Part shown: positions 1-64,000 of the stretch, one piece after another | Layout of the letters: the number at the start of each line of letters is the position of its first letter | How positions within the stretch are numbered: position 1 is the first letter of the stretch | Assembly: GCA_002937505.1 (NCBI GenBank) | Contig: PTJY01000002.1 | Span: forward strand, 62,001-126,000 | DNA length: 64,000 nucleotides | Direction of reading: 5' to 3' | From: Alphaproteobacteria bacterium MarineAlpha12_Bin1 | GTDB lineage: Bacteria > Pseudomonadota > Alphaproteobacteria > UBA6615 | The notes under the pieces: generated by a model | The model's database searches: none | What the model saw: only the letters and a program-made list of their open reading frames with translations | What the model was told of the DNA's origin: nothing | Program-made: the position numbers and the translations under genes

Positions 1-1145
1 AGGCCTTAAAGCTGGGGCTAAATACCATGATATTCAGTGATAATGTTACTATCGAGGACGAAATATTACTAAAAGAGTATGCCAACAAAAAAAACCTTAT
101 GGTGTTAGGCCCCGACTGCGGCACTTCAGTAATTAACGGAGTGCCCCTAGGATTTGCAAATGTAGTTAAAAAAGGAAATATCGGGATAGTGGCAGCATCT
201 GGTACAGGTCTACAACAGGTTATCTGTCTAATCGATGAGGGCGGAGGAGGTGTTTCACAGGCCATAGGCACGGGTGGAAGAGATTTAGACTCTAGAATAG
301 GTGGCTTATCAACCATTCAGGGGATCAAAGCTCTCGATAAAGATCAAGAAACATCCGTAGTGGTAATTATTTCTAAACCACCCTCATTAAAGGTTGTGGA
401 CTCATTGATCAAAAAAGTTAAAAAAATGAGTAAACCTGCTGTTTTCTGTCTTTTCGGATCTAATATAGAAGATCCTAAAGTTAAAAACATTTACATTACA
501 GAAACACTAGAGGACGCTGCCAGAACAGCTCTATCACTCTCTAGCAATAGTATTGAAAAAAATATAGCCCACAAAAATGAAACTAGAATCTTGGAACTCT
601 TAAATCATGTTCCTAAAGTTTCTAATAATGGTAGATATTTGAGGGCTCTCTATAGCGGAGGCACCTTCTGCTATGAAGCGCTGAGTCTACTTAATGGAAA
701 GTTAGAAGAACTCCACTCGAATATTGCCTTTCCTAAATCGACATTAATGAGCAATCCCTGGGAAAGTCGCGGCCATACACTTCTGGATTTAGGTGACGAT
801 CTATTCACCCGGGGTAAAGCTCACCCCATGATTGATTTTAGTATCCGAAATGAACGACTGATGGAAGAAGCCTCTGACCCCGAAACAGCAGTCATTCTTT
901 TTGATATAGTATTAGGTCACTGCGCACACACTGACCCCAGTAGTGCTATTGTTCCAATAATTGATCAGATTAAAAGTAATAAAGAGAACCCTCCTCCACT
1001 GATGATTGGGTTTATTTGTGGCACCGAAGGAGACCCTCAAAATCTCTTCTCTCAAAAAAGCAACCTTAAAAAAGCAGGGGTTTTATTAGCAAATAACAAT
1101 GCTGAAGCAGTTCGCTTGGCTGCCAAAGTAATTGAGAATTTATAA
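1..1145 (+). CDS. fdrA: FdrA/AllF-like protein, 5' end cut by window edge
   Basis: The frame is open from base 3, so the ATG at 27 is internal and the N-terminal part of the gene lies outside the window. The protein belongs to the FdrA family, which resembles the succinyl-CoA ligase alpha subunit. Visible family landmarks are LGPDCGTS, the glycine-rich AASGTG and GTGGRDL, all close to E. coli FdrA. In E. coli, FdrA with YlbE and YlbF has been reported to form oxamate carbamoyltransferase in allantoin use (family knowledge). Here its stop overlaps the next start by one base (TAATG), which suggests translational coupling. A YlbE-like gene and a carbamate kinase follow, so a carbamoyl-transfer role is inferred. 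No YlbF-like gene is seen in the window; it could lie upstream. Confidence 0.85.
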   Translation, partial: ALKLGLNTMIFSDNVTIEDEILLKEYANKKNLMVLGPDCGTSVINGVPLGFANVVKKGNIGIVAASGTGLQQVICLIDEGGGGVSQAIGTGGRDLDSRIGGLSTIQGIKALDKDQETSVVVIISKPPSLKVVDSLIKKVKKMSKPAVFCLFGSNIEDPKVKNIYITETLEDAARTALSLSSNSIEKNIAHKNETRILELLNHVPKVSNNGRYLRALYSGGTFCYEALSLLNGKLEELHSNIAFPKSTLMSNPWESRGHTLLDLGDDLFTRGKAHPMIDFSIRNERLMEEASDPETAVILFDIVLGHCAHTDPSSAIVPIIDQIKSNKENPPPLMIGFICGTEGDPQNLFSQKSNLKKAGVLLANNNAEAVRLAAKVIENL

Positions 1146-2548
1146 TGACTAACCTATTCAATTCAAAATTATCAGTAATTAACGTAGGGGTTTCCGACTT
1201 TGCAGAACCTATCATAAGCTACAACGCGAAAGTTATAAATGTAGACTGGAAACCCCCTGGGAATGACGAGAAAGTAGCTCGAGCCCTCAGTCTACTCGTT
1301 AACAGCCCAGAAGTTGAAGAAGCAAACCATAAATCATTTCAAAGATATCTTGACAGCCAGCCCACCCTAGTTGGGGTTAAACCAGCTTCTAAGGTAATAG
1401 AATGCATGAATGAAAAAACCATTATGCATTCAGGACCCCCTATAACATGGGAAAAAATGTGTAGTCCTATGAAAGGGGCAATAATCGGCGCCTGTATTTT
1501 CGAAGAGTGGGAAAAAGATCATAAATCTGCTGAGAAAGCTTTAGAATCAGGAGCTATTAACCTAGTCCCCTGCCATCATAATGGGGCCGTGGGTCCGATG
1601 GCTGGTATAATCAGCCCTTCTATGCCGGTCTGGATTGTTGATGACCCTATCCATAATTCGACATACTTCTGTAATCTTAATGAGGGACTCGGCAAGGTGC
1701 TGAGATTTGGTGCTAACGATTCGGAGGTCATAAATAGATTACATTGGATGAAAGAGATCCTTGGACCTGCCTTAGGCAAATCTCTTGAAAAGCTAGAACC
1801 GCTCAAGTTAAAGCCATTAATGGCACAAGCACTGCACATGGGAGATGAAGTTCACAACCGCAACGTGGCTGCTTCGGGGCTTCTATTAAAGCGATTTACC
1901 GCTGCCGCTTTAGACGCAGACATTAAATCAACGATAATATCAGAGTTAGTAGATTTTATCAGCAACAATGACCACTTCTTTTTAAACTTATCCATGTCTG
2001 CTTGCAAAGCTATGATGGACGCTGCGCATGGCGTACCTGGATCAAGCATAGTAACAGCCATGGCAAGAAATGGGACTGATTTTGGTATCCGAGTAAGCGG
2101 TTTGGGTGATAATTGGTATAAATCACCAGCCCCTGTAATTAATGGGCTTTTCTTTCCAGGTTATGACTCAACTGATGCCAACCCCGATCTCGGGGATAGT
2201 AGTATAACTGAAACAGCGGGTGTTGGTGCTTTCGCTATGGCTGCCTCTCCTGCAATTGTCCAGTTTGTGGGCGGATCAGCAGCCGACTCAATAAAAAACA
2301 CCAAACTAATGTCCCATATCACTCATGGGCATAACGACGCCTTTACAATACCCCAGATGGACTTCTCAGCAACACCAGCTTGTATCGACGTTCGCAAGGT
2401 AGTTGATACGAGTATCATGCCAATTATTAATACTGGAATAGCACACCGAAAAGCCGGTATCGGTCAGATTGGTGCAGGGATCACTAAAGCCCCGGCTGAT
2501 TGTTTTTCGCAAGCAGTTATTGCGTTAGCAAAAACGTTTTCCGAGTAA
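1145..2548 (+). CDS. DUF1116 protein, YlbE/AllG-like
   Basis: This 467-residue protein matches the DUF1116 (YlbE) family over most of its length, a little longer than the roughly 420 residues of E. coli YlbE. Recognisable stretches include the PCHHNGAVGPMAGI segment near residue 140 and a glycine/alanine-rich C-terminal half. It starts on the ATG that overlaps the fdrA stop, so the two are probably made together as subunits of one complex. Together with FdrA and the downstream carbamate kinase it suggests phosphorolysis of a carbamoylated amide (oxalurate in E. coli) to give carbamoyl phosphate. The substrate in this organism is inferred, not shown. Confidence 0.8.
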   Translation: MTNLFNSKLSVINVGVSDFAEPIISYNAKVINVDWKPPGNDEKVARALSLLVNSPEVEEANHKSFQRYLDSQPTLVGVKPASKVIECMNEKTIMHSGPPITWEKMCSPMKGAIIGACIFEEWEKDHKSAEKALESGAINLVPCHHNGAVGPMAGIISPSMPVWIVDDPIHNSTYFCNLNEGLGKVLRFGANDSEVINRLHWMKEILGPALGKSLEKLEPLKLKPLMAQALHMGDEVHNRNVAASGLLLKRFTAAALDADIKSTIISELVDFISNNDHFFLNLSMSACKAMMDAAHGVPGSSIVTAMARNGTDFGIRVSGLGDNWYKSPAPVINGLFFPGYDSTDANPDLGDSSITETAGVGAFAMAASPAIVQFVGGSAADSIKNTKLMSHITHGHNDAFTIPQMDFSATPACIDVRKVVDTSIMPIINTGIAHRKAGIGQIGAGITKAPADCFSQAVIALAKTFSE

Positions 2549-2574
2549 GAAAATACAGTTGAGGACAACAAAGC

Positions 2575-3528
2575 ATGGCAAGACGTCCAAAAACCGCAAT
2601 TATAGCAGCAGGTGGAAACTCATTAATTATTGATGAAAAACATAAATCCATTCCTGATCAATATGTATCTGCCTCTATAACCTCGCGTTACATAGTAGAC
2701 ATGATAGAACAAGGATGGAACGTGGTAGTCACCCATGGAAATGGTCCTCAAGTTGGTTTTATAATGAGACGATCAGAAATTGCGATTGATGAAGTTCCGC
2801 CGATACCGATGGATTATGCAGGTGCAGATACACAAGGAGCTATCGGCTATATGTTCCAAAAAGCACTTAGAAACGAAATGCATAAACGTAAGATAGACAG
2901 GAATCCTATTGCAGTAGTAACACAAATATTGGTTGATAAAGATGATCCCGCATTCACATATCCTTCCAAACCAATTGGATCTTTTATGGATGAATCTACA
3001 GCAAAAAGACTTGTTAATGAGCAAGGGTGGACTATTCGTGAAGAAGGAGATCGAGGTTGGCGTCGAGTGGTGCCCTCCCCAACCCCAAAATCAATAGTCG
3101 ATATTTCAGCTATCGAAACTTTGATTGACGAACGTTTTGTAGTAATTGCCTGTGGAGGAGGAGGTATTCCTGTTTATAAGGACGAAAAAGGAATGATACA
3201 GGGCATCGAAGCGGTTATAGACAAAGACTTTGCATCTGGACTTTTGTCAAGAGAGCTATCAGCTGAACTTTTTATAATAGCCACTGAAGTTGAACGAGTA
3301 GCAATAGACTTCGGAACAAAAAATCAAAGATGGTTAAATAAACTTACCCGTTCTGAAGCCATCAAACATCTTGATGAAGGCCAATTCCCTGAAGGTAATA
3401 TGGGCCCAAAAGTTTCCGCTATTATAGAGTTCCTCGAAGCAGGTGGATCGGCCGGGATTATAACAAACCCGCCTAATCTAGGCCGTGCCTTAGCCCAAAA
3501 AAGTGGCACCTGGATTGTTCCGGATTAA
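2575..3528 (+). CDS. arcC: Carbamate kinase
   Basis: This 317-residue protein has full family length. It has the amino-acid kinase fold signatures: AAGGNSLI at the N-terminus, VVTHGNGPQVG near residue 50, ACGGGGIPVY near residue 195, and the C-terminal GNMGPKVSA block. The enzyme converts carbamoyl phosphate and ADP to ATP, CO2 and ammonia in the cytoplasm. It begins 26 bp after the DUF1116 gene with a GAGGAC ribosome-binding site, so it is in the same operon. The context mirrors the E. coli fdrA-ylbE-ylbF-ybcF set, where the kinase harvests ATP from carbamoyl phosphate. This points to nitrogen recovery from purine-derived or related ureido compounds rather than the arginine deiminase route, because no arcA or arcB is nearby. 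Confidence 0.93.
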   Translation: MARRPKTAIIAAGGNSLIIDEKHKSIPDQYVSASITSRYIVDMIEQGWNVVVTHGNGPQVGFIMRRSEIAIDEVPPIPMDYAGADTQGAIGYMFQKALRNEMHKRKIDRNPIAVVTQILVDKDDPAFTYPSKPIGSFMDESTAKRLVNEQGWTIREEGDRGWRRVVPSPTPKSIVDISAIETLIDERFVVIACGGGGIPVYKDEKGMIQGIEAVIDKDFASGLLSRELSAELFIIATEVERVAIDFGTKNQRWLNKLTRSEAIKHLDEGQFPEGNMGPKVSAIIEFLEAGGSAGIITNPPNLGRALAQKSGTWIVPD

Positions 3529-3560
3529 ATTAAATCCAAAAACAACCTATAAAAATATCA

Positions 3561-4487
3561 TTAATTGTTTTGTAGTAATTTGAAGGGAGCATCTCCAAAA
3601 ACCTTTTGTCCTTCCATGTACAAGGGCTCTACTCTACTCAGAAATGATTTTTGATTTTCAAGAGAAAATTCAATTACTTCACAACCCTCCGACTCTATTT
3701 CTTTAAGAGCTAAAACTTCTTCCTCCTCCGCAAGTTTCCTTTGATAACTGATAGCCTCAGGAATGATAGATTCCATTGTAGATTTTAATTTTTTAGGCCA
3801 ATTATTTACAGAATCTCGATTAGCCCATATACCCCGGGTCAAATAAAAATGGCTGCTTAGGGTATGGTATTGATGATATTTGTGTACACCATAGGTCACA
3901 GTGTTTGCCAAAGGATTCTCTTGTGCATCTAATTCACCTTTTTTAATTAAATTAATAGCTTCAGTTAAATCCATCTTAATAGGTTTGGCTCCTAACAGCT
4001 CGAAACTTCTAAAATGAATTTCGCTAGGTAACATTCGTATTTTTAAACCTAAAATGTCTTCAGGAGACTGGATTGATCGGACTTTATTCGATATGTGACG
4101 AAAACCGTTTTCGAGAAAACCAAACACATGAAAATTATATTTCTCCTCAATTTTATTAATCATATATTTTCCTAGTCTGCCATCAAAAGCAGTTCTAGCT
4201 GAGCTTAAATCTGAAAATAAAAAGGGTAAATCAACAAACCCCAGCTCAGGAACCTTCCCAGTTAAATAACTGGTAGATTGGTAGGATATTGTAAGAACTC
4301 CAGATTCTGTTAAAGACATAATTTCATCTGCACGGTAGCCAAAGTCCATTATGTTCCATATATAATTTATCTCAATTTCATCACCAAAAAGTGCTTCGAG
4401 TCGATCGCCAATAAATTTTAATGCTCGACTGTGAGTTGTTGAAGGGGGACCATAGCCCCCCATTCGAATCTGTATTATTTTAGACAT
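3561..4487 (-). CDS. TRAP-type (DctP-like) solute-binding protein lacking a signal peptide
   Basis: This 308-residue protein has the DctP fold. Key family positions include the helix region near 'VRSIQSPEDILGLKIR' (about residue 135) with the substrate-anchoring Arg, and the following LGAKPIKMDLTEA block. Unlike normal family members it starts directly with the first beta strand (MSKIIQIRMGGYG) and has no hydrophobic export signal. An in-frame TAG lies two codons upstream of the ATG, so no longer N-terminus is possible in this frame. No DctQ or DctM gene is adjacent. It is therefore either an intracellular ligand-binding protein or one exported in an unknown way. It is divergent from the Gfo/Idh/MocA gene at 4587 and converges on arcC. 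Confidence 0.8.
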   Translation of the reverse strand: MSKIIQIRMGGYGPPSTTHSRALKFIGDRLEALFGDEIEINYIWNIMDFGYRADEIMSLTESGVLTISYQSTSYLTGKVPELGFVDLPFLFSDLSSARTAFDGRLGKYMINKIEEKYNFHVFGFLENGFRHISNKVRSIQSPEDILGLKIRMLPSEIHFRSFELLGAKPIKMDLTEAINLIKKGELDAQENPLANTVTYGVHKYHQYHTLSSHFYLTRGIWANRDSVNNWPKKLKSTMESIIPEAISYQRKLAEEEEVLALKEIESEGCEVIEFSLENQKSFLSRVEPLYMEGQKVFGDAPFKLLQNN

Positions 4488-4586
4488 TATCTAACCTCAA
4501 AGGTCTTTCACTATCATCTTATCGTTTGCAAGGCTTTCTGTGCTATAAGTATAGCATTAATTTTTGTGCAGTAACGGAGAAACATA

Positions 4587-5660
4587 ATGAGTAGAAAAAG
4601 TTTAGGAGTTGCTGTAATCGGATGTGGACGTATAGGAACCCTAAGAGCAAACCTCGCTTCCCGATACCCCGCAGTGAATTTTATCGCCTTGTCTGATGCT
4701 GAACAACATCGCGCTGATATATTGGCTCAACGTATAGGTGCAAATTTCAGCACAAATAATAATCTAGAAGCAATCAACCACCCTTCAGTTAATACTGTGA
4801 TCGTATCTACCCCCGAACACGACCATAAAGAAGCTATAATCCAAGCCCTTGAAGCTGGAAAACCAGTTTTGATAGAAAAACCAATTGCTCTTACTCTGGA
4901 AGACGCCGATGCAATTATCAATGCATCATCTTTGACCGGCACAGAATTTCGAGTTGGATACTCTCGTAGGCATGAAAGACGGTGGATGCTTGCAAAAGAG
5001 CAATTACTGCAGAACCGACTGGGAGAAGTGATCGGTATACAGTCTCGTGTCTATAATACTCGAGCCCAAATGCTTCAAATACTGGAACGATCCCCCAAAG
5101 CAACACCAGTGTTGGATGTGCTAACGTACTACGTAGATATGGCCTGCTGGTATTTGGAAGGCATACAACCAATTGAAGTCGTTGCACGTTCTCATGGAAA
5201 AGTTTTTAGAAACTTGGGTTTCGAGACAGACGATGTAACTTGGGCTATAATAACATTCGAAAATGGCGCTGTAGTAAATCTGGGTATATGCTATGCGCTG
5301 CCATCAAAATATCCTTCTGTGGGTCAGAGCTCAAGATTTGAGATACTTGGCGACGAAGGTGTCATACTTTTGGATGCGGATAACAAGGATAGTTTATTAT
5401 ATACTGATAATGGAGCTCCTCATACATACGTTCCTGACCATAATATAAATCTAATGTTCATGCAGACAACGTCAGCAGCAGACTTTGCTGTAGGAGATTT
5501 TTGGGGGGCGTTAGCAAATGAATCCAGGTCGTGGTTTGATCACTTGCTAACTGGTGAACAAATTCCACATGCCACACCAGAAGAGGCTCGCCTCACCCTT
5601 AAAGTTACACTGGCTATAGAAGAGGCCTCAAGAACCTCACAATCTGTCGTTTTAACATAA
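4587..5660 (+). CDS. Gfo/Idh/MocA family NAD(P)-dependent dehydrogenase (inositol dehydrogenase-like)
   Basis: This 357-residue protein has an N-terminal Rossmann domain with VIGCGRIG (residues 10-17), followed by VSTPEHDHKEAIIQALEAGKPVLIEKP. The EKP motif carries the usual catalytic lysine. The C-terminal half is the dimerising substrate domain. Family members oxidise or reduce hydroxyls of sugars, inositols and related polyols. It begins an apparent operon with the GMC oxidoreductase (31 bp later) and a second Gfo/Idh/MocA gene. The ATG at 4587 is preceded by ACGGAGAAAC, a reasonable ribosome-binding site. Exact substrate unknown. Confidence 0.9.
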   Translation: MSRKSLGVAVIGCGRIGTLRANLASRYPAVNFIALSDAEQHRADILAQRIGANFSTNNNLEAINHPSVNTVIVSTPEHDHKEAIIQALEAGKPVLIEKPIALTLEDADAIINASSLTGTEFRVGYSRRHERRWMLAKEQLLQNRLGEVIGIQSRVYNTRAQMLQILERSPKATPVLDVLTYYVDMACWYLEGIQPIEVVARSHGKVFRNLGFETDDVTWAIITFENGAVVNLGICYALPSKYPSVGQSSRFEILGDEGVILLDADNKDSLLYTDNGAPHTYVPDHNINLMFMQTTSAADFAVGDFWGALANESRSWFDHLLTGEQIPHATPEEARLTLKVTLAIEEASRTSQSVVLT

Positions 5661-5690
5661 TTGCCTTTAAATTTAGGAAATATTTTATAT

Positions 5691-7301
5691 ATGAATGAGC
5701 AACTCATTTATGATTTTATTATAGTTGGCGCAGGAAGTGCCGGGTGCGTCTTAGCTAATAGGCTAACAGAATCGGGAAATTATAAAGTACTTCTACTTGA
5801 AGCCGGTAACACTGACCGAAGCCCCTGGATACACATCCCACTGGGTTATGGAAAGCACTTCACAAACCCAAAAGTTAATTGGCTATATACGAATGAGCCA
5901 GACCCAGAGACCGGCAATCGCCGCATTCCACAGCCACGAGGAAAAGTGTTGGGAGGATCAAGCTCAATTAATGGCCTTGTTTACATTCGAGGACAAAAAC
6001 AAGACTACGACCATTGGCAACAATTAGGAAACCCTGGATGGGGTTTTGATGACGTGCTTCATTATTTTAAAAAATCAGAAGACCAGCAACGCGGTAGTAA
6101 TAAATTTCATGGAATCGGTGGGCCAATTGCTGTTTCTGACCCAGCTGGCGGGCACCCTATCTGTGATGCTTTCATCAATGCGGCAGAACAGTTAGGGCAC
6201 AAACGTAACAATGATTTTAATGGACCTCAAAATGATGGTTTTGGGTATCTACAGTTTACTATTCGTAATGGCCGACGTTCAAGTGCGTCTACTGGATATA
6301 TTAAACCTGCACGAAAACGTAAAAATCTCAAAATTTCTACTCTCTCGCATGTTACTAAAATAATATTTGAAGGCACTAAAGCTGTCGGAATAGAATATCT
6401 ACGGAATAATAAAAGACACACGGCCCTTACAAATAGAGAGATATTACTTTCAGGGGGAGCAATAAATACTCCGCAAATAATGATGTTATCTGGGCTGGGC
6501 CCAGAAAAAAAGCTTCGCGAATTAGGGATAGAAGTTATCCTAGATATGCCTGATGTGGGAAACAATTTACAAGACCACTACAATGGAAGGATTATGTGTG
6601 AGGCCACCCAAAAAATAACACTCAATGACGCAGTGTCGAGTAATTTCCGCGCGATAGTAGAAGGGACACGCTACATCCACAAACGCCAGGGTTTTTTGGC
6701 TATGGGAGCCTCATATGCAGCGGGGTTTTTAAAAACAGATCCTTCATTGACCTCTTCTGATATTCAAGCTGGTCTCGCTTTGTTCAGTACAGATAACTTG
6801 GGAAAAGGACTTCACCCATTCTCAGGATTTTCTGTCATAGTTAGACTACTGCGCCCCAAAAGTAGGGGCTCCGTGTATATTCAAAGCACAGATCCTTTTA
6901 TACACCCTAAAATCTGTCCTAATTTTCTTCATAACCCAGACGATTGTGATAAACTCGTATTAGGTTTTAAAAAGATAAGAGAAATTTTGAAGGCTCCAGA
7001 AATCGCTAAGTTTATTAAACGAGAATATGCTCCTGGGCCAGGGTGTATCACTAACGATCAAATTCTTGAATTTTTAAGACATAAAGGAGGAACGAGTTTT
7101 CACCCTGTTGGCACCTGTAGGATGGGGCAGGACAATAAGGCTGTAGTAGACCACGAACTCAAAGTTCATAATATTCAGCGCCTAAGGGTTGTCGACGCTT
7201 CAATCATGCCAACAATTGTTTCTGGAAACACAAATGCGCCAACCATTATGATAGCAGAAAAAGCTGCAGATTTAATATTAAACGAGGCTAAAAATCTCTA
7301 A
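5691..7301 (+). CDS. GMC family FAD-dependent oxidoreductase
   Basis: This is a glucose-methanol-choline flavoprotein of about 536 residues. The start is placed at ATG 5691, with AGGAAA 10 nt upstream, rather than the in-frame TTG at 5661. FAD-binding GAGSAG is at residues 13-18, the PRGKVLGGSSSINGLVY signature near residue 80, and the C-terminal active-site region has HPVGTCRMG and SGNTNAP. Members oxidise alcohols to aldehydes, choline being the best known. It lies between two Gfo/Idh/MocA dehydrogenases that all read the same way with gaps of 3-31 bp, so the three enzymes probably act on one polyol or sugar-derived substrate. A paralogue is at 21743-23362. Confidence 0.9.
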   Translation: MNEQLIYDFIIVGAGSAGCVLANRLTESGNYKVLLLEAGNTDRSPWIHIPLGYGKHFTNPKVNWLYTNEPDPETGNRRIPQPRGKVLGGSSSINGLVYIRGQKQDYDHWQQLGNPGWGFDDVLHYFKKSEDQQRGSNKFHGIGGPIAVSDPAGGHPICDAFINAAEQLGHKRNNDFNGPQNDGFGYLQFTIRNGRRSSASTGYIKPARKRKNLKISTLSHVTKIIFEGTKAVGIEYLRNNKRHTALTNREILLSGGAINTPQIMMLSGLGPEKKLRELGIEVILDMPDVGNNLQDHYNGRIMCEATQKITLNDAVSSNFRAIVEGTRYIHKRQGFLAMGASYAAGFLKTDPSLTSSDIQAGLALFSTDNLGKGLHPFSGFSVIVRLLRPKSRGSVYIQSTDPFIHPKICPNFLHNPDDCDKLVLGFKKIREILKAPEIAKFIKREYAPGPGCITNDQILEFLRHKGGTSFHPVGTCRMGQDNKAVVDHELKVHNIQRLRVVDASIMPTIVSGNTNAPTIMIAEKAADLILNEAKNL

Positions 7302-7304
7302 TAA

Positions 7305-8357
7305 ATGAAAAATAAGGAGATTACTTTGTCCTTCAGACAAATTAATGTTGGAGTTATAGGAGCTGGCTGGGTAGGAGGAATTCGCGCTAATGCATGCGCA
7401 AATAGCCCTTTAGTTAGTGAACTTCACATAGCTGAAACCAACACTCAAAGAGCCACTGTAGTGGGAGAAGAAACCAGTGCCTCAAATGTTACAAATAATT
7501 GGCATGATATAATCAATAACGACTCTATTGACGCTATAATAATTGCATCAACACCAGAATCAAAACGATTCCCAATAGTTCTTAGCGCCTTAAAAGCAAA
7601 TAAGAGTGTTTTGGTCGAAAAGCCAATAGCGCCAAGCCTTTCCGAGACTGATGAAGCTATTACTATCGCCAATAAAAAAAACCTTAAACTTACCGTCGGG
7701 TACACACGCCGCTTTGATCCGAGATACGCTTATGTTAATCAATCCATAAAATCAGGAAGAATTGGTGATCCAGTTACATGTTTATTGAGTCGAAACATCA
7801 CCCGTGAAATAGGGACCAAAATAAAAGGACGTTCTAAACTATCACCTGCATCTATGGGAGGCACACATTCAATTGATTTTTTATTATGGTGCTTGCAGCC
7901 TCGCCTTCCAGAAAGAGTTTACTCCCAACAATCAGGAAAACTTTTTTCACGTGAAAGCAAAACTCCCGACCATCAATGGGTAATGGTGACCATGGATGAT
8001 GGCTCAACCATAACAGCAGGCTCAGGCTGGGTGCTTCCGCTGGGATATCCTCAGTACTCGCAAAGCTGGATAGAGATAATAGGTACTGAAGGATCCCTCA
8101 CTGTTGACGATACACACAAAGAAATCAGATTAAATTCGGTAAAAAATGGTATCGAATATCCACTCTCATCAATGCCCGGCGAACAAGTAGATCATGTCTT
8201 TGCTGGAGCCATGGAAGACGAAACGAAACACTTTCTTCACGCAGTATGCAATAACCAACCTCTACTAGTCACTGCAGAAGAAGCAAGGCTTGTTATGGAG
8301 GTTACGATAGCCGCAGATATATCCGCAGAGTCTGGAGATGTGGTAAGCCTAATATAG
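7305..8357 (+). CDS. Gfo/Idh/MocA family dehydrogenase, second copy
   Basis: This 350-residue protein has an NAD(P)-binding VIGAGWVGGIRA motif near residue 17 and the catalytic VEKP motif near residue 105. It is related to the 4587-5660 product but clearly diverged. The ATG at 7305 is three bases after the GMC stop, and its ribosome-binding site lies inside that gene or depends on coupling. Another in-frame TTG lies at 7326 after AAGGAGA, so the true start may be a few codons later. It ends 13 bp before a convergent hydrolase gene. Probable polyol or sugar dehydrogenase; substrate unknown. Confidence 0.88.
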   Translation: MKNKEITLSFRQINVGVIGAGWVGGIRANACANSPLVSELHIAETNTQRATVVGEETSASNVTNNWHDIINNDSIDAIIIASTPESKRFPIVLSALKANKSVLVEKPIAPSLSETDEAITIANKKNLKLTVGYTRRFDPRYAYVNQSIKSGRIGDPVTCLLSRNITREIGTKIKGRSKLSPASMGGTHSIDFLLWCLQPRLPERVYSQQSGKLFSRESKTPDHQWVMVTMDDGSTITAGSGWVLPLGYPQYSQSWIEIIGTEGSLTVDDTHKEIRLNSVKNGIEYPLSSMPGEQVDHVFAGAMEDETKHFLHAVCNNQPLLVTAEEARLVMEVTIAADISAESGDVVSLI

Positions 8358-8370
8358 AGAAATAACACTC

Positions 8371-9582
8371 CTATCCGTGCTGATAATCAGCGATAGTTGT
8401 GTTTTCTTCCACATAAATTGTTCTTTCATAGTCATCAGCTCTGCCCTCTGTTAGAGATGTCATTAACCAGTCTGCTATAGCAGGATATATTTCTCCTGCA
8501 ACCTCACCCATCGGATGAAACACTCCCTCATAGAGCCAAAGCTCACTCGGACCTCCCAAATTCTCTCTAAATTTTTTAATATCATTCGGCGCACACAACT
8601 CATCCATATCTCCGGCAACCAGCAAATGAGGTACTTTAAGGCTTTTGGCCACATCAGGCAGATAGTCCATGCGCTCTATAAATTTATCAAACTCAGTCTC
8701 ATCTGAATATCCAGCCATATACATAAAAATCCTTTTGAAGTTCGGTTGGGCTTGTTCAAAGATCATGTCAAACGTTCCAACATTTGCCATCTGTCCACAG
8801 ACGGCTTTAATCCGTTTATCCTTAGCAGCAACCTGTACCCCCCATCGGGATCCCATGCTAAAGCCGAGCAAACCAATTCTGTCTTTATCAACCTCGGGTA
8901 AGGTCAACAACCAGTCAATTACCGCAGAAGCAGCAGAAGGATAATTATCTTTTGTTTGCCACACAGCATTTGCATTACATTCACCCTGCCCTGGCCCATC
9001 CATAGAGCATATATTCATTCCACGAATTGTATAATCATTATTATAAGGATTGGGCACATCTTCTTTAACTTGATCCATTCCGGGTAAGAAAAGAACCGTT
9101 GGTTTCGGGCCCTCACCTGGAGCTTTGTGAAATATACAGTGAGTCTCCTGCCCGGGGGCAAACTCCAATGATTTTTTAATCATTGTCCCATCAGAATAAT
9201 CTATAACTTTTGAAAAGCAGCGATATAAACCTGAAAACCAGGCTTCTTTACTTGGATCAGAATGTACCGGTATCATGTGCTGAGCACGACCAAAACATAT
9301 AGCCGCTCGATGAAAAAGCTGACGTGCGGTTATGTTACGACCTCCTTTTTCCGCTTCAGTTGCCATATGTTCAAGCACTTCTGCTCGCTTAGCCCAGGCC
9401 TTAGGGAAAGAACGGCGACCAGTAACTTTTCCATAAACCGATTGCAAATCCTGCATTTTATAACCACGCTCAAGGCGTGCGCCCATGATACCCGGATGTA
9501 AAACATCTTCGTTATCAGATAACATCAAAAAGTTATCAAAAATCCATCCTTGGTCTGATCGCAATTGTTGTTTAGTCATCAT
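8371..9582 (-). CDS. Alpha/beta hydrolase, FrsA/2,6-dihydroxypseudooxynicotine hydrolase-like
   Basis: This 403-residue protein has a helical N-terminal cap (about 150 residues) followed by an alpha/beta hydrolase domain. The domain shows VLFLPGMDQVKED (oxyanion strand), DGPGQGE, the nucleophile elbow GFSMGS near residue 250, the acid in AGDMDEL and the His in GVFHPMG. This domain order is that of C-C or ester hydrolases such as DHPON hydrolase and FrsA. A second member is at 45931-47019. It converges on the Gfo/Idh/MocA operon and is divergent from the 2-hydroxyacid dehydrogenase at 9713. Substrate unknown. Confidence 0.88.
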   Translation of the reverse strand: MMTKQQLRSDQGWIFDNFLMLSDNEDVLHPGIMGARLERGYKMQDLQSVYGKVTGRRSFPKAWAKRAEVLEHMATEAEKGGRNITARQLFHRAAICFGRAQHMIPVHSDPSKEAWFSGLYRCFSKVIDYSDGTMIKKSLEFAPGQETHCIFHKAPGEGPKPTVLFLPGMDQVKEDVPNPYNNDYTIRGMNICSMDGPGQGECNANAVWQTKDNYPSAASAVIDWLLTLPEVDKDRIGLLGFSMGSRWGVQVAAKDKRIKAVCGQMANVGTFDMIFEQAQPNFKRIFMYMAGYSDETEFDKFIERMDYLPDVAKSLKVPHLLVAGDMDELCAPNDIKKFRENLGGPSELWLYEGVFHPMGEVAGEIYPAIADWLMTSLTEGRADDYERTIYVEENTTIADYQHG

Positions 9583-9712
9583 AATCTCCCTGCAACTATT
9601 AAAAATTTTTTCGCGACAATTATGGGACTAGTAGAGAAGTCCGACCACAGTTATATAACTTCCAACTTTACACCCTGTTAAATTGCTTATTTAGGCTATA
9701 ATAAAGCTTGGC

Positions 9713-10972
9713 TTGAAAGTAAATCTCAGGATCGTTAATTATAACATTAAATTTGAAAAACAGGGGGAGGGTAAAACGTACAATAACATAAAATCAACTA
9801 ACACTCTTGGGATTCGTTACCCAACCATTCAGGATTTAAGAGAACATGCCAGGTATAGGATACCTCGCTTTGCTTTCGATTATGTAGATGGTGCAGCTGG
9901 GGCAAACGAAGTCGGTATGGCACGTAATGCCCAAGCGTTAGATCTTGTGGAACTAGTGCCTCGTTACGGTCTAGAGAACTACAAACCAGATATTGAAACT
10001 AATCTATTTGGACGACTTTATTCTGCTCCAATTGCTATTGCTCCCATGGGAATGCCAGGGATGGTATGGCCGGGGGGAGAGGAGATATTCGCTAAGGCAT
10101 CCCACAAAGCACGCATTCCTTTTACGCTTTCCACCGCAGCGGGTGCAACTATTGAACGTATAACAGAGCTAGCCCCTGAAACTACTTGGTTTCAACTATA
10201 CAGAATGCCTCATAATAATCTTGAGATGAATTTTGATTTAGTTAAAAGGGCAAAAACTGCAGGAGTGCACGTCTTGATTTTAACCTTAGATGTGCCTGCC
10301 AGAACTAAACGCCCGAGAGAACTCCGTAATCAGCTAACCATTCCCTATAAACCTGGCCTACATACATTAATTGATGTACTGCCTCATCCTGGATGGATTC
10401 TAGCGCTGGCAAAACACGGGCATAATTCATTCGCAAATTATAAAAAGTATACTGACAATAAATTAAGCGGATATGAATTAGCAAAATTTGCCCGTCAAAG
10501 ATCAGGAGGAACTTTTAGTTGGAAAGAAGTTTCCCAACTTCGAGATGTTTGGCCGGGGCCACTTGTTGTGAAGGGTATTTTACACCCTAATGATGCCGAA
10601 AAAGCTATTAGTGTGGGAGTTGATGGAGTAGTTGTATCCAATCACGGTGGACGTCAATTAGAGGGAGCTCCCGCAACTGTTGATGTGTTGCCTGCCATTG
10701 CAAATGCTATAGGGAAAGAGGCCACTATCTTATTTGATAGTGGTATAAGAAGCGGTCTTGATGTGGTTCGTGTAATGGCGCTTGGGGCAAAAGCAGCTCT
10801 TTCGGGAAGAGCATTTATGTATGGTCTTGGTGCATTGGGCGCTAAAGGAGCTGACCATGTTGTAAATTACTACACTGAAGAAATTTCTGCAGCCATGCGT
10901 CAAATCGGGGTTCATGACATTCAGGAGTGTAGTGATATTATGATTCGTCATGAAAACGCTTTAAAGTTTTAA
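9713..10972 (+). CDS. FMN-dependent alpha-hydroxy-acid dehydrogenase (LldD/glycolate oxidase family)
   Basis: The protein has the FMN TIM-barrel of lactate dehydrogenase, mandelate dehydrogenase and glycolate oxidase. The N-terminal family hallmark RIPRFAFDYVDGAAG is present, followed by IAPMGMPGM, the catalytic SNHGGRQLEG block near residue 310, and DSGIRSGLDVVR. Members oxidise 2-hydroxy acids to 2-keto acids and are usually membrane-associated or cytosolic. The only canonical in-frame start is TTG at 9713, which has no good ribosome-binding site. A strong GGGGGAGG at 9763-9770 instead precedes an ACG at 9776, close to where family members normally begin, so the true start is uncertain. Confidence 0.9.
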   Translation: MKVNLRIVNYNIKFEKQGEGKTYNNIKSTNTLGIRYPTIQDLREHARYRIPRFAFDYVDGAAGANEVGMARNAQALDLVELVPRYGLENYKPDIETNLFGRLYSAPIAIAPMGMPGMVWPGGEEIFAKASHKARIPFTLSTAAGATIERITELAPETTWFQLYRMPHNNLEMNFDLVKRAKTAGVHVLILTLDVPARTKRPRELRNQLTIPYKPGLHTLIDVLPHPGWILALAKHGHNSFANYKKYTDNKLSGYELAKFARQRSGGTFSWKEVSQLRDVWPGPLVVKGILHPNDAEKAISVGVDGVVVSNHGGRQLEGAPATVDVLPAIANAIGKEATILFDSGIRSGLDVVRVMALGAKAALSGRAFMYGLGALGAKGADHVVNYYTEEISAAMRQIGVHDIQECSDIMIRHENALKF

Positions 10973-11050
10973 TGATAGCTTCTTCAAGTCAAAAGCTGAT
11001 ATTATTTGAAAATACTCTAATGCTCTCCATAAATTTTCTAATGCGTAAAA

Positions 11051-12886
11051 TTGGGTCAGTTATTGAACACTTTGTTAACTAATTCTAATAAAATCCTTTA
11101 CTCTGATACGCAAATCTTATGGCGTATTATCCTGCTTGCGATGAAATATCGGAGTTACGCAGTAATCGCAATTGGCACAACTTTAATTGCCTCGCTATTA
11201 CAACTGGCAGTACCACAATTACTGGGGGCAGCGGTTGATGATACTTTGGGTTTGTTAGGAACTAGCAATGAATCGGCTTCCTCAATACGCGAATCATTAG
11301 TTCAGACTGCCCTTCTTTTGCTTGTTGTATCAATCCTTAGAGGGTTTTTTACCTTAATTCATAACTACACCGGTGAAGCTGTAGGACACATGATAGCATA
11401 CGACTTAAGACTAGCCTTCTATGACAAACTACAGAAATTAAGTTTTTCGTTTCATGATAAAGTACATACAGGAGAGTTAATAACTAGAGGGATGCTGGAT
11501 ATAGAAGGCGTACGAATGTTTTTTAGCACAGGTGTAGTGCGCCTATTTTTACTCACAATTCTAATTGGTGTTGGGGCATATCTGCTGCTTTCCAAGGATT
11601 TATTTCTAGGTGCTCTGAGCCTCAGCTTCGTTCCTTTTGTGGCCTGGAGATCAGCAATAGCTAGACTAAAACTGCGTAGACTATGGCTAGCTTTGCAAGA
11701 ACGAATGGGGGTCATAGGCAGAATAATGGACGAAAACCTTACTGGTATTCGGGTAGTCAGAGCATTTGGTGCAGAGAATTATGAACTTAAAAAATATAAA
11801 ATAGCAGCAGATCAGGCACTAGAGTTGGCGGGTCAAAGAATAAAAACCAGAGTTGCTTCTACTACAATAATGACTTACGCGTATTTTCTGGCCATGGGAA
11901 TGGTATTATGGATAGGAGGTCTGCGTGTTCAAGAAGGTAGCCTAACTATTGGATCTCTTACCGAGTTTTTGGCTTTCATGACAATTCTTCAACTACCAGT
12001 TCGACAGCTTGGATTGCTAGTAAACTCTTTTGCGAGGGCTTCAACCACAGGAAGAAGATTGTTTGAAGTTCTTGATTTGGATGCAACTATATCGGACCTA
12101 CCCCATGCAAAAAATCTAGACATTGATAAAGGTAGTGTTTGTTTCGAAAATGTATCTTTTAAGTATGGTGGAAATGACTCTCCTCTAACGTTAAATAAAA
12201 TTAATTTTGAGATTAGACGTGGTCAATCTCTTGGTATAGTAGGCCCGCCCGGAAGTGGTAAATCAACAATCACGCACCTATTATCTCGTTTCTATGACGT
12301 TTCTGATGGAAAAATCACTATTGATGGACAGGATATACGGGAGGTTTCTCTCGAATCATTAAGAACGCACGTATTGACAGTTCCTCAGGACCCTTTTCTA
12401 TTCACCTCATCTTTAGAAAGTAATATTGCATATGGAAATCCTTGGGCCAGTAATGACTCCATATCTGAAGCAGCGCGGATAGCCAAGATCGATACTTTCA
12501 TAGAAACTTTACCAGATAGATATGGCACACTTGTTGGTGAACGGGGTGTGTCTCTATCTGGTGGGCAGAAACAGCGTATTGCAATAGCGCGAACCACTAT
12601 CCTTAAGCCTTCAATTTTAATCTTTGATGATTCTACTTCAGCAATTGACGCAGAAACAGAACGCCAAATACGCGAGTTTCTCAAAACGCCAATGCAGTCT
12701 TCTACGACAATAATCATATCTCATCGACTTAGAAGCCTAATTGGAGTCGATGAAATAATATTTTTAGAAAACGGTGCCATCGTCGAACGAGGATCTCATA
12801 AACAACTCCTTTCTATGAATGGTAAGTATGCTGAATTATATAAATCCCAGACTAATTTATTCGAGGAAGAAAATTTTGAAAAGTAA
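11051..12886 (+). CDS. ABC exporter half-transporter, first subunit (degenerate Walker B)
   Basis: This protein of about 611 residues has a six-helix type IV exporter membrane domain (residues about 25-310) fused to an ATPase domain. Walker A GPPGSGKST is near residue 398, the signature LSGGQKQ near 502, and the H-loop is IISHRL. Walker B reads ILIFDDSTSAID, so the catalytic Glu is replaced by Asp. It overlaps a second half-transporter by 11 bases, as in MdlA/MdlB-type heterodimers. The canonical LSGGQ here serves the partner's intact site. The start is uncertain: TTG 11051 lacks a clear ribosome-binding site, and ATG 11141 would cut the first helix. Substrate unknown; a drug, lipid or peptide exporter is possible. 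Confidence 0.9.
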   Translation: MGQLLNTLLTNSNKILYSDTQILWRIILLAMKYRSYAVIAIGTTLIASLLQLAVPQLLGAAVDDTLGLLGTSNESASSIRESLVQTALLLLVVSILRGFFTLIHNYTGEAVGHMIAYDLRLAFYDKLQKLSFSFHDKVHTGELITRGMLDIEGVRMFFSTGVVRLFLLTILIGVGAYLLLSKDLFLGALSLSFVPFVAWRSAIARLKLRRLWLALQERMGVIGRIMDENLTGIRVVRAFGAENYELKKYKIAADQALELAGQRIKTRVASTTIMTYAYFLAMGMVLWIGGLRVQEGSLTIGSLTEFLAFMTILQLPVRQLGLLVNSFARASTTGRRLFEVLDLDATISDLPHAKNLDIDKGSVCFENVSFKYGGNDSPLTLNKINFEIRRGQSLGIVGPPGSGKSTITHLLSRFYDVSDGKITIDGQDIREVSLESLRTHVLTVPQDPFLFTSSLESNIAYGNPWASNDSISEAARIAKIDTFIETLPDRYGTLVGERGVSLSGGQKQRIAIARTTILKPSILIFDDSTSAIDAETERQIREFLKTPMQSSTTIIISHRLRSLIGVDEIIFLENGAIVERGSHKQLLSMNGKYAELYKSQTNLFEEENFEK

Positions 12887-14735
12887 TTCCATTACTTCCC
12901 AAATTAATAAAAAGACCGACCGGGCACCGCTTGCTTATGTGGGATCACAGACAAGCCATGAAGAGGATGTGTTCGGAGCTCTCTTTGATGGCAAGGTAAT
13001 AAAACGCTTTGTTGAATATCTGCGTCCCTACAAAACTAATATTTGTTTGGCTATTGGAGCAGTACTGGTCGTCACTTTTGCACAGTTGTCTATACCACTC
13101 ATTGTACAACATGCAATAGATGAAGTCATATTAGTGGATAAAACAGATTCTATTCCTCTATTTCTTGTTATCATTTTCTTTTCTGCATTAATTACAATTA
13201 ATTATGGTGCCAATTGGCTACAAGATCGACTTATCGGCATGACAGGCGAACAAGTGATTTTTGATCTTAGAAAAGCCATGTATTCTCACATACAAAATAT
13301 ATCTTTGTCTTTTATGGATAAGACAGAGACTGGAAGAATGATGTCCCGGCTAACTGGTGATGTGAATTCTCTACAAGAATTTTTAGAAAATTCCGTTACG
13401 GCTTTTGGGGATCTTGTCTTACTCTTTGGCATAGTGATAATTATGCTTTCACTAGATTTCACTCTTGGGGCTCTTACCCTCTCTGTAGTGCCTATTTTAT
13501 TTTTCGTAAGAATCTTTTGGTTGCCTCGTGCCCGAATAGCTTTCAGGTATGCTAGAGAGACCAACTCCATAGCCAATGGTGCATTAGCCGAAGGTATACG
13601 TTCCGTAAGAACTGTGCAGAGTATGAGACGAGAGTGCGTTAACTATCATCTATATAATAAAAAGGTAGAGGAAAACCTTTCTGCCCATCTAAAATCAGCC
13701 CGAATGGCGCAAGTAATGGTTCCAGTGGTTGATACCCTTACCGGAGCTGCAATGGGCATAGTAATATTAGTTGGAGGGGCCCTAGTATTAGATAACTCTC
13801 TGGATATCGGAGTTATTGTTGCGTTTATCTTTTACGTTCAACGATTTTTTGACCCTATAAGATCCTTGACTATTCAATATAGTGTAATGCAAAGAGCTAT
13901 GGCTTCAGGAAAAAGAATCTTTGAAGTGCTTGATGTCCCTATATCTATTGCTGACGATCCGAAAGCGATAAGAGCAGAGGAAATTCGAGGGTTGGTTGAG
14001 TTCCGAAATGTTACCTTTAGCTATGACGGGGTAAACCCAGTTCTAGAAAATCTTAATTTTACTATATCCCCGGGAGAGACTGTTGCTTTGGTCGGCCCAA
14101 CTGGTTCTGGAAAAACAAGTATTACATCTTTACTACATCGTTTCTATGAGGTCAGCGAGGGAAGTATTCTTATCGATAATATAGACATAAAAAAATATGA
14201 AAAATCATCATTAGGAGAACATATTTCGATGGTTTTACAAGATCCATTTTTATTTACAGGCACTATCCTCGAAAACATTCGATATAAAACAGATAAAGCT
14301 ACATTGGAGCAGGTTGTAAACGCAGCTAAAACAGTAGGTGCGCACGATTTCATCACTGAAATGGAACATAGCTATGAGACCGAAGTCGAAGAACAGGGTC
14401 GCAACTTATCTTTAGGACAACGTCAACTAATTAGTTTTGCAAGAGCTTTAGTTGCTAATGCTAAGATTCTAGTACTTGATGAAGCCACGGCTAGCATAGA
14501 CAGTCATACAGAGAAAAAAATCCAAATTGCTCTTAAAAAACTTCTTAAAGGACGCACTGGTATAGTCATTGCTCATAGACTTGCTACAATCAGAGGGGCT
14601 GACCGGATAATAGTAATAAAAAATGGTAAATTAGTTGAAATGGGACCGCATAAATCACTGGTCAAAAAGCAAGGCCTATACTCTCAACTTCATAAACTTA
14701 ATTACGCATCTTTTGATGACGTGCGGGTAGATTAG
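12876..14735 (+). CDS. ABC exporter half-transporter, second subunit (canonical catalytic Glu, altered signature)
   Basis: This protein of about 619 residues has a six-helix membrane domain and an ATPase domain. Walker A GPTGSGKTS is near residue 406, Walker B is ILVLDEATASID with the catalytic Glu, and the H-loop is IVIAHRL. The signature is LSLGQRQ instead of LSGGQ. TTG at 12876 was chosen because GAGGA lies 8 nt upstream; the frame itself extends back to 12819. It overlaps the first subunit by 11 bases. The altered signature here and the Asp in the partner's Walker B fall in the same composite ATP site, which is the usual pattern of asymmetric heterodimeric exporters. Confidence 0.9.
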   Translation: MKSNSITSQINKKTDRAPLAYVGSQTSHEEDVFGALFDGKVIKRFVEYLRPYKTNICLAIGAVLVVTFAQLSIPLIVQHAIDEVILVDKTDSIPLFLVIIFFSALITINYGANWLQDRLIGMTGEQVIFDLRKAMYSHIQNISLSFMDKTETGRMMSRLTGDVNSLQEFLENSVTAFGDLVLLFGIVIIMLSLDFTLGALTLSVVPILFFVRIFWLPRARIAFRYARETNSIANGALAEGIRSVRTVQSMRRECVNYHLYNKKVEENLSAHLKSARMAQVMVPVVDTLTGAAMGIVILVGGALVLDNSLDIGVIVAFIFYVQRFFDPIRSLTIQYSVMQRAMASGKRIFEVLDVPISIADDPKAIRAEEIRGLVEFRNVTFSYDGVNPVLENLNFTISPGETVALVGPTGSGKTSITSLLHRFYEVSEGSILIDNIDIKKYEKSSLGEHISMVLQDPFLFTGTILENIRYKTDKATLEQVVNAAKTVGAHDFITEMEHSYETEVEEQGRNLSLGQRQLISFARALVANAKILVLDEATASIDSHTEKKIQIALKKLLKGRTGIVIAHRLATIRGADRIIVIKNGKLVEMGPHKSLVKKQGLYSQLHKLNYASFDDVRVD

Positions 14736-14778
14736 ATAAGAACTTAGCTTGCAAACTGCAAACTAGTAAAAAGAGCAA

Positions 14779-15588
14779 TTAATCAGTCGTATACTCTAAT
14801 TTTTTTCCTCCCCAATTACGACCAGGTATGTGCATTAACTTACTTTCAGATAGTCCACCATCAACTCTTATCGAAGCCGCATTCACATAACTTGAACGAT
14901 CAGAAAGCAAAAACACACAAACTTCAGCAATCTCTTCAGGCAAGCCCACCCGTTTCATCGGAACGACAGACGCTCTGCCAGCTGAGATTTCTGGATCTGA
15001 GAACATTTCTTCAGTCATTGGTGTTCTAACTTGTCCAGGAATAACTGTGTTAGCTCTTACTCCTCGATTACTCCATTCAACACCAAAGAGATTACCCAGC
15101 ATTATAGTTCCAGCTTTAGCCACGGAGTATGCTCCAGCCCCATTATAAGGTTGTACTCCCCCTACAGATGATAAAAAAACTATTGACCCCTTGCCATTTT
15201 TTAACATTACCCTACCCGCTGCCTGTGCACATAGGTAATAACCCTTTAGGCCAACGTCCATAACCATGTCCCATTCGTCTTCGGTTAGATCCTCCAAAGC
15301 AGAGGGTCTTAGTTTTATTGCTCCACAGACTATTCCGTCGACTGTGTTAAACTTAGTTAATGTTTCTTCAATCATACGACTGACATGGTCTCCCTTAGAG
15401 GTGTCCATTTCAATGACTAATGGTATACGCCCTTCGGCCCGAACCAATTCGGCTGTAACCTCAGCTTCAGCACGATCTATATCAGCTATAGATATATCAG
15501 CACCCTCTCGAGCTGCAACAATGGCTGTAGCTCTGCCTATTCCACTCGATCCGCCTGTAATAATGATCTTTTTGTTCTCAAGTATCAT
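14779..15588 (-). CDS. SDR family oxidoreductase
   Basis: This 269-residue classical short-chain dehydrogenase/reductase has a cofactor motif TGGSSGIG at residues 11-18 and an Asp after the second strand that suggests NAD. The catalytic Ser is in FLSSVGG, and Tyr and Lys are in AYSVAKAG. The usual NAG turn is changed to VCGAI. The C-terminal VDGG motif is present, followed by a short tail. AAGGAAA lies 8 nt before the ATG. It stands alone between the convergent ABC operon and the amidohydrolase at 15792. Substrate unknown. Confidence 0.88.
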   Translation of the reverse strand: MILENKKIIITGGSSGIGRATAIVAAREGADISIADIDRAEAEVTAELVRAEGRIPLVIEMDTSKGDHVSRMIEETLTKFNTVDGIVCGAIKLRPSALEDLTEDEWDMVMDVGLKGYYLCAQAAGRVMLKNGKGSIVFLSSVGGVQPYNGAGAYSVAKAGTIMLGNLFGVEWSNRGVRANTVIPGQVRTPMTEEMFSDPEISAGRASVVPMKRVGLPEEIAEVCVFLLSDRSSYVNAASIRVDGGLSESKLMHIPGRNWGGKKLEYTTD

Positions 15589-15791
15589 CTCGAATTTTCC
15601 TTAGATATCAATACTCTGGCCTCACCTAATACTTTCAATCAACAACTCCCAGCCTCCTAGTATTTCCTATGCATTAAAAGGACTAGAAATAACTGATCTA
15701 AAAATGGTAGCCGTAAACCCATTAAAGCTATGTAGACAATCTCACTTTATTGAAATAATCAATATCGACAGATTTCTTACTAAGAAATATC

Positions 15792-16610
15792 TTAATCGGA
15801 CAAGTTCCAGCCAACCCAGTTACATAGAGCACGTCCCATTACTAGATCGAGATCATCTCCCCTGAGCCATGACAATTCTTCCGTAAACATGGTTACACAC
15901 TCACGATAGGAGCAGGGCATTCTACTCAAATCTGTACCCCAGAAAGATCTATCAGGACCGAAAGCATCAAATAAACGCTCTATATTGTCATGTATATTTT
16001 TATAAGGATATTCTTCTGTAGAATTACTTGGCGCACCCGATAATTTCACTGCTACATTAGGATACTTTGCTAACGCAACCAAATCTGGAAGGGTATCGAA
16101 CGCCTCTTGATCTTTCAAAAAAGGCGACACACCTAAATGGTCAATCAATATCCTTAGTCCAGGATGTTTTATGGCAATTTCGCCCACAGTTGGCAGAAAG
16201 TCATGCGCTAAGAGTCCAACTGGTATTCCTTTTTCCTCGGCAACTTCATAGACCCAATTCATTGTGCCATCATGCGGCCAAGCCTGCCTCTCAGGTTGCA
16301 TAAATATATATCTTAAGCCTAACATGCCGGGTAGCTTTAGTCTCTCTTCGAGTAGCTCTCTACTTTCATCAGGAGAATCTGGTGGAACCCAGCCAAGAAC
16401 GGCAAATTTGTCGGGATGTGCCGCCGCGGCTTCCAGGGCCAACTCATTTCCTCCGGGAATAGCTCCTGGGGGATGTAATAAAACGGCATCTACTCCTGCC
16501 GTTTTCATCTCTTGTAATAAATCATCCTTTGAATAGGTTTCTACCTGCCTATGAATCGGCGGCAGCATTACATTTTCCCATATATGCACCTGTGAATCGA
16601 CGACCAACAT
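15792..16610 (-). CDS. Amidohydrolase family 2 (2-pyrone-4,6-dicarboxylate hydrolase-like)
   Basis: This metal-type TIM-barrel hydrolase has about 272 residues. ATG at 16610 was chosen because AGGAGG sits just upstream, giving the family-typical N-terminus MLVVDSQVHIWE. Later landmarks are LLHPPGA, LIDHLG near residue 155 and WGTDLSRMP near residue 230, whose Asp is the usual catalytic base. Relatives hydrolyse lactones or dehydrate/decarboxylate aromatic ring-cleavage products. It is divergent from the CaiB gene at 16766. Substrate unknown. Confidence 0.87.
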   Translation of the reverse strand: MLVVDSQVHIWENVMLPPIHRQVETYSKDDLLQEMKTAGVDAVLLHPPGAIPGGNELALEAAAAHPDKFAVLGWVPPDSPDESRELLEERLKLPGMLGLRYIFMQPERQAWPHDGTMNWVYEVAEEKGIPVGLLAHDFLPTVGEIAIKHPGLRILIDHLGVSPFLKDQEAFDTLPDLVALAKYPNVAVKLSGAPSNSTEEYPYKNIHDNIERLFDAFGPDRSFWGTDLSRMPCSYRECVTMFTEELSWLRGDDLDLVMGRALCNWVGWNLSD

Positions 16611-16765
16611 AAGCTTCCTCCTATAATATTTTGGCAATTATTATTTTTTTATCACCGTTAGTAGCTGTAATATTTGTTATTAGTGTTTATAAAAAGTCTA
16701 TTGTATCAGACCAATAGCTAATCCAACAGAAGATTAAAATATTCTAAAAGAAAATAAGACGATAT

Positions 16766-17974
16766 ATGAGCAAAGATAAACCTCAACCTCTGCAAGGCCT
16801 AAAAGTAATTGAATGCGCAACAGTTATAGCTGCTCCTCTTTGTGGTAGAATGTTAGCTGATTTCGGCGCAGAAGTAATACATATTGAGCACCCAGAAAAG
16901 GGAGATGACTTAAGACATTTTGGCTTTACCGATGAGGGTGTGAATCCTTGGTGGAAATACTATTCAAGAAATAAGAAGTTAATAACACTTAATATATCTA
17001 AACCTCAGGGGCGCTCAATTTTAATGCGCCTCATTGAAGATGCTGACGTCCTTATAGAAAATTTTAGACCCGGTCGACTTGAAGAATGGAATATCCACTA
17101 TGATGAGCTAACTAAAATAAATCCCCGACTCATTATGGTAAGAGTAAGCGGTTTTGGCCAGACGGGACCTTATAGCAACCAACCCGGATTTGGGACACTT
17201 ATAGAAGCAATGAGTGGATTTGCCCATTTAACTGGAGACCCTGAAGGCCCTCCAATGCTTCCTCAATTTGCATTAGCTGATAGTTTCGCTGGCTGTTACG
17301 CAACTATGGCAACCATGTTTGCAATATATCACCGGGATATATTTGGAGCTGGAAAAGGGCAAATTATAGACGTAAGTCTTTGGGAAAGTCTTTTCTCAAT
17401 GTTAGGCCCAAACGCTATGGTAAGCCAATTAACGGGTCAGCCTCCTATGCGAACAGGCAATAGAACAATTACTTCAGCACCGAGAAACTTATACCGCACT
17501 AAAGATAATCGCTGGGTCGCTCTCGCTGGTTCAACGCCAGCTACAGCAATTCGGCTTTTTAATGCTATCGGGCAGCCAAACCTCGCTACAGACCCTAGGT
17601 TCAAGTCAAATAAAGACCGGCTCGAAAATGTAGTTGAATTGGATAAAGTCATTAATGAATGGACTAAATCACACAGCTTGGACGAAGTCACAACAATTTT
17701 TCGTCAACACTTAGTTCCAGTTGGACCTGTGTTTGATGTAAATGATATAATGAACAACCTCCACGCAATTTTCCGAGAAATGGTGGTTGAGATTCCTGAT
17801 AAAGAAGGATTAAAGCTTAAAATGGAAGGTGTTTTCCCTAAAATGGTCGATACTCCAGGTAAAATCCAACATGCAGGCAAGAGTATTGGTGATGACAACG
17901 ATGAAATATTTAAGAAACGCCTTAATATTCCCGATTCCGAACTCCTAGAATTAAAAAATAAAAAAATAATATGA
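16766..17974 (+). CDS. CaiB/BaiF family CoA-transferase
   Basis: This 402-residue type III CoA-transferase begins with LKVIECATVIAAPLCGRMLADFGAEVIHIE. The catalytic aspartate is Asp172 in ALADSFAG, and the GRLEEW and GFGQTGPY blocks are typical. It moves CoA from a donor such as succinyl-CoA to a carboxylic acid without a phosphorylated intermediate. Its stop overlaps the start of the CitE-like lyase gene (ATGA), so the acid activated here is probably the substrate of that lyase. A second family member is at 56902-58131. Confidence 0.93.
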   Translation: MSKDKPQPLQGLKVIECATVIAAPLCGRMLADFGAEVIHIEHPEKGDDLRHFGFTDEGVNPWWKYYSRNKKLITLNISKPQGRSILMRLIEDADVLIENFRPGRLEEWNIHYDELTKINPRLIMVRVSGFGQTGPYSNQPGFGTLIEAMSGFAHLTGDPEGPPMLPQFALADSFAGCYATMATMFAIYHRDIFGAGKGQIIDVSLWESLFSMLGPNAMVSQLTGQPPMRTGNRTITSAPRNLYRTKDNRWVALAGSTPATAIRLFNAIGQPNLATDPRFKSNKDRLENVVELDKVINEWTKSHSLDEVTTIFRQHLVPVGPVFDVNDIMNNLHAIFREMVVEIPDKEGLKLKMEGVFPKMVDTPGKIQHAGKSIGDDNDEIFKKRLNIPDSELLELKNKKII

Positions 17975-18822
17975 ATTATCCTCTTATAACCCTCTACGTA
18001 CCAGGAACCAGACCGGAACTTATTGATAAAGCTGTCCGGGCTGCTGCTGACGCAATTATCATCGACTTAGAAGATACCGTTCCGGTAAACCTTAAAGATC
18101 AAGTTCGTGATAATATTCATGAGATTCTCAGCAGCACCGACCAAAAGTTTCTTATTAGGATAAATAATGAACCGGAACATTTAGAAAAAGATTTGGAAAA
18201 GATGGTATCCAAAAATGTTTATGCCATACTTTTACCCAAGGCTGAAAACCTTAATCAAATTCATCAGATCGATGCAATTATAACTGAGGCTGAACGTAAT
18301 CATAATTTGTCAGTAAATTCTGTAAAAATAATCCCTATGATTGAAACTGCTTTAGGGGTAATCCGTTGTTTCGAACTAGCAACTGCTTCTCAGAGAGTCG
18401 AAACCATAACATTTGGTAGTGCAGAAGACGGAGACCTACAGGGGGATCTTAAATGTGCCTGGTCACTTGATGGGACAGAACTCCTTTATGCGCGATCAAA
18501 AGTTTTACTAGACGGCAGAGCAGCCAGGCTACCCTATGTTTTAGACGGAGCGTTTAGTGATATAAAAAATGATCGAGCATTAATGGCTGATTGCGAACTT
18601 TCCAAACGACTGGGCTATGATGGGCGAACCCTGGTACACCCTCAACAGATTCCAATTGCTCGAAAAACCTACAGCCCCAGTGATGATGAATTGGATTATT
18701 ATAGAAAGCTAATTGCCGCTTTCGAAGTCGCTGAAAACTCTGGATCAGCTTCCATATCTCTCGATGGAAAGCTGGTAGATTATGCCATGTATAAAAAAGC
18801 AAAATCTTTCATCGACCTCTGA
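17971..18822 (+). CDS. HpcH/HpaI aldolase / CitE-like CoA-ester lyase
   Basis: This 283-residue protein has the citrate-lyase-beta/malyl-CoA-lyase barrel. It shows LYVPGTRPELIDKA, the metal/substrate motif DLEDTVP near residue 32, the Arg of RINNEPE, IPMIETALGV, and GSAEDGDLQGD with acidic metal ligands. Members cleave or form 3-hydroxyacyl-CoA thioesters such as malyl-, citramalyl- or 3-hydroxy-3-methylglutaryl-type CoA. It is coupled by a 4-base overlap to a CoA-transferase, which would supply the CoA ester. Together they form a two-step activation and C-C cleavage module for a hydroxy-dicarboxylic acid. The exact acid is not determinable. Confidence 0.9.
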   Translation: MNYPLITLYVPGTRPELIDKAVRAAADAIIIDLEDTVPVNLKDQVRDNIHEILSSTDQKFLIRINNEPEHLEKDLEKMVSKNVYAILLPKAENLNQIHQIDAIITEAERNHNLSVNSVKIIPMIETALGVIRCFELATASQRVETITFGSAEDGDLQGDLKCAWSLDGTELLYARSKVLLDGRAARLPYVLDGAFSDIKNDRALMADCELSKRLGYDGRTLVHPQQIPIARKTYSPSDDELDYYRKLIAAFEVAENSGSASISLDGKLVDYAMYKKAKSFIDL

Positions 18823-18846
18823 GACTGAAAAAAAACAAGTCTTTTT
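18822..18846 (+). terminator. Weak hairpin with T-tract after the CitE-like gene
   Basis: AGACT (18822-18826) can pair with AGTCT (18838-18842), followed directly by TTTT. The stem is only 5 bp and the loop is mostly A, so this is a weak candidate. Its position, directly at the end of the CaiB-CitE operon and before the SOS promoter, is right for a terminator. Confidence 0.3.
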
Positions 18847-18889
18847 CTTCATGTCATCATAAATTTTACCCTAAATAAAAATCTATCTA

Positions 18890-18918
18890 TTGACTCTTTT
18901 GTTCTTCTTTTGTTCTAT
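18890..18918 (+). promoter_or_regulatory. SOS promoter with alphaproteobacterial LexA box
   Basis: GTTC (18901-18904), seven bases, then GTTC (18912-18915) is the GTTC-N7-GTTC operator bound by LexA in Alphaproteobacteria. It lies between a TTGACT -35 hexamer (18890-18895) and a TTCTAT -10 hexamer (18913-18918) separated by 17 bp, so repressor binding would block RNA polymerase. The polymerase start codon is about 30 bp downstream. DNA damage is therefore expected to induce the two genes that follow. Confidence 0.85.
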
Positions 18919-18948
18919 TTGAGCCTCTACAACTAAACGGATATCTTT

Positions 18949-20196
18949 GTGCGCAAACCAGAAACCATAGAACGGCTTTATTTAGACTTTGACGGATTTT
19001 TTGCATCTGTAGAACAACAAGCCCGTCCTGAACTAAGAGGTAAGCCGGTTGGTGTTGTTCCTTTTTCTTCAACCTCCCACACTTGCGTGATTGCCTGTTC
19101 TAAAGAAGCTAAGAAACATGGTGTTAAAAACGTCATGCCAGTTTCGGAAGCAAAACAAAAATGTCCGAATATAGTATTAGTTCCCCAAAGTCCTGACCTC
19201 TACCGTAGAGCACATTGTGCGTTTTTAAGCGAAATTTCTGCAGTCATACCAGTCGATGCTATTAAGTCTATTGATGAATTAACATGCAAACTAGAACCCA
19301 TCGACCAAAGAGCACCACACGAGCTTGCACAGCGGATTAAAAGTCGGATTCGGGAAAATATTGGACCCTACATCACCTGTTCAATTGGATTCGCCGCTAA
19401 CCGACTCCTTGCAAAAATGGCGTGCAAAATTAATAAACCTGATGGTGTTACTATCTGGTGCCCAGAAGATATGCCTACACCCCTAATTAAAATACCCCTA
19501 TCAGACATTTCTGGAATTGGACGACGTATGGAGTACCGACTCCAGAGAGCTGGCATTTTTACAATGTCTGATCTTTGGAACTCAGAACCAAAACATCTCC
19601 GAAAAATCTGGAAAAACGTGACAGGAGAGCGTCTTTGGTATGCACTTCACGGTTATGATATTCAGGCCTCCCCTTCCCACCGAGGTATGTTTGGTCATGG
19701 TCGTGTCCTACCCCCAAACTGGAGAGGAATGGAACATGCTCGTGAGTGTTCCCGGTTACTATTAATCAAATCTGCTCGACGTATGAGACGTAGTGGATTT
19801 TATGCAAGCCGCTTATGGCTTTGGCTAAGCGCACGTAATACTGGATGGTCAGAAAGCGTTAGATTACCAATAGTTCATGATGATCAAGCCTGTCTATCTG
19901 GGCTAGAATCCTTGTGGAAAAGAGCCCGTCAAGAACTCTTACCAGAAACAAAAATTATACGACTCGGAGTTACGCTACTTGATCTCTCCCCTGCAACAGA
20001 GCGTCAACTTGATATGCTTGTGAACGATGACTCTACACGAAAAAGGTGGGAAAACATTACGACAGCAATAGATGCTTTAAACGCAAAATACGGTAAGACC
20101 GTAGTTAGCCTCGGCCCCTGGACTCCTCCTGAAGGAGGGTATGCTGGAGGTAAAATTTCATACACACGCATACCAAAAGCGGAGGATTTCTGGTGA
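18949..20196 (+). CDS. dinB: Y-family translesion DNA polymerase (DinB-like)
   Basis: This 415-residue protein starts at GTG 18949. The palm carries the metal ligands: Asp13 in YLDFDGFFASVEQ, and Asp109-Glu110 in SIDEL. A CSIGFAANRLLAKMA block and a helix-hairpin-helix region (ISGIGRRMEYRL, about residue 185) follow, then a little-finger domain. It performs error-prone synthesis past damaged bases. Compared with E. coli DinB it is longer and its C-terminus has no clear beta-clamp peptide that I can recognise. An upstream LexA box marks it as an SOS gene. It overlaps by four bases (GTGA) with a small four-cysteine ORF, so the two products are likely functionally linked. Confidence 0.9.
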   Translation: MRKPETIERLYLDFDGFFASVEQQARPELRGKPVGVVPFSSTSHTCVIACSKEAKKHGVKNVMPVSEAKQKCPNIVLVPQSPDLYRRAHCAFLSEISAVIPVDAIKSIDELTCKLEPIDQRAPHELAQRIKSRIRENIGPYITCSIGFAANRLLAKMACKINKPDGVTIWCPEDMPTPLIKIPLSDISGIGRRMEYRLQRAGIFTMSDLWNSEPKHLRKIWKNVTGERLWYALHGYDIQASPSHRGMFGHGRVLPPNWRGMEHARECSRLLLIKSARRMRRSGFYASRLWLWLSARNTGWSESVRLPIVHDDQACLSGLESLWKRARQELLPETKIIRLGVTLLDLSPATERQLDMLVNDDSTRKRWENITTAIDALNAKYGKTVVSLGPWTPPEGGYAGGKISYTRIPKAEDFW

Positions 20197-20447
20197 CCTG
20201 GAAACACGAGATACAATTGAGAGATCTAGAAAACAACCAATCAATCGAAATCATCTGTCGTAGCTGCAGTCGAACCTACTATGAACAAACCTCAACACTG
20301 CTAAAACAAGATAAAACAACACGTTACACCTATCTAAATGAAGTTGAAAAACTACTTTATTGTAAATACCGAGGCTGCCGTGGCTCTGTAAAAATAGTTT
20401 TAACAAATAATATCGAAACTGAGGGATTTGTAGGTGGCCTCCCTTAG
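20193..20447 (+). CDS. Small four-cysteine (probable zinc ribbon) protein coupled to the SOS polymerase
   Basis: This is an 84-residue protein of unknown function. Cys22-x2-Cys25 (ICRSC) and Cys57-x4-Cys62 (YCKYRGC) could bind one zinc ion in a ribbon fold. The GTG start overlaps the polymerase stop, so it is in the same SOS operon and probably translationally coupled. The stop is TAG, and there is no signal peptide or membrane segment. A role as an accessory factor recruiting or controlling the polymerase is inference from context only. Confidence 0.72.
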   Translation: MTWKHEIQLRDLENNQSIEIICRSCSRTYYEQTSTLLKQDKTTRYTYLNEVEKLLYCKYRGCRGSVKIVLTNNIETEGFVGGLP

Positions 20448-20495
20448 GCGACAAATAGATACATTAGATAGACACAGAAAACCAGAAAAGACAAT

Positions 20496-21122
20496 TTAAT
20501 CACTAGCGCGTCGACTGGCCCCCGCTTGTATTACAAGTTGTACCAATGCTTCGTAAGGCTGAGCACCTACCACGCCATAACCATTAGAAACAAAGGTAGG
20601 AACACCAGTAACGCCGTACTCTCGTGACTTTTCCCAATCCTGATCAACAGACTCTTTAAAACTACGCTTATAGAGAACTTCTTTGGTTTCCTCTGAATTG
20701 AGACCAATCTTTTCAGCAAGCCCAACCAACACCTCTACGTCACCGATGTTCTTACCGTCAACAAAGTACGCTCTATAAAGCTTATCATGTATTACATGGC
20801 CCTCAGGCTGAGTTTCTGCCCAGGAACCCAATTCCTGCGCAAGTCTACTGTTGTAGGTGTGCGTTCGTTCTCCATAAGGAAGACCTTCAACCTCCATCAA
20901 ACCCTTCATTCGCTGATGAGCCTCCTCTGGATCATAGTCGCGACCAGAAAATAGATCTGACATGGACATACCTTTGGCAGGTGTATCAGGATGCAACGGA
21001 AAATGAATTAGCTTAATGGATATATCAAACTCCTGCCTTAAATTTTCAATACGCACGGTACTGAGATAACACCAGGGTCAAACATAATCACTAAATATCT
21101 CTACGGTAACTGGTTCGTTCAT
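20496..21122 (-). CDS. FrnE/DsbA-family oxidoreductase, probable selenoprotein (Sec15, UPWC)
   Basis: The gene reads from ATG 21122, 7 nt after a good AGGAG site, through an in-frame TGA at 21078-21080 to the stop at 20496. This gives 208 residues, normal for FrnE-type DsbA proteins. The TGA falls in FSDYV-U-PWCY, the first position of the CPWC redox motif, so Sec15 and Cys18 form the active pair. The cis-proline loop GVTGVPTFV is intact near the C-terminus. Without readthrough the protein would start at 21056 with no ribosome-binding site and no redox motif. A SECIS-like hairpin lies at 21046-21064. It is divergent from a CMD-like gene at 21191. A nonsense mutation is possible but unlikely given its exact position and two parallel cases nearby. 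Confidence 0.86.
21046..21064 (-). promoter_or_regulatory. SECIS-like hairpin of the FrnE-like selenoprotein gene
   Basis: Read on the minus strand, UCAGUAC pairs over 7 bp with GUAUUGA, enclosing the 5-nt loop CGUGC. The stem begins 13 nt after the UGA (21078-21080), and the second loop base is a G. This is the expected form of a bacterial selenocysteine insertion element bound by SelB: a short hairpin just downstream of UGA with a small G-containing apical loop. It is coding sequence at the same time. Confidence 0.75.
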
Positions 21123-21190
21123 CAAAAGTCTCCTTTAGAAAAATCATTGACTAAAGTATATATAATACAAAGAGTTTATAGGAGAAAAAA

Positions 21191-21706
21191 ATGGCAAGAA
21201 TTCCGTATAGCAATATGACAGGACTTGAACCTGATCTTAAAGAAGAGCTATCAAAACGTCCTGATGCAAACATATATCGAATGCTGGCTAATGGAGGCAA
21301 TGCGGCTCTTGGCTACCTCAAAATGGGTAGTGAAATAAGATTTAATGCTGTTTTAAGTCCAACATCGCGTGAACTAATAATCCTTCGCACGGGATCTTTA
21401 TGTAAATCAATATATGAACTCGACCATCACACAATAATTGCTCGTAATATTGGATTGGAAGAAACAAAAATTAATGCCGTAATTCATACCGGATCCAAAT
21501 CGGAAGTCTTGGATGATTTCGAGAAGTGCTTAATGATATTTACTGAAGAAACTGTAAAAGATGGAAAAGCAAGTGAAAAAAGCTTTTTCAATCTAGCTGA
21601 ATATTACAGCCACGAGGAATTGATAGAAACCACCTTACTTATAGGATTTTATATGCTCACCTCTCGTTTTTTACAAACTTTTAACGTAGACCTCGATGAA
21701 CATTGA
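21191..21706 (+). CDS. Carboxymuconolactone decarboxylase (CMD)-family protein
   Basis: This 171-residue all-helical CMD-like protein has the helix-turn segment SPTSRELIILRTGSLCKSIYELDHHTIIA near residues 58-85. The His in DHH corresponds to the conserved family His. The redox CxxC of AhpD is absent: a single Cys occurs, and no in-frame TGA is present. GGAG lies 6-9 nt before the ATG. It is divergent from the selenoprotein frnE gene, with a shared intergenic region of 68 bp, so the two may be co-regulated. It could be a lactone decarboxylase or hydratase-like enzyme, or a redox protein relative. Function unknown. Confidence 0.85.
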   Translation: MARIPYSNMTGLEPDLKEELSKRPDANIYRMLANGGNAALGYLKMGSEIRFNAVLSPTSRELIILRTGSLCKSIYELDHHTIIARNIGLEETKINAVIHTGSKSEVLDDFEKCLMIFTEETVKDGKASEKSFFNLAEYYSHEELIETTLLIGFYMLTSRFLQTFNVDLDEH

Positions 21707-21742
21707 ACCAAAAATTGAATGAATTTATAATAACTCATATAG

Positions 21743-23362
21743 CTAGCCTATAGCATCTTCAAGCACCATATCAGATCCTTTTTCCCCTATCATAATAGCA
21801 GGTGCATTAGTATTACCAGATATTAGCGTAGGCATAATGGAGGCATCAATAACTCTAAGGCCCTCTATACCATGAACTCGTAGTCTTTCATCGACAACAG
21901 CATTCTCATCATCTCCCATTTTACATGTACCCACAGGATGAAAACTAGTTCTACAGTTCTCTAAAATATATTCCAAAACTTCATCATAACTAAGGCAGTC
22001 CTTTCCAGGTTTATGTTCTCCTACGATGAATTGCCTCATAGCATTTTGGCTCATTATTTTTCTTACAGCCTGAACGCCTGCAACTAGGACATCACGATCC
22101 TTTCTTTCTGCCAAATAGTTTGGTTGTATCTCTGGAGCAGAAAATGGATCAGGTGACACAATTCTCAAATATCCACGACTCTCTGGCCTAAGCAAGGCAG
22201 TAACAATCGTGCACCCAGAAAAGTCACTAGCGATGAACCCACCAGCGCCCCCCGCACTTTCAGTACTATAAGGCATTATTTGAGCTTGAATATCAGGAGA
22301 GGCAGAATCAACATCCGCCTTAATAAAGCCTCCTGCATAGGAAGCGCCCCAAGCAAGTTCTCCTTTTCGTGACAATATATATTTTACGCCCGCAGCAATT
22401 CGACGAGAAAAGCTGTTTGCAACATCATTCGCCGTAAAAGGTTTATTGACCTTGTAAACAACAGGGCCATTCACATGATCTTGTAAATTTTCACCAACTC
22501 CTGGCAGGTTTTTTACGACCTCAACACCAAATCTTTGAAGTAGTTGAGATGGGCCTATCCCAGACAACTGAAGCAATTGGGGCGAATTATAGGCTCCTCC
22601 AGAAATTATTACCTCTCCTTCAGCTTTTGCCTGAAGCAACTTATTTCCTTTCTTATACTCCACTCCATTAGCCCGCAAACCATCAAATAATAAACGTGTG
22701 GCATGTGCATCAGTTATGACAACTAAATTGCCTCGTTTTCTTGCTGGCTTGAGGTAACCCACAGCAGTACTGCGACGTCTACCGTTATCTGTAGTCCACT
22801 GTGTATAACCAAAGCCTTCCTGTTGAGCTCCATTAAAGTCTGGATTTAATTGGTAACCAGCCTGAACGGCCGCCTCTAGATAAGCATCAGCGAGCGGGTG
22901 GGGCTCTGCGGGATCAGAAACCGTTAAAGGACCCCCTACGCCGTGAAAGTCATCCGAACCACGTTGTTGATCCTCAGATTTTATAAAGTAAGGCAATACA
23001 TCTTCATAACTCCAGCCCTCATTTCCAAGTTGTCGCCAATGATTGTAATCCTCAGCCTGGCCCCTGATATAAACCATGCCGTTAATAGAGCTTGTTCCGC
23101 CCAAGACTTTCCCTCTGGGTTGGCCTATGGACCTTTTTACCCACTCACTTCCGGGCGCTGTTTCATAGAGCCAATTAATTTTGGCGTTGGTAAAATGTTT
23201 TGCGTATCCTATTGGTATATGTATCCAAGGATTTTTATCCTCACCACCTGCCTCCATTAATAAAACTTTGTATCGACCAGTTTCAGTGAGCCTATTTGCT
23301 AGGACGCAACCGGCACTTCCGGCACCAATTATGATGTAATCAAACTTGCTGGATACTTCCAT
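21743..23362 (-). CDS. GMC family FAD-dependent oxidoreductase, second copy
   Basis: This 539-residue GMC oxidoreductase is closely related to the one at 5691-7301. FAD motif GAGSAG is at residues 13-18, and the PRGKVLGGTSSINGMVY signature is near residue 80. The C-terminal active-site blocks are HPVGTCKMG and SGNTNAPAIMIGEKG. Relatives include choline and alcohol dehydrogenases. It stands alone, tail to tail with the CMD gene and divergent from the SDR at 23465. The two GMC proteins probably have different alcohol substrates. Confidence 0.92.
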   Translation of the reverse strand: MEVSSKFDYIIIGAGSAGCVLANRLTETGRYKVLLMEAGGEDKNPWIHIPIGYAKHFTNAKINWLYETAPGSEWVKRSIGQPRGKVLGGTSSINGMVYIRGQAEDYNHWRQLGNEGWSYEDVLPYFIKSEDQQRGSDDFHGVGGPLTVSDPAEPHPLADAYLEAAVQAGYQLNPDFNGAQQEGFGYTQWTTDNGRRRSTAVGYLKPARKRGNLVVITDAHATRLLFDGLRANGVEYKKGNKLLQAKAEGEVIISGGAYNSPQLLQLSGIGPSQLLQRFGVEVVKNLPGVGENLQDHVNGPVVYKVNKPFTANDVANSFSRRIAAGVKYILSRKGELAWGASYAGGFIKADVDSASPDIQAQIMPYSTESAGGAGGFIASDFSGCTIVTALLRPESRGYLRIVSPDPFSAPEIQPNYLAERKDRDVLVAGVQAVRKIMSQNAMRQFIVGEHKPGKDCLSYDEVLEYILENCRTSFHPVGTCKMGDDENAVVDERLRVHGIEGLRVIDASIMPTLISGNTNAPAIMIGEKGSDMVLEDAIG

Positions 23363-23464
23363 TTTCTAGCCTTCATTTTTTAGTTTTTTTTATATAGCCT
23401 GTAATTATTTCAAAATAAACGTTAGTCTAAAGTTCGTTGAACGTACAGCATGGTGATAACTTTT

Positions 23465-24193
23465 ATGAGTAGACCAAAAGTAGCCCTAATTGTTGGCGCT
23501 GGAGATGCAACTGGCGGCGCAATTGCCAAACGATTTTCACAAGAGGGTTTCACTGTTTGTGTGACCCGCAGAAATGCAGACAAACTCAAGGACCTAGTCT
23601 CAGAAATTAAGGATCAGGGAGGAATAGTGCACGCCTTTGGTTCAGATGCGCGTCGGGAAGAACAGGTAATATCTTTGATAAGTGAAATCGAGAATGAAAT
23701 AGGTCCAATACAAATAGCGGTATATAATGTCGGAGGTAATGTAAAATTTCCTATAACAGAGACAACCTCCAGGGTCTACTTTAAGGTTTGGGAGATGTGC
23801 TCTCTCGGCGGCTTCCTAATGGGGCGTGAAGTGGCAAAAAAAATGCTAAATCGTGGTGAAGGAACGATTCTCTTTACTGGGGCTACCGCATCAATTCGAG
23901 GATCAAGCGGTTTTTCAGCATTTTCGGGCGGCAAACACGCATTAAGAGCTCTAGCCCAATCCATGGCTCGCGAATTATCACCCAAGGGAATTCATGTCGC
24001 ACATATCGTTATAGACGGAGCCATTGATACAGAGTTTATCAAAGAAATGTTCCCCAAGGCATACGCTTTAAAAGAACAAGACGGAATTCTTAACCCAGAG
24101 CATATAGCCGAAAATTATTTGATGATCCACAATCAACCACGAAGTTCATGGACTTTTGAACTGGATTTGCGCCCGTGGATTGAAGATTGGTAA
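23465..24193 (+). CDS. SDR family protein with Tyr-to-Phe change in the active site
   Basis: A short-chain dehydrogenase fold of about 242 residues. ATG 23465 gives MSRPKVALIVGAGDATGG; an in-frame ATG at 23450 is the alternative. The cofactor motif is GAGDATGGAIA and the NAG-like turn is YNVGG. The normal YxxxK pair reads FSGGK, so the catalytic Tyr is Phe and only the Lys remains. The following ALAQSMARELSPKGIHVAH and IDGAIDT resemble a known SDR subgroup that also has Phe there, so it may be a natural variant rather than a broken enzyme. It is followed after 37 bp by an HCCA-isomerase-like gene. Confidence 0.85.
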   Translation: MSRPKVALIVGAGDATGGAIAKRFSQEGFTVCVTRRNADKLKDLVSEIKDQGGIVHAFGSDARREEQVISLISEIENEIGPIQIAVYNVGGNVKFPITETTSRVYFKVWEMCSLGGFLMGREVAKKMLNRGEGTILFTGATASIRGSSGFSAFSGGKHALRALAQSMARELSPKGIHVAHIVIDGAIDTEFIKEMFPKAYALKEQDGILNPEHIAENYLMIHNQPRSSWTFELDLRPWIEDW

Positions 24194-24230
24194 TTTGTCG
24201 TCTGAACAATACCTCACTTAGGAAACTCTA

Positions 24231-24833
24231 ATGGAAAAAACGGTTGAATTTATATTTGATGTAGTTAGCCCAACAGCTTATATCGCGTATCGCCGATTGC
24301 CTGAAATTATAGAGCGAACTGGGGCGACCATTATTTGGAGTCCAGTATTTCTTGGGGGAGTAATGAATGCCAGCGGCAACAAGCCTCCGGGAACCGTAGC
24401 AGCAAAAGGACGATATATGAACAGAGATATGGAGCGTTGCGCTGAACGTTACAAAATAGAGTTTTCTCTCAATAAACATTTTCCAGTAAACACACTATCA
24501 CTGCAAAGAATAGCTGTAGGTCTGAACAACAATGATGAACATGAAGAATTTCTGAAATTTATTGATGTTTGCTTTAAAGCCATATGGGTCGATGGCAAAA
24601 ACATGGGAGACACTGATATCAGTTCTGACGTGTTAGCTGATGCCGGGTTTGAAACGGGGACTCTAATGAATTTAGCAAATGATTCTACTATCAAGGAAAA
24701 ACTTAAATCTTTAACTAATAACGCGGTTCAGAGAGGTGTTTTTGGCGCCCCAACATTTTTTGTAGACCGAGAGATGTATTTTGGACAAGATCGCCTTGAT
24801 TACGTTGAAATCGCCTTATCAAGACAGCAATAA
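24231..24833 (+). CDS. 2-hydroxychromene-2-carboxylate isomerase-like (DsbA/GST-kappa fold) protein
   Basis: This 200-residue thioredoxin-like protein has the N-terminal active-site segment FDVVSPTAYIAYRR, where Ser replaces the first Cys as in HCCA isomerase and GST kappa. It also has a helical insertion with VNTLSLQR and the C-terminal cis-proline loop GVFGAPTFFVDREMYFGQDRL. In naphthalene-type pathways the enzyme isomerises a ring-cleavage product using glutathione. It follows the SDR at 23465 in the same direction and converges within 6 bp on the cupin gene. A second copy is at 32415-33053. Confidence 0.9.
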   Translation: MEKTVEFIFDVVSPTAYIAYRRLPEIIERTGATIIWSPVFLGGVMNASGNKPPGTVAAKGRYMNRDMERCAERYKIEFSLNKHFPVNTLSLQRIAVGLNNNDEHEEFLKFIDVCFKAIWVDGKNMGDTDISSDVLADAGFETGTLMNLANDSTIKEKLKSLTNNAVQRGVFGAPTFFVDREMYFGQDRLDYVEIALSRQQ

Positions 24834-24839
24834 TAGAAC

Positions 24840-25763
24840 TCAGCCAAAACTAAACCCTATTGTACGCAAATGATAATAAAGCCCTCCATCTTGAACGACT
24901 AGGCTTAGCATCATTTCATCACCCTCGTTGTGATGCTCATGTAAATGAGAAGGCGGAGTTATCATGATAGCGTATTGATGCCAATCAACTTTTTCCCCTT
25001 CGATGACCGAGTATACGTTTTTGCTTTGAATGGGTAGTGTTAAAGCTACAGAATTATGACGATGTGGTCGTTGCACTTCATTAGGGTCAAGCGAATTCAT
25101 TGCAAGGGCTATAGATGGATGGATATCCATCATTTTTTCTCTTTTCTCACTGCTAAAATGTAATGCAAGCCCCGAAACATTTGGATCAGCTTTTTGCTGG
25201 TCATGTACTATGGCCATCTGGTGTTTAATCTCAGAACTTTTGTACAATGCAGCTTGAGTTGGTGCCTTTTCTGGGAGAGGAGCATCTAATTTATGAAAAT
25301 CTAATTCAGGCTCATTTGTTACCTGAAATAATACAGCTACTTCCTGGTTTCCTATTAGTTCGGTCTCTCCTCCACCTGGAAGAGCAAACACATCCCCCTT
25401 TGACCAACTGATCATTTCTCCTGATTTTGAAGCACTACCCGATCCAGTAATAACATAATAAATCTCTCCCGACGCGTTAAATTGACCAGAGAGAGACTCT
25501 CCAGGGAGAATTCTGGCATAACGACCTAAAAGGAGAGGCGTGGTTGCGGGATAGTCAAAACCCATTTTCTTGCCAATATCCAGACTAACCCAACTGGTGG
25601 GGGTGTCTCCTCCCATTGCTTGCTCAATTTCATCTACGAAAACATGCTTAGGAACTTCAGGTCGTTTAACAGTAAAAATATTAGCTGGACTGTCGTATCG
25701 CGCACGGCTTTCAAAAACCGATTTAACGTCTTTTGATGTCATGTTTTCTTTTGAACCGTCCAT
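24840..25763 (-). CDS. Two-domain cupin protein (gentisate dioxygenase-like)
   Basis: This 307-residue protein has two cupin barrels. The N-terminal barrel holds GSASKSGEMISWSKGDVFALPGG. The C-terminal barrel has QRPHRHNSVALTLPI and ITPPSHLHEHHNEGD, with His clusters suited to a bound metal. The layout resembles gentisate 1,2-dioxygenase and related bicupins. It is the last gene of a minus-strand run that includes the MDR oxidoreductase and the CMD selenoproteins. It may be a ring-cleaving or sensing protein; activity unproven. Confidence 0.82.
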   Translation of the reverse strand: MDGSKENMTSKDVKSVFESRARYDSPANIFTVKRPEVPKHVFVDEIEQAMGGDTPTSWVSLDIGKKMGFDYPATTPLLLGRYARILPGESLSGQFNASGEIYYVITGSGSASKSGEMISWSKGDVFALPGGGETELIGNQEVAVLFQVTNEPELDFHKLDAPLPEKAPTQAALYKSSEIKHQMAIVHDQQKADPNVSGLALHFSSEKREKMMDIHPSIALAMNSLDPNEVQRPHRHNSVALTLPIQSKNVYSVIEGEKVDWHQYAIMITPPSHLHEHHNEGDEMMLSLVVQDGGLYYHLRTIGFSFG

Positions 25764-25860
25764 AACTTTTCTATCCTATCATCTGGATCTTTTAATTTGT
25801 CATCTTTGAAACATACTATTTCGATATTGAAGATCATACAATTCTTTAACGTTGAATGAG

Positions 25861-26841
25861 TTAAGGCTTTAGAACTAATTTTCCCATCACCTCCCTGGAG
25901 TCGATTATTTCGTGCGCTAGCCGTGCTTCAGAAAGAGGCAAACGCTTGAATATAGGAGGCTTTAAATTCCGGACTGAAAATTGATCAACTACGTTTTGAA
26001 CAATCTTTCGCCTTTTTTCTATATCGTTATCATAACAATGCCACGAAAAACAACGAACAGCTAGGCTTTTTCCAGCCCTGGCTCGTAATTCAGAAAATAA
26101 TTCTTTTTCAGGTAACCCTGCCAAAGCATTATAAGAAATAATCATTCCCAAAGGTGCAAGCATATCCAGAGTATTTACAAAGTTCGGCCCCACAAGCTGA
26201 TCAAAAACAACGTCAACTCCCCTTCCCTCTGTGAGCTCAATAACCCGAGAAATTACCTCGTCTTTTGAATAATTTATTGCTGAAGAAGCGCCATATTCTG
26301 TTACAAACTTACATTTCTTTTCAGAGCTAACACCCGCAAAAATAGAAATATCTTCTGATCTGCATAAATCAATAATAGCTGTACCAAGCCCTCCAGCGGC
26401 GCCATTAACGTAAGCATACTCTGGCTTCTTTCCTCCAAACGCCTCAAATAATAATGACCACGCAATTACGTAATTGGGAATACTAACTGCATCTTCTAGA
26501 TCAATATTATTTGGCAAAGGAGTGACTAGTGATGTCGAAACCGAATTAAATTCAGCATAGCGTCCTCCACCTGTGCCAAAAACTAATACAGGCTGGCCTA
26601 CTTCTAGGTTTTTGATCCCTCGACCAATTTTTTCTATGTGGCCACTCATCTCGTTACCTAATATAGCTGGCAAAGGCGGAGACCATCTATAAACACCCTT
26701 ACGCATAAGTACATCAGGTTTACCCACGCCAATTGAGTGAGCACGAACCAGCACCTCCCCAAAACCAGGCTCTGGAATTGGTAATTCTATCACTTCAAGA
26801 ACTTCAGGCCCTCCAGGAGCAGAAAACTGTATAGCTCTCAT
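25861..26841 (-). CDS. MDR family oxidoreductase (quinone oxidoreductase-like, zinc-free)
   Basis: This 326-residue medium-chain dehydrogenase/reductase starts MRAIQFSAPGGPEVLEVIELP. It has the NADPH-binding VNGAAGGLGTAIIDL near residue 145 and lacks the structural zinc cysteines, as in quinone oxidoreductases. GGGAG sits 9 nt before the ATG. It starts 38 bp after the end of the CMD selenoprotein at 26880 and is probably transcribed with it. It could supply or consume reducing equivalents for that module, but this is inference. Confidence 0.9.
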   Translation of the reverse strand: MRAIQFSAPGGPEVLEVIELPIPEPGFGEVLVRAHSIGVGKPDVLMRKGVYRWSPPLPAILGNEMSGHIEKIGRGIKNLEVGQPVLVFGTGGGRYAEFNSVSTSLVTPLPNNIDLEDAVSIPNYVIAWSLLFEAFGGKKPEYAYVNGAAGGLGTAIIDLCRSEDISIFAGVSSEKKCKFVTEYGASSAINYSKDEVISRVIELTEGRGVDVVFDQLVGPNFVNTLDMLAPLGMIISYNALAGLPEKELFSELRARAGKSLAVRCFSWHCYDNDIEKRRKIVQNVVDQFSVRNLKPPIFKRLPLSEARLAHEIIDSREVMGKLVLKP

Positions 26842-26879
26842 CCAATAAACTCCCTAAATAACAAACATAGACCTTGGCA

Positions 26880-27503
26880 TTACTCCGCTGCCATGGACTG
26901 CAATGATAAAGGTGCTGCCCCATAAAGTCGTTCTGATTCTTCCTGACCAACCAAACGACCATCTGGCGAATACATAGGGTAGAACTTTAATGTTCCAAAG
27001 AATGTGTGATACCCCGCATTAAAACATAAAAAGATACCTATCTGAGTAATTTCATCTTCACTGAGATGTTTGCGTAAATTCTCATAATATTCGGCATCTA
27101 AAGAATCAGGATCCTTCATTACCAAATCTACATGATTCAGTATTGCTTTCTCCTTATCATCAAGATGTTCACTATCTGCATAATTATTTATGCCATCGTC
27201 AATAAGTTCTTCTGTAAGTCCGTCCCGCTTCGCCGAAGCAGATCGTACATTACCTCAATAGCTACAGTGCGCCCGACGGGACAGAGAAACACGCATAATT
27301 TCCTTAATTTTATGACTAAGATTTCCTGAGTTAAATGATACTGCCCAAGCTTCATAGTTAGCTATAGCAAGATCAATGTTATGCCCTAACATCGCCAAAG
27401 CACCCGGATCAGGCGCTTTGTGTTCTAGGCTTCGTTCGATATAGGGCTTAAGTTTAGTCTTTTTAAGCTCTTCTATATCAAGCATAGTAATATTTGGTGC
27501 CAT
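26880..27503 (-). CDS. AhpD/CMD-like selenoprotein, copy 1 (Cys80-Ser-Tyr-Sec83)
   Basis: One 207-residue protein is encoded if the in-frame TGA at 27255-27257 is read as selenocysteine. ATG 27503 has AGGAGG 5 nt upstream. The active-site segment reads RRAHCSY-U-GNVRSASAK, a CxxU version of the CxxC redox pair of AhpD-type CMD proteins. The frame stays open across the 43 codons between the TGA and the next ATG, and the C-terminal half keeps the CMD helical pattern (ILNHVDLVMKDP, FNAGYHTFFG). A SECIS-like hairpin sits at 27224-27242. The paralogue at 28170-28793 has the same TGA at the same codon. The likely role is a peroxide- or disulfide-reducing enzyme served by the nearby thioredoxin. Confidence 0.88.
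26920..27215. repeat. 296-bp perfect direct repeat, unit A (with 28210-28505)
   Basis: This segment is identical base for base to 28210-28505, at an offset of 1290 bp. It covers most of the C-terminal half of the first CMD selenoprotein gene. Mismatches flank it at 26919 and 27216. The central part of the two genes (upstream of the TGA) is strongly diverged, so the identity reflects recent conversion or partial duplication rather than general slow divergence. Confidence 0.95.
27224..27242 (-). promoter_or_regulatory. SECIS-like hairpin, CMD selenoprotein copy 1
   Basis: On the minus strand UCUGCUUC pairs with GAAGCGGG over 8 bp (three G-U pairs), closing a GGC loop whose first base is G. The stem begins 12 nt after the UGA at 27255-27257. 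The size and spacing match the hairpins of the other two selenoprotein genes. Confidence 0.78.
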
Positions 27504-27576
27504 CATTTCCTCCTTCGATCCGTTTAAATAGTACTTCAGGGATCCATCTTATCATACTAGCATGATGTACAACTCA

Positions 27577-27606
27577 AAAAGCCGGCGGGAACAGCCGACG
27601 GCTTTT
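27577..27606 (-). terminator. Strong rho-independent terminator, probably bidirectional
   Basis: AAAAGCCG pairs with CGGCTTTT; after one G-A mismatch three more GC pairs close a 6-base loop. With an A-run on one side and a T-run on the other it can end transcripts in both directions. It lies between the CMD paralogue ending at 27643 and the selenoprotein starting at 27503. The downstream selenoprotein therefore probably has its own promoter or receives only readthrough. Confidence 0.85.
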
Positions 27607-27642
27607 GCAGAGAGTTTAACAATATTTTTGAACTTGAAAGAC

Positions 27643-28170
27643 TTATTGAGAACTGCCAAACGACCTCATGGCCATATGTGCCCCATGGTAAAGAGCAATG
27701 AATGCTCCAAGTTCCATAACCTGAGCCTCGGTATAATGCTTCTTCAACTCGTCATAGAGTTCCTTGTCTACTTTGCTCGAGTCTAGGAACATTTGATCAG
27801 CGTAACGAAGAGCTACTTTCTCTGCTTCGGTAAAAAAATCTGAATCCTCATAATCTCCTGAGCCAGCGTCAATTACCTCTTCAGTAAGCCCCATGTCCCT
27901 TGCCTTGGTTGAACGTAAACCAGAAGAATATGAGTCTTCCGAAAAACGGGCTAACTGAATACGAATAATCTCTTTCAATCTGTGGTCAACATTACCTTCA
28001 GTAAAGTTCAAAAGCATTACTTTCAATAAAGCTTTAGCCTGTTCAGGCATCCTTGCTACTATACGAGGAAATTCACCACCCGGAACTCCAAGTTCTTCAC
28101 ACTTTTCAACGAGTTCCCTTAGTTCTGGATCAGTGATCTCATTTATGTCTAAAGGCTTTATTACTGTCAT
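27643..28170 (-). CDS. CMD-like paralogue without redox residues (Asp/Ser in place of Cys/Sec)
   Basis: This 175-residue CMD-like protein aligns with the two flanking selenoproteins. The active-site segment reads SEDSYSSGLRSTKA, where Cys80 and Sec83 of the paralogues become Asp and Ser, so no thiol or selenol pair remains. Its ATG overlaps the TAA of the upstream selenoprotein gene (TAATG), indicating tight coupling and probably a fixed ratio with it. It may be a structural or regulatory partner in a mixed oligomer. It has lost its redox function, or it works by another chemistry. A strong terminator follows the gene. Confidence 0.85.
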   Translation of the reverse strand: MTVIKPLDINEITDPELRELVEKCEELGVPGGEFPRIVARMPEQAKALLKVMLLNFTEGNVDHRLKEIIRIQLARFSEDSYSSGLRSTKARDMGLTEEVIDAGSGDYEDSDFFTEAEKVALRYADQMFLDSSKVDKELYDELKKHYTEAQVMELGAFIALYHGAHMAMRSFGSSQ

Positions 28171-28793
28171 TACTCAGCTGCCATGGACTGCAGTGATGAA
28201 GGTGCTGCACCATAAAGTCGTTCTGATTCTTCCTGACCAACCAAACGACCATCTGGCGAATACATAGGGTAGAACTTTAATGTTCCAAAGAATGTGTGAT
28301 ACCCCGCATTAAAACATAAAAAGATACCTATCTGAGTAATTTCATCTTCACTGAGATGTTTGCGTAAATTCTCATAATATTCGGCATCTAAAGAATCAGG
28401 ATCCTTCATTACCAAATCTACATGATTCAGTATTGCTTTCTCCTTATCATCAAGATGTTCACTATCTGCATAATTATTTATGCCATCGTCAATAAGTTCT
28501 TCTGTGAGTCCGTCCCGCTTCGCCGAAGCAGATCGTACATTGCCTCAATAACTGCAGTGTGCCTGTCGGGACATAGAAACTCGAATAATTTCCTTTAATT
28601 TATGATCTAAACTTCCGGTTCCGAAGGCCGTTGTCCAGGCTATATACATCGACTCGGCCAGGTCAATATTGTGGCCCATCATAGCATGAAAACCCGGATC
28701 CGGTGCTTTGTGCTCTAGGCTTTGTTCTATATAGGGCTTAAGTTTTGTCTTTTTAAGCTCTTCTATATCTAGCATAGTAATATTTGGTGCCAT
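28170..28793 (-). CDS. AhpD/CMD-like selenoprotein, copy 2 (Cys80-Ser-Tyr-Sec83)
   Basis: A 207-residue protein with an in-frame TGA at 28545-28547 read as Sec83. ATG 28793 is preceded by AGGAGA at good spacing. The active site is RQAHCSY-U-GNVRSASAK. The length and Sec position equal those of copy 1 at 26880-27503. The two proteins differ mainly in residues about 38-70, just before the active site (GHNIDLAESMYIAWTTAFGTG here). It is followed with a one-base overlap by a redox-dead paralogue and preceded by a thioredoxin gene 38 bp upstream. This arrangement suggests that thioredoxin reduces the Se-S bond of the CMD protein. Two parallel nonsense mutations at the same codon are much less likely than Sec. 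Confidence 0.88.
28210..28505. repeat. 296-bp perfect direct repeat, unit B (with 26920-27215)
   Basis: This is the second unit of the perfect direct repeat, inside the C-terminal half of the copy 2 selenoprotein gene. High similarity continues on both sides to the gene end and to just beyond the TGA, with scattered differences. Recombination between the units would delete the intervening redox-dead paralogue and the terminator. Confidence 0.95.
28514..28532 (-). promoter_or_regulatory. SECIS-like hairpin, CMD selenoprotein copy 2
   Basis: The sequence and fold are identical to the hairpin of copy 1: an 8-bp stem with a GGC loop, starting 12 nt after the UGA at 28545-28547. Nearby bases have diverged between the copies (for example the codons just before and after the UGA), while the hairpin is unchanged. 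Confidence 0.78.
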
Positions 28794-28831
28794 ATTGCTT
28801 CTCCTATTTTTATCTGCAGATAATTCTTCCA

Positions 28832-29161
28832 CTATGCGTAAGATTCAACTAGTTTTTTTAATACCTGCCTTCTATCTACCCCTGTCCTTGTTTCAATAAC
28901 TTCCCCGTTTTTAACAAATAACAAGGTTGGAGTAGAACGAATACCAAAACGATCTAAAAGACTAGTATTTTCTTCTGCCTTAACAGTGCCTATCCTAACC
29001 CCTTCAGGCAAATCGGGAGCCAGTTGCTTAAGGACCTTTGTCAACTGTATGCACGGTACGCAAGAATCAGACCAAAAATCAATCACCGTCAGTCCTCTGT
29101 GACTCATAACCCTACTATCAAAATTTTGCTCACTAAACTCTGCAAAATTATGGCGATTCAT
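28832..29161 (-). CDS. Thioredoxin-like protein (CVPC active site)
   Basis: This thioredoxin-fold protein has 109 residues. ATG 29161 was preferred over the upstream TTG because GGGGA lies 6 nt before it. The active site is DFWSDSCVPC, with Cys34 and Cys37, and the cis-proline is in IRSTPTLLFVKNG. The usual WCGPC is changed to SCVPC, so its redox potential or partner range may differ from housekeeping thioredoxin. No signal peptide, hence cytoplasmic. It is the first gene of the minus-strand run leading into the CMD selenoproteins and is the natural candidate for their reductant. Confidence 0.92.
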   Translation of the reverse strand: MNRHNFAEFSEQNFDSRVMSHRGLTVIDFWSDSCVPCIQLTKVLKQLAPDLPEGVRIGTVKAEENTSLLDRFGIRSTPTLLFVKNGEVIETRTGVDRRQVLKKLVESYA

Positions 29162-29290
29162 TATTTTCCCCAAGCTAGAAAAGTATTTGCTAGTATTCTA
29201 AACATCAAAGTTTAAATTAACCTAAGCTGAGCGCATTGTGCAATCCCTAATCACTTAATAACAGTCAAGTAGGATGCGAGGAATCTAATC

Positions 29291-31114
29291 ATGTCTAATA
29301 AGGATAAACCTAAACTTCGATCACAAATTTGGTTTGACAACCCTAACAACAGAAAAATGACGGCATCTTACATAGAGCGTTACCTTAATTTTGGAATTAC
29401 TCGAAAAGAATTGCAGTCGGGTAAACCGATAATTGGAATTGCTCAAACCGGGTCAGATCTTTCTCCATGTAACCGTCATCACATAGAATTAGCTAAAAGA
29501 GTTCGGGATGGAATTGTTTCAAATGGGGGGATATGTTTTGAATTTCCAGTTCATCCTATTCAGGAAACTGGAAGGCGCCCAACACCAGCCCTAGATAGAA
29601 ACTTGGCCTACCTCGGACTTGTTGAGATTTTGCACGGATACCCAATAGATGGCGTAGTTTTAACTATCGGCTGTGATAAGACTACTCCCGCCTGTCTGAT
29701 GGCTGCCGCTACGCTTGATATTCCTGCGATAGCGTTGTCAGTTGGCCCAATGCTTAATGGATGGTTTCGGGGTGAAAGAACTGGATCTGGAACAATTCAA
29801 TGGAAAGCAAGAGAACTTTGGGCCACTGGAGAAATCAATGACGAAGAATTTACAGATTTAATAGCCTCGGCTGCACCATCAGTGGGTTATTGTAATGTCA
29901 TGGGTACAGCTACAACCATGAACTCCCTGGCTGAAGCTCTGGGAATGCAACTCCCAGGTTCAGCATCTATTCCAGCCCCTTACAGAGAAAGGGGACAAAT
30001 TGCATATGAAACCGGTCAGAGAGCGGTTGAGATTGTGAATAAAGACCTTAAACCATCAGATATTATGACCCGTAAAGCATTTGAAAATGCCGTAGTTGTT
30101 AATACCGCAATTGGAGGATCAACAAACGCACCAATTCATCTAAACGCAATAGCTCGACACATAGGGGTAAACTTAAACAATGATGATTGGCAAAAAATCG
30201 GTTTTGACACCCCCCTACTAGTGAATCTGCAGCCCGCTGGGCAATACTTAGGCGAAGATTACCATCGGGCAGGAGGTGTTCCCGCAGTAATTGGCGAACT
30301 TATCAATGCCAAAAAATTGCCACACCCCGACGCCATGACTGTAAATGGATGCACTATAGGAGAAAATTGTTCCAACTCACGTATAAATGATCACCTTGTA
30401 ATAAAGTCAGTTTCAGATCCTCTATCTAAAGATGCTGGGTTTATAAACCTAAAGGGAAATTTATTTGATTCAGCCATTATGAAAACAAGTGTAATTTCTG
30501 ATGAGTTTCGTTCTCGTTACTTGTCTAACCCAGACGACCCAAATGCATTTGAAGGACGGGCGATTGTATTTGATGGACCCGAGGATTATCATGATCGTAT
30601 CGAGGACCCTTCACTAAATATTGACGAGAATTGTCTGTTGTTTATGCGTGGAACTGGCCCAATCGGTTATCCTGGTGGAGCTGAAGTCGTAAACATGCAA
30701 CCCCCTGCAGAACTGCTAAAAAAGGGAGTTCATTCTCTTCCATGTATAGGTGATGGACGTCAATCTGGAACGTCAGGATCACCTTCCATTTTAAACGCTT
30801 CGCCTGAAGCAGCCGCTGGAGGAGGATTAGCCCTGATAAAAACTGGAGACCGTGTTAGAATAGATCTCAACAAAGCTGAGGCTAACGTACTGATTTCTGA
30901 AGAAGAAATTGAAACTAGACGTAAAAAGCTTTTTGACAAAAAAGGTTATAACTATCCAGACGATCAAACCCCTTGGCAATCTATTCAACGGTCCATAGTA
31001 GACCAATTTGATCAGGGCATGGTTCTGAAGCCGGCAATAAAGTTTCAAAAAGTAGCTAGGGGAGGAGATCCTGACTCTCCAGTAACCAAAAATGTTCCAA
31101 GGGACAACCACTAA
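29291..31114 (+). CDS. IlvD/Edd family dehydratase, sugar-acid type
   Basis: This 607-residue dehydratase is of the dihydroxy-acid/6-phosphogluconate dehydratase family. Cluster cysteines are visible in LSPCNRH (Cys60), GCDKTTPAC near residue 130 and GYCNVMGTA near residue 200, consistent with a [2Fe-2S] enzyme. The N-terminus ([11 protein letters not shown]) and the [19 protein letters not shown] block are typical of the xylonate/arabinonate dehydratase branch, not of biosynthetic IlvD. It would convert a sugar acid to a 2-keto-3-deoxy acid. GAGGAA precedes the ATG. It is divergent from the thioredoxin gene and stands alone. Confidence 0.9.
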
Positions 31115-31172
31115 TGTAAGTATAATTAAAGCAGGTAGTAGACCGATCTAACTTTCAACTGGGACAGGAATA

Positions 31173-31676
31173 TTAGCCACGCTGAACCAAATCTTGCCCT
31201 TCGACCCGGATATAATCTTCCTCAAACCCGAATGTTTCTCCGGGTTTTAGAAGGCCAATTCCAGGAATGTGGTTCACTTCAATTCTGATGCCATCAGGGT
31301 CTTCAAAAAGCACGTAATAGTAACCTGGCGCCCATTCTCTTTGTTCAGGGCCTCTCACGATTGGTGCCCCTAGATCGATTACAAGTTTCGCTGTCTTCTC
31401 AACATCTTCTCGATTTCTTGCTCTTAAGCAAAGATGGTGCAAACCAACACGGTATTGTTGAAATCTTTCATTATCAAACTCTGGATCACATTTTCTAATC
31501 CCAATAGCGGTTCTTGCACCCACATGATAAAATAGATCCGGGCCATCATGCACCAGTTTCATGCCAAATTCAGGCAAAAGTCTAGAGTAAAATTCTCGAG
31601 CTAGACTAAATTGACTTACTGTCAAAATCACATGTGCCATTCCATTAATGGCAATTGTAGACTCTTTTCCACTCAT
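31173..31676 (-). CDS. VOC (glyoxalase/extradiol dioxygenase) family protein
   Basis: This 167-residue protein has paired beta-alpha-beta-beta-beta units. It starts with GMAHVILTVSQFSLAREFYSRLL, a His suited to metal binding, and ends with YYVLFEDPDGIRIEVNHIPG. GLHHLCLRARNREDV supplies a further His. The fold serves glyoxalases, dioxygenases and fosfomycin-resistance-type thiol transferases. Its ATG overlaps the GST stop (ATGA), so the pair may handle electrophilic or ring-cleavage metabolites with glutathione. Substrate unknown. Confidence 0.88.
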   Translation of the reverse strand: MSGKESTIAINGMAHVILTVSQFSLAREFYSRLLPEFGMKLVHDGPDLFYHVGARTAIGIRKCDPEFDNERFQQYRVGLHHLCLRARNREDVEKTAKLVIDLGAPIVRGPEQREWAPGYYYVLFEDPDGIRIEVNHIPGIGLLKPGETFGFEEDYIRVEGQDLVQRG

Positions 31677-32335
31677 TTTGTTGTCATCGCACTTCCTAGT
31701 GACTTCACAGCACTGGCACGTCCTGGTGAAGGGGGAATATTTAGCCCGCGTTCACAGGCCGGACGATCACGCATTTGTTCCATCCACCTCTCCAAGTGAA
31801 ATAATCCCTGCGTGGGAACCCTAGCCCATCTATGGCTCCGTATCCAAGACCAATTTGATATGTCGGCAATAGAAAAGTTGCCTGCCAACCACTCATTATT
31901 TGAAAGCCTACTATCTAAAACAGTATATAGTCTTCTGGTTTCATTATGGTAACGTGCTCTAGCCGCAGGCTCATCTGAGTCAAAATAGCGCTCGAAAACT
32001 ACTGCCTGTCCCTGCATAGGTCCAATACCACTCGCCTGAAACATTAACCATTGTATAACTTCATGTCGAACTGGTCCATCGGCAGGCAAAAGTTTCCCTG
32101 TCTTCTCAGCTAAGTAAAATAAAATTGCATTCGAATCAAAAACTGTTAGGCGGTTTTCATTATGATCAACAATTACAGGAATACGACCGTTAGGATTCAT
32201 AGCTAGAAAATCAGCTGAGCTTTGCTCACCGGCAGCAAGATTTATAAGGTTAACAGTATACTCCAACCCTAATTCTTCAAGCATCATTGCTACCTTCCAG
32301 CCATTAGGTGTTGGAGAAGTGTATAGATCAATCAT
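31673..32335 (-). CDS. Glutathione S-transferase
   Basis: This protein of about 220 residues begins at ATG 32335, 6 nt after GGAG; the longer reading from 32431 lacks homology. The thioredoxin-like domain has MIDLYTSPTPNGWKVAMMLEEL, the cis-proline MNPNGRIPVIVD, and the glutathione-contacting FDSNAILFYLAEKTG. A helical domain follows. It resembles bacterial GSTs of the YfcG/YghU group (Thr/Asn-type active site). It forms a two-gene unit with a VOC protein and is divergent from an HCCA isomerase, a set that fits glutathione-dependent handling of aromatic catabolites. Confidence 0.9.
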   Translation of the reverse strand: MIDLYTSPTPNGWKVAMMLEELGLEYTVNLINLAAGEQSSADFLAMNPNGRIPVIVDHNENRLTVFDSNAILFYLAEKTGKLLPADGPVRHEVIQWLMFQASGIGPMQGQAVVFERYFDSDEPAARARYHNETRRLYTVLDSRLSNNEWLAGNFSIADISNWSWIRSHRWARVPTQGLFHLERWMEQMRDRPACERGLNIPPSPGRASAVKSLGSAMTTK

Positions 32336-32414
32336 GGTTGACTCCAATTTCTTACTAAATATAAAGTTCACCCAGGTGATTGATTTGTCAACTCGCGTAC
32401 CAACGAAGGAAAAG

Positions 32415-33053
32415 ATGAGCTCAATAATCACATCTAAATGGTATTTTGACTTTATTTCTCCATTTGCCTACCTTCAGCTAGCTCAATTTTCAAAATTACC
32501 CAATAATCTAAAAATCACACCCGTTCCTGTTGTCTTTGCGGGGTTACTTAAACATTGGGGACAGCTTGGGCCGGCGGAAATTCCTTCAAAACGCCGCTTC
32601 GTTTATAGGTTCTTTAAATGGCAAGCAGCCCAAAATGGTTTACCTTTTACAATGCCACCTAAACATCCCTACAATCCACTACCTTCTCTTAGGCTTTGTG
32701 TTGCGGCAGGAGCAGGAATTGATCAGGTTACTGCCATTTTTAACCTTATTTACGGAGAAGGTCTGCAACCTGACTCTGCTGAAGGCATTGAAGCTATGGC
32801 TAGGGCTGTCTCAATAAATGACCATGCATCAATTCTATCAAATGAAAAGGTCAAGCAATCACTTCATGCCAATACCGAAATGGCCATAGCCGAGGGGGTT
32901 TTTGGTGTTCCTACCTTCACTGTAAGAAGTGAACTTTTTTGGGGTAGTGATGCGACAGAGATGATGCAGGATTATATTAAAGATTCTGAGTTGTTCGAAA
33001 CAACAGAAATGAAACGCATATCAAACATGCCTATGGGTTTGATCCGGCCTTGA
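32415..33053 (+). CDS. 2-hydroxychromene-2-carboxylate isomerase-like protein
   Basis: This protein of about 212 residues starts at ATG 32415 after GAAGGA. The active-site segment WYFDFISPFAYLQL carries the Ser typical of HCCA isomerase/GST-kappa relatives. The C-terminal cis-proline loop is GVFGVPTFTVRSELFWGSDATEMM. It shares a 79-bp divergent promoter region with the GST-VOC pair. It probably acts in glutathione-assisted isomerisation of an aromatic breakdown product. Confidence 0.9.
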   Translation: MSSIITSKWYFDFISPFAYLQLAQFSKLPNNLKITPVPVVFAGLLKHWGQLGPAEIPSKRRFVYRFFKWQAAQNGLPFTMPPKHPYNPLPSLRLCVAAGAGIDQVTAIFNLIYGEGLQPDSAEGIEAMARAVSINDHASILSNEKVKQSLHANTEMAIAEGVFGVPTFTVRSELFWGSDATEMMQDYIKDSELFETTEMKRISNMPMGLIRP

Positions 33054-33121
33054 CCTGTTATGTGCACGTTTAAGTAAGAAACGGACGTATTCCTTATTAT
33101 GATGCCTACTTGTGCTATAAA

Positions 33122-34375
33122 TTACCCAGTGAGAGAACCGTCTAAATATGCCCTCAAATGCTTACTTAGAAAGCGAGCATCGTCACCAGCACCGTCAATT
33201 AGAGACGATTTACGCTTACGTAAAAACTGCATCCCTAAAAGATACATACCAGGATGTTCCACTATGCCACCGTTATGTCTTATTTCACCTTTGTGGTTTA
33301 GAACCGGAACGTCTAACCAAGACAGATCTGGACGAAAGCCTGTTGCCCAAATTATACTCTTAACTTCTCCGCTTCTTATATCTATAGCCAAAGGTGGTGA
33401 CTCATCCACCTGGGTGGGTTTAAATCGCTCAGGATTATCAATTTCCCCGTTAAGGCAGTTTTTTTCCGTCCACTCATCAATGCTGTCTAAAAGACGATCC
33501 ATTTTTAGATCAGCAAGTTTTGTAACATTTTTCAGGGAGCCAGAGATCTGAAGTGAACTCTCGTTAATGCCTGCAACTCTACCTACTAATTTAATCCCAA
33601 TAGAAGACAAATGATTTAAGTCCAGAATAATAGGGTTCTTGCATCCTGTAAGTTGCAGAGATGGAACGCGACGAGCCCGGCGCAAGTCATCAATTTCATC
33701 ATAACTTTCATCAAGAAGTCCCGAAGCATCCATCCACCATTTTATATCTCTACCACGATAAAAGCGCGGCACACGCACATGTTCTCCTACCGACAAGGTA
33801 ACAGGCCTCCCTGAAAGATGAATTTCATTTGCAAGCTGAACCCCTGTCGCTGAAGCCCCCACGACCACTACCCCGCCCTGAGGTAATTGATCAGGATTTC
33901 GATATTGAAACGGAGTAAAGGTCTCCAGTTTAGGTTCTAAATTCTCTGCTATTTTTGGAACATTAGGAATATTACAGGCACCACTCGCGATTACTAAAGT
34001 TTTGCATTCCCATTCTCCTTGAGACGTCAGTAATTGGAAACCATACTCAGTTGGCCTTACTTTGAGCACATTCGTATTAGACTGCACAGGAGCAGAGATA
34101 AAACTCGCATAGTCGTTAATAAACTGGATAACTTCAGACATACTTCGATATCCATTAGGGTCACCCCCTTTATAAGAATAGCCGGGTAAACGACTCTGCC
34201 AATTAGGTGTTAGAAGACGCAGCGAATCCCAGCGTTCTGTGCACCAGGAATTCGCTACTTGACCTCGTTCAAGCACAATATGATCAACGCCTAAATCACT
34301 TAGGCATTTACTCATAGCTAGACCAGCGTGACCCGCCCCAATTATGACCGTGGTCGTTTTACGCAAAGAGCCCAT
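33122..34375 (-). CDS. Flavin-dependent monooxygenase-like (FMO/CzcO-type) oxidoreductase
   Basis: This 417-residue flavoprotein has two dinucleotide-binding motifs: FAD GAGHAGLAMS at residues 13-22 and an NADP motif VVGASATGVQLA near residue 180. ATGFRPDLSWLD near residue 350 is the usual ATG motif linking the domains. Relatives oxidise amines, ketones or indoles, or act as putative potassium/cation-linked flavoproteins. It follows the OsmC-like gene by 31 bp on the same strand, so the two may form an operon linked to oxidative stress. Confidence 0.88.
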   Translation of the reverse strand: MGSLRKTTTVIIGAGHAGLAMSKCLSDLGVDHIVLERGQVANSWCTERWDSLRLLTPNWQSRLPGYSYKGGDPNGYRSMSEVIQFINDYASFISAPVQSNTNVLKVRPTEYGFQLLTSQGEWECKTLVIASGACNIPNVPKIAENLEPKLETFTPFQYRNPDQLPQGGVVVVGASATGVQLANEIHLSGRPVTLSVGEHVRVPRFYRGRDIKWWMDASGLLDESYDEIDDLRRARRVPSLQLTGCKNPIILDLNHLSSIGIKLVGRVAGINESSLQISGSLKNVTKLADLKMDRLLDSIDEWTEKNCLNGEIDNPERFKPTQVDESPPLAIDIRSGEVKSIIWATGFRPDLSWLDVPVLNHKGEIRHNGGIVEHPGMYLLGMQFLRKRKSSLIDGAGDDARFLSKHLRAYLDGSLTG

Positions 34376-34406
34376 GATGAAATAACTAAACTAATTTCTG
34401 AACTCT

Positions 34407-34967
34407 TTAGTTAACATCCACGGTAACATTTGTAGGGTTAGTTACTATATCGTATACAGCTGATCTCTTTTGCGATTGAGCAACTAACGCGCTAATTTCA
34501 TCTGCTGTTGCGTCGGCATCAATATCATAATGTACCCTAATGCCATTGAAACCATTCCGAACTTCAGCATCTATACCTAATATTCCCTGAATATCCATGC
34601 CCCCCTCAATCGTCGCCGTACAAGAATGAAGTTGGATGTCTCGATGCTGGGCAACAGCAGCAATGCCGGCGGTCAAACAACTTGCCAGGCTAACAAGAAC
34701 AATCTCCACTGGTGTAGCCCCATTGTCTTCAGCTGCAAAAGTTTCTGGGTGATCAGCATCAAAACTAAATGATGTTTTATGTGAGTGTTCTTCCCCAAGA
34801 CCATAATACCCTTCAACAACTGTTTTACTATGTGTCCCTTTTTTCCACTCACAGCTTGCCCTCCATGAAAACTGGGCAGCTTCCGGCGCATCACTAAGCA
34901 CTTCTCTGGCTCCCAACAAAGCCTCAACATTCACTCCATTATTTACGGTTGATTCAGAATTTGTCAT
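34407..34967 (-). CDS. OsmC/Ohr family protein
   Basis: This 186-residue protein shows the OsmC fold, with SLASCLTAGIAAVAQHR in the central helix. The first conserved Cys is present. The second redox Cys of peroxide-reducing OsmC/Ohr is not obvious at its usual place, although LHSCTATIEG holds another Cys soon after. Members reduce organic hydroperoxides or are uncharacterised. No in-frame TGA was found. It leads a two-gene unit with the flavin monooxygenase-like gene. Confidence 0.88.
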   Translation of the reverse strand: MTNSESTVNNGVNVEALLGAREVLSDAPEAAQFSWRASCEWKKGTHSKTVVEGYYGLGEEHSHKTSFSFDADHPETFAAEDNGATPVEIVLVSLASCLTAGIAAVAQHRDIQLHSCTATIEGGMDIQGILGIDAEVRNGFNGIRVHYDIDADATADEISALVAQSQKRSAVYDIVTNPTNVTVDVN

Positions 34968-35447
34968 AACTTTTCTCCGTTATATTAATAAGACTAAAAT
35001 TTCCTATTCGTTGATCGAATCAATTTTCTCTTGGGTCCGGAAATCAATAGAAATGACAGCTTTAAACTAATACACGAATAAAGCGCTTCGTGTCAGACAT
35101 TATAAAAAAAGCCATATTTAGCCTTAAATGTCATTCCTATATTTATTTTTTCATGAGAGTTCGATTCCCAAGCCTAGTTTTGGGCCCGTAGAATCTATTT
35201 CCTACGGCGCTTTAGCAATTGGTAACGCGGTTGCAAGCTGCCCCATCAAATTTCCGCGTATTTCTATGCAATTTTATCGCTAGATATATATACAATTACA
35301 TAAGTAAAAAAATGACCTACTTATAAATACTACACTAATAAAAATGTAGATATATATTATTTACATTTTATTGTTCTGTCAATCTATGAAAGCCCAATAA
35401 ATACTGTACTTGATAATTAAATAGCAACTAATTTATGGATCAATACC
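34968..35447. other. 480-bp gene-free stretch with hairpins and tRNA-like fragments
   Basis: No convincing ORF is present. It holds an ACACGAA/TTCGTGT hairpin near 35072-35093, a CCCAA/TTGGG hairpin at about 35167-35184 and a CCGTAG/CTACGG hairpin at about 35186-35207. Two patches look like pieces of tRNA: GTTCGATTCCC (about 35159-35169, T-loop-like) and TAGCAATTGGTAACGC (about 35213-35228, D-loop-like), followed by GCGGTTGCAAGCTGC, which can form an anticodon-like loop. They are in the wrong order for a tRNA, and the T-stem does not pair. It may be tRNA debris or an unrecognised structured RNA. The downstream part is very AT-rich. Confidence 0.4.
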
Positions 35448-36314
35448 TTAAGAAAGATCAAACCCACGAGAACTTAAAAAACTCCTAAGGTGATCCAGTT
35501 CGCTAGGCTCAGCTAAACGACGAGAGGTATTGTCTGACCAGCCGTAAAAAGACTTTGTGCCATATTTTTCAGTCTTTATTTGTCTTGCTATTGGACGATC
35601 CTCATGCCGACGCCGATCGTACTCATTAATTTCAGCCACTAAATTTTTGTCGCAGTACTCATTTTTATGAACAACCACTGCGGGTGGTAGCCTTTGCGAA
35701 ACATCGCGCTTTTCGTCTGGCCAACCAATGGCCAAGCCAACCAAAGGAAAAACACCTTGGGGTAAATTAAATAGATCCGCTGTTTCAGAAAGTCTTTTAC
35801 GCACCTGACTTATACAGCAACAACCAAGCCCTACTGCCTCGGCAGCCATAATTATTGATTGCATAGCCAAAGAAGAGTCAGTTATTGAATTTGCTAAGCT
35901 ATCTAAGGTGTTTTGTGAATACTTATATCCTTTCATTTCGCATAGGCGAGCTGCTCTCCTCAAATCACCACAAAAAACCAACAACATTGGAGCAGAAGCC
36001 ATCCATGGAGTATCACATAGCTTAGCAAGAGACTCTTTCTTAGCTTTTTCAGACAAATCAATTATCGAATATTGCTGTAAATCCGATTTGGCAGAAGCCG
36101 ATTGTGCACACGCGAGTAAAAGCGTACGAATTTCTTCATTAATTTTCCGCTTGGAATACTTCCTAATGCTTTTCCGAGATAGAATACGATCCAGTCTAAT
36201 CAAGTTTTCTACTGAGACTCCATGACTTTTTTGTAGATTATCGATTTCTAAATCAGTCTTTAAACCAAATCTACGAGTAAGACTTAAACGGACCTGTTCT
36301 TTGATTTCTGACAA
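35448..36314 (-). CDS. Nitroreductase family protein
   Basis: This 288-residue FMN-type nitroreductase-fold protein has the N-terminal RILSRKSIRKYSKRKINEEI (FMN phosphate-binding Arg-Ser-x-Arg), a central SLAMQSIIMAAEAVGLGCCCISQVR, and the GVFPLVGLAIGWPDEKRDVSQRLP segment. It has about 35 extra N-terminal residues and an extended C-terminal tail compared with small nitroreductases. It would use NAD(P)H to reduce nitro compounds, quinones or enones. It is 29 bp downstream of the cupin genes on the same strand and may be transcribed with them. Confidence 0.88.
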   Translation of the reverse strand: MSEIKEQVRLSLTRRFGLKTDLEIDNLQKSHGVSVENLIRLDRILSRKSIRKYSKRKINEEIRTLLLACAQSASAKSDLQQYSIIDLSEKAKKESLAKLCDTPWMASAPMLLVFCGDLRRAARLCEMKGYKYSQNTLDSLANSITDSSLAMQSIIMAAEAVGLGCCCISQVRKRLSETADLFNLPQGVFPLVGLAIGWPDEKRDVSQRLPPAVVVHKNEYCDKNLVAEINEYDRRRHEDRPIARQIKTEKYGTKSFYGWSDNTSRRLAEPSELDHLRSFLSSRGFDLS

Positions 36315-36343
36315 AGTTATTCCCTCTTAGGTAAAAATTGTAT

Positions 36344-36865
36344 TTAAACTTCTTTGACGTTTCCATTTTCATCAAGTTTAAAGCCAGCATTCTTTGCTTT
36401 TTCTATTACTTTTTCATGCCATTCAACGCGACTAGGTTCAGTGCCCCCCAAAATAGTCAAGTGCCAAGCTTCTTTATCACTTATATTCCTAATCGCCCTC
36501 ATTTCTCCTATAGGGACCGAAATTACATCGAATGGCTCAAGAATGACCTCATGTTCCCCGTTATCCCCCCAGGTGACAGACCATTTGCCCGTCATAGGGA
36601 TAAAGACCTCAACATGATCATGGGAATGTAAAGAGGGACCTTTCCCCGGAGCGGCTTTCATATAAGTGAGATTGAAATCAATAGCATAATCTATTGCCGG
36701 TTTAGCATCAGGGTTTTCCGAGACACCTGTCCCTATAACGTTGAAATTTAATCTTTCATGACCTGGTAACATTGAATCCAAAAAAAAGCGTGGATCAGTT
36801 TTTAGCTTGCTAAATCTAGCAATGCGTTCACGCTCCATTTTTTCTTTTCCCCATACATCTGACAT
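36344..36865 (-). CDS. Single-domain cupin protein, copy A
   Basis: This 173-residue cupin has GPSLHSHDHVEVFIPMTGKW (metal-binding His motif 1) near residue 80 and VILEPFDVISVPIGEMR with WHLTILGG (motif 2). It is a paralogue of the adjacent gene at 36927-37457, with the same order of motifs and the same N-terminal VARFSxTxxxP-type segment. It is likely a small-molecule metal enzyme or sensor. The pair precedes the nitroreductase gene on the same strand. Function unknown. Confidence 0.85.
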   Translation of the reverse strand: MSDVWGKEKMERERIARFSKLKTDPRFFLDSMLPGHERLNFNVIGTGVSENPDAKPAIDYAIDFNLTYMKAAPGKGPSLHSHDHVEVFIPMTGKWSVTWGDNGEHEVILEPFDVISVPIGEMRAIRNISDKEAWHLTILGGTEPSRVEWHEKVIEKAKNAGFKLDENGNVKEV

Positions 36866-36926
36866 GCTTTACCTCCCTGAAATAAAATTGCCTATCAAAT
36901 AAATTCACCCATTAAGAAAATTGGTT

Positions 36927-37457
36927 TTACGCATCTTCAACAATTAAATTCCCATCAACATCCAACCTCAAGCCCGTCTCGCCCGCTCGTTCAAGAACTG
37001 ACTGCGCCCATTCAACTTTGCCATTATCATCTCCTCCAACAATGGCCACCATGTGTGCGTAATTTTCACTATTATTTCTAAATCCTCTCATGACCCCTGG
37101 AGGCACAGAAATACAATCTAATGGACCAATAGAGATTTCATTTTCTCCATCATCACCCCAGTATATTGTCCAGTTTCCTGAAAAAGGAATGAAGACTTCA
37201 ACAGTCACATGATTATGTAGGGCAGCTCCACAACCTGATTCGGCGCCAACATATGCAACATTAAATCCGTGACTGCCAGTTATGGAAGGTCTAGTTTTAG
37301 GATCTTCTGATACCCCTGGTCCAATTATGCTGAAAAGCTCTCTGGCATGTTCGGGTAATCTTGTGTCAACAAACATCATCGGATTTGGTTCTGTATCAGA
37401 AAACCTCGCAACTCTTTCTGACTCCATTAAATCAGTAGATATTTCAATATTGGGCAT
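36927..37457 (-). CDS. Single-domain cupin protein, copy B
   Basis: This 176-residue cupin is paralogous to the 36344-36865 product. It has GCGAALHNHVTVEVFIPFSGNW (motif 1) and ISIGPLDCISVPPGVMRGFRN (motif 2). It is 61 bp upstream of copy A on the same strand, with its own AGGAGA-type ribosome-binding site. It is divergent from the oxygenase gene at 37685, with a shared 227-bp promoter region. Tandem duplication is clear, but the copies have diverged well. Confidence 0.85.
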   Translation of the reverse strand: MPNIEISTDLMESERVARFSDTEPNPMMFVDTRLPEHARELFSIIGPGVSEDPKTRPSITGSHGFNVAYVGAESGCGAALHNHVTVEVFIPFSGNWTIYWGDDGENEISIGPLDCISVPPGVMRGFRNNSENYAHMVAIVGGDDNGKVEWAQSVLERAGETGLRLDVDGNLIVEDA

Positions 37458-37684
37458 AATCTTCTCCTAGTTAAGCACCTTATTAAAGTTTAAGAGCAAT
37501 TAAGGTATTCTCATTAGTGGTCTTTTCTGGTTGACTAAAGCGTTACTTTCAAAAAGTAATCTAATAAATCTTAAACTGAAAATATAGTATGCTTTAGTTA
37601 CGAACCACGTTCTAGTTTACCAGCTCTTATTATAATTTTATATTATTAGTACGTTCCCTCAATAAAATAAGCTTGAGAGAAAGA

Positions 37685-38722
37685 ATGAGTTTAAAAACTG
37701 AAACCACCCCAGCACCATATACGCCTGTAAAACCTCAATCTTCTTGTACAGAAATACCCATTCTTGACCTGGAACCATATTTTTCTCGCAAAAAAGGCGC
37801 GGAACAAAAATTATCGAATGATTTGAGACACGCTCAAGAAAATATAGGTTTCTATTACATAATTAATCATGGCATTTCCAAAAGTCTTATTAAGCGCTGT
37901 TTCAGTGAACTTAAAACTTTCTTTGCGCTCCCTTTCGAAGAAAAAATAAAACTTAAATTTGATCATAATATGATAGGGTATGTCCCGCCAAAATCCACAA
38001 TTTACGAAACTTCAACAATCAATAAAAACACTAAAAAAGACCAAAATGAAACCTTACTCGTGGGAGTGGAAAGAGATCTCAATGATCCGCTAATATTACA
38101 AAATAAACGTTTTACAATTCCAAACAGATGGCCGGAGGGTCTTCCAGTATTTCGTCAAACTATGATTGAATATCAAAAGGTAATGATGGACCTAGGATGG
38201 AATTTATTACCATTATATGCCTTAGCACTTGATAAGCCTGCCGATTACTTTAATAAATATTTTAATCTAAACCCTAACTGCCGAGGCCGTTATTCACACT
38301 ATCCGGTCGTGGACGTAGAAGATAATCAATTTGGTCATGCCCCCCATAGTGATCACGGGTTTTTAACTTTCTTACCTCTTTCAAAAGTTCCGGGTCTAGA
38401 GATTCTTACTCAGTCAGGAAAATGGATACCTGCTCCATATATAGATGGTGCAATATTAGTAAATACTGGCGAGTTTTTGAACCGTTGGACCAACGGAAAG
38501 TTTATTGCAACACCACATAGAGTCTTATCTCCAAAAGCCGACAGATATTCATTAACATATTTCTATAACCCCTCTGACGAAACAGTCGCAGAACCATTAG
38601 ACACTTGCATTACCACAAAAAAACCTGCTCAATACCAACCTATAACTTTCTTCGATTATTTAGCTTACTATTCAGATGGTAATTTTCACCATTCTAAATA
38701 CGTAAAAAGTGTTACAGGTTAG
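37685..38722 (+). CDS. 2-oxoglutarate/Fe(II)-dependent oxygenase, IPNS-like (copy 1)
   Basis: This protein of about 345 residues starts at ATG 37685, after GAGAG. The N-terminal DIOX_N segment is IPILDLEPYFS ... GFYYIINHGIS. The Fe(II) ligands are His and Asp in HSDHGF near residue 220 and His in TPHRVL near residue 276; RYSLTYF supplies the 2-oxoglutarate-binding Arg. Members hydroxylate or desaturate small molecules. It is most similar to the 54142-55170 product and lies directly before a TRAP transporter, so the imported acid may be its substrate. Confidence 0.9.
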   Translation: MSLKTETTPAPYTPVKPQSSCTEIPILDLEPYFSRKKGAEQKLSNDLRHAQENIGFYYIINHGISKSLIKRCFSELKTFFALPFEEKIKLKFDHNMIGYVPPKSTIYETSTINKNTKKDQNETLLVGVERDLNDPLILQNKRFTIPNRWPEGLPVFRQTMIEYQKVMMDLGWNLLPLYALALDKPADYFNKYFNLNPNCRGRYSHYPVVDVEDNQFGHAPHSDHGFLTFLPLSKVPGLEILTQSGKWIPAPYIDGAILVNTGEFLNRWTNGKFIATPHRVLSPKADRYSLTYFYNPSDETVAEPLDTCITTKKPAQYQPITFFDYLAYYSDGNFHHSKYVKSVTG

Positions 38723-38797
38723 AACTATTATTTTTTAATTGTATAAGAGGTTTTTGTTGTTTGAATAAATAGAAAAAAACAGGAGAGGTAACAATAA

Positions 38798-39883
38798 ATG
38801 TTGTTTAAAAAAACAATCATTAGTTCGATAATTGCCGCTGCTTTGGCAATTGTTGCTTTCACAGGAACATCCGGAGTTGCACAGGCAGATAGTTTTAATG
38901 TCAAACTAGCTACTGGACACCCTCCCGGGTTCCACTATGTTAAGTTCTTTAAGGAATATTTTGCTCCAGAGCTTAAGCGAAGAGTTGCTGCAAGAACAAA
39001 TCACACAATGTCAGTAACGGAGCTCTATAGTGCCTCAGCCGTCAAAGTTACCGAAACATTAGAAGGTGTTCAAAGAGGTGTCGTTGACATTGGGGGAGGA
39101 TGTTATTGTTTTGAGGCAGCTAAGCTTCCTCTTCACGCCTTCCAAGTATGGACTCCTTTCGGACCTTTTAGCCCCATAAAAAGCCTTTCGGTAGCTAGAG
39201 ATGTGTACAGCACAACTCCTGAACTTATTGATATTTTTGAAAAAAAGTTCAATCAAAAACTTATTGGTCTAATCGTACTAGATCCATATGAAATTATATC
39301 TCGTAAGCCTCTACTTAAACTTACCGACCTAAAGGGCTACAAGATCGGGGCCGCTGGCGCCAACCTTGCTTGGCTTGAAGGCACTGGTGCGGTTCCAGTA
39401 CAAACAAATGGTGCAATTGCTTATACCTCACTGCAAACAGGAGTGTTTGACGCAGTTATTGGTTTCGCCAGTTTTTTTGAAGCAGCAAAGTTTTATGAGT
39501 TAGCTCCTCATTATATGAAAATTGGAGTTGGATCTGTGACTTGGTTGTTCGTTCACATTAACTTAGACACCTATAACAAGTTTCCTCCCGAAATCCGAAA
39601 AATCATTGATGAGCTCGGACGAGACTATGAGCAAGTCATAGCAATGGACAAAGAAGAAGCGTATCTCCCAACCCTACAGAGAATTGCAGATAAAGGGGGC
39701 ACCATTCACGATTTGTCTGATGAAACGAAAGCTAAGTGGGCCGAATCCTTAAAGGGCCTCCCAGCTAAAAAGGCCAAAGAGTTTAACGCAAAAGGTTATC
39801 CTGCAAGTGCTGTTTTAAAACGCTCGATTGCCTCTGCAGAAAAACATGGTCATGTATGGCCTATAAAATATAAAGTTGATTAA
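38798..39883 (+). CDS. dctP: TRAP transporter solute-binding subunit DctP
   Basis: This 361-residue periplasmic binding protein has a clear signal peptide: Lys-Lys near the N-terminus, a hydrophobic core, and an AQA cleavage site at about residue 30. The mature protein starts with DSFNVKLATGHPPG. The DctP fold includes ISRKPLLKLTDLKGYKIG with the ligand-anchoring Arg region. GGAGAGG precedes the ATG. It delivers a carboxylate-type substrate to the DctQM membrane unit encoded next. A terminator-like hairpin between dctP and dctQ would raise dctP expression above the membrane genes. Confidence 0.93.
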   Translation: MLFKKTIISSIIAAALAIVAFTGTSGVAQADSFNVKLATGHPPGFHYVKFFKEYFAPELKRRVAARTNHTMSVTELYSASAVKVTETLEGVQRGVVDIGGGCYCFEAAKLPLHAFQVWTPFGPFSPIKSLSVARDVYSTTPELIDIFEKKFNQKLIGLIVLDPYEIISRKPLLKLTDLKGYKIGAAGANLAWLEGTGAVPVQTNGAIAYTSLQTGVFDAVIGFASFFEAAKFYELAPHYMKIGVGSVTWLFVHINLDTYNKFPPEIRKIIDELGRDYEQVIAMDKEEAYLPTLQRIADKGGTIHDLSDETKAKWAESLKGLPAKKAKEFNAKGYPASAVLKRSIASAEKHGHVWPIKYKVD

Positions 39884-39893
39884 TTAATTTGTG

Positions 39894-39931
39894 AAAAGGC
39901 GGGGTTACCAAAACCCGCCTTTTCATTTTTT
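39894..39931 (+). terminator. Terminator/attenuator between dctP and dctQ
   Basis: AAAAGGCGGG (39894-39903) pairs with CCCGCCTTTT (39914-39923), a 10-bp stem, with extra T-A pairs after a bulged G, followed by CATTTTTTT. It is a strong rho-independent shape inside the TRAP operon. Partial readthrough is expected, giving more binding protein than transporter. Confidence 0.85.
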
Positions 39932-39979
39932 TATTGTAATAAGTTTTTTTAAAATAAGAACTGCCGGACGGAGCTGTTT

Positions 39980-40501
39980 ATGATCTGGATAGAAAGAGCA
40001 AACTTGGCTGTAGCAAAGTGGTTAATGGTTTTTTCAGCTTTTTTAGCTTTTGGGCTTAGCTTCTATATTACTGTTTCTGTGATAGGTCGAAATATTAACC
40101 AGCCGATCCAAGGCACCTCTGAAGTATGTACAGAGTTAATTGTATCAATTGTATTTCTTCAGATTTCGTACTGTGTTGCTACCGGTGGAATGCTGCGCGC
40201 AGATTTTTTAATCAAATATTTTAGTACGATTGCACAAAATGTACTTAATATAGTCGGCTATTCTCTAGGTATTTTGCTGTTCATAACAATTTTTATTGGG
40301 AATATTGAACCCGCCTATCAATCTTGGATTACTGGGGAATTTGAAGGTGAAGGCGCACTTCGCATGCCAACCTGGCCAGCACGCTTCAGTCTAGTAATAG
40401 GATGTTCGTTGACGGGTCTCAGCTACACGCTTTTACTAATAAGAGAGTTGATGAAAATAAGTGGTCATGACAAGTCTTCAGCCTTCGAGCTTGAGACATA
40501 G
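39980..40501 (+). CDS. dctQ: TRAP transporter small permease DctQ
   Basis: This 173-residue membrane protein has four predicted transmembrane helices, with the family landmarks GTSEVCTELIVSIVFLQISYC and TWPARFSLVIGCSL. It bridges DctP and DctM in the cytoplasmic membrane for Na+-driven uptake. It follows dctP after the attenuator and precedes dctM by 20 bp. Confidence 0.92.
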   Translation: MIWIERANLAVAKWLMVFSAFLAFGLSFYITVSVIGRNINQPIQGTSEVCTELIVSIVFLQISYCVATGGMLRADFLIKYFSTIAQNVLNIVGYSLGILLFITIFIGNIEPAYQSWITGEFEGEGALRMPTWPARFSLVIGCSLTGLSYTLLLIRELMKISGHDKSSAFELET

Positions 40502-40521
40502 ATAAATCAGGGTCTAGATAA

Positions 40522-41865
40522 ATGTTTGATGCCAACATTACGATTGTAGTTATAGGCCTGCTTTTAGTCATGGTTTTTGCGGGCATACATGTTGCTGTTG
40601 CTTTAGGGGTTACGGCAATGGCCGGATTGTTTTTAGTATTTAAGGGAGACATACCACTCCTAACTTTTATGGTCGGAAGCACAGGGTATGAGGCTATTAG
40701 GGCGTATGTCTTCGCTGTAGTGCCCTTATTTATGCTTATGGGCGAATTCATCTCACGTTCAGGCGCCGCCGCAGATCTTTACAACGCCATAAACAAAAAC
40801 TTGTCTCGAATTCCTGGCCGCCTAGCGCATGCTACTGTTCTAGGAAATGCACTTTTTGCTTTTGTTACTGGAACAAGTTTAGCCTCGGCAACGGCTTTCA
40901 CCTCAATTGCTTTCCCAGAAATGAAGAAACACGGTTACCATCCGGGTTTTGCTCTAGGCTCTATTGCTGGCTCAGCTTGTCTGGGAATGCTGATACCTCC
41001 CAGTCTTTTTATGGTTGTTTGGGGCATACTGACGGAACAATCTATTGGAATACTCTTCATTGCAGGTGTTATTCCTGGCTTTTTACTAACCGGATTAATG
41101 ATTATATATATTTTTGGTGTTTCTGTTTTTTCTCCATCACTAGTTGGTGGAGGATCAGACCGAGCTCCAATTACTGACGAAATAGAGAGTGAAGACCAAG
41201 ACCAAAAAAGCGGTTCCAATTTTATCAGTTTTATAGGTCTTTTTGGTGTAATATTTGGAGTCCTAGGTGGTATCTGGGTGGGTTGGTTTACACCCACTGA
41301 AGGGGCGGCAATCGGAGCAATTCTGGGCCTAATATTAGGAATTGTTAAAGGAATGCGTTGGCCAGAAATTATTGACGCCGTTCTTGCAGTGGCTAAAACC
41401 TCAGTGCCAATTATGGTCCTCCTTTTTGCGGCACAACTTTATGCCAGGGTTCTTGCTCTGGCTGGAGTTGGTACTGCAGTTCAAAACTTTTTTATAGGAA
41501 CCGGTCTCGACCCATGGCAAATACTTGCCGTTATGGTGATTATCTGGTTTGTTATGGGCATGTTGATTGATTCTGTTTCAATCATGCTACTTACAGTTCC
41601 GATTTTTGCACCCTTGGCGGTAACCCTAGGTTACGATCAGGTGGCTTTTGCCCTCATAGGAATACTGGCCATAGAGGCAGGTATTCTTACTCCTCCTTTT
41701 GGCCTTTTGGTTTATGCAGTCAAAGCGGTATCACCAGACAAGAACGTCACACTTATGCAAATATTTATTGGTTCTACGCCATACTGGATTATGTTGATGA
41801 TAGTAATGATAGCAATAGCAAACGTGCCCGAGATCGCAACATGGCTGCCAAAAATAGTTATGTAG
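40522..41865 (+). CDS. dctM: TRAP transporter large permease DctM
   Basis: This 447-residue polytopic protein has the repeated DctM architecture and the conserved GTSLASATAFTSIAFPEM and LIPPSLFMVVWGILTEQSIG segments in the first half. EAGILTPPFGLLVYAVK occurs near the C-terminus, and a soluble acidic loop sits near residue 220. It forms the elevator-type transport channel with DctQ. It is followed 19 bp later by an enoyl-CoA hydratase-like gene that may process the CoA ester of the imported acid. Confidence 0.94.
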   Translation: MFDANITIVVIGLLLVMVFAGIHVAVALGVTAMAGLFLVFKGDIPLLTFMVGSTGYEAIRAYVFAVVPLFMLMGEFISRSGAAADLYNAINKNLSRIPGRLAHATVLGNALFAFVTGTSLASATAFTSIAFPEMKKHGYHPGFALGSIAGSACLGMLIPPSLFMVVWGILTEQSIGILFIAGVIPGFLLTGLMIIYIFGVSVFSPSLVGGGSDRAPITDEIESEDQDQKSGSNFISFIGLFGVIFGVLGGIWVGWFTPTEGAAIGAILGLILGIVKGMRWPEIIDAVLAVAKTSVPIMVLLFAAQLYARVLALAGVGTAVQNFFIGTGLDPWQILAVMVIIWFVMGMLIDSVSIMLLTVPIFAPLAVTLGYDQVAFALIGILAIEAGILTPPFGLLVYAVKAVSPDKNVTLMQIFIGSTPYWIMLMIVMIAIANVPEIATWLPKIVM

Positions 41866-41884
41866 TTAGAAGGGTATTTCCATA

Positions 41885-42673
41885 ATGAGCTATGAATTTA
41901 TAAATTTTGAGATAACAAACCGGGTGGCGCTAATAACTTTAAACCGACCGGATGAAGCGAATTCAATTCACGAACCATTGGTTAGAGAGTTAGATGATAT
42001 TTCCCTGAGATGCTATAGAGATTCTGCAGTACGTGCTGCTATTTTGACAGGCGCAGGTAAAATGTTTTGTGGTGGAGGGGATTTGAAGGCTTTCATAGAT
42101 CAAGGCGATGAAGTCTCTGACTACGTAGATCAGACAGCAACAATCTTGCATCATGCCATATCGCGTTTTTCAAAAATGAGTGCGCCCTTAATTATGGCTA
42201 TTAATGGAGTTGCAGCAGGCGGAGGATTTAGTCTAGCCCTGGCTGGGGATTACGTCATTTCTTCAGATACAGCTAAATTCATAGCCGCATACACTGCGTC
42301 AGGATTGTCACCGGATGGAAGCTCAACATACCATTTGGCCAAACATATAGGACTTCTGAGGGCTAAAGAGTTACTTCTAACAAACCGCCTACTAAATGCA
42401 GAAGAGGCCTGCCAGTGGGGCTTAGTGAACAAGGTAGTTCCTGCTAGTCAGTTAATGAAGGAGGCTATGACATTAGCAGAAAGGTTTGCTGATGGGCCAA
42501 CAAAAGCATTTGGCGTTACCAAGAATCTGCTTAATACTGCTTTCTCTGAAAGCCTCGAGACTCAATTGGATTCTGAAAGTTTGGGTATTGCAGAAACGAT
42601 GGGAAGTCGAGACGGCCGTCATGGTATTGTTAGCTTTTCAAAGAAAAAAACACCCAAGTTTCAAGGAGAATGA
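41885..42673 (+). CDS. Enoyl-CoA hydratase/isomerase family protein
   Basis: This 262-residue crotonase-fold protein has the first oxyanion-hole segment GAGKMFCGGGDLKAF near residue 58 and the second, INGVAAGGGFSLALAGD, near residue 105. The catalytic Glu positions of true hydratases are not evident (SGLSPDGSSTYHLAKHIG carries Asp/Gly), so isomerase, hydrolase or lyase activity is equally possible. It is the last gene of the TRAP operon. A second family member is at 58134-58940. Confidence 0.9.
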   Translation: MSYEFINFEITNRVALITLNRPDEANSIHEPLVRELDDISLRCYRDSAVRAAILTGAGKMFCGGGDLKAFIDQGDEVSDYVDQTATILHHAISRFSKMSAPLIMAINGVAAGGGFSLALAGDYVISSDTAKFIAAYTASGLSPDGSSTYHLAKHIGLLRAKELLLTNRLLNAEEACQWGLVNKVVPASQLMKEAMTLAERFADGPTKAFGVTKNLLNTAFSESLETQLDSESLGIAETMGSRDGRHGIVSFSKKKTPKFQGE

Positions 42674-42694
42674 CCGAGAGTCGTAATCCAACAC

Positions 42695-42715
42695 AGTTAA
42701 TATTATTAACTTTTA
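42695..42715. terminator. AT-rich hairpin between convergent genes
   Basis: AGTTAAT and ATTAACT form a 7-bp stem with a 3-base loop, followed by TTTT on the plus strand. It overlaps the end of the ThDP-enzyme gene on the other strand. It is a possible weak terminator for the TRAP operon. Confidence 0.35.
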
Positions 42716-44371
42716 AACTGAGTTTTCAACTATAACATCGAGCAAAATGGGATCACTGCTTTCAACGGCAGAGACCAATGATTCGTGCATTTGTTCTGGA
42801 TTAATGATACGTTCAGATTTAATACCAAGTGAGGTTGCTAGACTAACAAAGTCAATCTCTGGCTCATCAAAATCCATGCCTATAAAATTATTGTTTCCAT
42901 GAAATGAAAGAAGCCGCTGTTTTATAATTCTGTAGCCACGATTATTAGCTATTACAAAGGTAATAGGTAATTTCATCTTTGCAGCCGTCCAAAGTGCCTG
43001 AATTGAGTACATGGCACTTCCATCACCAATCAACGCAACAACAGGACGCTCTGGCTGAGCGAGTTGAACCCCAACGGCTGCCGGTAGACCCCAACCAATA
43101 CCGCCACTTGCAAAAGAGTGAAAATTATACCGGTCGCGAAACGGTAAGAAGTTAAGGAGGTTCCATGTCGTTGTTAGTCCTTCATTAACGACAATTGCTT
43201 CATCGGGAATCGTATTACTAATTTCTAACATTAACCAGTCACAATCGATGGGAACATTGTTTTTATTTCTTAAAGCTGCTTGAGTTCTTTGATGACGTTT
43301 CGAACTCCAATTTTTTTTACTTATTGCTTCAAGTCTTAATTGAGCTACCGAAGATGCATCGGCCCCCCCCTTCATTTCTACGATAGGAATTAGAGCGTTA
43401 AGTGTTTCTTTTACGTCCGCTCTAATTGCAGCCTCCGCCGGATAATTCTTTCCAATTTCCCAATCATCCAAACCTATCTGAACTATGGGCATACTAACAG
43501 GCAAAGGATCAATCTCACTAAAAACAGACATTCGTAAAACGTCAGCTCCAATGACAATTAATAAATCGTAATCACTGAGTATTGACCGAACCTCTTTTTG
43601 ATTCCGGGATAAAGCCCCCATAAAGCAGACGTGCTCGGAAGGATAATGAGAACCATAAGCCGTTGTTTGCTGAAATACTGCGGCGCCAAGAACCTCGGCT
43701 AATTTACTGATTTCTGTAAATGCGTCAGAAGTCACTACTTCATTTCCAACAAGCATACATGGTGATTTTGAGTTAATAACTCGAGAGGCAAGGTTATCAA
43801 GTCGTTCATCTGAGGGTCTTACCTTAGAGTCGACTCTAGTGCTTAGACCTAGTTCAATACCTTTTTGATCATTTAATACATCTCCAGGCAAAGATAAAAA
43901 CACTGGCCCAGTTGGTGGTGTTGTAGCAATCTTAGCTGCGCGACGAACTATACGAGGCATGTCTTCAAGCCTATTAATCTCAGTTGCCCATTTTACTAAA
44001 GGGGTAGCAATCGGCACTAAAGGATCATAAAGAAGAGGCTCCATCAAACCATGACCTTGTTCTTGTTGCCCAGCTGTGATGATCATGGGCGTTCCAGTGA
44101 ATTTAGCATTATATATTGCCCCCATCGCGTTCCCTAGACCTGGAGCTACGTGAACATTACACGCTGTTAGTCTTCCTGAGGCTCGAGAAAAACCGTCAGC
44201 CATGGCAACGACAAGCGATTCCTGCATTCCCAAAACATATGTTAACTCTGTATGACTAGTGATAGCATCCATTACTGGTAACTCAGTGGTCCCAGGATTA
44301 CCGAACAAATGAGTTACTCCCTCGCTTTCAAGTAAAGTTAAAAACGCGGAACTTCCTTTAACTAAATTCAT
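42713..44371 (-). CDS. Thiamine-diphosphate enzyme (benzoylformate decarboxylase-like)
   Basis: This 552-residue ThDP enzyme starts with the FGNPGTTELPVMDA segment, which carries the cofactor-activating Glu. It has a central Rossmann-like domain. The C-terminal ThDP/metal motif starts at GDGSAMYS and ends with NNRGY. The order and length fit 2-keto-acid decarboxylases such as MdlC or acetolactate-type enzymes. It would decarboxylate a 2-keto acid to an aldehyde or condense it. It is divergent from the glycerate-kinase gene; a glyoxylate carboligase-like role would fit that neighbour, but this is inference. Confidence 0.9.
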   Translation of the reverse strand: MNLVKGSSAFLTLLESEGVTHLFGNPGTTELPVMDAITSHTELTYVLGMQESLVVAMADGFSRASGRLTACNVHVAPGLGNAMGAIYNAKFTGTPMIITAGQQEQGHGLMEPLLYDPLVPIATPLVKWATEINRLEDMPRIVRRAAKIATTPPTGPVFLSLPGDVLNDQKGIELGLSTRVDSKVRPSDERLDNLASRVINSKSPCMLVGNEVVTSDAFTEISKLAEVLGAAVFQQTTAYGSHYPSEHVCFMGALSRNQKEVRSILSDYDLLIVIGADVLRMSVFSEIDPLPVSMPIVQIGLDDWEIGKNYPAEAAIRADVKETLNALIPIVEMKGGADASSVAQLRLEAISKKNWSSKRHQRTQAALRNKNNVPIDCDWLMLEISNTIPDEAIVVNEGLTTTWNLLNFLPFRDRYNFHSFASGGIGWGLPAAVGVQLAQPERPVVALIGDGSAMYSIQALWTAAKMKLPITFVIANNRGYRIIKQRLLSFHGNNNFIGMDFDEPEIDFVSLATSLGIKSERIINPEQMHESLVSAVESSDPILLDVIVENSV

Positions 44372-44578
44372 ATTTTAAGATCCTCAAATAAAATCGTAAA
44401 AAATATTAATTAATTTATATTGGATTAATCAATTTTTCTGGAGTCAAATAAATATTATTTATCTGAAATATTTACCGAACTAAGTGGAAAGTATATTTCA
44501 AAACATCAAAACTTATTAAAAAAAGATTTTTCTAGTTATTAGCATTTTTGACTTTAAAATAAGGAATGTAAAACAACA

Positions 44579-45817
44579 ATGAAACACTCCACCCTTTTGA
44601 GTCAAATGTTTGATGCGGTAGTTGACAGAGCCCATCCTAATGTCTGCTTACCAAATCATCTTCCCCTACCTCCAACGGGACGCACTCTTGTGGTTGGAGC
44701 GGGTAAAGCTTCCGCCGCTATGGCCAAAGCCTTCGAGCAAAGCTGGAATGGCTGTATAGAAGGACTTGTTATCACCCGTTATGGTCATAGTGTAAAAACC
44801 AACCAAATAGAGATTGTAGAAGCTTCACACCCAATCCCTGATTCTAGAGGTTTTATGGCAACTAAGCGCATTCTTGAAATGGTCTCCAGCCTAAACAGTG
44901 ATGATCTAGTCATAGCACTTATATCAGGAGGTGGTTCCTCTCTGCTCACCTTGCCTGCCGAAGGTTTATCATTAAAAGATAAACAAGAAATTAATGTAGA
45001 ATTATTAAAATCCGGGGCGCCGATAAAAGCAATCAACTGTATCCGTTCCCATATCTCTTTGATTAAAGGAGGACGTCTCGCACAAGCTGCATACCCTGCC
45101 AGGGTAGTATCATTAATCATATCAGATGTTCCAGGTGACGATCCCACAATTATCGCCTCTGGTCCAACAGTTCCCGACCCCACAACATTCAGTAATGCTT
45201 TGGAGCTTTTGAACAGATATAGAATTCCGGTTTCTGAAAAAATCATGGACCACCTTAAGGCAGGACTTAATGAGAGCCCAAAACCTGGCGACCCCTATCT
45301 CTTAAAAAGCCAAATAAACGTCCTAGCCTCACCAGGATTAGCCCTGAAAGAAGCCGCAAAAATAGCACATGAATCTGGATACAAAACCATCCTCTTAGGA
45401 GACGCTATAGAAGGAGAAGCACGCATTATAGCTGATGAGCATGCCCAGATAGCATTAAACTCTGAACCAGGAACAGTAATATTGTCAGGAGGAGAACTCA
45501 CAGTGGCCTTAAAAGGAGATGGCAAGGGAGGACCAAATACTGAGTATGCTCTCGCGCTGGCTTTATCTCTGAATGGTGCTAGAAATATTTATGCACTAGC
45601 CTGTGACACCGATGGAATAGACGGTAGCGAGAATAATGCTGGAGCATTTATCGGGCCCGACACCATTGAAAGAGCTAAAACCGCAGGTAAGGATCCGATT
45701 TTCGCTTTAAAAAATAACGATTCGTATACTTTTTTTTCTGGTATAGGAGATTTGATGGTTACCGGGCCAACACATACAAATGTTAATGATTTCCGGGCAA
45801 TTCTGGTCGAACATTAG
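44579..45817 (+). CDS. Glycerate 2-kinase (MOFRL family)
   Basis: This 412-residue protein of the GckA/TtuD group has GRTLVVGAGKASAAMAKAFE near residue 35, ALISGGGSSLLTLPAEGLSLKDK near residue 120, and VISDVPGDDPTIIASGPTVPD. The C-terminal MOFRL block is GKGGPNTEYALALAL followed by ACDTDGIDGSENNAGAFI. The family phosphorylates glycerate to 2-phosphoglycerate and was formerly annotated as hydroxypyruvate reductase. Next to a ThDP 2-keto-acid enzyme it may be part of a two- or three-carbon acid salvage route. Confidence 0.92.
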   Translation: MKHSTLLSQMFDAVVDRAHPNVCLPNHLPLPPTGRTLVVGAGKASAAMAKAFEQSWNGCIEGLVITRYGHSVKTNQIEIVEASHPIPDSRGFMATKRILEMVSSLNSDDLVIALISGGGSSLLTLPAEGLSLKDKQEINVELLKSGAPIKAINCIRSHISLIKGGRLAQAAYPARVVSLIISDVPGDDPTIIASGPTVPDPTTFSNALELLNRYRIPVSEKIMDHLKAGLNESPKPGDPYLLKSQINVLASPGLALKEAAKIAHESGYKTILLGDAIEGEARIIADEHAQIALNSEPGTVILSGGELTVALKGDGKGGPNTEYALALALSLNGARNIYALACDTDGIDGSENNAGAFIGPDTIERAKTAGKDPIFALKNNDSYTFFSGIGDLMVTGPTHTNVNDFRAILVEH

Positions 45818-45930
45818 TATTAACTATTGAGTAATGTTTTATAACGCTATTATTAAAGAAACAAATCTTCAAAAACCGTAATAATAGCTCCAAAAGGTAC
45901 TTCACTGTTTCTTCAGATTAGGATAAATCA

Positions 45931-47019
45931 ATGGATAATAGTTTTCCTAAAAATAACTTAACTAATGAGGTTTTCGCTTACTGGATTCCAAGGTTAGTCG
46001 CTGATGGAGTAGATATTAACGATATTTTATCAGTGCACAGCGTAGCAACTAATTGGCCTGAATGGTCAAAGGCTTGGTCTGAGATTGGTAATAGATACTA
46101 TTTACTAGCAAAAGAGATGCAGAGTGAAGGACACGATATCAGTGCAGGGGAAACATTAATACGTGCAAGCCTAGCCTATCACTGTTCCCAAATTGTTGCA
46201 TTTCACTCCCAAGAAGATAAAAAAGCAATGCAAGCCCTGAAAGCAAAGACTTATCAGAAAGCTGCACCTTTGTTGGCTCCCCCATTAGAGAGAATAGAAG
46301 TGTCTTTTAAGAATCATAAAATTCCTGGATATCTTAGGCTACCAAGATCACTTGAAAATCTTGCTGCCTGTGTACTACTAGTCCCTGGGTTAGATTCCAC
46401 AAAAGAAGATTTTCATACTATTGGTGACATTTGTGTTAAACGCGGTTTAGCATGTTTTTCCTTTGATGGGCCGGGTCAAGGCGAGTTTCGTCAGCACCTG
46501 CCATTAGCCGAAGGGTACGAAGAGTGCATCCAAGCAATTTTTGATGCCATTTCTTCTCACCCAAAAATTGACCCTCTAAGAATTGGAACTCTTGGTAGAA
46601 GTCTTGGTGGCTACTTCGTTATGCGTGCTGCGGCCAAAAACCCACAGATTGCAGCAACTGTGGTGTTTGGAGGAGCCTTTGATTTAGAGGATTTTTCGAC
46701 CATGCCAAAAATGATACGCGATGGATTCTGTTATGCCACAGGAGGAAAAACTGACAGTGAAGCACGAACCCTGATGGGAGCTAGTAGTTTAATCGACTGC
46801 ATCGATAAAGTTAAAAAACCCGTTCTAATAGTACACGGAAAACTTGATGCTATTTTCAACTGGAAACAAGCGATTAAGCTATCTAACTCTTTACCTGGTG
46901 TTTCTACTTTAGTCATGGATGATAATGGAGTTCATTGCTGTCACAACAACGCATTTCAATACAGAACTAAAATGATCGATTGGCTAGCAAATGTTTTAAA
47001 GAAAGATCAAGGTCTTTAA
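45931..47019 (+). CDS. Alpha/beta hydrolase, FrsA/DHPON hydrolase-like (copy 2)
   Basis: This 362-residue protein has a helical N-terminal cap and a hydrolase domain. Markers are VLLVPGLDSTKED, FDGPGQGE, the nucleophile elbow LGRSLGGY near residue 228, the acid in HGKLDAIF and the His in GVHCCHN. It is paralogous to 8371-9582. Known relatives hydrolyse C-C bonds of diketones or esters. It precedes the second oxygenase gene with a gap of about 100 bp that holds a possible terminator. Confidence 0.88.
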   Translation: MDNSFPKNNLTNEVFAYWIPRLVADGVDINDILSVHSVATNWPEWSKAWSEIGNRYYLLAKEMQSEGHDISAGETLIRASLAYHCSQIVAFHSQEDKKAMQALKAKTYQKAAPLLAPPLERIEVSFKNHKIPGYLRLPRSLENLAACVLLVPGLDSTKEDFHTIGDICVKRGLACFSFDGPGQGEFRQHLPLAEGYEECIQAIFDAISSHPKIDPLRIGTLGRSLGGYFVMRAAAKNPQIAATVVFGGAFDLEDFSTMPKMIRDGFCYATGGKTDSEARTLMGASSLIDCIDKVKKPVLIVHGKLDAIFNWKQAIKLSNSLPGVSTLVMDDNGVHCCHNNAFQYRTKMIDWLANVLKKDQGL

Positions 47020-47031
47020 ACTAATGTAACT

Positions 47032-47082
47032 AAGCCATTGCCTACACATAAGTCCAGCAATAATATGTAAAGTGGCTTTTTT
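47032..47082 (+). terminator. Possible long-loop terminator after the hydrolase gene
   Basis: AAGCCA (47032-47037) can pair with TGGCTT (47073-47078), followed by TTTT. An inner ACATA/TATGT pairing shortens the loop. The stem is short, so confidence is low. Confidence 0.35.
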
Positions 47083-47118
47083 GTGTAAACATATATCATC
47101 AATTATGGGGTAGGGTTT

Positions 47119-48171
47119 ATGGATAAAGTAGCTAAAACAAGTAGTCTGGATGTTTTTCGCCATATAGATAGGCGTCAATTGCCGGTTCTGGATGTTGGGC
47201 CTGCTTTATCAGGAAACAAACAGGCAATCCATAAACTTGCGGACAAATGGCGAGAGGTCTGGGAATCGATAGGTTTCATGTGCATCGTGAATCACGGCAT
47301 ATCTAAGCGACTTATAAAAGGAATGGAGAAAGAGGCTAAACGCTTTCATGATTTGTCCACAGATGAAAAAATGAGTGTCTACATTACAACAGACCAAAAA
47401 GGCTATTCTCCAGGTTATTCATCTCTTACCACGCATTCTGAATTTCATGAACGTAAAAAGCTAGACAACGTAGAGGCCTACGTTATTGCGACTGATTACT
47501 CCGATGATAATCCCAATGTAATAGCAGGTGAACCATTTTACGGCAAAATGCCTTGGTTGCCAGAGGAGGTGCTCCCAGGATTCCGTAGCGCTTCCGAAAA
47601 ATATATGAAAACAGTCACAACTTTAGGTAAAAAGCTGTTGCCCGTTTGGGCCCTTTCTCTTGATTTAGAAGAAGACTACTTTAAGCCGATGTTTGAGGAT
47701 AATTACACATATTTTCGCCTGGCTAAGTATCCTCAGCAAACAGACAAAAACATGGATGATATGGGTGTTAGCGCCCACGCAGATACCGGATTCATGACAT
47801 TTCTTCCACCCGCCAATGAAGAAGGTCTGCAAGTTCTAGATACTGATAACAATTGGTTCTGGCCTGAATTACCCGAAGATGCCTTAATCGTAAACGCTGG
47901 ACAGTTTCTAGGCCGCTGGACCAATGATAGATTTCGAGCAACCCCACACCGTGTAGTCCCCCCTCTAAAAGCTGATAGATACTCACTTGCCTGCTTCGTA
48001 AACCCGAACTTTGAAGCTGTCGGAGAATGCCTTCCAACGTGCACCAGCAAAGTAAATCCTCCTAAGTATCCAACACAGACATATAGGGAGTTTTTCAATT
48101 GGTATATGACTAATACCTTCACTCACTACGGCGCACTTAAGAAAGTGGAAGGTAAGGCTGTCGAAGTCTAA
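47119..48171 (+). CDS. 2-oxoglutarate/Fe(II)-dependent oxygenase, IPNS-like (copy 2)
   Basis: This 350-residue oxygenase has LPVLDVGPALS ... GFMCIVNHGIS at the N-terminus. The iron ligands are in HADTGF (about residue 219) and TPHRVV (about 275), with RYSLACF as the 2-oxoglutarate-binding strand. It is the most diverged of the three copies. The stop overlaps the end of a convergent amidohydrolase gene by four bases. Substrate unknown. Confidence 0.9.
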   Translation: MDKVAKTSSLDVFRHIDRRQLPVLDVGPALSGNKQAIHKLADKWREVWESIGFMCIVNHGISKRLIKGMEKEAKRFHDLSTDEKMSVYITTDQKGYSPGYSSLTTHSEFHERKKLDNVEAYVIATDYSDDNPNVIAGEPFYGKMPWLPEEVLPGFRSASEKYMKTVTTLGKKLLPVWALSLDLEEDYFKPMFEDNYTYFRLAKYPQQTDKNMDDMGVSAHADTGFMTFLPPANEEGLQVLDTDNNWFWPELPEDALIVNAGQFLGRWTNDRFRATPHRVVPPLKADRYSLACFVNPNFEAVGECLPTCTSKVNPPKYPTQTYREFFNWYMTNTFTHYGALKKVEGKAVEV

Positions 48172-49127
48172 CCAAGCTTTAATAGCTTAGTGGCATTACC
48201 GCTAAGTATTTTTATTTTATCATCATTGCTAAGTTGAAGAGACTCCATCCAATCAACTCCTGGATTATTTGGAACGAATGGCCAATCGACCGAGAATAAA
48301 ATACGGTCGGCTCCTATCTCTTGTAAGCAACATAATAAAGCTGGATCAGAAAAATTGCCGCTAGTAGTAACGAAAAAGTGTTCACTAAACATATCACGAA
48401 ACGATAATGATTTATTGCCTGGCCTAGACAAGGCTTGATCAATCCTCCATAGCAAAAATGGAAGACCTTCTCCTAGATGTCCCAAAATAATTTTAAGTCC
48501 GGGATACTTCTCCAATACCCCACTAAGAATCAGTCTGATTCCTGCAGTCGCCGTTTCTACGGTATACCCCCAGGCAGCTGTTAAGAGCCCTGGATAATCA
48601 TCTAAATAATCCTGATAATACGCCTTGACAACTTCAGGATGTGGAGGGCCAGGGTGTAAATATATTGGTACATCTAGCGATGCCGCACGTTCAAAAATCG
48701 GCCAGAATCTCTTGTCATCAAGAAAGACATTGTTCGTTAAACCATGTATCATCGCTCCCTTGAAACCAAGATCATTAACCGTGCGCTCAAGTTCTTGAGC
48801 TGCCGCTGTAGGGTCGGCTGTAGGCAGAGCAGCAAAGCCCGCAAAACGATCAGGGTGAGTCTGAACAATTTCTGCTAGTCGATCGTTTGTGTGCTTTGCA
48901 ATCGTCGCTGCAGAATCAGCTCCCAAACACTGGGTGGCAGGCGGTGCATGAGACAACACTTGAACATCAACCCCAGCATCATCCATTTCCTTTAATCGCA
49001 ATTCATCTACATCTTCTAACTGTTTCTGCAACTCGATTGGAAGGGCATCTTCTTTTGAAAAATGCTTTGTCAAATCAGGGTCAAAATAATGCTCTTCTAT
49101 GGCAATTATCTTATTTTTTTTGTTCAT
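48168..49127 (-). CDS. ACMSD-superfamily amidohydrolase (gamma-resorcylate decarboxylase-like)
   Basis: This 319-residue metal TIM-barrel has the metal-binding N-terminal IAIEEHYFDPDL (Glu11/Glu12/His13), where Glu replaces the first His of typical amidohydrolases, as in gamma-resorcylate decarboxylase. IYLHPGPPHPE, LGHLGEGLPFLLWRID and SVDWPFVPNN supply further His and the catalytic Asp. Such enzymes non-oxidatively decarboxylate aromatic acids. The gene follows the 49214-50143 hydrolase on the same strand with a gap of about 86 bp. Confidence 0.9.
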   Translation of the reverse strand: MNKKNKIIAIEEHYFDPDLTKHFSKEDALPIELQKQLEDVDELRLKEMDDAGVDVQVLSHAPPATQCLGADSAATIAKHTNDRLAEIVQTHPDRFAGFAALPTADPTAAAQELERTVNDLGFKGAMIHGLTNNVFLDDKRFWPIFERAASLDVPIYLHPGPPHPEVVKAYYQDYLDDYPGLLTAAWGYTVETATAGIRLILSGVLEKYPGLKIILGHLGEGLPFLLWRIDQALSRPGNKSLSFRDMFSEHFFVTTSGNFSDPALLCCLQEIGADRILFSVDWPFVPNNPGVDWMESLQLSNDDKIKILSGNATKLLKLG

Positions 49128-49213
49128 GGTTATAAGTTTCTCCTTCTTTAGGAACTACGCTAAAGATTAAAGTTAAAAAACAAGATTTTTGTAAACAAAC
49201 TGATCACTTAACT

Positions 49214-50143
49214 TTAGCCTACATAAACTGGTTCCGGTTGAGTAAAAAAATCATACAATATTCTATATACCATCAAATAATTTTTTTGCTGAAAACTTCC
49301 ATGCGAGATTCCTGGCATAGATTTAAACTGTTTGTCAGGATTAGGAAGTAGTCGGAAAAAATTCAATAAATCATCAATGGACGCTATGCCATCCCATTGG
49401 CCACGCATAACTAGGACAGGCATAGTTAAATTCAGAGGGTTAACTATTGGGAGGTTTTCACACATATCAACATAAGTGCCATTAGGAATTGAATCATCTA
49501 ATGAACAAACATAAGTTGAAAAAGCCTCTATTACTTTCTCCTCGGTAGTACCTGGGTGATCCCTTGTAAAAATAGAACGAACAAATTCATAATTAATGGG
49601 TCTCCGATTACTTGATTTAAACTCATCTATTTTTTTTCTTCGTTCGATAAGAGTAGGACTCCCTTGACCCGTCCATACCATTGCATCCAAAGCGAGTCTC
49701 GAAACCCTCTCCGGTTGACGTTCAGCGAAAAGACCAGCTCTCAATGCTCCGGAAGAAATTCCATAAACATGAACTTTTTCAATTTTTTTTAAATCACAAA
49801 TATAGTTAGTAGCGGCTGCCAAATCATCGGCGCCTGAAGAAATATCAAAATTCGAGTCTTTAGTCTTATCAGATCGGCCGTATCCTTCAACATCCAAACA
49901 CCAAGTATCAAATCCATTCAACGCAAACCAATTCATCGCCGAAGAATAGGGACGCCCTTGAACATCTAAATCAAAGGTTGGTTGAGAAGCCATTGAAGAA
50001 CCATGAACAAATAAGATCGATCCGAAATCTTTTTCTCCAAGATCTAGTGTTTTTTCCCATAAAAATAGACGAGAACCCTCATTCATCACATAATGCTCTT
50101 TTCCGATAACTTCTTCTTCTCTTATCTCAGTATGTTGAAACAT
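49214..50143 (-). CDS. Alpha/beta hydrolase
   Basis: This 309-residue serine hydrolase has the oxyanion strand ILFVHGSSMASQPTFD and the nucleophile in VYGISSGALRAG near residue 140. The acid is in VMRGQWDGIASIDD and the His in GISHGSFQQKN. It has no signal peptide. It is divergent from the CocE-like gene at 50392 across a 248-bp region that may hold promoters for both. Probably an esterase, or a lactone or C-C hydrolase in the same catabolic unit as the downstream decarboxylase-like gene. Confidence 0.87.
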   Translation of the reverse strand: MFQHTEIREEEVIGKEHYVMNEGSRLFLWEKTLDLGEKDFGSILFVHGSSMASQPTFDLDVQGRPYSSAMNWFALNGFDTWCLDVEGYGRSDKTKDSNFDISSGADDLAAATNYICDLKKIEKVHVYGISSGALRAGLFAERQPERVSRLALDAMVWTGQGSPTLIERRKKIDEFKSSNRRPINYEFVRSIFTRDHPGTTEEKVIEAFSTYVCSLDDSIPNGTYVDMCENLPIVNPLNLTMPVLVMRGQWDGIASIDDLLNFFRLLPNPDKQFKSMPGISHGSFQQKNYLMVYRILYDFFTQPEPVYVG

Positions 50144-50391
50144 AAAGCACTCTCCTGATTAAGGTTTTATAGAGACTTGCCAGAATAGATCTCATATAAA
50201 ACTAAAAACATAATAGCTATTGCAAAAATGACTCTAAATCACGAAGCTATAATTATTAGGTATAGATCTTTCTGGATTTTTGAAATACCGTAAAAGTAGC
50301 TTAGAGATTGATTTAACAAATACTAACTTATTTTTAAAACTTAACAGTTATCAAAGTATAGCTCCAGGAGCATTAATTTGGGGAGGAAGTA

Positions 50392-52173
50392 ATGCCAACT
50401 AAGACCTTAGTCGACAACATAATTATTGAACGTGATTTACCTGTTAGAATGGATGATGGTGAAGTTTTACGCGTAGATGTATACAGACCCAATACAACAA
50501 AGAAAGTGCCCATTGTTATGGCAGGCGGCCCCTATGGCAAGGGTGTCAAATACCAAGAACATTATAAGCCTTTATGGGATTCATTATTAAAAATGCACCC
50601 TAATGTTTTACCGGGATCTAAGCATCGATGGCTTACCTGGGAAACAGTTGATCCTGAAATATGGGTGCCTTGGGGATATGCGTGTGTAAGATTGGACTCC
50701 CGTGGGGCAGGTCGTTCACCAGGTTACCTGGATATATTCTCACCAAGAGAAACTAAAGATTTTGCCGAAGCTATAGAATGGGCAGGAAAACAAAAATGGT
50801 CAAATGGCAAAGTCGGACTTAATGGCGTGTCTTATTACGCTATCAACCAATGGCATGTTGCAGCACTACAGCCCAAAGCATTAAAAGCTATGATTCCATG
50901 GGAAGGAGCCGCTGACCAGTATCGTGACTGGGCTCGACATGGAGGAATACTATCGAATAAGTTCATGGAAATTTGGTATCCTCGGCAGGTAGAGAATGTT
51001 CAACACGGTTATACTAAAGGTCCCCGGGATCATTGGATGAAGTCACGTGCTACTGGACCAGCCAGTCTTAGTTCAGATGAACTAGCTGAGAATCGTAGTG
51101 ATTCTCTAGAAAATTTTCGTGTACGGGAAATGGATGATGATTGGTACCAATCTCGTTCTCCAGACTGGTCACGCGTAAAGGTCCCATTCCTCAGTGCAGC
51201 TTCCTGGGCCGGGTTCGGTCTACACCCCAGAGGAAACTTCGAAGCCTATACACAAGCAGCTTCAAAAGAAAAATGGCTGGAAGCCCACCCAGGTCGTCAT
51301 GAGGAGTGGTTTTACCTGGCTTATGGTATGGAGCTACAAAAACGATTTTTTGACTATTACTTGAAAGGTGAAAAAAATGGATGGAATCGTGAGCCCAGAG
51401 TTTGGGTAAATTTACGACGTCCATTCACTAAAGAATTTGAGCTTCGTAAGGAAAATTCTTGGCCATTACGAAGCACTAAGTGGACAAAGCTTTACTTTAA
51501 TACTGGTGGTAAAGGAAAACTCGAGTGGAAGCCTACTAAACGCAAATCAAAAAAGAACTTCCGAGCGTTAACTCGGGGTGTAACTTGGATGTCCCCTCCA
51601 TTAAAAGAGGAAACCGAGATTACAGGCCCCATGGCGGCCAAGATTTTTGTGTCTTCATCCACCACAGACTGTGATTTGTTTGTAACGATGCAAGCTTTCG
51701 CGCCCAATGGACGTGAGGTACATTTCCAAGGCACTGTTGATCCTAAAACTCCTTTAGCTCAAGGATGGTTAAGAGCCTCACATCGTAAGCTAGACACAAA
51801 AATGTCTAAACCGTGGAGGCCATACCATACGCATGATGACAAACAAATGCTCACCCCAGGAAAAGTCTATGAGCTAGATATAGAAATTTGGCCTCAATGC
51901 ATCGTATTACCGAAAGGATATCGAATAGCACTAAATATTTCAGGCCAAGACTTCGATAGACCTGGGCCCGCAGTTGATGCATATGTCCCATCTAGAGGGT
52001 CAGGACCATTTCTTCATGACGACCCAACTGATAGACCTAAAGAGATCTTTGGTGGAACAACCAGCATACATAGTGGGGCAGGCCAAGAGTCATACCTGCT
52101 GTTGCCCGTAATACCTTCCCGTAAAAGTAAAACTGTTTTACACGATGGGAATGATGCTAGCGTTGCTGACTAA
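50392..52173 (+). CDS. CocE/NonD family (X-Pro dipeptidyl-peptidase-type) hydrolase
   Basis: This 593-residue enzyme has an alpha/beta-hydrolase domain with VRLDSRGAGRSPG and the nucleophile in LNGVSYYAINQW near residue 150. A cap follows, then a C-terminal jelly-roll domain (residues about 380-560, with GYRIALNISGQDFDRP). Relatives are cocaine esterase and acyl hydrolases of amides and esters. The start follows a strong GGGAGGAAG site. A large inverted repeat lies just after the gene. No signal peptide is visible, so it is likely cytoplasmic. Confidence 0.92.
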   Translation: MPTKTLVDNIIIERDLPVRMDDGEVLRVDVYRPNTTKKVPIVMAGGPYGKGVKYQEHYKPLWDSLLKMHPNVLPGSKHRWLTWETVDPEIWVPWGYACVRLDSRGAGRSPGYLDIFSPRETKDFAEAIEWAGKQKWSNGKVGLNGVSYYAINQWHVAALQPKALKAMIPWEGAADQYRDWARHGGILSNKFMEIWYPRQVENVQHGYTKGPRDHWMKSRATGPASLSSDELAENRSDSLENFRVREMDDDWYQSRSPDWSRVKVPFLSAASWAGFGLHPRGNFEAYTQAASKEKWLEAHPGRHEEWFYLAYGMELQKRFFDYYLKGEKNGWNREPRVWVNLRRPFTKEFELRKENSWPLRSTKWTKLYFNTGGKGKLEWKPTKRKSKKNFRALTRGVTWMSPPLKEETEITGPMAAKIFVSSSTTDCDLFVTMQAFAPNGREVHFQGTVDPKTPLAQGWLRASHRKLDTKMSKPWRPYHTHDDKQMLTPGKVYELDIEIWPQCIVLPKGYRIALNISGQDFDRPGPAVDAYVPSRGSGPFLHDDPTDRPKEIFGGTTSIHSGAGQESYLLLPVIPSRKSKTVLHDGNDASVAD

Positions 52174-52189
52174 AATTTTATAGATATTC

Positions 52190-52222
52190 ATCGGGTCTGG
52201 GTTTTTATAACTCAGATCCGAT
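52190..52222. terminator. 13-bp hairpin after the CocE-like gene
   Basis: The arm 52190-52202 pairs over all 13 bases (two G-T pairs) with 52210-52222, leaving a 7-base loop TTTTATA. No clean T-run follows on the plus strand (AGGATATTTTA), so it may be a terminator, an mRNA-stabilising hairpin or a protein-binding inverted repeat. Confidence 0.55.
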
Positions 52223-52317
52223 AGGATATTTTATAAAACGATCAACCCTGATTACGCAATCAGACACAATCAATAATTTAGACTTGATTGAAAGTATAAA
52301 CATCTTGGGAGAAACTA

Positions 52318-53076
52318 ATGAGTCTCGAGGGTAAAACAGTAATTGTTACTGGAGCTGGTCGTGGTCTAGGCAAAGCTTACAGTGAAGCTTTAGCAGCAAA
52401 GGGAGCTAATATTGTTGCCGCCGATATCCGTGATACTTCTAGTACGGTAACAAACATAAATGACAAAGGCGGAAAGGCAATTGGTCTCTCATTAGACGTT
52501 GCAAATATGAATAGCTGTCAAAACATGGCTGATAAAGCGATTTCCGAATTTGGCAACATTAACGTGCTTATTAATAACGCTGCCCTGTATGGTGATATTT
52601 CTGGTGGACGTTTTGATGAATTATCAGAAGAACAATGGGATAATGTTATGACCGTAAATATTAAGGGGATATGGCAATGCTGCAAGGCCTGTGTCCCATC
52701 ATTGAGAGAGGCAGGCGGCGGCTCCATAATAAATATATCATCCTTAGCAGCTAAGTATGGGATGGCTTATGGAGTCGATTATGCCACTTCAAAAGCAGCC
52801 GTTATTGGTCTGACACGCAGTTTAGCGCGGGAATTAGGACGCGATCTTATACGGGTAAATGCTGTCGCCCCTAGCGCAGTTCTAACTGAAGGCACTGATG
52901 AGTTTTTTAGTGAAAAACGTGATAAAGCTCTACAAATGATTGCAGCAGGGCAAAGTATTAACCGAAATCTTGAAACCGATGACTTAACTGGTACAATTAT
53001 TTATTTAGCGTCCGATTCTAGTAAATTCGTAACAGGTCAAACTATTATGGTCGATGGTGGAACAGTGATGCTGTAA
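52318..53076 (+). CDS. SDR family oxidoreductase
   Basis: This 252-residue classical SDR has VTGAGRGLGKAY near residue 10, the AADIRD turn suggesting NAD, and NNAALYGD. The catalytic Ser is in INISSLAAK, and Tyr/Lys in DYATSKAAV near residue 155. The C-terminus is IMVDGGTVML. GGGAGAAAC precedes the ATG. It is in line with the CocE-like hydrolase and the EamA permease (41 bp later). Probably oxidises an alcohol released in this cluster. Confidence 0.9.
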   Translation: MSLEGKTVIVTGAGRGLGKAYSEALAAKGANIVAADIRDTSSTVTNINDKGGKAIGLSLDVANMNSCQNMADKAISEFGNINVLINNAALYGDISGGRFDELSEEQWDNVMTVNIKGIWQCCKACVPSLREAGGGSIINISSLAAKYGMAYGVDYATSKAAVIGLTRSLARELGRDLIRVNAVAPSAVLTEGTDEFFSEKRDKALQMIAAGQSINRNLETDDLTGTIIYLASDSSKFVTGQTIMVDGGTVML

Positions 53077-53117
53077 GAGAATAAGCTTTAGAATAAGGCC
53101 TCAATCTTGGAGAGTTT

Positions 53118-53978
53118 ATGTCAGAGTTAGTTATTGGGGCAGTGCTTATAGGAGCTCTTTTGCACGCATCTTGGAACGCTTTAGTTAAAGTTGGTGGAGA
53201 CAGATGGTTGAGCCCCGCATTAATTGCTGGGTTCTCAGCAGTTTTTGGTATGACCCTAATTGCTCTTATGCCGATGCCACATCCCGAACATTGGCCATGG
53301 CTAATAGTTTCAGGGTCACTTCATCTGACCTATTTTACTCTATTGGTCATCTCATATGGCATTGGAGACTTTGGAAGAGTTTACCCTATAGCAAGAGGCA
53401 CGGCTCCTTTATTTGTCTGTATAGCCGCCGGACCCTTTCTAGATGAGTCTTTATCAACTATGGAGGTAATATCAGTGAGTATAATTGCTATTGGTGTCAT
53501 GAGCCTATCGTTGGAACAAGACCTAATTAAAAAGCAACATAGAAAGGTTGTTATTTATGCTCTCCTAACGGGAATCTCACTAGCAGCTGTAACATTAGTC
53601 GACGCGTCGGGTATCAGGATCATGTCATCCTCTATAAAAGAGGCCCCTCTAGTCTACCTAGCATGGATTATGACTATCTCTTGCGTTCCGTTTGTCTCTG
53701 TTGTGACTTATTTTCGACGTAAACAAATTCTTCGTTACTTGCGATCATATGGAGGAAGAGGAGCTATAGGCGCAACTTTTGCTCTAGCAAGTTACGCTCT
53801 TATACTTTGGGCCTTTTCTGAAGCGCCAGCATCAAGTGTGGCTGCTATTAGAGAAACTGGTGTTATTTTCGCAGCAATAATATCCGCTTTTTTTTTAGGC
53901 GAAAGTTATTGGAGACGGCGGATTCCTGCTGCAATATTAGTGGCAATTGGGGCCGCGGGCCTTCATCTCGCGAATTAA
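53118..53978 (+). CDS. EamA/DMT-family permease
   Basis: This 286-residue integral membrane protein has about ten transmembrane helices in two EamA repeats. Markers include ASWNALVKVGGD near the N-terminus, YPIARGTAPLFV at the end of the first half and APASSVAAIRETGVIFAAIISAFFLGE in the second half. The family exports or exchanges small metabolites. It follows the SDR closely, so it may move a product or substrate of the same pathway. Confidence 0.9.
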   Translation: MSELVIGAVLIGALLHASWNALVKVGGDRWLSPALIAGFSAVFGMTLIALMPMPHPEHWPWLIVSGSLHLTYFTLLVISYGIGDFGRVYPIARGTAPLFVCIAAGPFLDESLSTMEVISVSIIAIGVMSLSLEQDLIKKQHRKVVIYALLTGISLAAVTLVDASGIRIMSSSIKEAPLVYLAWIMTISCVPFVSVVTYFRRKQILRYLRSYGGRGAIGATFALASYALILWAFSEAPASSVAAIRETGVIFAAIISAFFLGESYWRRRIPAAILVAIGAAGLHLAN

Positions 53979-54141
53979 ACCTTTATCTTTAAAAAAATAA
54001 AGATCGCAATAGATAAACTGAAACTATAGATTCTAATAATCAAATGCCTTATAAAAACTCAAATTTTTGACCTTATAATAAAATAAAGTATATGCTTTTT
54101 AAGTATGAACTTAAAACTAGGATGATGCAGTGGGTGCTTGA

Positions 54142-55170
54142 ATGCCTATAAAAATATTCGATTATAAAAAAGTAAATAAATCTGATGAATTTGATGATAT
54201 TCCCATTTTAGATATAGGACCTTATCTATCCGGTGTACCGGGCGCCGGAGAATCTTTAGCAGAGAATATTAGATTTATACAAGAAACTATTGGCTTCTAC
54301 GTCGTTATTAATCATGGGATTCCCCGTGAAGTAATGGATAATGCTTATTCAGCTCTAAAACGTTTTTTTGCTCGTCCCAAAGAGGAAAAACTAAAGCTAA
54401 AATTTGGTGAAAAATCAGTTGGCTATATTGCACCCAAATCGACCGTATATGTTACCTCTAAGGTTAATAAAAACACAAAACAGGACTTAAACGAAACGCT
54501 GGCCCTAGCCTTAGATAGGGAACCAAACCATCCTTACATTGAAAGGGGCTTGCGCTTTGTAGGCCCCAATCCCTGGCCAGAGAACTTACCAGGTTTTCGT
54601 GATGCAATTGTTGGTTTTCAAAAATCCATAGTTGATCTCGGACAAAAAATAGTTCCCTTGTATGCATTAGCTCTCGAAAAACCAGCCCATTACTTTGATC
54701 AACACTTTGAGGAACCTATAGTTTGGGTCCGTAATGCTCATTATCCAGCGGTTGAGCCCGAAAAAAATCAATTTGGAATTTCACCCCATAGTGATCATAG
54801 CTTCATTACTTTACTGCCCCTATCCTCTGTACCAGGACTCCAAGTTCTTACTCAGAGTGGAAAATGGTTGCCAGCAAATCCTGTAGCTGACGGAATTATA
54901 ATAAACACTGGTGAATTTCTGAATCGCTGGACAAATGGTCGTTTTATTGCCTCACCGCACCGGGTAGTACCTCCTGACCACGATCGTTACTCTATGGCGG
55001 TATTTTTCAACCCGGCACCTGACACAATAGCAGAACCATTGGATACGTGTTGTAGCAAAGAAAACCCGCCTAAGTACGATCCCGTAAGTATGATTGATTA
55101 CGTTTGCTGGTATATTGACAAAAACTACTCTACCGATTTTGGCGGGCAACAAGAAGGAATAAACAGTTAG
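54142..55170 (+). CDS. 2-oxoglutarate/Fe(II)-dependent oxygenase, IPNS-like (copy 3)
   Basis: This 342-residue oxygenase has IPILDIGPYLS and GFYVVINHGIP at the N-terminus. The iron ligands are HSDHSF (about residue 215) and SPHRVV (about 271), with RYSMAVF for 2-oxoglutarate. It is close to the 37685-38722 product: both have the GYxxPKSTxYxTSxxNKNTKxDxNET region that sets the substrate pocket. It ends next to a convergent GlcG-like gene. Confidence 0.9.
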   Translation: MPIKIFDYKKVNKSDEFDDIPILDIGPYLSGVPGAGESLAENIRFIQETIGFYVVINHGIPREVMDNAYSALKRFFARPKEEKLKLKFGEKSVGYIAPKSTVYVTSKVNKNTKQDLNETLALALDREPNHPYIERGLRFVGPNPWPENLPGFRDAIVGFQKSIVDLGQKIVPLYALALEKPAHYFDQHFEEPIVWVRNAHYPAVEPEKNQFGISPHSDHSFITLLPLSSVPGLQVLTQSGKWLPANPVADGIIINTGEFLNRWTNGRFIASPHRVVPPDHDRYSMAVFFNPAPDTIAEPLDTCCSKENPPKYDPVSMIDYVCWYIDKNYSTDFGGQQEGINS

Positions 55171-55251
55171 TATTCTACAAATCCTAGTTTATCATGAATA
55201 ATTCGTGATATAGAAATTAAGACTGTGCATCCCTAGCTTGTCTAAAAACAA

Positions 55252-55674
55252 TCAGCCAGTGTCAGCTATCAGACCTACGGCCTCAATTCCAGCAACAGCA
55301 CATGCCTCATCACGATCAGAAACATCCCCAGTAACTCCTACCGCACCAAGTATTTTGCCCTCTTGATCGCGTATTATAACTCCCCCTGGGGCATTCAATG
55401 TTTTACCCCCAGATACTGAATTTAAAGTCATCATAAAGCGATCTGGTCTATTTTCTAGGGCACGTGACCCCATGCCCATACCCAAGGCTCCCCAAGCTTT
55501 AGCTTGGGCAATAGCCGGCCTTAAAAAACTAGTCCCATCTTCACGAGCAAATGAAATCAAGTGACCTCCTGGATCTAAGACTGCGATACCCAAAGGAAGA
55601 CAATTAGTTTTCCTACCATGAGAGAAGCCAACCTCCACAATTTTCATAGCTTGATCAAGCGTGAGTTCAGACAT
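55252..55674 (-). CDS. GlcG/HbpS family protein (DUF336)
   Basis: This 140-residue protein has the conserved LPLGIAVLDPGGHLISFAREDGTSFLRP, followed by AKAWGALGMG and the glycine-rich GGVIIRDQEGKILGAVGVTGDVSDRDE. The family includes GlcG of glycolate operons and the haem-binding HbpS. It is cytoplasmic by sequence. It is next to the PPOx gene on the same strand, 39 bp apart. Function unproven; a cofactor-binding partner of nearby oxidoreductases is possible. Confidence 0.9.
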   Translation of the reverse strand: MSELTLDQAMKIVEVGFSHGRKTNCLPLGIAVLDPGGHLISFAREDGTSFLRPAIAQAKAWGALGMGMGSRALENRPDRFMMTLNSVSGGKTLNAPGGVIIRDQEGKILGAVGVTGDVSDRDEACAVAGIEAVGLIADTG

Positions 55675-55713
55675 GTTAAATTTCTCTTACTGTTAATAGT
55701 TTTTAGTTTGAAC

Positions 55714-56337
55714 CTAATAAAGGTCGTTTTTTATAGAATTCGAATAATTTTTATCTATCTGCTTTCCGTCTACACCATACCAATCCTGATTAAGCTGACC
55801 CATAGTCGGAAAATCTTTTCGGTCGATCTGTTTATCAGGATTCCAAAGGTCAGCTCTGATTATTGCCTTTCCACAGTGCATATAAACATCTTTAATTTGA
55901 ACGATTAAAGCAGCTTTAGGAAGTTTTCCCTTAACTTGCATGCTAGCTAGAATTTCTGTATCTGTAGTCAGTTTAGCACGTCCGTTTATACGGAGAATTT
56001 CATTCATTCCTGGAACCATAAATAGTAATCCCACCTCTGGGTTTTCTATAATATTGTGAAATGAATCGGCTCGCCTATTACCAGGACGATCTGGTATAGC
56101 AATAGTTTTATCATCTAAAATCTGTACAAATCCTGGTGCGTCACCCCTTGGACTAGCATCCGCCGGGCCATCATTAGCTGCTGATGTGGAAAGGACAAGA
56201 AATGGCGAAATGGTAATAAAATGCTTACTATGTTTATTCAGTTTTGGTAGCTCTTTTTCGTTTAAATGGCCTTTAGGTTGGCCATAATGAACTTCAAGAT
56301 GCTCGCGAGTAGTGATTTCATGAACCTTAGTAGACAT
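55714..56337 (-). CDS. Pyridoxamine 5'-phosphate oxidase-fold flavoprotein (MSMEG_1061-like)
   Basis: This protein of about 207 residues starts at ATG 56337 with AGGAAG upstream; the longer frame to 56409 is unlikely. Split-barrel flavin-binding features include FLVLSTSAANDGPADASPRGD, TIAIPDRPGNRRADSFHNIIENPEVGLLFMVPG and NGRAKLTTD. The family binds FMN or F420 and reduces small molecules, or is uncharacterised. It forms a two-gene unit with the GlcG-like gene and is divergent from the thioesterase at 56460. Confidence 0.87.
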   Translation of the reverse strand: MSTKVHEITTREHLEVHYGQPKGHLNEKELPKLNKHSKHFITISPFLVLSTSAANDGPADASPRGDAPGFVQILDDKTIAIPDRPGNRRADSFHNIIENPEVGLLFMVPGMNEILRINGRAKLTTDTEILASMQVKGKLPKAALIVQIKDVYMHCGKAIIRADLWNPDKQIDRKDFPTMGQLNQDWYGVDGKQIDKNYSNSIKNDLY

Positions 56338-56459
56338 ATTTACCAACTTCCTAAATGACATGATTAAACTTTGTAGACTTGTATGTGCTCTACAAAAGCA
56401 GCATACCAAAAAATACTAACGAAAATATTTTTATAAACTTAAAACTGGAAAATCAAGTT

Positions 56460-56864
56460 ATGAAAAATACTCTTAAAATAGGTATAGAAGCTAATCAGCG
56501 TATTATCATTGATACAAACCGCACCATTTCATTTATGGGCGAAGAACTCCGCGTTTACTCTACTCCTTCTATGGTACTAGACATAGAGCGTGTTTGCAAA
56601 AACATACTAGATAAACATCTGAGCAAGGATCAAAGCTCAGTAGGGGCAAGGGTTGAAATTGACCATTTGGGAGCAACGCTGATCGACATGTGGGTTGATA
56701 TAAACGCGAAGATTTCTGAGATTGATCGTCGCCGAGTTTTGTTTACCGTTGAAATACATGACCAAACTGGAGATAAAGTGGGCGATTGCAAACATACACG
56801 GTTTGTGGTGGATCTGGACAAACAGAAACAACGTCTAGACGAAAAAAGATCTCGAGTTAATTGA
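56460..56864 (+). CDS. Hot-dog thioesterase (FlK-like)
   Basis: This protein of about 134 residues starts at ATG 56460; the in-frame extension to 56379 is without homology. The hot-dog fold segments are YSTPSMVLDIERVCKNIL, SSVGARVEIDHLGATLIDMWVDI and GDCKHTRFVVDLDK. They match the fluoroacetyl-CoA thioesterase-like group, where Thr/Ser, Glu and His form the catalytic set; here Glu and His are seen. It would hydrolyse an acyl-CoA. It converges on the CaiB transferase gene, both acting on CoA esters. Confidence 0.85.
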   Translation: MKNTLKIGIEANQRIIIDTNRTISFMGEELRVYSTPSMVLDIERVCKNILDKHLSKDQSSVGARVEIDHLGATLIDMWVDINAKISEIDRRRVLFTVEIHDQTGDKVGDCKHTRFVVDLDKQKQRLDEKRSRVN

Positions 56865-56901
56865 ATCGAGCAATAAAAAATATTGTTTCCCAGGCCAATA
56901 T

Positions 56902-58131
56902 TTATTCTGCAGCTTCAACGTTTATTCTTTTATCAGAAATAACACCCTCACTAACTAGGCTATCAATTTCATCAGAAGTAAAATTAAATCGAGTCAAAAT
57001 TTCTCTAGAATCTTGTCCTATTAAGGGTGCACTTTGCGTAATAGCTGTTGAGGCAGATGAGTACTTAACTGGATGACCCATAACCGAAAAGTTCTTTCCA
57101 GTGGCTGAAGATATATTAGTTACCATATTCCGAGCTTTGGTATGAGGATCATTAACCATTTCCTCAATATCATATACAGGTCCCGCCGGAACACCGTGAC
57201 TATCTAAGAGCTCCATCCACTCGCTAGTGGTCCTTTTTGAAAGCAAAGTATTCAGTATTTCTACCAAAGTATCTAAGTTCTCCATTCGGCTAGCTGGCTC
57301 ACTAAATCGGTCATCATTTGCTAGTTCATTGGAGCCAATTGCCTCTACAAACTTTAGCCAAGTACTTTGGTTTGCAGCCCCGACAACTAACCAACTATCA
57401 CTTGTCTTAAATGCCTGATATGGAGCTGCCAGAGGGTGAGCAGAACCCATAGCCTGGGAGACTTCACCTGTATCCCCAAAAATAGCTGTCTGCCAGAAGG
57501 TGTGAAATATACCTGCTTCATAAAGAGACGTATCAACGTATTGACCTTTACCGGTTCGATGTCTTTGAATTATGGCTCCACAAATTCCCAAGGCTGCCAA
57601 AATACCTGCTGTAATATCCGTTATTGGCGCCCCCACTTTTACAGGGGGACGCCCTGGACCCTCACCAGTTATACTCATAATACCGGACATAGCCTGAGTA
57701 ATAAGATCAAAACCTCCTCGATCCGAATAAGGCCCTGTCCGTCCAAATCCAGAAATTGAGCAATAGATTAATCTAGGATTTGATTCTCTTACATTTTCCC
57801 ATCCAACTCCATAATGCTCCATAGCACCCATACGGTAGTTTTCGATAAACACGTCAGACTTATCTATCAAAGTACGCAAAGTGGATTTGCCTTTTTCTGT
57901 CTTAAGGTTAAGGCCTAAACCACTTTTATTTCTATTCATCATGGCAAAAGCGGCAGAATCACCATCTTCAGATCTGCCAAAACGACGAGTATCATCTCCT
58001 TTTGGGAGTCGTTCAACTTTCACCACTTCTGCGCCCATGTCAGCGAGGAGCTGACCACATGTAGGTGCAGCCATAATATGGCTAAGTTCAATTATTTTAA
58101 TCCCATCAAGAAGCTTTTGATTTTCGGTCAT
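56902..58131 (-). CDS. CaiB/BaiF family CoA-transferase, second copy
   Basis: This 409-residue type III CoA-transferase begins IKIIELSHIMAAPTCGQLLADMGAEVVKVE. The catalytic Asp is in APITDITAG near residue 170, and MNRNKSGLGLNL and GFGRTGPYSDRGGFD are conserved. It is two bases downstream of the enoyl-CoA hydratase gene, so the two form an operon: activation of an acid and hydration of its enoyl-CoA form. The overall pattern is that of carnitine-like or aromatic acid degradation. Confidence 0.93.
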   Translation of the reverse strand: MTENQKLLDGIKIIELSHIMAAPTCGQLLADMGAEVVKVERLPKGDDTRRFGRSEDGDSAAFAMMNRNKSGLGLNLKTEKGKSTLRTLIDKSDVFIENYRMGAMEHYGVGWENVRESNPRLIYCSISGFGRTGPYSDRGGFDLITQAMSGIMSITGEGPGRPPVKVGAPITDITAGILAALGICGAIIQRHRTGKGQYVDTSLYEAGIFHTFWQTAIFGDTGEVSQAMGSAHPLAAPYQAFKTSDSWLVVGAANQSTWLKFVEAIGSNELANDDRFSEPASRMENLDTLVEILNTLLSKRTTSEWMELLDSHGVPAGPVYDIEEMVNDPHTKARNMVTNISSATGKNFSVMGHPVKYSSASTAITQSAPLIGQDSREILTRFNFTSDEIDSLVSEGVISDKRINVEAAE

Positions 58132-58133
58132 GG

Positions 58134-58940
58134 CTAGCGGCCTTCAAATTTCGGTTTTTGTTTGTTTAAAAAAGCTTGATAACCCATCTTAAAATCATGA
58201 GTATCAAAGCAAGCAAAACCCTCAGATAGTTCACTTTGGTTTAAAGGCTTTGCTACTTTAACACCGTCAATTATACGGTCTACAAACTTTTTATGCCATC
58301 GATTAACTAACGGCGCACCCTCAGAAATTCTTAGGGCCGTTTCATAAACCTCTAACTCAACCTCGTTATCCGGGACAACTTTATTTACTAATCCTTTTAT
58401 TTTTGCTTCTTCTGAATCAAATATTCTCGCTTCAAATAAAATTTCAAGCGCAACCGATCTACCCACTAACCCCACTAAAGCCTCTATTTCAGGGTGTGAC
58501 ATGACAAGTCCAAGACGGTTTATCGGGATCCCAAATTTGGAGCTCTTTCCACATATACGCAAATCACACATAAGTGCCAGTTCAAGCGCTCCTCCAACAC
58601 ACAATCCTTTTATAAGCGCAACGACTGGATGTTGGCACTCACGAATACTCGCCATAGATCGATGCATAAAGGCTCCATATTCAGCCGCCTTGGTAGAGTC
58701 ACACCTTTCCGACTCAAACTCAGATATATCAGCTCCTGGTCCCATCGCCTTATCACCTGCCCCTCTTAATATGACGCATCGTATAGAATGATCGTCATTA
58801 AGCTCGTTCATGACAACCGCAAGCCGTTGCCACATAGCTTTATTTAGGGCATTTAACTTATTTGGCCTATTTAAGATGACAGTGACTATATCGCCAGTCC
58901 GCTCAACCAAGATTATATTTTCGCTAGATAACACCGACAT
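58134..58940 (-). CDS. Enoyl-CoA hydratase/isomerase family protein, second copy
   Basis: This crotonase-family protein has about 268 residues. ATG 58940 was chosen because GGAG lies 6 nt before it; 58952 is the alternative. Oxyanion-hole segments are RGAGDKAMGPGADISEFE near residue 60 and IKGLCVGGALELALMCDLRICG near residue 105. It has the C-terminal FLNKQKPKFEGR tail. It leads the two-gene operon with the CaiB transferase. The GPGADISEF segment resembles carnitinyl-CoA dehydratase-like members, which also pair with CaiB. Confidence 0.9.
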   Translation of the reverse strand: MSVLSSENIILVERTGDIVTVILNRPNKLNALNKAMWQRLAVVMNELNDDHSIRCVILRGAGDKAMGPGADISEFESERCDSTKAAEYGAFMHRSMASIRECQHPVVALIKGLCVGGALELALMCDLRICGKSSKFGIPINRLGLVMSHPEIEALVGLVGRSVALEILFEARIFDSEEAKIKGLVNKVVPDNEVELEVYETALRISEGAPLVNRWHKKFVDRIIDGVKVAKPLNQSELSEGFACFDTHDFKMGYQAFLNKQKPKFEGR

Positions 58941-59057
58941 TAGAATCTCCATGTTATGTTGTAGCTTTTAAGCACATGTGCAAATGATTTAGTATAATAG
59001 AAATAAAAGAACAAACACACAGTCAGAATATAAGATTAATTATCTAGCAGAAAACAT

Positions 59058-60284
59058 ATGAAAAAACATACAAAAGATCATAAAAACAAGATCGCTATAC
59101 CCCTTGATGATGTCGGTTGTTTAGTCCCACATAATATTGCGGAGCCAATCTTGGGTTCAGAGAATGGGCCTCTAGTTGGAAAAACAATAATAATTAAAGA
59201 CCTATATGACATTTCAGGACGTAAAACTGGAAACGGTAGCCCTGATTTCTTTGCCAAAGCTAAACCTGCCAAAAAAACGGCTAACGCTGTAAAAAGACTT
59301 TTAGAAGCTGGTGCGGATATAGTAGGAATTTCGATTTGCGATGAGTTTTTCTATAGTCTAACTGGTGCTAACGCACATTATGGGACCCCAAAAAACTTAC
59401 GTGCCAAAGGACGACTACCAGGAGGGTCCTCTTCTGGATCTGCCGCGGCCTTAGCAGCAGAATTATGCGATATATCTCTTGGAAGCGACACAGGCGGATC
59501 AGTGAGAATACCTGCTTCTTTTTGTGGGCTTTATGGAATTCGACCAACTCACGGCAGGGTTGATTTAGCTGGTGGACGCCCGATGGCCCCTAGCCTCGAC
59601 ACAGCAGGATGGTTTGCTAACGATGCACATTTATTTCAGACAGTAGGCTCTGTTCTCCTGGATAAAAGAATATCTAATGGAGATGTTATGAAAGTTTTAG
59701 TTGCGGAAGATTGCTTTAATACGGCGGACCCTGAAGTCTCTAAAACTTTAAAGAGTTTTTTAAGCAACGCCGCAGATTTTTTACCTAATAGATTAGAAAT
59801 AAACATTGCATCAGGAGAACTTGATAAGTGGTCGGATGCTTTCAAGATAATACAAGCGTATGAAGTGAAAAGCACCAACTTACCATGGGTAGAAAAAAAT
59901 AAACCTAATTTAGGACCTGGTATTAAAGAACGATTTAAAATGGCTGCAAGTATTAGCACAGAAGAGTTCTCTACAGCCATAAAGGTTCGGGAACAAGTTC
60001 AAAAAAATCTGAGAGAGCTGATCTCTCCTGGAACAATAGTATGCCTGCCAACAGCACCCGTAATAGCTCCGAAAGTGAACAGCACATTAGATCAGTTAGA
60101 ATTCTTTCGTGCCAACACTCTTTTACTAACATGCATTTCAGGGCTAAGTGGTCTTCCTCAAATTACCGTGCCTGCAGAAAAACTGAAAAATTGTCCTATC
60201 GGTTTATCGTTTATTGGTTGGGAAGGGGGAGACGAAGCCCTACTTGATCTCTCTATCGTACTCTCTTCTTTATGTCAGAGGTAA
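59058..60284 (+). CDS. Amidase (amidase signature family)
   Basis: This 408-residue enzyme carries the Ser-cisSer-Lys triad. Lys is in GKTIIIKDLYDI near residue 48. The GGSSSGSAAALAAE stretch near residue 123 and SLGSDTGGSVRIPASFCG supply the two serines. It hydrolyses carboxamides to acids and ammonia. The family length is slightly short (usual about 450). The glycerol kinase starts one base after its stop, so the pair is co-transcribed although their chemistry is not obviously linked. Confidence 0.92.
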   Translation: MKKHTKDHKNKIAIPLDDVGCLVPHNIAEPILGSENGPLVGKTIIIKDLYDISGRKTGNGSPDFFAKAKPAKKTANAVKRLLEAGADIVGISICDEFFYSLTGANAHYGTPKNLRAKGRLPGGSSSGSAAALAAELCDISLGSDTGGSVRIPASFCGLYGIRPTHGRVDLAGGRPMAPSLDTAGWFANDAHLFQTVGSVLLDKRISNGDVMKVLVAEDCFNTADPEVSKTLKSFLSNAADFLPNRLEINIASGELDKWSDAFKIIQAYEVKSTNLPWVEKNKPNLGPGIKERFKMAASISTEEFSTAIKVREQVQKNLRELISPGTIVCLPTAPVIAPKVNSTLDQLEFFRANTLLLTCISGLSGLPQITVPAEKLKNCPIGLSFIGWEGGDEALLDLSIVLSSLCQR

Positions 60285-60285
60285 A

Positions 60286-61791
60286 GTGACAAAAAAAAGT
60301 TATATTTTAGCGCTGGACCAGGGCACTACTAGCACTAGAGCCATAGTATTTGATGACACCGGTTCACAAATAATCACTTATCAAAAAGAACTTAAGCAAA
60401 TATTTCCTCAGTCAGATTGGGTGGAGCACGATCCTGAAGAAATATGGGAGGCAACAGTAGAGGTGTTAAGAAGAACACTTTCAGATTGTGTAGATTTAGG
60501 AAAAAAGGTTGACACGATTGGGATTACCAATCAGCGCGAAACAACCGTTTTATGGGACAAAAAAACAGGGGACCCAGTATATAATGCAATAGTTTGGCAA
60601 GATCAGAGAACCTCAATAGCATGCGAGAACCTCTCAAATTCGGATAATGAGAAATTTATCTCTAAAAAAACAGGATTAACTATCAGCCCTTATTTCTCTG
60701 CGAGTAAAATATCATGGATATTAGATAATGTTGATGGGGTCAGAAAAAATGCTGAAGATGGTCGACTCGCATTCGGTACAATTGATAGCTTTCTTCTGTG
60801 GCGCCTTACGGGCGGTAAAGCCCATTTAACCGATGCCACTAACGCTAGCCGCACCCTTTTATTCAATATACATAATCAAAAATGGGATGAAGATTTATTA
60901 TCTTTCTGGCGTATTCCAAAAGTGATATTACCGGAAGTACGCGATAGCTCGAGTTTTTTTGGTATTACTAAATCTGGTTTATTTGATAGCCAGATAAAAA
61001 TAAATTCTATGGTCGGTGACCAACAGGCTGCAGCGATCGGACAAGCTTGTGTTAGAAATGGCACAATAAAAGCAACATATGGAACAGGTTGCTTTTTATT
61101 AATGAATACCGGTGATAAACCCATAATTTCTAATAAGGGCCTTTTAACCACGCTAGCTTATAGAATTAATGGAAAACCAACTTACTCAGTTGAAGGTAGT
61201 ATTTTTAGTGCCGGATCAACCATTCAGTGGCTTAGAGACGGATTAAAATTAATTAGTTCGGCTAGTGAGACTGAAGAGCTTGCAAAAAGCCTTTCATCAA
61301 ATAAAGGAATATATTTAGTGCCCGCATTTACTGGGTTAGGGGCTCCTTATTGGAACTCTACGGTCCGTGGGACCATTTTCGGACTTACCCTAGAAACAGG
61401 CCCCGCTGAAATTGCTAGAGCTTCGCTTGAGGCAGTTACTTATCAGAGTTACGATATCATAAAAGCAATGGAAAGTGATCTCGGACAACCTATACAATCA
61501 CTGCAGATAGATGGAGGCATGACAGATAATGATTGGTTTGTTCAATATTTATCTAATATTCTTAACATTAAAGTTGCAAGACCTCGAGTGTTAGAAACCA
61601 CCGCCTTAGGAGCTGCTTTTCTTGCTGGCCTAGGCTCAGGCCTCTATTCAAAATTAGAGGATATAGAAAATTTGTGGAAAATAGATCGTCCTTTTTGTCC
61701 AAATATTGATCACACAAAAAGGCTAAAATATTTGGCTGGCTGGAAACAAGCAGTCCAGAAACTAACCATGTACAAACCAGATAATATGTAA
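60286..61791 (+). CDS. glpK: Glycerol kinase
   Basis: This protein of about 501 residues starts at GTG 60286, 4 nt after GAGG; the frame upstream to 60214 lies inside the amidase gene. Landmarks are YILALDQGTTSTRAIVFD, IGITNQRETTVLWDKKTG, TYGTGCFLLMNTG and VPAFTGLGAPYW, all standard for FGGY-family GlpK. It phosphorylates glycerol to glycerol 3-phosphate in the cytoplasm. No glpF or glpD is in the window, so glycerol entry and oxidation are encoded elsewhere. Confidence 0.95.
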   Translation: MTKKSYILALDQGTTSTRAIVFDDTGSQIITYQKELKQIFPQSDWVEHDPEEIWEATVEVLRRTLSDCVDLGKKVDTIGITNQRETTVLWDKKTGDPVYNAIVWQDQRTSIACENLSNSDNEKFISKKTGLTISPYFSASKISWILDNVDGVRKNAEDGRLAFGTIDSFLLWRLTGGKAHLTDATNASRTLLFNIHNQKWDEDLLSFWRIPKVILPEVRDSSSFFGITKSGLFDSQIKINSMVGDQQAAAIGQACVRNGTIKATYGTGCFLLMNTGDKPIISNKGLLTTLAYRINGKPTYSVEGSIFSAGSTIQWLRDGLKLISSASETEELAKSLSSNKGIYLVPAFTGLGAPYWNSTVRGTIFGLTLETGPAEIARASLEAVTYQSYDIIKAMESDLGQPIQSLQIDGGMTDNDWFVQYLSNILNIKVARPRVLETTALGAAFLAGLGSGLYSKLEDIENLWKIDRPFCPNIDHTKRLKYLAGWKQAVQKLTMYKPDNM

Positions 61792-61828
61792 ACCCTTGCA
61801 AAACCAGAATTCAAATAAGGAGTAAAAG

Positions 61829-62983
61829 ATGACCCCAAAAAAAGAATATGTTGAAGTGCAAGGAAAATGTCACCCCGACTTTAATGCGGTCAGGGTAGAG
61901 CTAGAAAATAACTTTTCTTCTCACAACGAGATAGGCAGTGCAGTTTGTATATACCATAAAGGAGAGAAAGTTGTTGACCTATGGGGCGGACATCAAGACG
62001 CTAAAAGACTTACTCCTTGGAAGGAAGACACCTTGTGTGCCGTCTACTCAATAACAAAAAGTATATCTATATTATCTGTACATATATTGGCAGATAGAGG
62101 ATTAGTTGATTTAGAAGCTCCTGTAGCAAAATATTGGCCTGGTTTTGCACAAAATGGTAAGGAGTCAATCAAGGTTCGTCACGTCCTTTCTCACTTTTGT
62201 GGGATCTGCTTCAACGACACAGCGGAAGCCGGCGATATCTTCGATTATGACCAAATGATAAAAGTGATTGAATCTCAAGAACCAGCGTGGCCTCCAGAAA
62301 CAAAAGGAGCCTACAATACTGTTAACATTGGCTATATGGCTGGTGAAATAGTACGCCGCGTTTCTGGGCTCTCAATTCGGGACTTCGTGCAAAAGAATAT
62401 CTGTACTCCACTTAATGCCGAGTTCAAAATAGGTGTTGATAAAGAGGATCTAGACCGCGTAGCAGATATTTGTCCAAACTCAGCAGGCTTTTCTATGAAA
62501 AGCGCTGCTACCCCAGGGACCCCATTAGCTCGCGCCTGGAAAGCAATGCCCAGCACTATGAATGCTGCTACTCACAATACAACTGATTTTCGTTTAGGAG
62601 CTTTACCTTCCTTCGGAGGATTTGGAACAGCTAGAGGAATAGCACGTATTTATGCTGCTCTGGCGAATGGTGGTGAAATTGATGGAGTTCAATTAGCCAC
62701 TAGCAAAACTATTAAAAAAGCCACCGAAGACCAATGGCACGACGAATCTGATGGCACAACGGGTCAAGAAATAAGAATGGGTATTGGGTTTTTTAAGAAC
62801 ACAAATCACCTATTTGGCCCCAATGCCGACTCATTTGGTCATCATGGATCTGGAGGCACTCGTGCTCTCGCTGATCCTAGCGAGAATCTTTCTCTGGGTT
62901 TTGTATCAAACCTAATGAGCGAAAAGTTAGGCACCGGCATCCGTACTGAGGCAATTGTTAAAGCAGCATACAGTAATTTATAG
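61829..62983 (+). CDS. Beta-lactamase-fold serine hydrolase (EstB-like esterase)
   Basis: This 384-residue class C-type fold has the SxxK motif in YSITKSI near residue 74 and the Tyr motif in AYNTVNIGYMAGE near residue 170. A C-terminal GHHGSGGTRALADP stands in for KTG. It lacks a signal peptide, which favours an intracellular esterase rather than a beta-lactamase. AAGGAG is well placed before the ATG. It follows glpK by 37 bp and converges on nadC with a 4-bp gap. Confidence 0.92.
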   Translation: MTPKKEYVEVQGKCHPDFNAVRVELENNFSSHNEIGSAVCIYHKGEKVVDLWGGHQDAKRLTPWKEDTLCAVYSITKSISILSVHILADRGLVDLEAPVAKYWPGFAQNGKESIKVRHVLSHFCGICFNDTAEAGDIFDYDQMIKVIESQEPAWPPETKGAYNTVNIGYMAGEIVRRVSGLSIRDFVQKNICTPLNAEFKIGVDKEDLDRVADICPNSAGFSMKSAATPGTPLARAWKAMPSTMNAATHNTTDFRLGALPSFGGFGTARGIARIYAALANGGEIDGVQLATSKTIKKATEDQWHDESDGTTGQEIRMGIGFFKNTNHLFGPNADSFGHHGSGGTRALADPSENLSLGFVSNLMSEKLGTGIRTEAIVKAAYSNL

Positions 62984-62987
62984 AGTA

Positions 62988-63830
62988 TTATATCGGCTCA
63001 AAATCAAGACCAACGTCCCAGTTGTCAACACTATGGGTTAACCAACCAAGTGAAATAAGATCTACTCCAGATGCCGCAACATCAGTTATGTTAGTTGGTG
63101 TAATTCCGCCAGATGCCTCAGTTATTATTCGACCATCCACCATAGCGACAGCTTCATTTAATAACTCAATACTCATGTTGTCTAACAAGACAGCATCTAC
63201 ACCGAGCGTTAACGCTTCTTCTAATTCAGATAAAGTATCAACCTCTAACTCGACCTTAACCATATGACCGAGATTTTGCCTGACTAATTCAATTGCTGGC
63301 AAAACTCCTCCTGCCATTATACGGTGATTATCCTTGATTAAAACACCATCATTCAGTCCAAAGCGATGGTTAACCCCCCCTCCCACTTTTACTGAGTATT
63401 TATCAAGAACGCGCAACCCTGGGGCAGTTTTACGGGTACAAATTATTCGTGCAGAATAATCACGAATGGCAGCCACAAGATCCCTTGTCGCAGTTGCAAT
63501 GCCAGACATCCTTCCCAAAACATTCAAAGCAGTTCTTTCTGCTGTCAATATTGACCTAGCTGATCCAGATATAACTGCTAAAGCACTACCTGGAGAAACA
63601 TCATCGCCATCACTATATCTAGCCTGCACAGAAATACTTTCATCTATCATTGAAAATACATTGATTGCTACTTCTAGCCCAGAAACTTTACCCTCGTTAC
63701 GGGCTACAATACTAGCAGTAGCAAGTGATTTTGGATTAACTATAGCATCGGTAGTAATGTCTCCTGCCACTCCTAGGTCTTCTTCCAGAGCTCGTTCAAT
63801 AATTGTTTTATAAATAACTGGATATAGCAT
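62988..63830 (-). CDS. nadC: Nicotinate-nucleotide pyrophosphorylase (quinolinate phosphoribosyltransferase)
   Basis: This protein of about 280 residues starts at ATG 63830 (MLYPVIYKTIIERALEEDLG), where AGAGAG lies about 8 nt upstream; the frame extends to 63857. Family motifs are ALNVLGRMSGIATATR, TRKTAPGLRVLDKYSVKVGGG with the catalytic Arg/Lys, and NHRFGLNDGVLIKDNH. It makes nicotinate mononucleotide from quinolinate in NAD synthesis. It overlaps the upstream nadB by 23 bases, the usual nadB-nadC coupling. These are core genes at the edge of an accessory-rich window. Confidence 0.96.
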   Translation of the reverse strand: MLYPVIYKTIIERALEEDLGVAGDITTDAIVNPKSLATASIVARNEGKVSGLEVAINVFSMIDESISVQARYSDGDDVSPGSALAVISGSARSILTAERTALNVLGRMSGIATATRDLVAAIRDYSARIICTRKTAPGLRVLDKYSVKVGGGVNHRFGLNDGVLIKDNHRIMAGGVLPAIELVRQNLGHMVKVELEVDTLSELEEALTLGVDAVLLDNMSIELLNEAVAMVDGRIITEASGGITPTNITDVAASGVDLISLGWLTHSVDNWDVGLDFEPI

Positions 63831-64000
63831 TTTTCGACTCTCTTTTTGTCCCATCAAAGCTAGTTCCCTCAGAATCTGAATTTGTGTTTATGTCTTCATA
63901 TGTAAAGTACTTTCGGGTCGCAAGCCTGGGTTCAAGATTAGGAAAATCAGTTCGATAATGTGCACCACGACTCTCACATCTTTTCAAAGAAGCAATTGTG
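63808..64000 (-). CDS. nadB: L-aspartate oxidase, C-terminal fragment (cut by window edge)
   Basis: The frame enters from the right edge and ends at TAA 63808-63810, giving 63 residues. IASLKRCESRGAHYRTDFP near the start is the C-terminal helical-domain signature of NadB, where the Arg of ESRGAH is conserved. NadB oxidises L-aspartate to iminoaspartate in NAD synthesis. The unconserved tail overlaps nadC by 23 bases. The rest of the gene is outside the window. Confidence 0.88.
   Translation of the reverse strand, partial: TIASLKRCESRGAHYRTDFPNLEPRLATRKYFTYEDINTNSDSEGTSFDGTKRESKNAISSYL

Follow-up and report, generated by a model that had tools for sequence, protein, structure and literature searches.

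The stretch of DNA analysed here, referred to as the window, comprises 64,000 nt of genome G000 (2.34 Mb in 12 contigs, 100% complete), and carries on its minus strand a FrnE/DsbA-like gene and a cluster of CMD/AhpD-like genes, in which three reading frames run through an in-frame UGA codon (Table 1). These genes are not broken: all three are intact selenoprotein genes, and their types have been described before.

Table 1 Features of the FrnE and CMD loci, with positions counted within the window.
Feature	Position	Strand	Remarks
FrnE/DsbA-like selenoprotein gene	20496..21122	-	Sec = residue 15 (DYV-U-PWCYL, UxxC); translated with TGA as U
Predicted SECIS hairpin, FrnE	21046..21064	-	7 bp; loop CGUGC (21053-21057), 20 nt after UGA
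Sec UGA, FrnE-like gene	21078..21080	-	TGA in 29 of 29 unique orthologous loci
CMD/AhpD-like selenoprotein gene, copy 1	26880..27506	-	Sec = residue 84 (HCSY-U-GNVR, CxxU)
Predicted SECIS hairpin, CMD copy 1	27224..27242	-	Loop GGC (27232-27234); conserved 7 bp core 27241-27235 with 27231-27225
Sec UGA, CMD copy 1	27255..27257	-	TGA in 70 of 70 unique loci
CMD-like paralog between both selenoprotein copies	27643..28170	-	No Cys/Sec at the CxxU site (EDSYSSGLRS; DSYS)
CMD/AhpD-like selenoprotein gene, copy 2	28170..28793	-	Sec = residue 83; 90% identity with copy 1
Predicted SECIS hairpin, CMD copy 2	28514..28532	-	Sequence identical to copy 1 hairpin
Sec UGA, CMD copy 2	28545..28547	-	TGA in 70 of 70 unique loci
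Thioredoxin-like gene directly upstream of CMD cluster	28832..29173	-	PF00085, 67.7 bits

The FrnE-like product matches PF01323 with 120 bits and alignment to the solved FrnE structures 5cnw/5cp1 places U15 at the first Cys of CPWC; a DSBA domain with Sec at the active-site Cys position marks it as a DsbA-like selenoprotein of COG2761, which we take to be the FrnE group. CMD copy 1 reaches 23.3 bits against PF02627, barely above the gathering cut-off of 23, and its CSYU (CxxU) aligns with the CxxC of the solved AhpD-like proteins 2gmy and 2ijc, as befits a CMD/AhpD-like selenoprotein in which CxxU replaces CxxC. A His located three residues past the second Cys in the aligned AhpD-like structures is absent from the Sec-containing CMD proteins (CMD-U) found here (CSYUGNVR). 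Synteny indicates that a homolog of the Cys-less CMD paralog adjoins or directly follows CMD-U in most relatives, and no counterpart of the paralog was found in the other two members of its genus (G015, G016). The thioredoxin-like gene, a candidate electron donor for the CMD cluster, likewise keeps its place upstream of CMD-U in many alpha- and betaproteobacterial loci. An NCBIfam scan of the proteins P0001 and P0003 gave no model reaching its cut-off for either, nor did any model do so for the CMD selenoprotein, and automatic annotation therefore probably truncates both genes at the UGA.

Each UGA is followed on the minus strand by a hairpin, for which the earlier note had given coordinates, spacing, stem length, loops and loop G correctly to the base. 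The FrnE hairpin starts 13 nt after the UGA (stem UCAGUAC/GUAUUGA, loop CGUGC) and both CMD hairpins start 12 nt after it (stem UCUGCUUC/GAAGCGGG, loop GGC); stem lengths are 7, 8 and 8 bp, and loop lengths 5, 3 and 3 nt, for FrnE, CMD copy 1 and CMD copy 2 respectively. In all three the apical loop lies exactly 20 nt after the UGA and has a G within its first two bases. On folding 45 nt after each UGA with RNAfold, the hairpin was present in the minimum-energy structure in 3/3 cases. The minimum free energies are -8.3, -14.0 and -11.1 kcal/mol (same order), and comparison with dinucleotide shuffles gave z values of -1.3, -2.5 and -1.2; folding energy alone is unremarkable and not decisive for the three hairpins. 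An Rfam scan of the window returned zero families at the gathering threshold.

In the SECIS element of Escherichia coli fdhF, the hairpin is located just downstream of the UGA with a loop G near nt 20 and a bulged U in the upper stem. The hairpins described here are alike in place and in the loop G near nt 20, but the bulged U is missing and both conserved stems are uninterrupted. The general bacterial SECIS model (bSECISearch, restated in PMC13188914) calls for a loop of 3-9 nt with G as its first or second base, a stem of 4-16 bp, a UGA-loop distance of 16-37 nt and an MFE of at most -7.5, and all three hairpins lie within it on every point. With respect to the preferred N1-G-[G/U]-N-N2 pattern of this model, the CMD loop fits (C-GGC-G), whereas the FrnE loop reads C-GUG-C with N1 and N2 unpaired in most members. 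As the features matched in the earlier note are those of the published general model, a geometry shared by the hairpins is to be expected and is not surprising.

How often such a geometry would be encountered by chance was gauged from the 2379 TGA triplets on both strands of the window. A loose test with the model's limits for loop, loop G, distance and MFE, and with at least 4 bp, was passed by 5.1% of them, and geometry alone is thus weak evidence for a SECIS element. A strict test asked for a loop of 3-5 nt located 19-21 nt past the UGA, a G as its first or second base and a stem of 7 or more contiguous bp; nine triplets passed, three of which are those of FrnE, CMD copy 1 and CMD copy 2. 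When the same peptides were recoded synonymously by local codon usage, a hairpin passing the strict test turned up 4 and 10 times per 10,000 draws in the CMD copies and 58 times per 10,000 in FrnE.

The two CMD copies match almost throughout in their 5' part and again from roughly the position of the UGA, with a diverged section in between (55% in one 60-nt block); identity over successive 60-nt blocks runs 58/60, 46/60, 33/60, 46/60 and 57/60, followed by 240/240. Both UGA and hairpin fall inside the near-identical part of this mosaic, and the identical hairpin of copy 2 probably arose via gene conversion. The CMD hairpins therefore count as one observation, so that of the three UGA codons for which SECIS geometry had been claimed all exist, and two are independent instances.

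Comparison across relatives was based on protein searches covering 24 genomes from the order and 385 from the class, together with a one-genome-per-species scan, which yielded 29 unique loci for FrnE-U (the Sec form of FrnE) and 70 for CMD-U. TGA occupies the site in every locus, and a search for Cys versions of close orthologs found no Cys codon at the Sec site among these 29 and 70 loci. The earlier note had held that its reading would fail if the hairpins were lost where Sec is conserved; when nt 10-35 are folded locally, the loop falls 20-21 nt past the UGA in 29/29 FrnE and 70/70 CMD loci, so the hairpin is kept wherever the UGA is kept, and covariation backs the helices. Relative codon entropy is 0.087 inside the hairpin against 0.905 outside it for CMD, and 0.051 against 0.850 for FrnE, a degree of codon freezing matched by none of 100,000 random sets of conserved columns. 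In CMD the hairpin's Ala-Ser-Ala-Lys is encoded by GCT TCG GCG AAG in all 70 loci, bar one Ala to Thr, while in FrnE the hairpin codons for Leu (CTC, 29/29), Arg (CGT, 29/29) and Thr (ACC, 28/29) are similarly fixed. Cys paralogs of FrnE in the same genomes have a hairpin at that place in 0/7 cases, a structure thus conserved with Sec and absent from Cys homologs; this contrast covers seven FrnE paralogs of about 30% identity, and since these are distant it is supporting evidence only. The SECIS reading is strongly supported by sequence comparison across loci, and it is this comparison, rather than the geometry, that decides it.

Compensatory changes of the kind that the earlier note had proposed to look for were found in FrnE pairs 18-28 and 16-30 and in CMD pair 15-29. 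Of the 29 FrnE sequences, 18 have U-A and 11 have C-G at pair 18-28, with no mixed state; on the 5' side of this pair the change is synonymous for Ser (one row has Thr instead) and on the 3' side it is an Ile/Val swap, and as a silent Ser change is thereby tied to an Ile/Val swap, protein constraint is an unlikely link between them. On a protein tree built without the codons of this pair, each side requires at least 5 parsimony changes, always together and in the same way; the tree includes one row with a frameshift (L065), whose long branch is an artefact and which carries the common U-A state. Independent tree pairs on well-supported branches agree in 3/3 cases, too few for significance (sign test p 0.25). 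Pair 16-30 shows a double change from A-U to U-A in two sequences (Ser to Cys together with a silent Ile codon), one sequence (L149) has gained a G-C pair above the stem, and another (L049) has one C.U mismatch. CMD pair 15-29 is C-G, U-A or U-G in 70/70 loci and never C-A. Paired cells amount to 98.1% in FrnE and 91.9% in CMD, as against at most 43.8% and 65.7% with the partners slid. In each helix the covariation is limited to one or two pairs, and the tree offers few pairs that are strictly independent.

The same alignments refine the claim of a single shared geometry. The 8 bp CMD stem of the earlier note does fold in both copies, but its outermost U.G pair (13-31) is paired in 25/70 loci; with this pair unsupported, the conserved stem is 7 bp from nt 14 after the UGA in both families. 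The agreement is hence closer than had been claimed (7 bp, nt 14-20 after UGA in both), and the differences of 13 versus 12 nt and 7 versus 8 bp vanish.

The genome has the complete set of genes for Sec decoding (selA, selB, selC and selD). On the contig of the window (C5) lie selA (C5:169091-170452), selB (C5:170473-172347), a tRNA-Sec whose anticodon is UCA (C5:175053-) and an NDH-SelD fusion, the SelD part of which has a Cys-type CGGCG. Beside NDH-selD and outside the window is a PrdB-like selenoprotein gene with an in-frame UGA (VPV-U-PQC; L008:17431-18663, minus strand), which automatic ORF calling cuts into two. In this gene the hairpin loop is GUU and lies 18 nt past the UGA, which makes it a third independent selenoprotein of the genome with nearly the same spacing. 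Among 385 genomes of the class, selA is present in 15 of the 16 with FrnE-U and in 41 of the 369 without it (Fisher p 7e-13). Two FrnE-U genomes, one of the class set and one more in the order, have no selA, and their assemblies are incomplete (77% and 87%). In nine relatives (G004, G007, G008, G009, G017, G018, G020, G021, G023) CMD-U and selA share a contig and are no more than about 7 kb apart; in the genome of the window the distance is about 80 kb.

Taken together, the three hairpins are almost certainly bacterial SECIS elements directing Sec insertion into a FrnE product with UxxC and two CMD products with CxxU. In the established bacterial pathway, the SECIS element is bound by SelB together with Sec-tRNA-Sec, and Sec is thereby supplied at the UGA lying upstream (PMC13188914, PMC1794560). 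By this scheme each mRNA would fold about 14-32 nt downstream of the in-frame UGA into a 7 bp stem with a small G-containing loop starting 20 nt after the UGA, SelB with its Sec-tRNA-Sec would bind the loop, and on entry of the UGA into the ribosomal A site selenocysteine would be inserted and termination avoided. The predicted products are a FrnE/DsbA-like oxidoreductase with UxxC for CxxC, Sec taking the place of the first Cys of CPWC, and two CMD/AhpD-like proteins in which Sec would replace the second Cys of CxxC. The SelB-type reading of the earlier note is therefore supported, with SelA, SelB, tRNA-Sec and SelD all encoded; SelB recognition itself, Sec insertion and the redox roles are what we infer. 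The CMD proteins probably act in a thioredoxin-linked reduction of peroxides or disulfides, because a thioredoxin-like gene lies directly upstream here and in many relatives.

The chance level described above, with a loose SECIS-like hairpin after 5% of TGA triplets, is what speaks for taking the UGA codons as true stops, the genes as truncated pseudogenes or products of sequencing error and the hairpins as accidents. Such an account is exceedingly improbable, being refuted by conservation: the same UGA with an intact frame downstream recurs in 99 unique loci from many assemblies, protein conservation downstream of the UGA is high, and synonymous freezing and covariation are centred on the hairpin. 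Genome-wide reassignment of UGA (e.g. to Trp or Gly), by which a recoding signal would be unneeded, has nothing in its favour except the in-frame UGA codons themselves and has a negligible probability. It is contradicted by the use of UGA as an ordinary stop in 7 of the window's 44 ORFs that reach 220 aa or more, so that the codon is not reassigned, by convincing internal UGA codons in FrnE and the two CMD genes only, by the correspondence of UGA to an active-site Cys in both families and by the full Sec machinery. Three other UGA-interrupted candidates in the window have only 12-20 codons ahead of the UGA and lack a suitable hairpin; they look like upstream extensions that arose by chance.

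It could also be that Sec is inserted while the hairpins mainly serve mRNA stability or translational pausing and SelB recognises other features. The cUUCGg stretch in the CMD core could form a different small stem, and SelB binding is a prediction; yet the position relative to the UGA is fixed across two unrelated families, the loop rules agree with the published SECIS model (PMC13188914), Cys paralogs have no hairpin and the CMD covariation suits a helix of 7-8 bp, all of which makes a main role of this kind very unlikely.

Both selenoprotein families are already known, and the present genes are further members. A survey of the Sargasso Sea in 2005 reported DsbA-like (COG2761, UxxC) and CMD domain-containing (PF02627, CxxU) selenoproteins (PMC1088965), and similar families were met again in the GOS survey (cf. 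DsbA 1, AhpD-like 2; PMC2398784). The FrnE gene shares with the DsbA-like selenoprotein the DSBA fold, the active-site UxxC and occurrence in marine bacteria; judged by the published descriptions, no difference between the two is apparent. The CMD genes share the CMD domain and CxxU with their counterpart in PMC1088965, but here the two copies lie in tandem on either side of a Cys-less paralog, and a thioredoxin gene precedes them. A search of the literature on the detail of SelB/SECIS recognition and on this CMD subfamily gave nothing beyond known surveys and reviews.

Overall, the finding leaves the understanding of the Sec insertion mechanism unchanged. Standard annotation would cut these selenoprotein genes at the UGA, and the two well-sampled, covariation-supported SECIS alignments, mostly from uncultured bacteria, are useful for better SECIS models and for annotating many genomes. 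The 70 CMD-U loci, in all of which the residue is Sec, come from Alpha- and Betaproteobacteria and from records that carry the labels Nitrospinaceae, SAR324, Tectomicrobia and Chloroflexi. Among the carriers of CMD-U is a cultured relative, Rhodoplanes tepidamans DSM 9987 (L104). CMD-U often occurs in a cluster of thioredoxin, CMD-U and a second CMD gene, in many cases close to selA, an arrangement that may point to a selenium-dependent redox module of its own. We tentatively put forward, as a possibility held at less than even expectation, that CMD-U may be an undescribed Sec-exclusive lineage forming such a module, with the neighbouring CMD protein (Cys-less here) maybe a non-catalytic partner.

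Follow-up and report, generated by a model that had tools for sequence, protein, structure and literature searches.

The gene at 26880..27503 on the minus strand of the window (the whole 64,000-nucleotide stretch analyzed here) most probably encodes a selenoprotein of the CMD/AhpD fold, in which TGA at codon 83 is decoded as selenocysteine (Sec). We place the probability of this reading at about 0.9: the decoding is what we infer, and the Sec machinery and a SECIS-like hairpin are both present in the genome. That the codon is a genuine Sec codon, and neither a sign of decay nor a sequencing error, is strongly supported. The gene is one of two copies, and the features of the region are as follows.

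26880..27503, minus strand: Sec gene copy 1, a 207-aa protein of the CMD/AhpD fold with Sec at codon 83 in a CSYU motif (translation, PF02627, Shine-Dalgarno-like GGAGG, orthologues)
27255..27257, minus strand: Sec codon TGA of copy 1, codon 83 (translation; TGA in every locus covering the site)
27214..27257, minus strand: UGA with bacterial SECIS-like hairpin, stem GCUUC/GAAGC, apical loop GGC (synonymous constraint, covariation, position)
27581..27599, minus strand: terminator-like hairpin with T run, in the interval separating the partner from copy 1 (weak; 3 such sites, with 1.9 expected from shuffled sequence)
27643..28170, minus strand: partner gene, a CMD paralogue in which Asp takes the place of Cys80 and Ser that of Sec83 (translation, alignment, trees)
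28170..28793, minus strand: Sec gene copy 2, the conserved form, in an operon-like unit of thioredoxin, Sec gene, and partner (translation; family-conserved residues kept)
28545..28547, minus strand: Sec codon TGA of copy 2, codon 83 (translation)
28832..29173, minus strand: thioredoxin (active site CVPC), the immediate upstream neighbor of copy 2 (PF00085, E 9.9e-19)

Copy 1 runs from an ATG at 27503, preceded by a Shine-Dalgarno-like GGAGG, to a stop at 26882-26880. Its 207 codons, with TGA read as U, include a single in-frame TGA (27257-27255) in the context ...RRAHCSYUGNVRSASAK..., a CxxU motif, and standard ORF calling cuts it into ORFs of 83 and 81 aa. The initial annotation had the coordinates, the codon, the flanking CSY, and the length right, the strand being minus; its sister copy 1290 bp away (28170-28793), with the same TGA codon and the same length, was likewise borne out, as was the hairpin shared by the two (GCUUC-GGC-GAAGC in both). 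Both copies score above the Pfam gathering cut-off of 23 for CMD (PF02627; 23.4 and 31.3 bits) and so belong to the CMD superfamily. A further, distant CMD-family gene with neither CxxC nor CxxU lies in the window at 21191-21706 on the plus strand.

A homogenized tandem pair

The second copy had been described as an independent paralogue, and retention of TGA in both copies had been offered as an argument against sequencing error or gene decay. This description is wrong. The copies are a tandem pair that has been homogenized after the TGA, where nt 289-584 are identical without a break (296 nt), and dS between them falls from 0.91 upstream of the TGA to 0.07 downstream. Because this 296-nt identity reflects concerted evolution, the copies do not provide independent evidence and the argument from their agreement fails; the case for Sec rests on other genomes, on the Sec machinery, and on the SECIS. 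The accompanying statement that other parts of the gene had diverged holds for nt 91-210 (55 to 63% identity) but not for nt 1-60 (97%) or the identical tract. The pattern of identity points to gene conversion as the route of concerted evolution, and the duplicated pair in this genus would then be an example of a Sec gene evolving in this way.

In G001, a genome of the same genus, contigs break within both copies, and the overlap is identical at 99/99 nt, TGA and hairpin included; such an overlap is also the typical remnant that an assembler leaves at a repeat, and it shows that at least this stretch is common to the copies. Another genome of the genus, G002, carries a single Sec copy (L050, 5001-5630) whose flanks match those of copy 2 and of copy 1, which points to recombination between the copies with loss of sequence or else to a collapsed assembly.

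In other genera, a single Sec gene stands between a thioredoxin gene upstream and the partner downstream; copy 1 is therefore the addition. It is also the derived copy, a tandem duplicate of copy 2 that is specific to this lineage and lies outside the thioredoxin-Sec-partner unit, and the weak terminator-like site (27581..27599) suggests that it is a transcription unit of its own. Gene conversion would keep both of its ends similar to copy 2, with residues ~24-80 changed and substrate or partner preference probably altered as a result.

The changes in copy 1 are also what would be seen in a decaying duplicate or pseudogene that is tidied by gene conversion from copy 2, within a family that itself makes Sec. 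Copy 1 has lost F35, H36, M49, T55, L66, and I70, each conserved in ≥90% of the family and all kept by copy 2; its omega before the TGA, measured against the G002 gene (L021), is 0.31, compared with 0.00 for copy 2, and its position is outside the unit and past the terminator-like site. We nevertheless judge decay to be quite unlikely, given that copy 1 has no frameshift or extra stop, that Glu68, Cys80, Tyr82, the TGA, and the hairpin are intact, that omega in the diverged segment is near 0.2 to 0.3 and well below 1, that a Shine-Dalgarno-like site stands ahead of the start, and that both copies also occur in a second species.

Conservation of the codon, the hairpin, and the Sec machinery

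Searching related genomes and one genome per species gave 76 rows for the Sec gene, among which 69 DNA sequences are distinct; some genomes appear twice because they were seen through two tools. The gene was found in alpha- and betaproteobacteria, Nitrospinota, and Tectomicrobia. Four rows (L066, L069, L075, and L077) are labeled Klebsiella pneumoniae, Bordetella parapertussis, and Devosia equisanguinis; these labels look unreliable, as the rows are metagenome bins whose Sec genes group with environmental proteobacterial sequences. TGA stands at codon 83 in every row that covers the site (L105 ends short of it), and the 65 orthologues that were aligned all have it there, with no further in-frame stop. 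As expected of a selenoprotein gene, both the UGA and its flanking coding sequence are conserved: the median NG86 omega is 0.21 before the TGA and 0.23 after it (672 pairs, which are not independent, so that the figures are descriptive). The initial annotation had proposed a dN/dS calculation of this kind, with neutral codon evolution or frameshifts downstream as the sign of its being mistaken; purifying selection persists beyond the TGA, where omega never exceeds 0.50.

No Cys orthologue of the Sec gene turned up when a profile was run against 398 genomes of the phylum, and the best match outside the window's own genome scored 61 bits, versus 361 and 341 bits for the two copies. The nearest Cys relatives are distinct paralogues from the same bacterial family, with CEYCGNQRS-type motifs and scores of 103 to 112 bits against the profile; among them, L128, L129, and L130 (CEYCGNQRS or CEFCGNQRS) are the CxxC paralogues closest to the Sec and partner clades. 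The TGA aligns with the second Cys of the CxxC in these nearest relatives, another property expected of selenoproteins, and there is no close Cys orthologue. Among the genomes examined, the family seems to exist in the Sec form only.

Published models of the bacterial SECIS place a stem-loop 16 to 37 nt past the UGA, with a loop of 3 to 9 nt and a G in its first two positions (PMC13188914). The copy 1 hairpin agrees with this description, with an early G in a GGC loop that starts 20 nt after the UGA. Codons 89-92 (GCT TCG GCG AAG) show zero synonymous change across 65 genes, one of which has Thr for Ala at 89; in 56 other conserved degenerate columns, the codon entropy is never below 0.54 and has a median of 1.3. 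In the aligned stretch of the partner gene, codon choice is free at the conserved Ser87 and Ala90 (entropy, 1.4 and 1.5). Changes on both sides occur in just one hairpin pair, 18-32, which is always paired (CG 29, UA 16, UG 11) and couples a silent change at a Ser codon with an Arg/Gln replacement. Folding energy compared with that of shuffled sequences is unremarkable (z, -1.8 and -1.4) and weak when taken alone, and we therefore rely on the synonymous-site constraint and on the paralogue as a control. An Rfam scan of the whole window returned no match, so that no cataloged SECIS model covers the hairpin.

SelA, SelB, SelD, and tRNA-Sec, the full set expected of a host that makes selenoproteins, are all encoded in the window's genome (2.34 Mb in 12 contigs). 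A tRNA-Sec with anticodon TCA (UCA; 72 bits), selA (592 bits), selB (464 bits), and selD (285 bits) lie within ~8 kb, at 169-177 kb of the contig on which the window occupies 62-126 kb. SelD forms the C-terminal half of a 762-aa protein whose N-terminal half is NAD(P)H-dehydrogenase-like (L107:9114-11402; G000:C5, ~175.1-177.4 kb), a fusion of the Ndh-SelD type mentioned previously (PMC2398784). Within the same family, selA is present in 18/18 genomes with the Sec gene and in 2/6 without it, a split with a chance of ~0.001 (hypergeometric, 15/10626) when genomes are treated as independent, several of those lacking both being incomplete. The distant holders of the Sec gene also have selA in 30 of 33 cases. 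It lies within ~7 kb of the Sec gene in 9 of the 18 same-family genomes, and in G009 the two are divergent neighbors separated by ~200 nt.

These observations leave little room for other readings of the codon. Were the TGA a true stop, giving two short proteins or one truncated product as the 83-aa and 81-aa ORFs of standard calling would have it, the domain would be cut in the middle of its redox motif; purifying selection is equal on either side, TAA or TAG never replaces TGA in orthologues, and a hairpin frozen at synonymous sites coexists with a complete Sec machinery, all of which makes a stop scarcely credible. Conservation of the TGA, omega on both sides, and the frozen hairpin also led us to reject a plain stop or a sequencing error. 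A long conserved frame past the TGA would fit reading by a reassigned code or by general readthrough as an amino acid other than Sec, a proposal that we hold to be just as improbable in view of the alignment with Cys of CxxC relatives, the dedicated hairpin, the Sec machinery, the co-occurrence of SelA with the gene, and the many orthologues that use TGA as their final stop.

The partner gene

Copy 2 is followed by a third CMD paralogue, and the junction in the window is TAATG, the ATG of the partner overlapping the stop of copy 2. Asp is invariant at the Cys80 position of the partner; the Sec83 position is Phe or Ser across the family, being Ser in the window and Phe in most relatives. This paralogue with neither Sec nor Cys follows the Sec gene on the same strand in 66/71 rows with enough flank, a count in which some genomes figure twice; four of the five rows without it come from two same-genus genomes seen twice (L021/L050 and L036/L099), and the fifth is copy 1. 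No partner was found at the Sec locus of G002, which counts against a strict need for the partner unless that assembly collapsed. With start codons guessed from the nearest ATG, 36 of 46 Sec-partner junctions overlap or lie within 20 nt; overlaps of -1 or -4 account for 14.

In phylogenetic trees, the Sec proteins and the partners are sister clades, with every Cys homologue placed outside them (Sec, 98/96; partner, 100/99; joint, 100/99). With the nearest Cys paralogues as the outgroup, the two remain together (97/86), and the Sec clade is weaker (83/96). Since the sister clades hold together, the Sec/partner pair is an old duplication that has been inherited jointly.

We regard a two-subunit complex of the Sec protein and its partner as an evenly balanced prospect. 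In such a complex, the Sec protein would assemble with a sister subunit that carries Asp and Phe/Ser instead of Cys and Sec, and at some loci this redox enzyme would have a thioredoxin of its own. A more elaborate version, which we put forward as doubtful, is that the Sec-only subunit is joined to a catalytically emptied sister and that the overlapping stops and starts (TAATG, ATGA, TGATG) make translation of the partner, and hence the complex, selenium dependent. Partner output might then track Sec decoding because a ribosome halted at UGA83 would never reach the overlapping start, and such a dependence would amount to a simple selenium-sensing expression device.

Fold, likely reaction, and known relatives

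AlphaFold models of the Sec protein and the partner are confident (mean pLDDT, 86 and 88) and have the AhpD/CMD fold, matching Streptococcus pneumoniae AhpD with a Z of 15.7 (rmsd 2.8 over 174 residues) and Bmp8 with a Z of 13.9; a fold shared with both leaves the reaction unsettled. Glu68, Cys80, and Sec83 are invariant in the family, and an equally invariant Arg87 occupies the position of the AhpD proton-relay His, so that the Glu, Cys, Cys, His relay of AhpD alkyl hydroperoxidases is not present as such. The His at that position is AhpD His137, and the Glu-Cys-Cys-His relay is that of M. tuberculosis AhpD. The likeness to AhpD (PDB 6e8l and 1knc) extends from the fold to a redox CxxC at the Sec site and a conserved Glu (E68) 12 residues ahead of the first Cys; the present family differs in having Sec where AhpD has the second Cys and in the invariant Arg87.

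In neighborhoods built from homology-supported frames, thioredoxin is directly upstream in 14/55 loci, and the other neighbors (CoA-transferase, FAA hydrolase, class-III aminotransferase, HMGL-like, cupin, and TctC) make up catabolic surroundings. One all-antisense neighborhood component (component 1) was regarded as shadow ORFs, which spoil longest-ORF calling in GC-rich genomes.

The gene product is most probably a thiol/selenol oxidoreductase of the AhpD/CMD fold that contains selenocysteine. To read UGA83 as Sec, the ribosome would use the hairpin 20 nt downstream together with SelB and tRNA-Sec, and Cys80 and Sec83 would form the redox pair, as suggested by alignment with the CxxC relatives. 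An organic hydroperoxide or another two-electron acceptor would most likely be reduced, leaving a Cys-Sec selenenylsulfide that thioredoxin, in the window possibly the product of the adjoining gene, would then reduce. A peroxidase-type reaction is the one we lean toward. The protein might instead be a reductive dehalogenase, the selenium counterpart of the debrominase Bmp8, which ranks first in the PDB by sequence for both subunit profiles (E 2e-12 and 8.5e-10) and heads the Foldseek results for the two models. We think this rather unlikely, as AhpD-type structures align equally well or better by VIA (Z, 15.7 versus 13.9), identity is just ~14 to 23%, and the gene neighborhoods offer no pointer to halogen chemistry. 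Bmp8 (PDB 6ohi and 6ohj), the best solved-structure match by both sequence and Foldseek, also differs in having CxxC instead of CxxU, with Cys and not Sec, and a Trp aligned to Glu68 of the Sec family; its identity is ~20%.

AhpD/CMD-type CxxU selenoproteins have been in the literature since 2005 (PMC1088965, PMC2398784, PMC9312934, PMC13188914). The named families include "AhpD-like" and "CMD domain-containing protein" from the Sargasso Sea and "AhpD-like 1/2" from GOS (PMC1088965, PMC2398784, PMC13188914). Like these published families, the one described here combines the CMD/AhpD fold and CxxU with a bacterial SECIS right after the UGA and is found in aquatic bacteria. For the published families, Cys homologues occur in the very samples that yielded the Sec forms, whereas none was found for the present family, in which a sister gene lacking Sec and Cys follows. 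This distinction is drawn from descriptions, and the family may overlap with those lists. Neither the Sec-only state nor the fixed, emptied partner is described in the literature examined. The Sargasso Sea survey sought Sec/Cys pairs and required Cys homologues with >50% Cys/TGA pairs (PMC1088965); filters of this sort can overlook a Sec-only family or merge it with others, and standard gene calling halves the gene.

The best NCBIfam matches of the Sec protein and the partner are NF053654 (YciW-related (seleno)protein) and TIGR01926 (peroxidase-related enzyme). The two window copies score 36.6 and 42.4 bits against a curated cut-off of 310 for the former and 36.5 and 34.4 bits against 81.8 for the latter; neither copy reaches any NCBIfam cut-off, and other family members match the same models.

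The same genome holds a third CMD selenoprotein candidate (P0005; G000:C1:561973-562611, minus strand; L106:974-1612, minus strand), of 212 aa, with a CKYU motif, TGA at codon 84, and a CMD score of 35.1 bits. It resembles the classic AhpD-like type, and G002, of the same genus, also has a TGA-bearing relative (C1:329524). Another family of the class holds a more distant CMD gene (L039; G050:C7:31617-31967) that has an in-frame TGA in a CNLU motif; its genome has selA, and the gene represents another Sec lineage of the CMD fold.

Follow-up and report, generated by a model that had tools for sequence, protein, structure and literature searches.

A predicted AhpD-like selenoprotein gene and its paralogue lacking both redox residues

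The locus raises the question of whether an in-frame TGA on its minus strand ends a gene or is read as selenocysteine (Sec) within a single CMD/AhpD-like protein. Standard gene calling splits genes of this kind, referred to here as Sec-CMD, in two, and the ORFs on either side of the codon then seem to be unconnected. The window, here meaning the whole 64 kb stretch of DNA that was analysed, holds two such genes and several associated features (Table 1). Sec-CMD copy 2, the paralogue at 27643-28170 (-) and the upstream thioredoxin gene were all absent from the original prediction.

Table 1. Features of the Sec-CMD locus in window coordinates
Feature	Coordinates	Strand	Basis
Sec-CMD copy 1, predicted 207-aa CMD/AhpD-like selenoprotein, C-S-Y-U, TGA 28545-28547	28170..28793	-	Read-through translation, Pfam CMD, homologues
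SECIS apical stem-loop of copy 1 (predicted), 7 pairs, loop GGC 28522-28524	28515..28531	-	Frozen codons, pair 17/31
Paralogue subunit (predicted), CMD fold, D-S-Y-S replacing CxxU	27643..28170	-	ORF, motif, linkage, tree, model
Sec-CMD copy 2 (predicted), TGA 27255-27257	26880..27506	-	Same build as copy 1
SECIS apical stem-loop of copy 2 (predicted)	27225..27241	-	Sequence identical to copy 1 element
Thioredoxin, WSDSCVPC, 38 nt before Sec gene	28832..29173	-	Pfam Thioredoxin, 67.7 bits
Terminator-like hairpin and T run, 44 nt past paralogue	27581..27599	-	3 such sites found vs 1.8 expected

The reading frame and its TGA column

With TGA read as Sec (U), minus-strand positions 28793-28170 give a protein of 207 residues, MAPNITMLDIEELKK...SRQAHCSYUGNVRSASAKRDG...SMAAE, containing a single TGA. 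The start codon is preceded by an AGGAG ribosome-binding site (ATAGGAGAAGCAAT-ATG). The original prediction had joined the same protein across the TGA, placed this codon at the second Cys of a CxxC pair (HCSY-U-GNVRS) and credited the start with a good ribosome-binding site. Translation and the upstream sequence bear out each of these points, the strand (-) having been left unstated. The plus strand of 28170-28793 is non-coding, and a reading on that strand was dropped because of the many stops throughout it. Just seven TGA codons in the window are flanked by at least 60 open codons on each side, and only the two in CMD genes give one protein family across the TGA. The context of the copy 1 TGA is far beyond chance.

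A scan of genome contigs using peptide patterns that exclude the Sec site returned 76 loci (38 from Alphaproteobacteria, 21 from Betaproteobacteria, 10 from Nitrospinota and a few others, by their recorded labels). The 'Chloroflexi' label of L108 is doubtful, as this locus is nearly identical to L110 of Nitrospinaceae, and so is the 'Gammaproteobacteria' label of L100, which has the same contig range as L102 (a Rhodospirillaceae MAG). All 75 loci that cover the Sec column carry TGA there, in Alpha- and Betaproteobacteria, Nitrospinota and Tectomicrobia. The same is true of 20 of 20 matches of at least 54% identity within 18 related genomes, and of 16 of 16 matches in Nitrospinota, where 16 of 18 genomes have the family. 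Among 385 Alphaproteobacteria, Sec-CMD is confined to the window's own taxonomic family, from which the sole Cys-type match at E 1e-25 or better (L142) also comes. Virus and plasmid collections were searched as well and gave no relative of Sec-CMD.

The closest Cys proteins (CEFC/CEYC-GNQRS) are found in three genomes (L142, L173 and L174) and branch outside the clade formed by Sec-CMD and its paralogue. Together with the TGA homologues, they indicate that the column is Cys or Sec. The original prediction had made its case depend on this point, and both residues were seen: TGA in all close homologues and Cys in the CEFC-GNQRS sister group. No Cys form was found inside the Sec clade among the 75 loci covering the column, and this clade appears to use Sec only.

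CMD genes with an in-frame TGA were also noted elsewhere. One is a distant member in the same genome (L126, G000:C1:562081-562605, minus strand; motif CKYU), and others (L178 and L179; motifs CHFU and CNLU) occur in genome G050, another alphaproteobacterium. The TGA match at G000:C7:269180-269542 was set aside as not convincing as a CMD protein.

The SECIS hairpin and the decoding machinery

A SECIS-like hairpin just after the TGA, as originally proposed, exists in copy 1 (CTGCTTC-GGC-GAAGCGG), with conserved pairs starting 13 nt and the apical loop GGC lying 20 nt past the codon. Bacterial SECIS elements have a G in a small apical loop (PMC1088965), and the hairpin fits this pattern both in its loop and in its position soon after the TGA. 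Its codons are synonymously frozen. Past the TGA, codons +7 to +9 (TCG GCG AAG) show zero synonymous variation in 78 distinct sequences, and again in the 80 of a larger set, while codon +6 is GCT in 77 of the 78, with one exception. For comparison, 52 other conserved codons have a mean normalised synonymous entropy of 0.81 and a minimum of 0.55. Pair 17/31 is T-A, C-G or T-G in 78 of 78 sequences and is unbroken in all 80 of the larger set. On the tree this pair yields 6 independent contrasts, with 3-4 in agreement, 0 against and 2-3 passing via T-G (sign test p 0.125-0.25). Because phylogeny leaves only about six independent contrasts, the covariation is consistent, yet alone not significant.

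The folding energy of the copy 1 hairpin is not better than that of shuffled sequences (z -1.03 and 0.06), and that of the copy 2 hairpin is moderately better (z -2.27). A scan of the window against Rfam at gathering thresholds gave no match, so support for the SECIS is necessarily comparative. On this comparative footing the hairpin is a functional bacterial SECIS, and its frozen core provides a clean marker for finding more members.

The original prediction also looked to selA, selB, selC and selD in the same genome. The host genome (2.34 Mb, 100% complete, with the window at C5:62001-126000) carries all of this machinery on the window's contig: selA (592 bits), selB (464.6 bits), a SelD domain (282 bits) and tRNA-Sec (72.1 bits, a call with which ARAGORN agrees). 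selA, selB, tRNA-Sec and the Ndh-SelD fusion lie within 18 kb. SelB scores above cut-off in 17 of the 26 other genomes with the Sec-CMD family, and five of the nine without a SelB match have a tRNA-Sec of at least 66 bits. One or the other is thus above cut-off in 22 of 26. The four genomes with neither are all MAGs or a SAG, and their lack is probably explained by incompleteness, their completeness not being stated. In L050, L063 and L104, selA or selB is located within a few kb of the Sec-CMD gene.

Further ORFs with an in-frame TGA accompany these genes. In the window's own genome, a PrdB/GrdB-like reductase ORF beside selD (L016:15432-16664, minus strand) scores 118 bits against TIGR04483 (cut-off 300) and is another likely selenoprotein near the sel genes. 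A PrdB-like ORF with an in-frame TGA also lies directly upstream of Sec-CMD at L063:2592-3974 (+).

A true stop, with the gene then being a pseudogene or coding for two short, separate proteins, would account for the two ORFs of the standard reading. It is highly improbable given a TGA that occupies one column in 75 of 75 homologues from several phyla, a conserved downstream half, frozen SECIS codons and intact sel genes. The frame would also be open if the TGA were read as some other amino acid (e.g. Trp, code 4), and unspecific read-through belongs to the same reading. However, 8 of 53 window ORFs of at least 150 residues end in TGA, which indicates that this codon works as a stop here. In addition, the column is TGA, or Cys in the sister group, and never TGG, and both tRNA-Sec and SelB are present, so that this reading can practically be discounted. 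Both readings were rejected on these grounds. From sequence evidence, 28170-28793 (-) very probably encodes a genuine selenoprotein with a redox role. SelB with Sec-tRNA would decode the TGA as selenocysteine, guided by the SECIS hairpin that follows 13 nt later.

The paralogue, the second copy and the gene neighbourhood

The paralogue sits between copies 1 and 2, and its ATG overlaps the TAA of copy 1 by one base. At the first-Cys column 69 of 70 paralogue sequences have Asp, and at the Sec column the residue is Phe (63) or Ser (7). The neighbouring Glu, Arg and Ser are kept. The Pfam CMD score of 20 is just under 23, yet the protein is homologous to the Sec protein. Its structural model (pLDDT 90.8) has Bmp8 as best fold match. 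In IQ-TREE analysis the Sec clade (97/86) and the paralogue clade (100/99) are separate and are joined at 99/91, which implies that one old duplication made the pair before its spread.

Of the 71 loci with sufficient sequence, 69 have the paralogue directly downstream of the Sec gene. The two genes overlap by one or four bases in 23 of 68 cases, and in 47 of 68 they either overlap or the paralogue starts no more than 12 nt past the stop. Both exceptions to the pairing, L047 and L113, belong to the window's own genus. In L047 the 5' half is copy 1-like (93% vs 80%) and the 3' flank is that of copy 2, as expected if the paralogue had been lost by recombination between near-identical halves, or if the repeat had collapsed in assembly. 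In same-genus genomes (L047:4001-4760, L113 and L118) the Sec gene is single or contig-broken, through deletion between repeats or assembly collapse.

A pairing that is almost universal, the overlap of the two genes and their shared origin suggest that Sec protein and paralogue probably form a hetero-oligomeric complex. The alternative that the paralogue is an independent enzyme, kept close only through shared regulation, draws on the one-third or so of loci where 16 to 139 nt separate the genes and on one relative without the paralogue. It seems less likely, as the pairing holds in 69 of 71 loci over distant lineages though other neighbours vary, overlaps of one or four bases occur in 23 of 68, and the pair dates from one old duplication. 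A complex with the paralogue is the preferred reading; L047, and copy 2 of the window, which has no paralogue of its own, indicate that the Sec protein does not strictly need this partner in every case.

Copy 2 is located 0.7 kb beyond copy 1. From the TGA onward the two copies differ by 6 mismatches in 378 nt and share 296 identical bases consecutively. Before the TGA their DNA is 76% identical, with 62 of 81 residues in common. Near-identical 3' halves combined with diverged 5' halves suggest recent 3' gene conversion between two older copies, which would most simply explain how copy 2 came to be homogenised with copy 1 from the TGA onward.

Upstream of the Sec gene, a thioredoxin gene is found in 18 of 75 loci, mostly in closer relatives and in some Burkholderiales. 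Its product is the likely reductant of Sec-CMD. The terminator-like hairpin past the paralogue is a weak candidate for the end of a Trx - Sec-CMD - paralogue unit, possibly setting copy 2 apart. A common metabolic neighbourhood was sought across the loci, and the paralogue alone proved constant. The remaining neighbours form lineage-specific sets (FAH/aminotransferase; SDR/HMGL/cupin; IlvD/QOR/cupin). Window positions 20000-37500 are densely packed with genes of small-molecule catabolism, including DsbA-type isomerases, GST, cupins, glyoxalase-type proteins, an IlvD-type dehydratase and SDR. A further CMD-family gene, with CxxC missing from its usual place, is located at 21191-21706 (+).

Proposed chemistry and comparison with known systems

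Against Pfam CMD (PF02627, gathering threshold 23) the Sec proteins score 31.3 bits (copy 1) and 23.3 bits. Against TIGR01926, the model given for a published AhpD-like selenoprotein, copies 1 and 2 reach 34.4 and 36.5 bits, below the cut-off of 81.8. NF053654, 'YciW-related (seleno)protein' (GroundWater_YciW equivalog), is the best NCBIfam match of the Sec protein and also of the paralogue; at 42.4 and 60.9 bits (cut-off 310) neither is a member. For every NCBIfam model that it matched, Sec-CMD scores under the cut-off.

The peroxidatic residue of AhpD is its second Cys. The CxxU of Sec-CMD aligns to the column of AhpD Cys133, and the product would be a CMD-fold thiol/selenol oxidoreductase in which Sec (residue 83) replaces the second, reactive Cys of CxxC. 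The selenol may attack an electrophilic substrate, an activated small molecule such as an organic hydroperoxide. The conserved first Cys (Cys80) would act as resolving thiol and close a selenenylsulfide, which the thioredoxin encoded just upstream would reduce. The paralogue, having the same fold without both redox residues (D..F/S), may be a structural or substrate-shaping subunit, and the two proteins would form a mixed ring. Sec-CMD is most likely a CMD reductase that uses a selenol and acts together with the redox-dead paralogue, where we infer both the partnership and the substrate.

AhpD of M. tuberculosis uses Glu118, His132, Cys133 and His137, and hexamers or trimers are common among AhpD-like proteins (PMC3141380). 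Sec-CMD resembles it in the CMD fold, the CxxC pair and the Glu118 equivalent, E68, 12 residues ahead of the first Cys. However, when Sec-CMD was tested for the Glu-Cys-His-Cys-His relay, equivalents of the proton-relay residues His132 and His137 were missing, their places being taken by invariant Tyr82 and Arg87. With these replacements AhpD chemistry is not transferable unchanged and peroxidase activity is not assumed. A hydroperoxide is named as substrate only tentatively.

The fold matches of the Sec model are AhpD-like proteins, with Bmp8 among the top ones. In Bmp8 the active thiol takes bromine off a brominated pyrrole, and this enzyme has been compared to thyroid deiodinase. By profile, the debrominase (PDB 6ohi, 6ohj) is the closest solved relative (6ohi, E 5.7e-12), and its CMYC is aligned to the Sec motif. 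It differs in using Cys only, in its identity of ~20% and in lacking the GNVRS core. Another reading, rather improbable, is a two-component selenoenzyme whose selenol attacks a small organic molecule reductively, e.g. in Bmp8-like dehalogenation, and does not remove peroxide; it would have an Arg where AhpD has its relay His and no Cys version within the clade. Little probability is likewise given to a Sec-dependent reductive dehalogenase or similar small-molecule reductase, Bmp8-like and not a peroxidase. The profile and fold matches to Bmp8, including the best match of the paralogue, point this way, as do marine nearest relatives and neighbours of aromatic-catabolism type (cupin, DsbA-type isomerase, GST, glyoxalase-type). 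On the other side, similarity to Bmp8 at only ~20% is common to AhpD-like proteins of other roles, neighbour genes vary between lineages, and no halogen context is evident for the members from groundwater and lakes or for those of Nitrospinota. A Sec subunit that stays paired with a redox-dead copy of itself offers a model of a selenoenzyme with two components that can be tested.

Sec-CMD adds a well-supported selenoprotein clade, with no Cys form found inside it. According to its authors, deep-Sep, a predictor from 2025, may miss selenoproteins without Cys homologues (PMC12013277). No account of the Sec-CMD/paralogue pairing was found in a literature search of incomplete coverage. AhpD-like CxxU selenoproteins as such were reported in 2005 and 2008 (PMC1088965, PMC2398784) and are listed in a 2026 review, and the original prediction was right that they are known from marine metagenomes. 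Its description of the CSYU form as uncharacterised stands for function and fails for the kind of protein, which may already have been counted as AhpD-like 2 of GOS.

The accessible portions of the Sargasso Sea and GOS surveys make no mention that we found of the invariant CxYU-GNVRS-SAK core or of a redox-dead paralogue, and they give each family many Cys homologues, in contrast to the Sec-CMD clade, where none was found. The proteins they describe share with Sec-CMD the CMD domain, CxxU with Sec at the second Cys, an origin in marine bacteria (PMC1088965, PMC2398784) and a bacterial SECIS whose small apical loop contains a G. GOS also includes one adjacent pair of selenoproteins, Prx-like 1 and AhpD-like 2 (PMC2398784). 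In three Burkholderiales loci (L059, L063 and L074) a Prx-like selenoprotein of UxxC type (GHWUPYC) immediately follows Sec-CMD and the paralogue. This circumstantial likeness, by way of the Prx-like neighbour, suggests that the Sec-CMD family may overlap with GOS AhpD-like 2.
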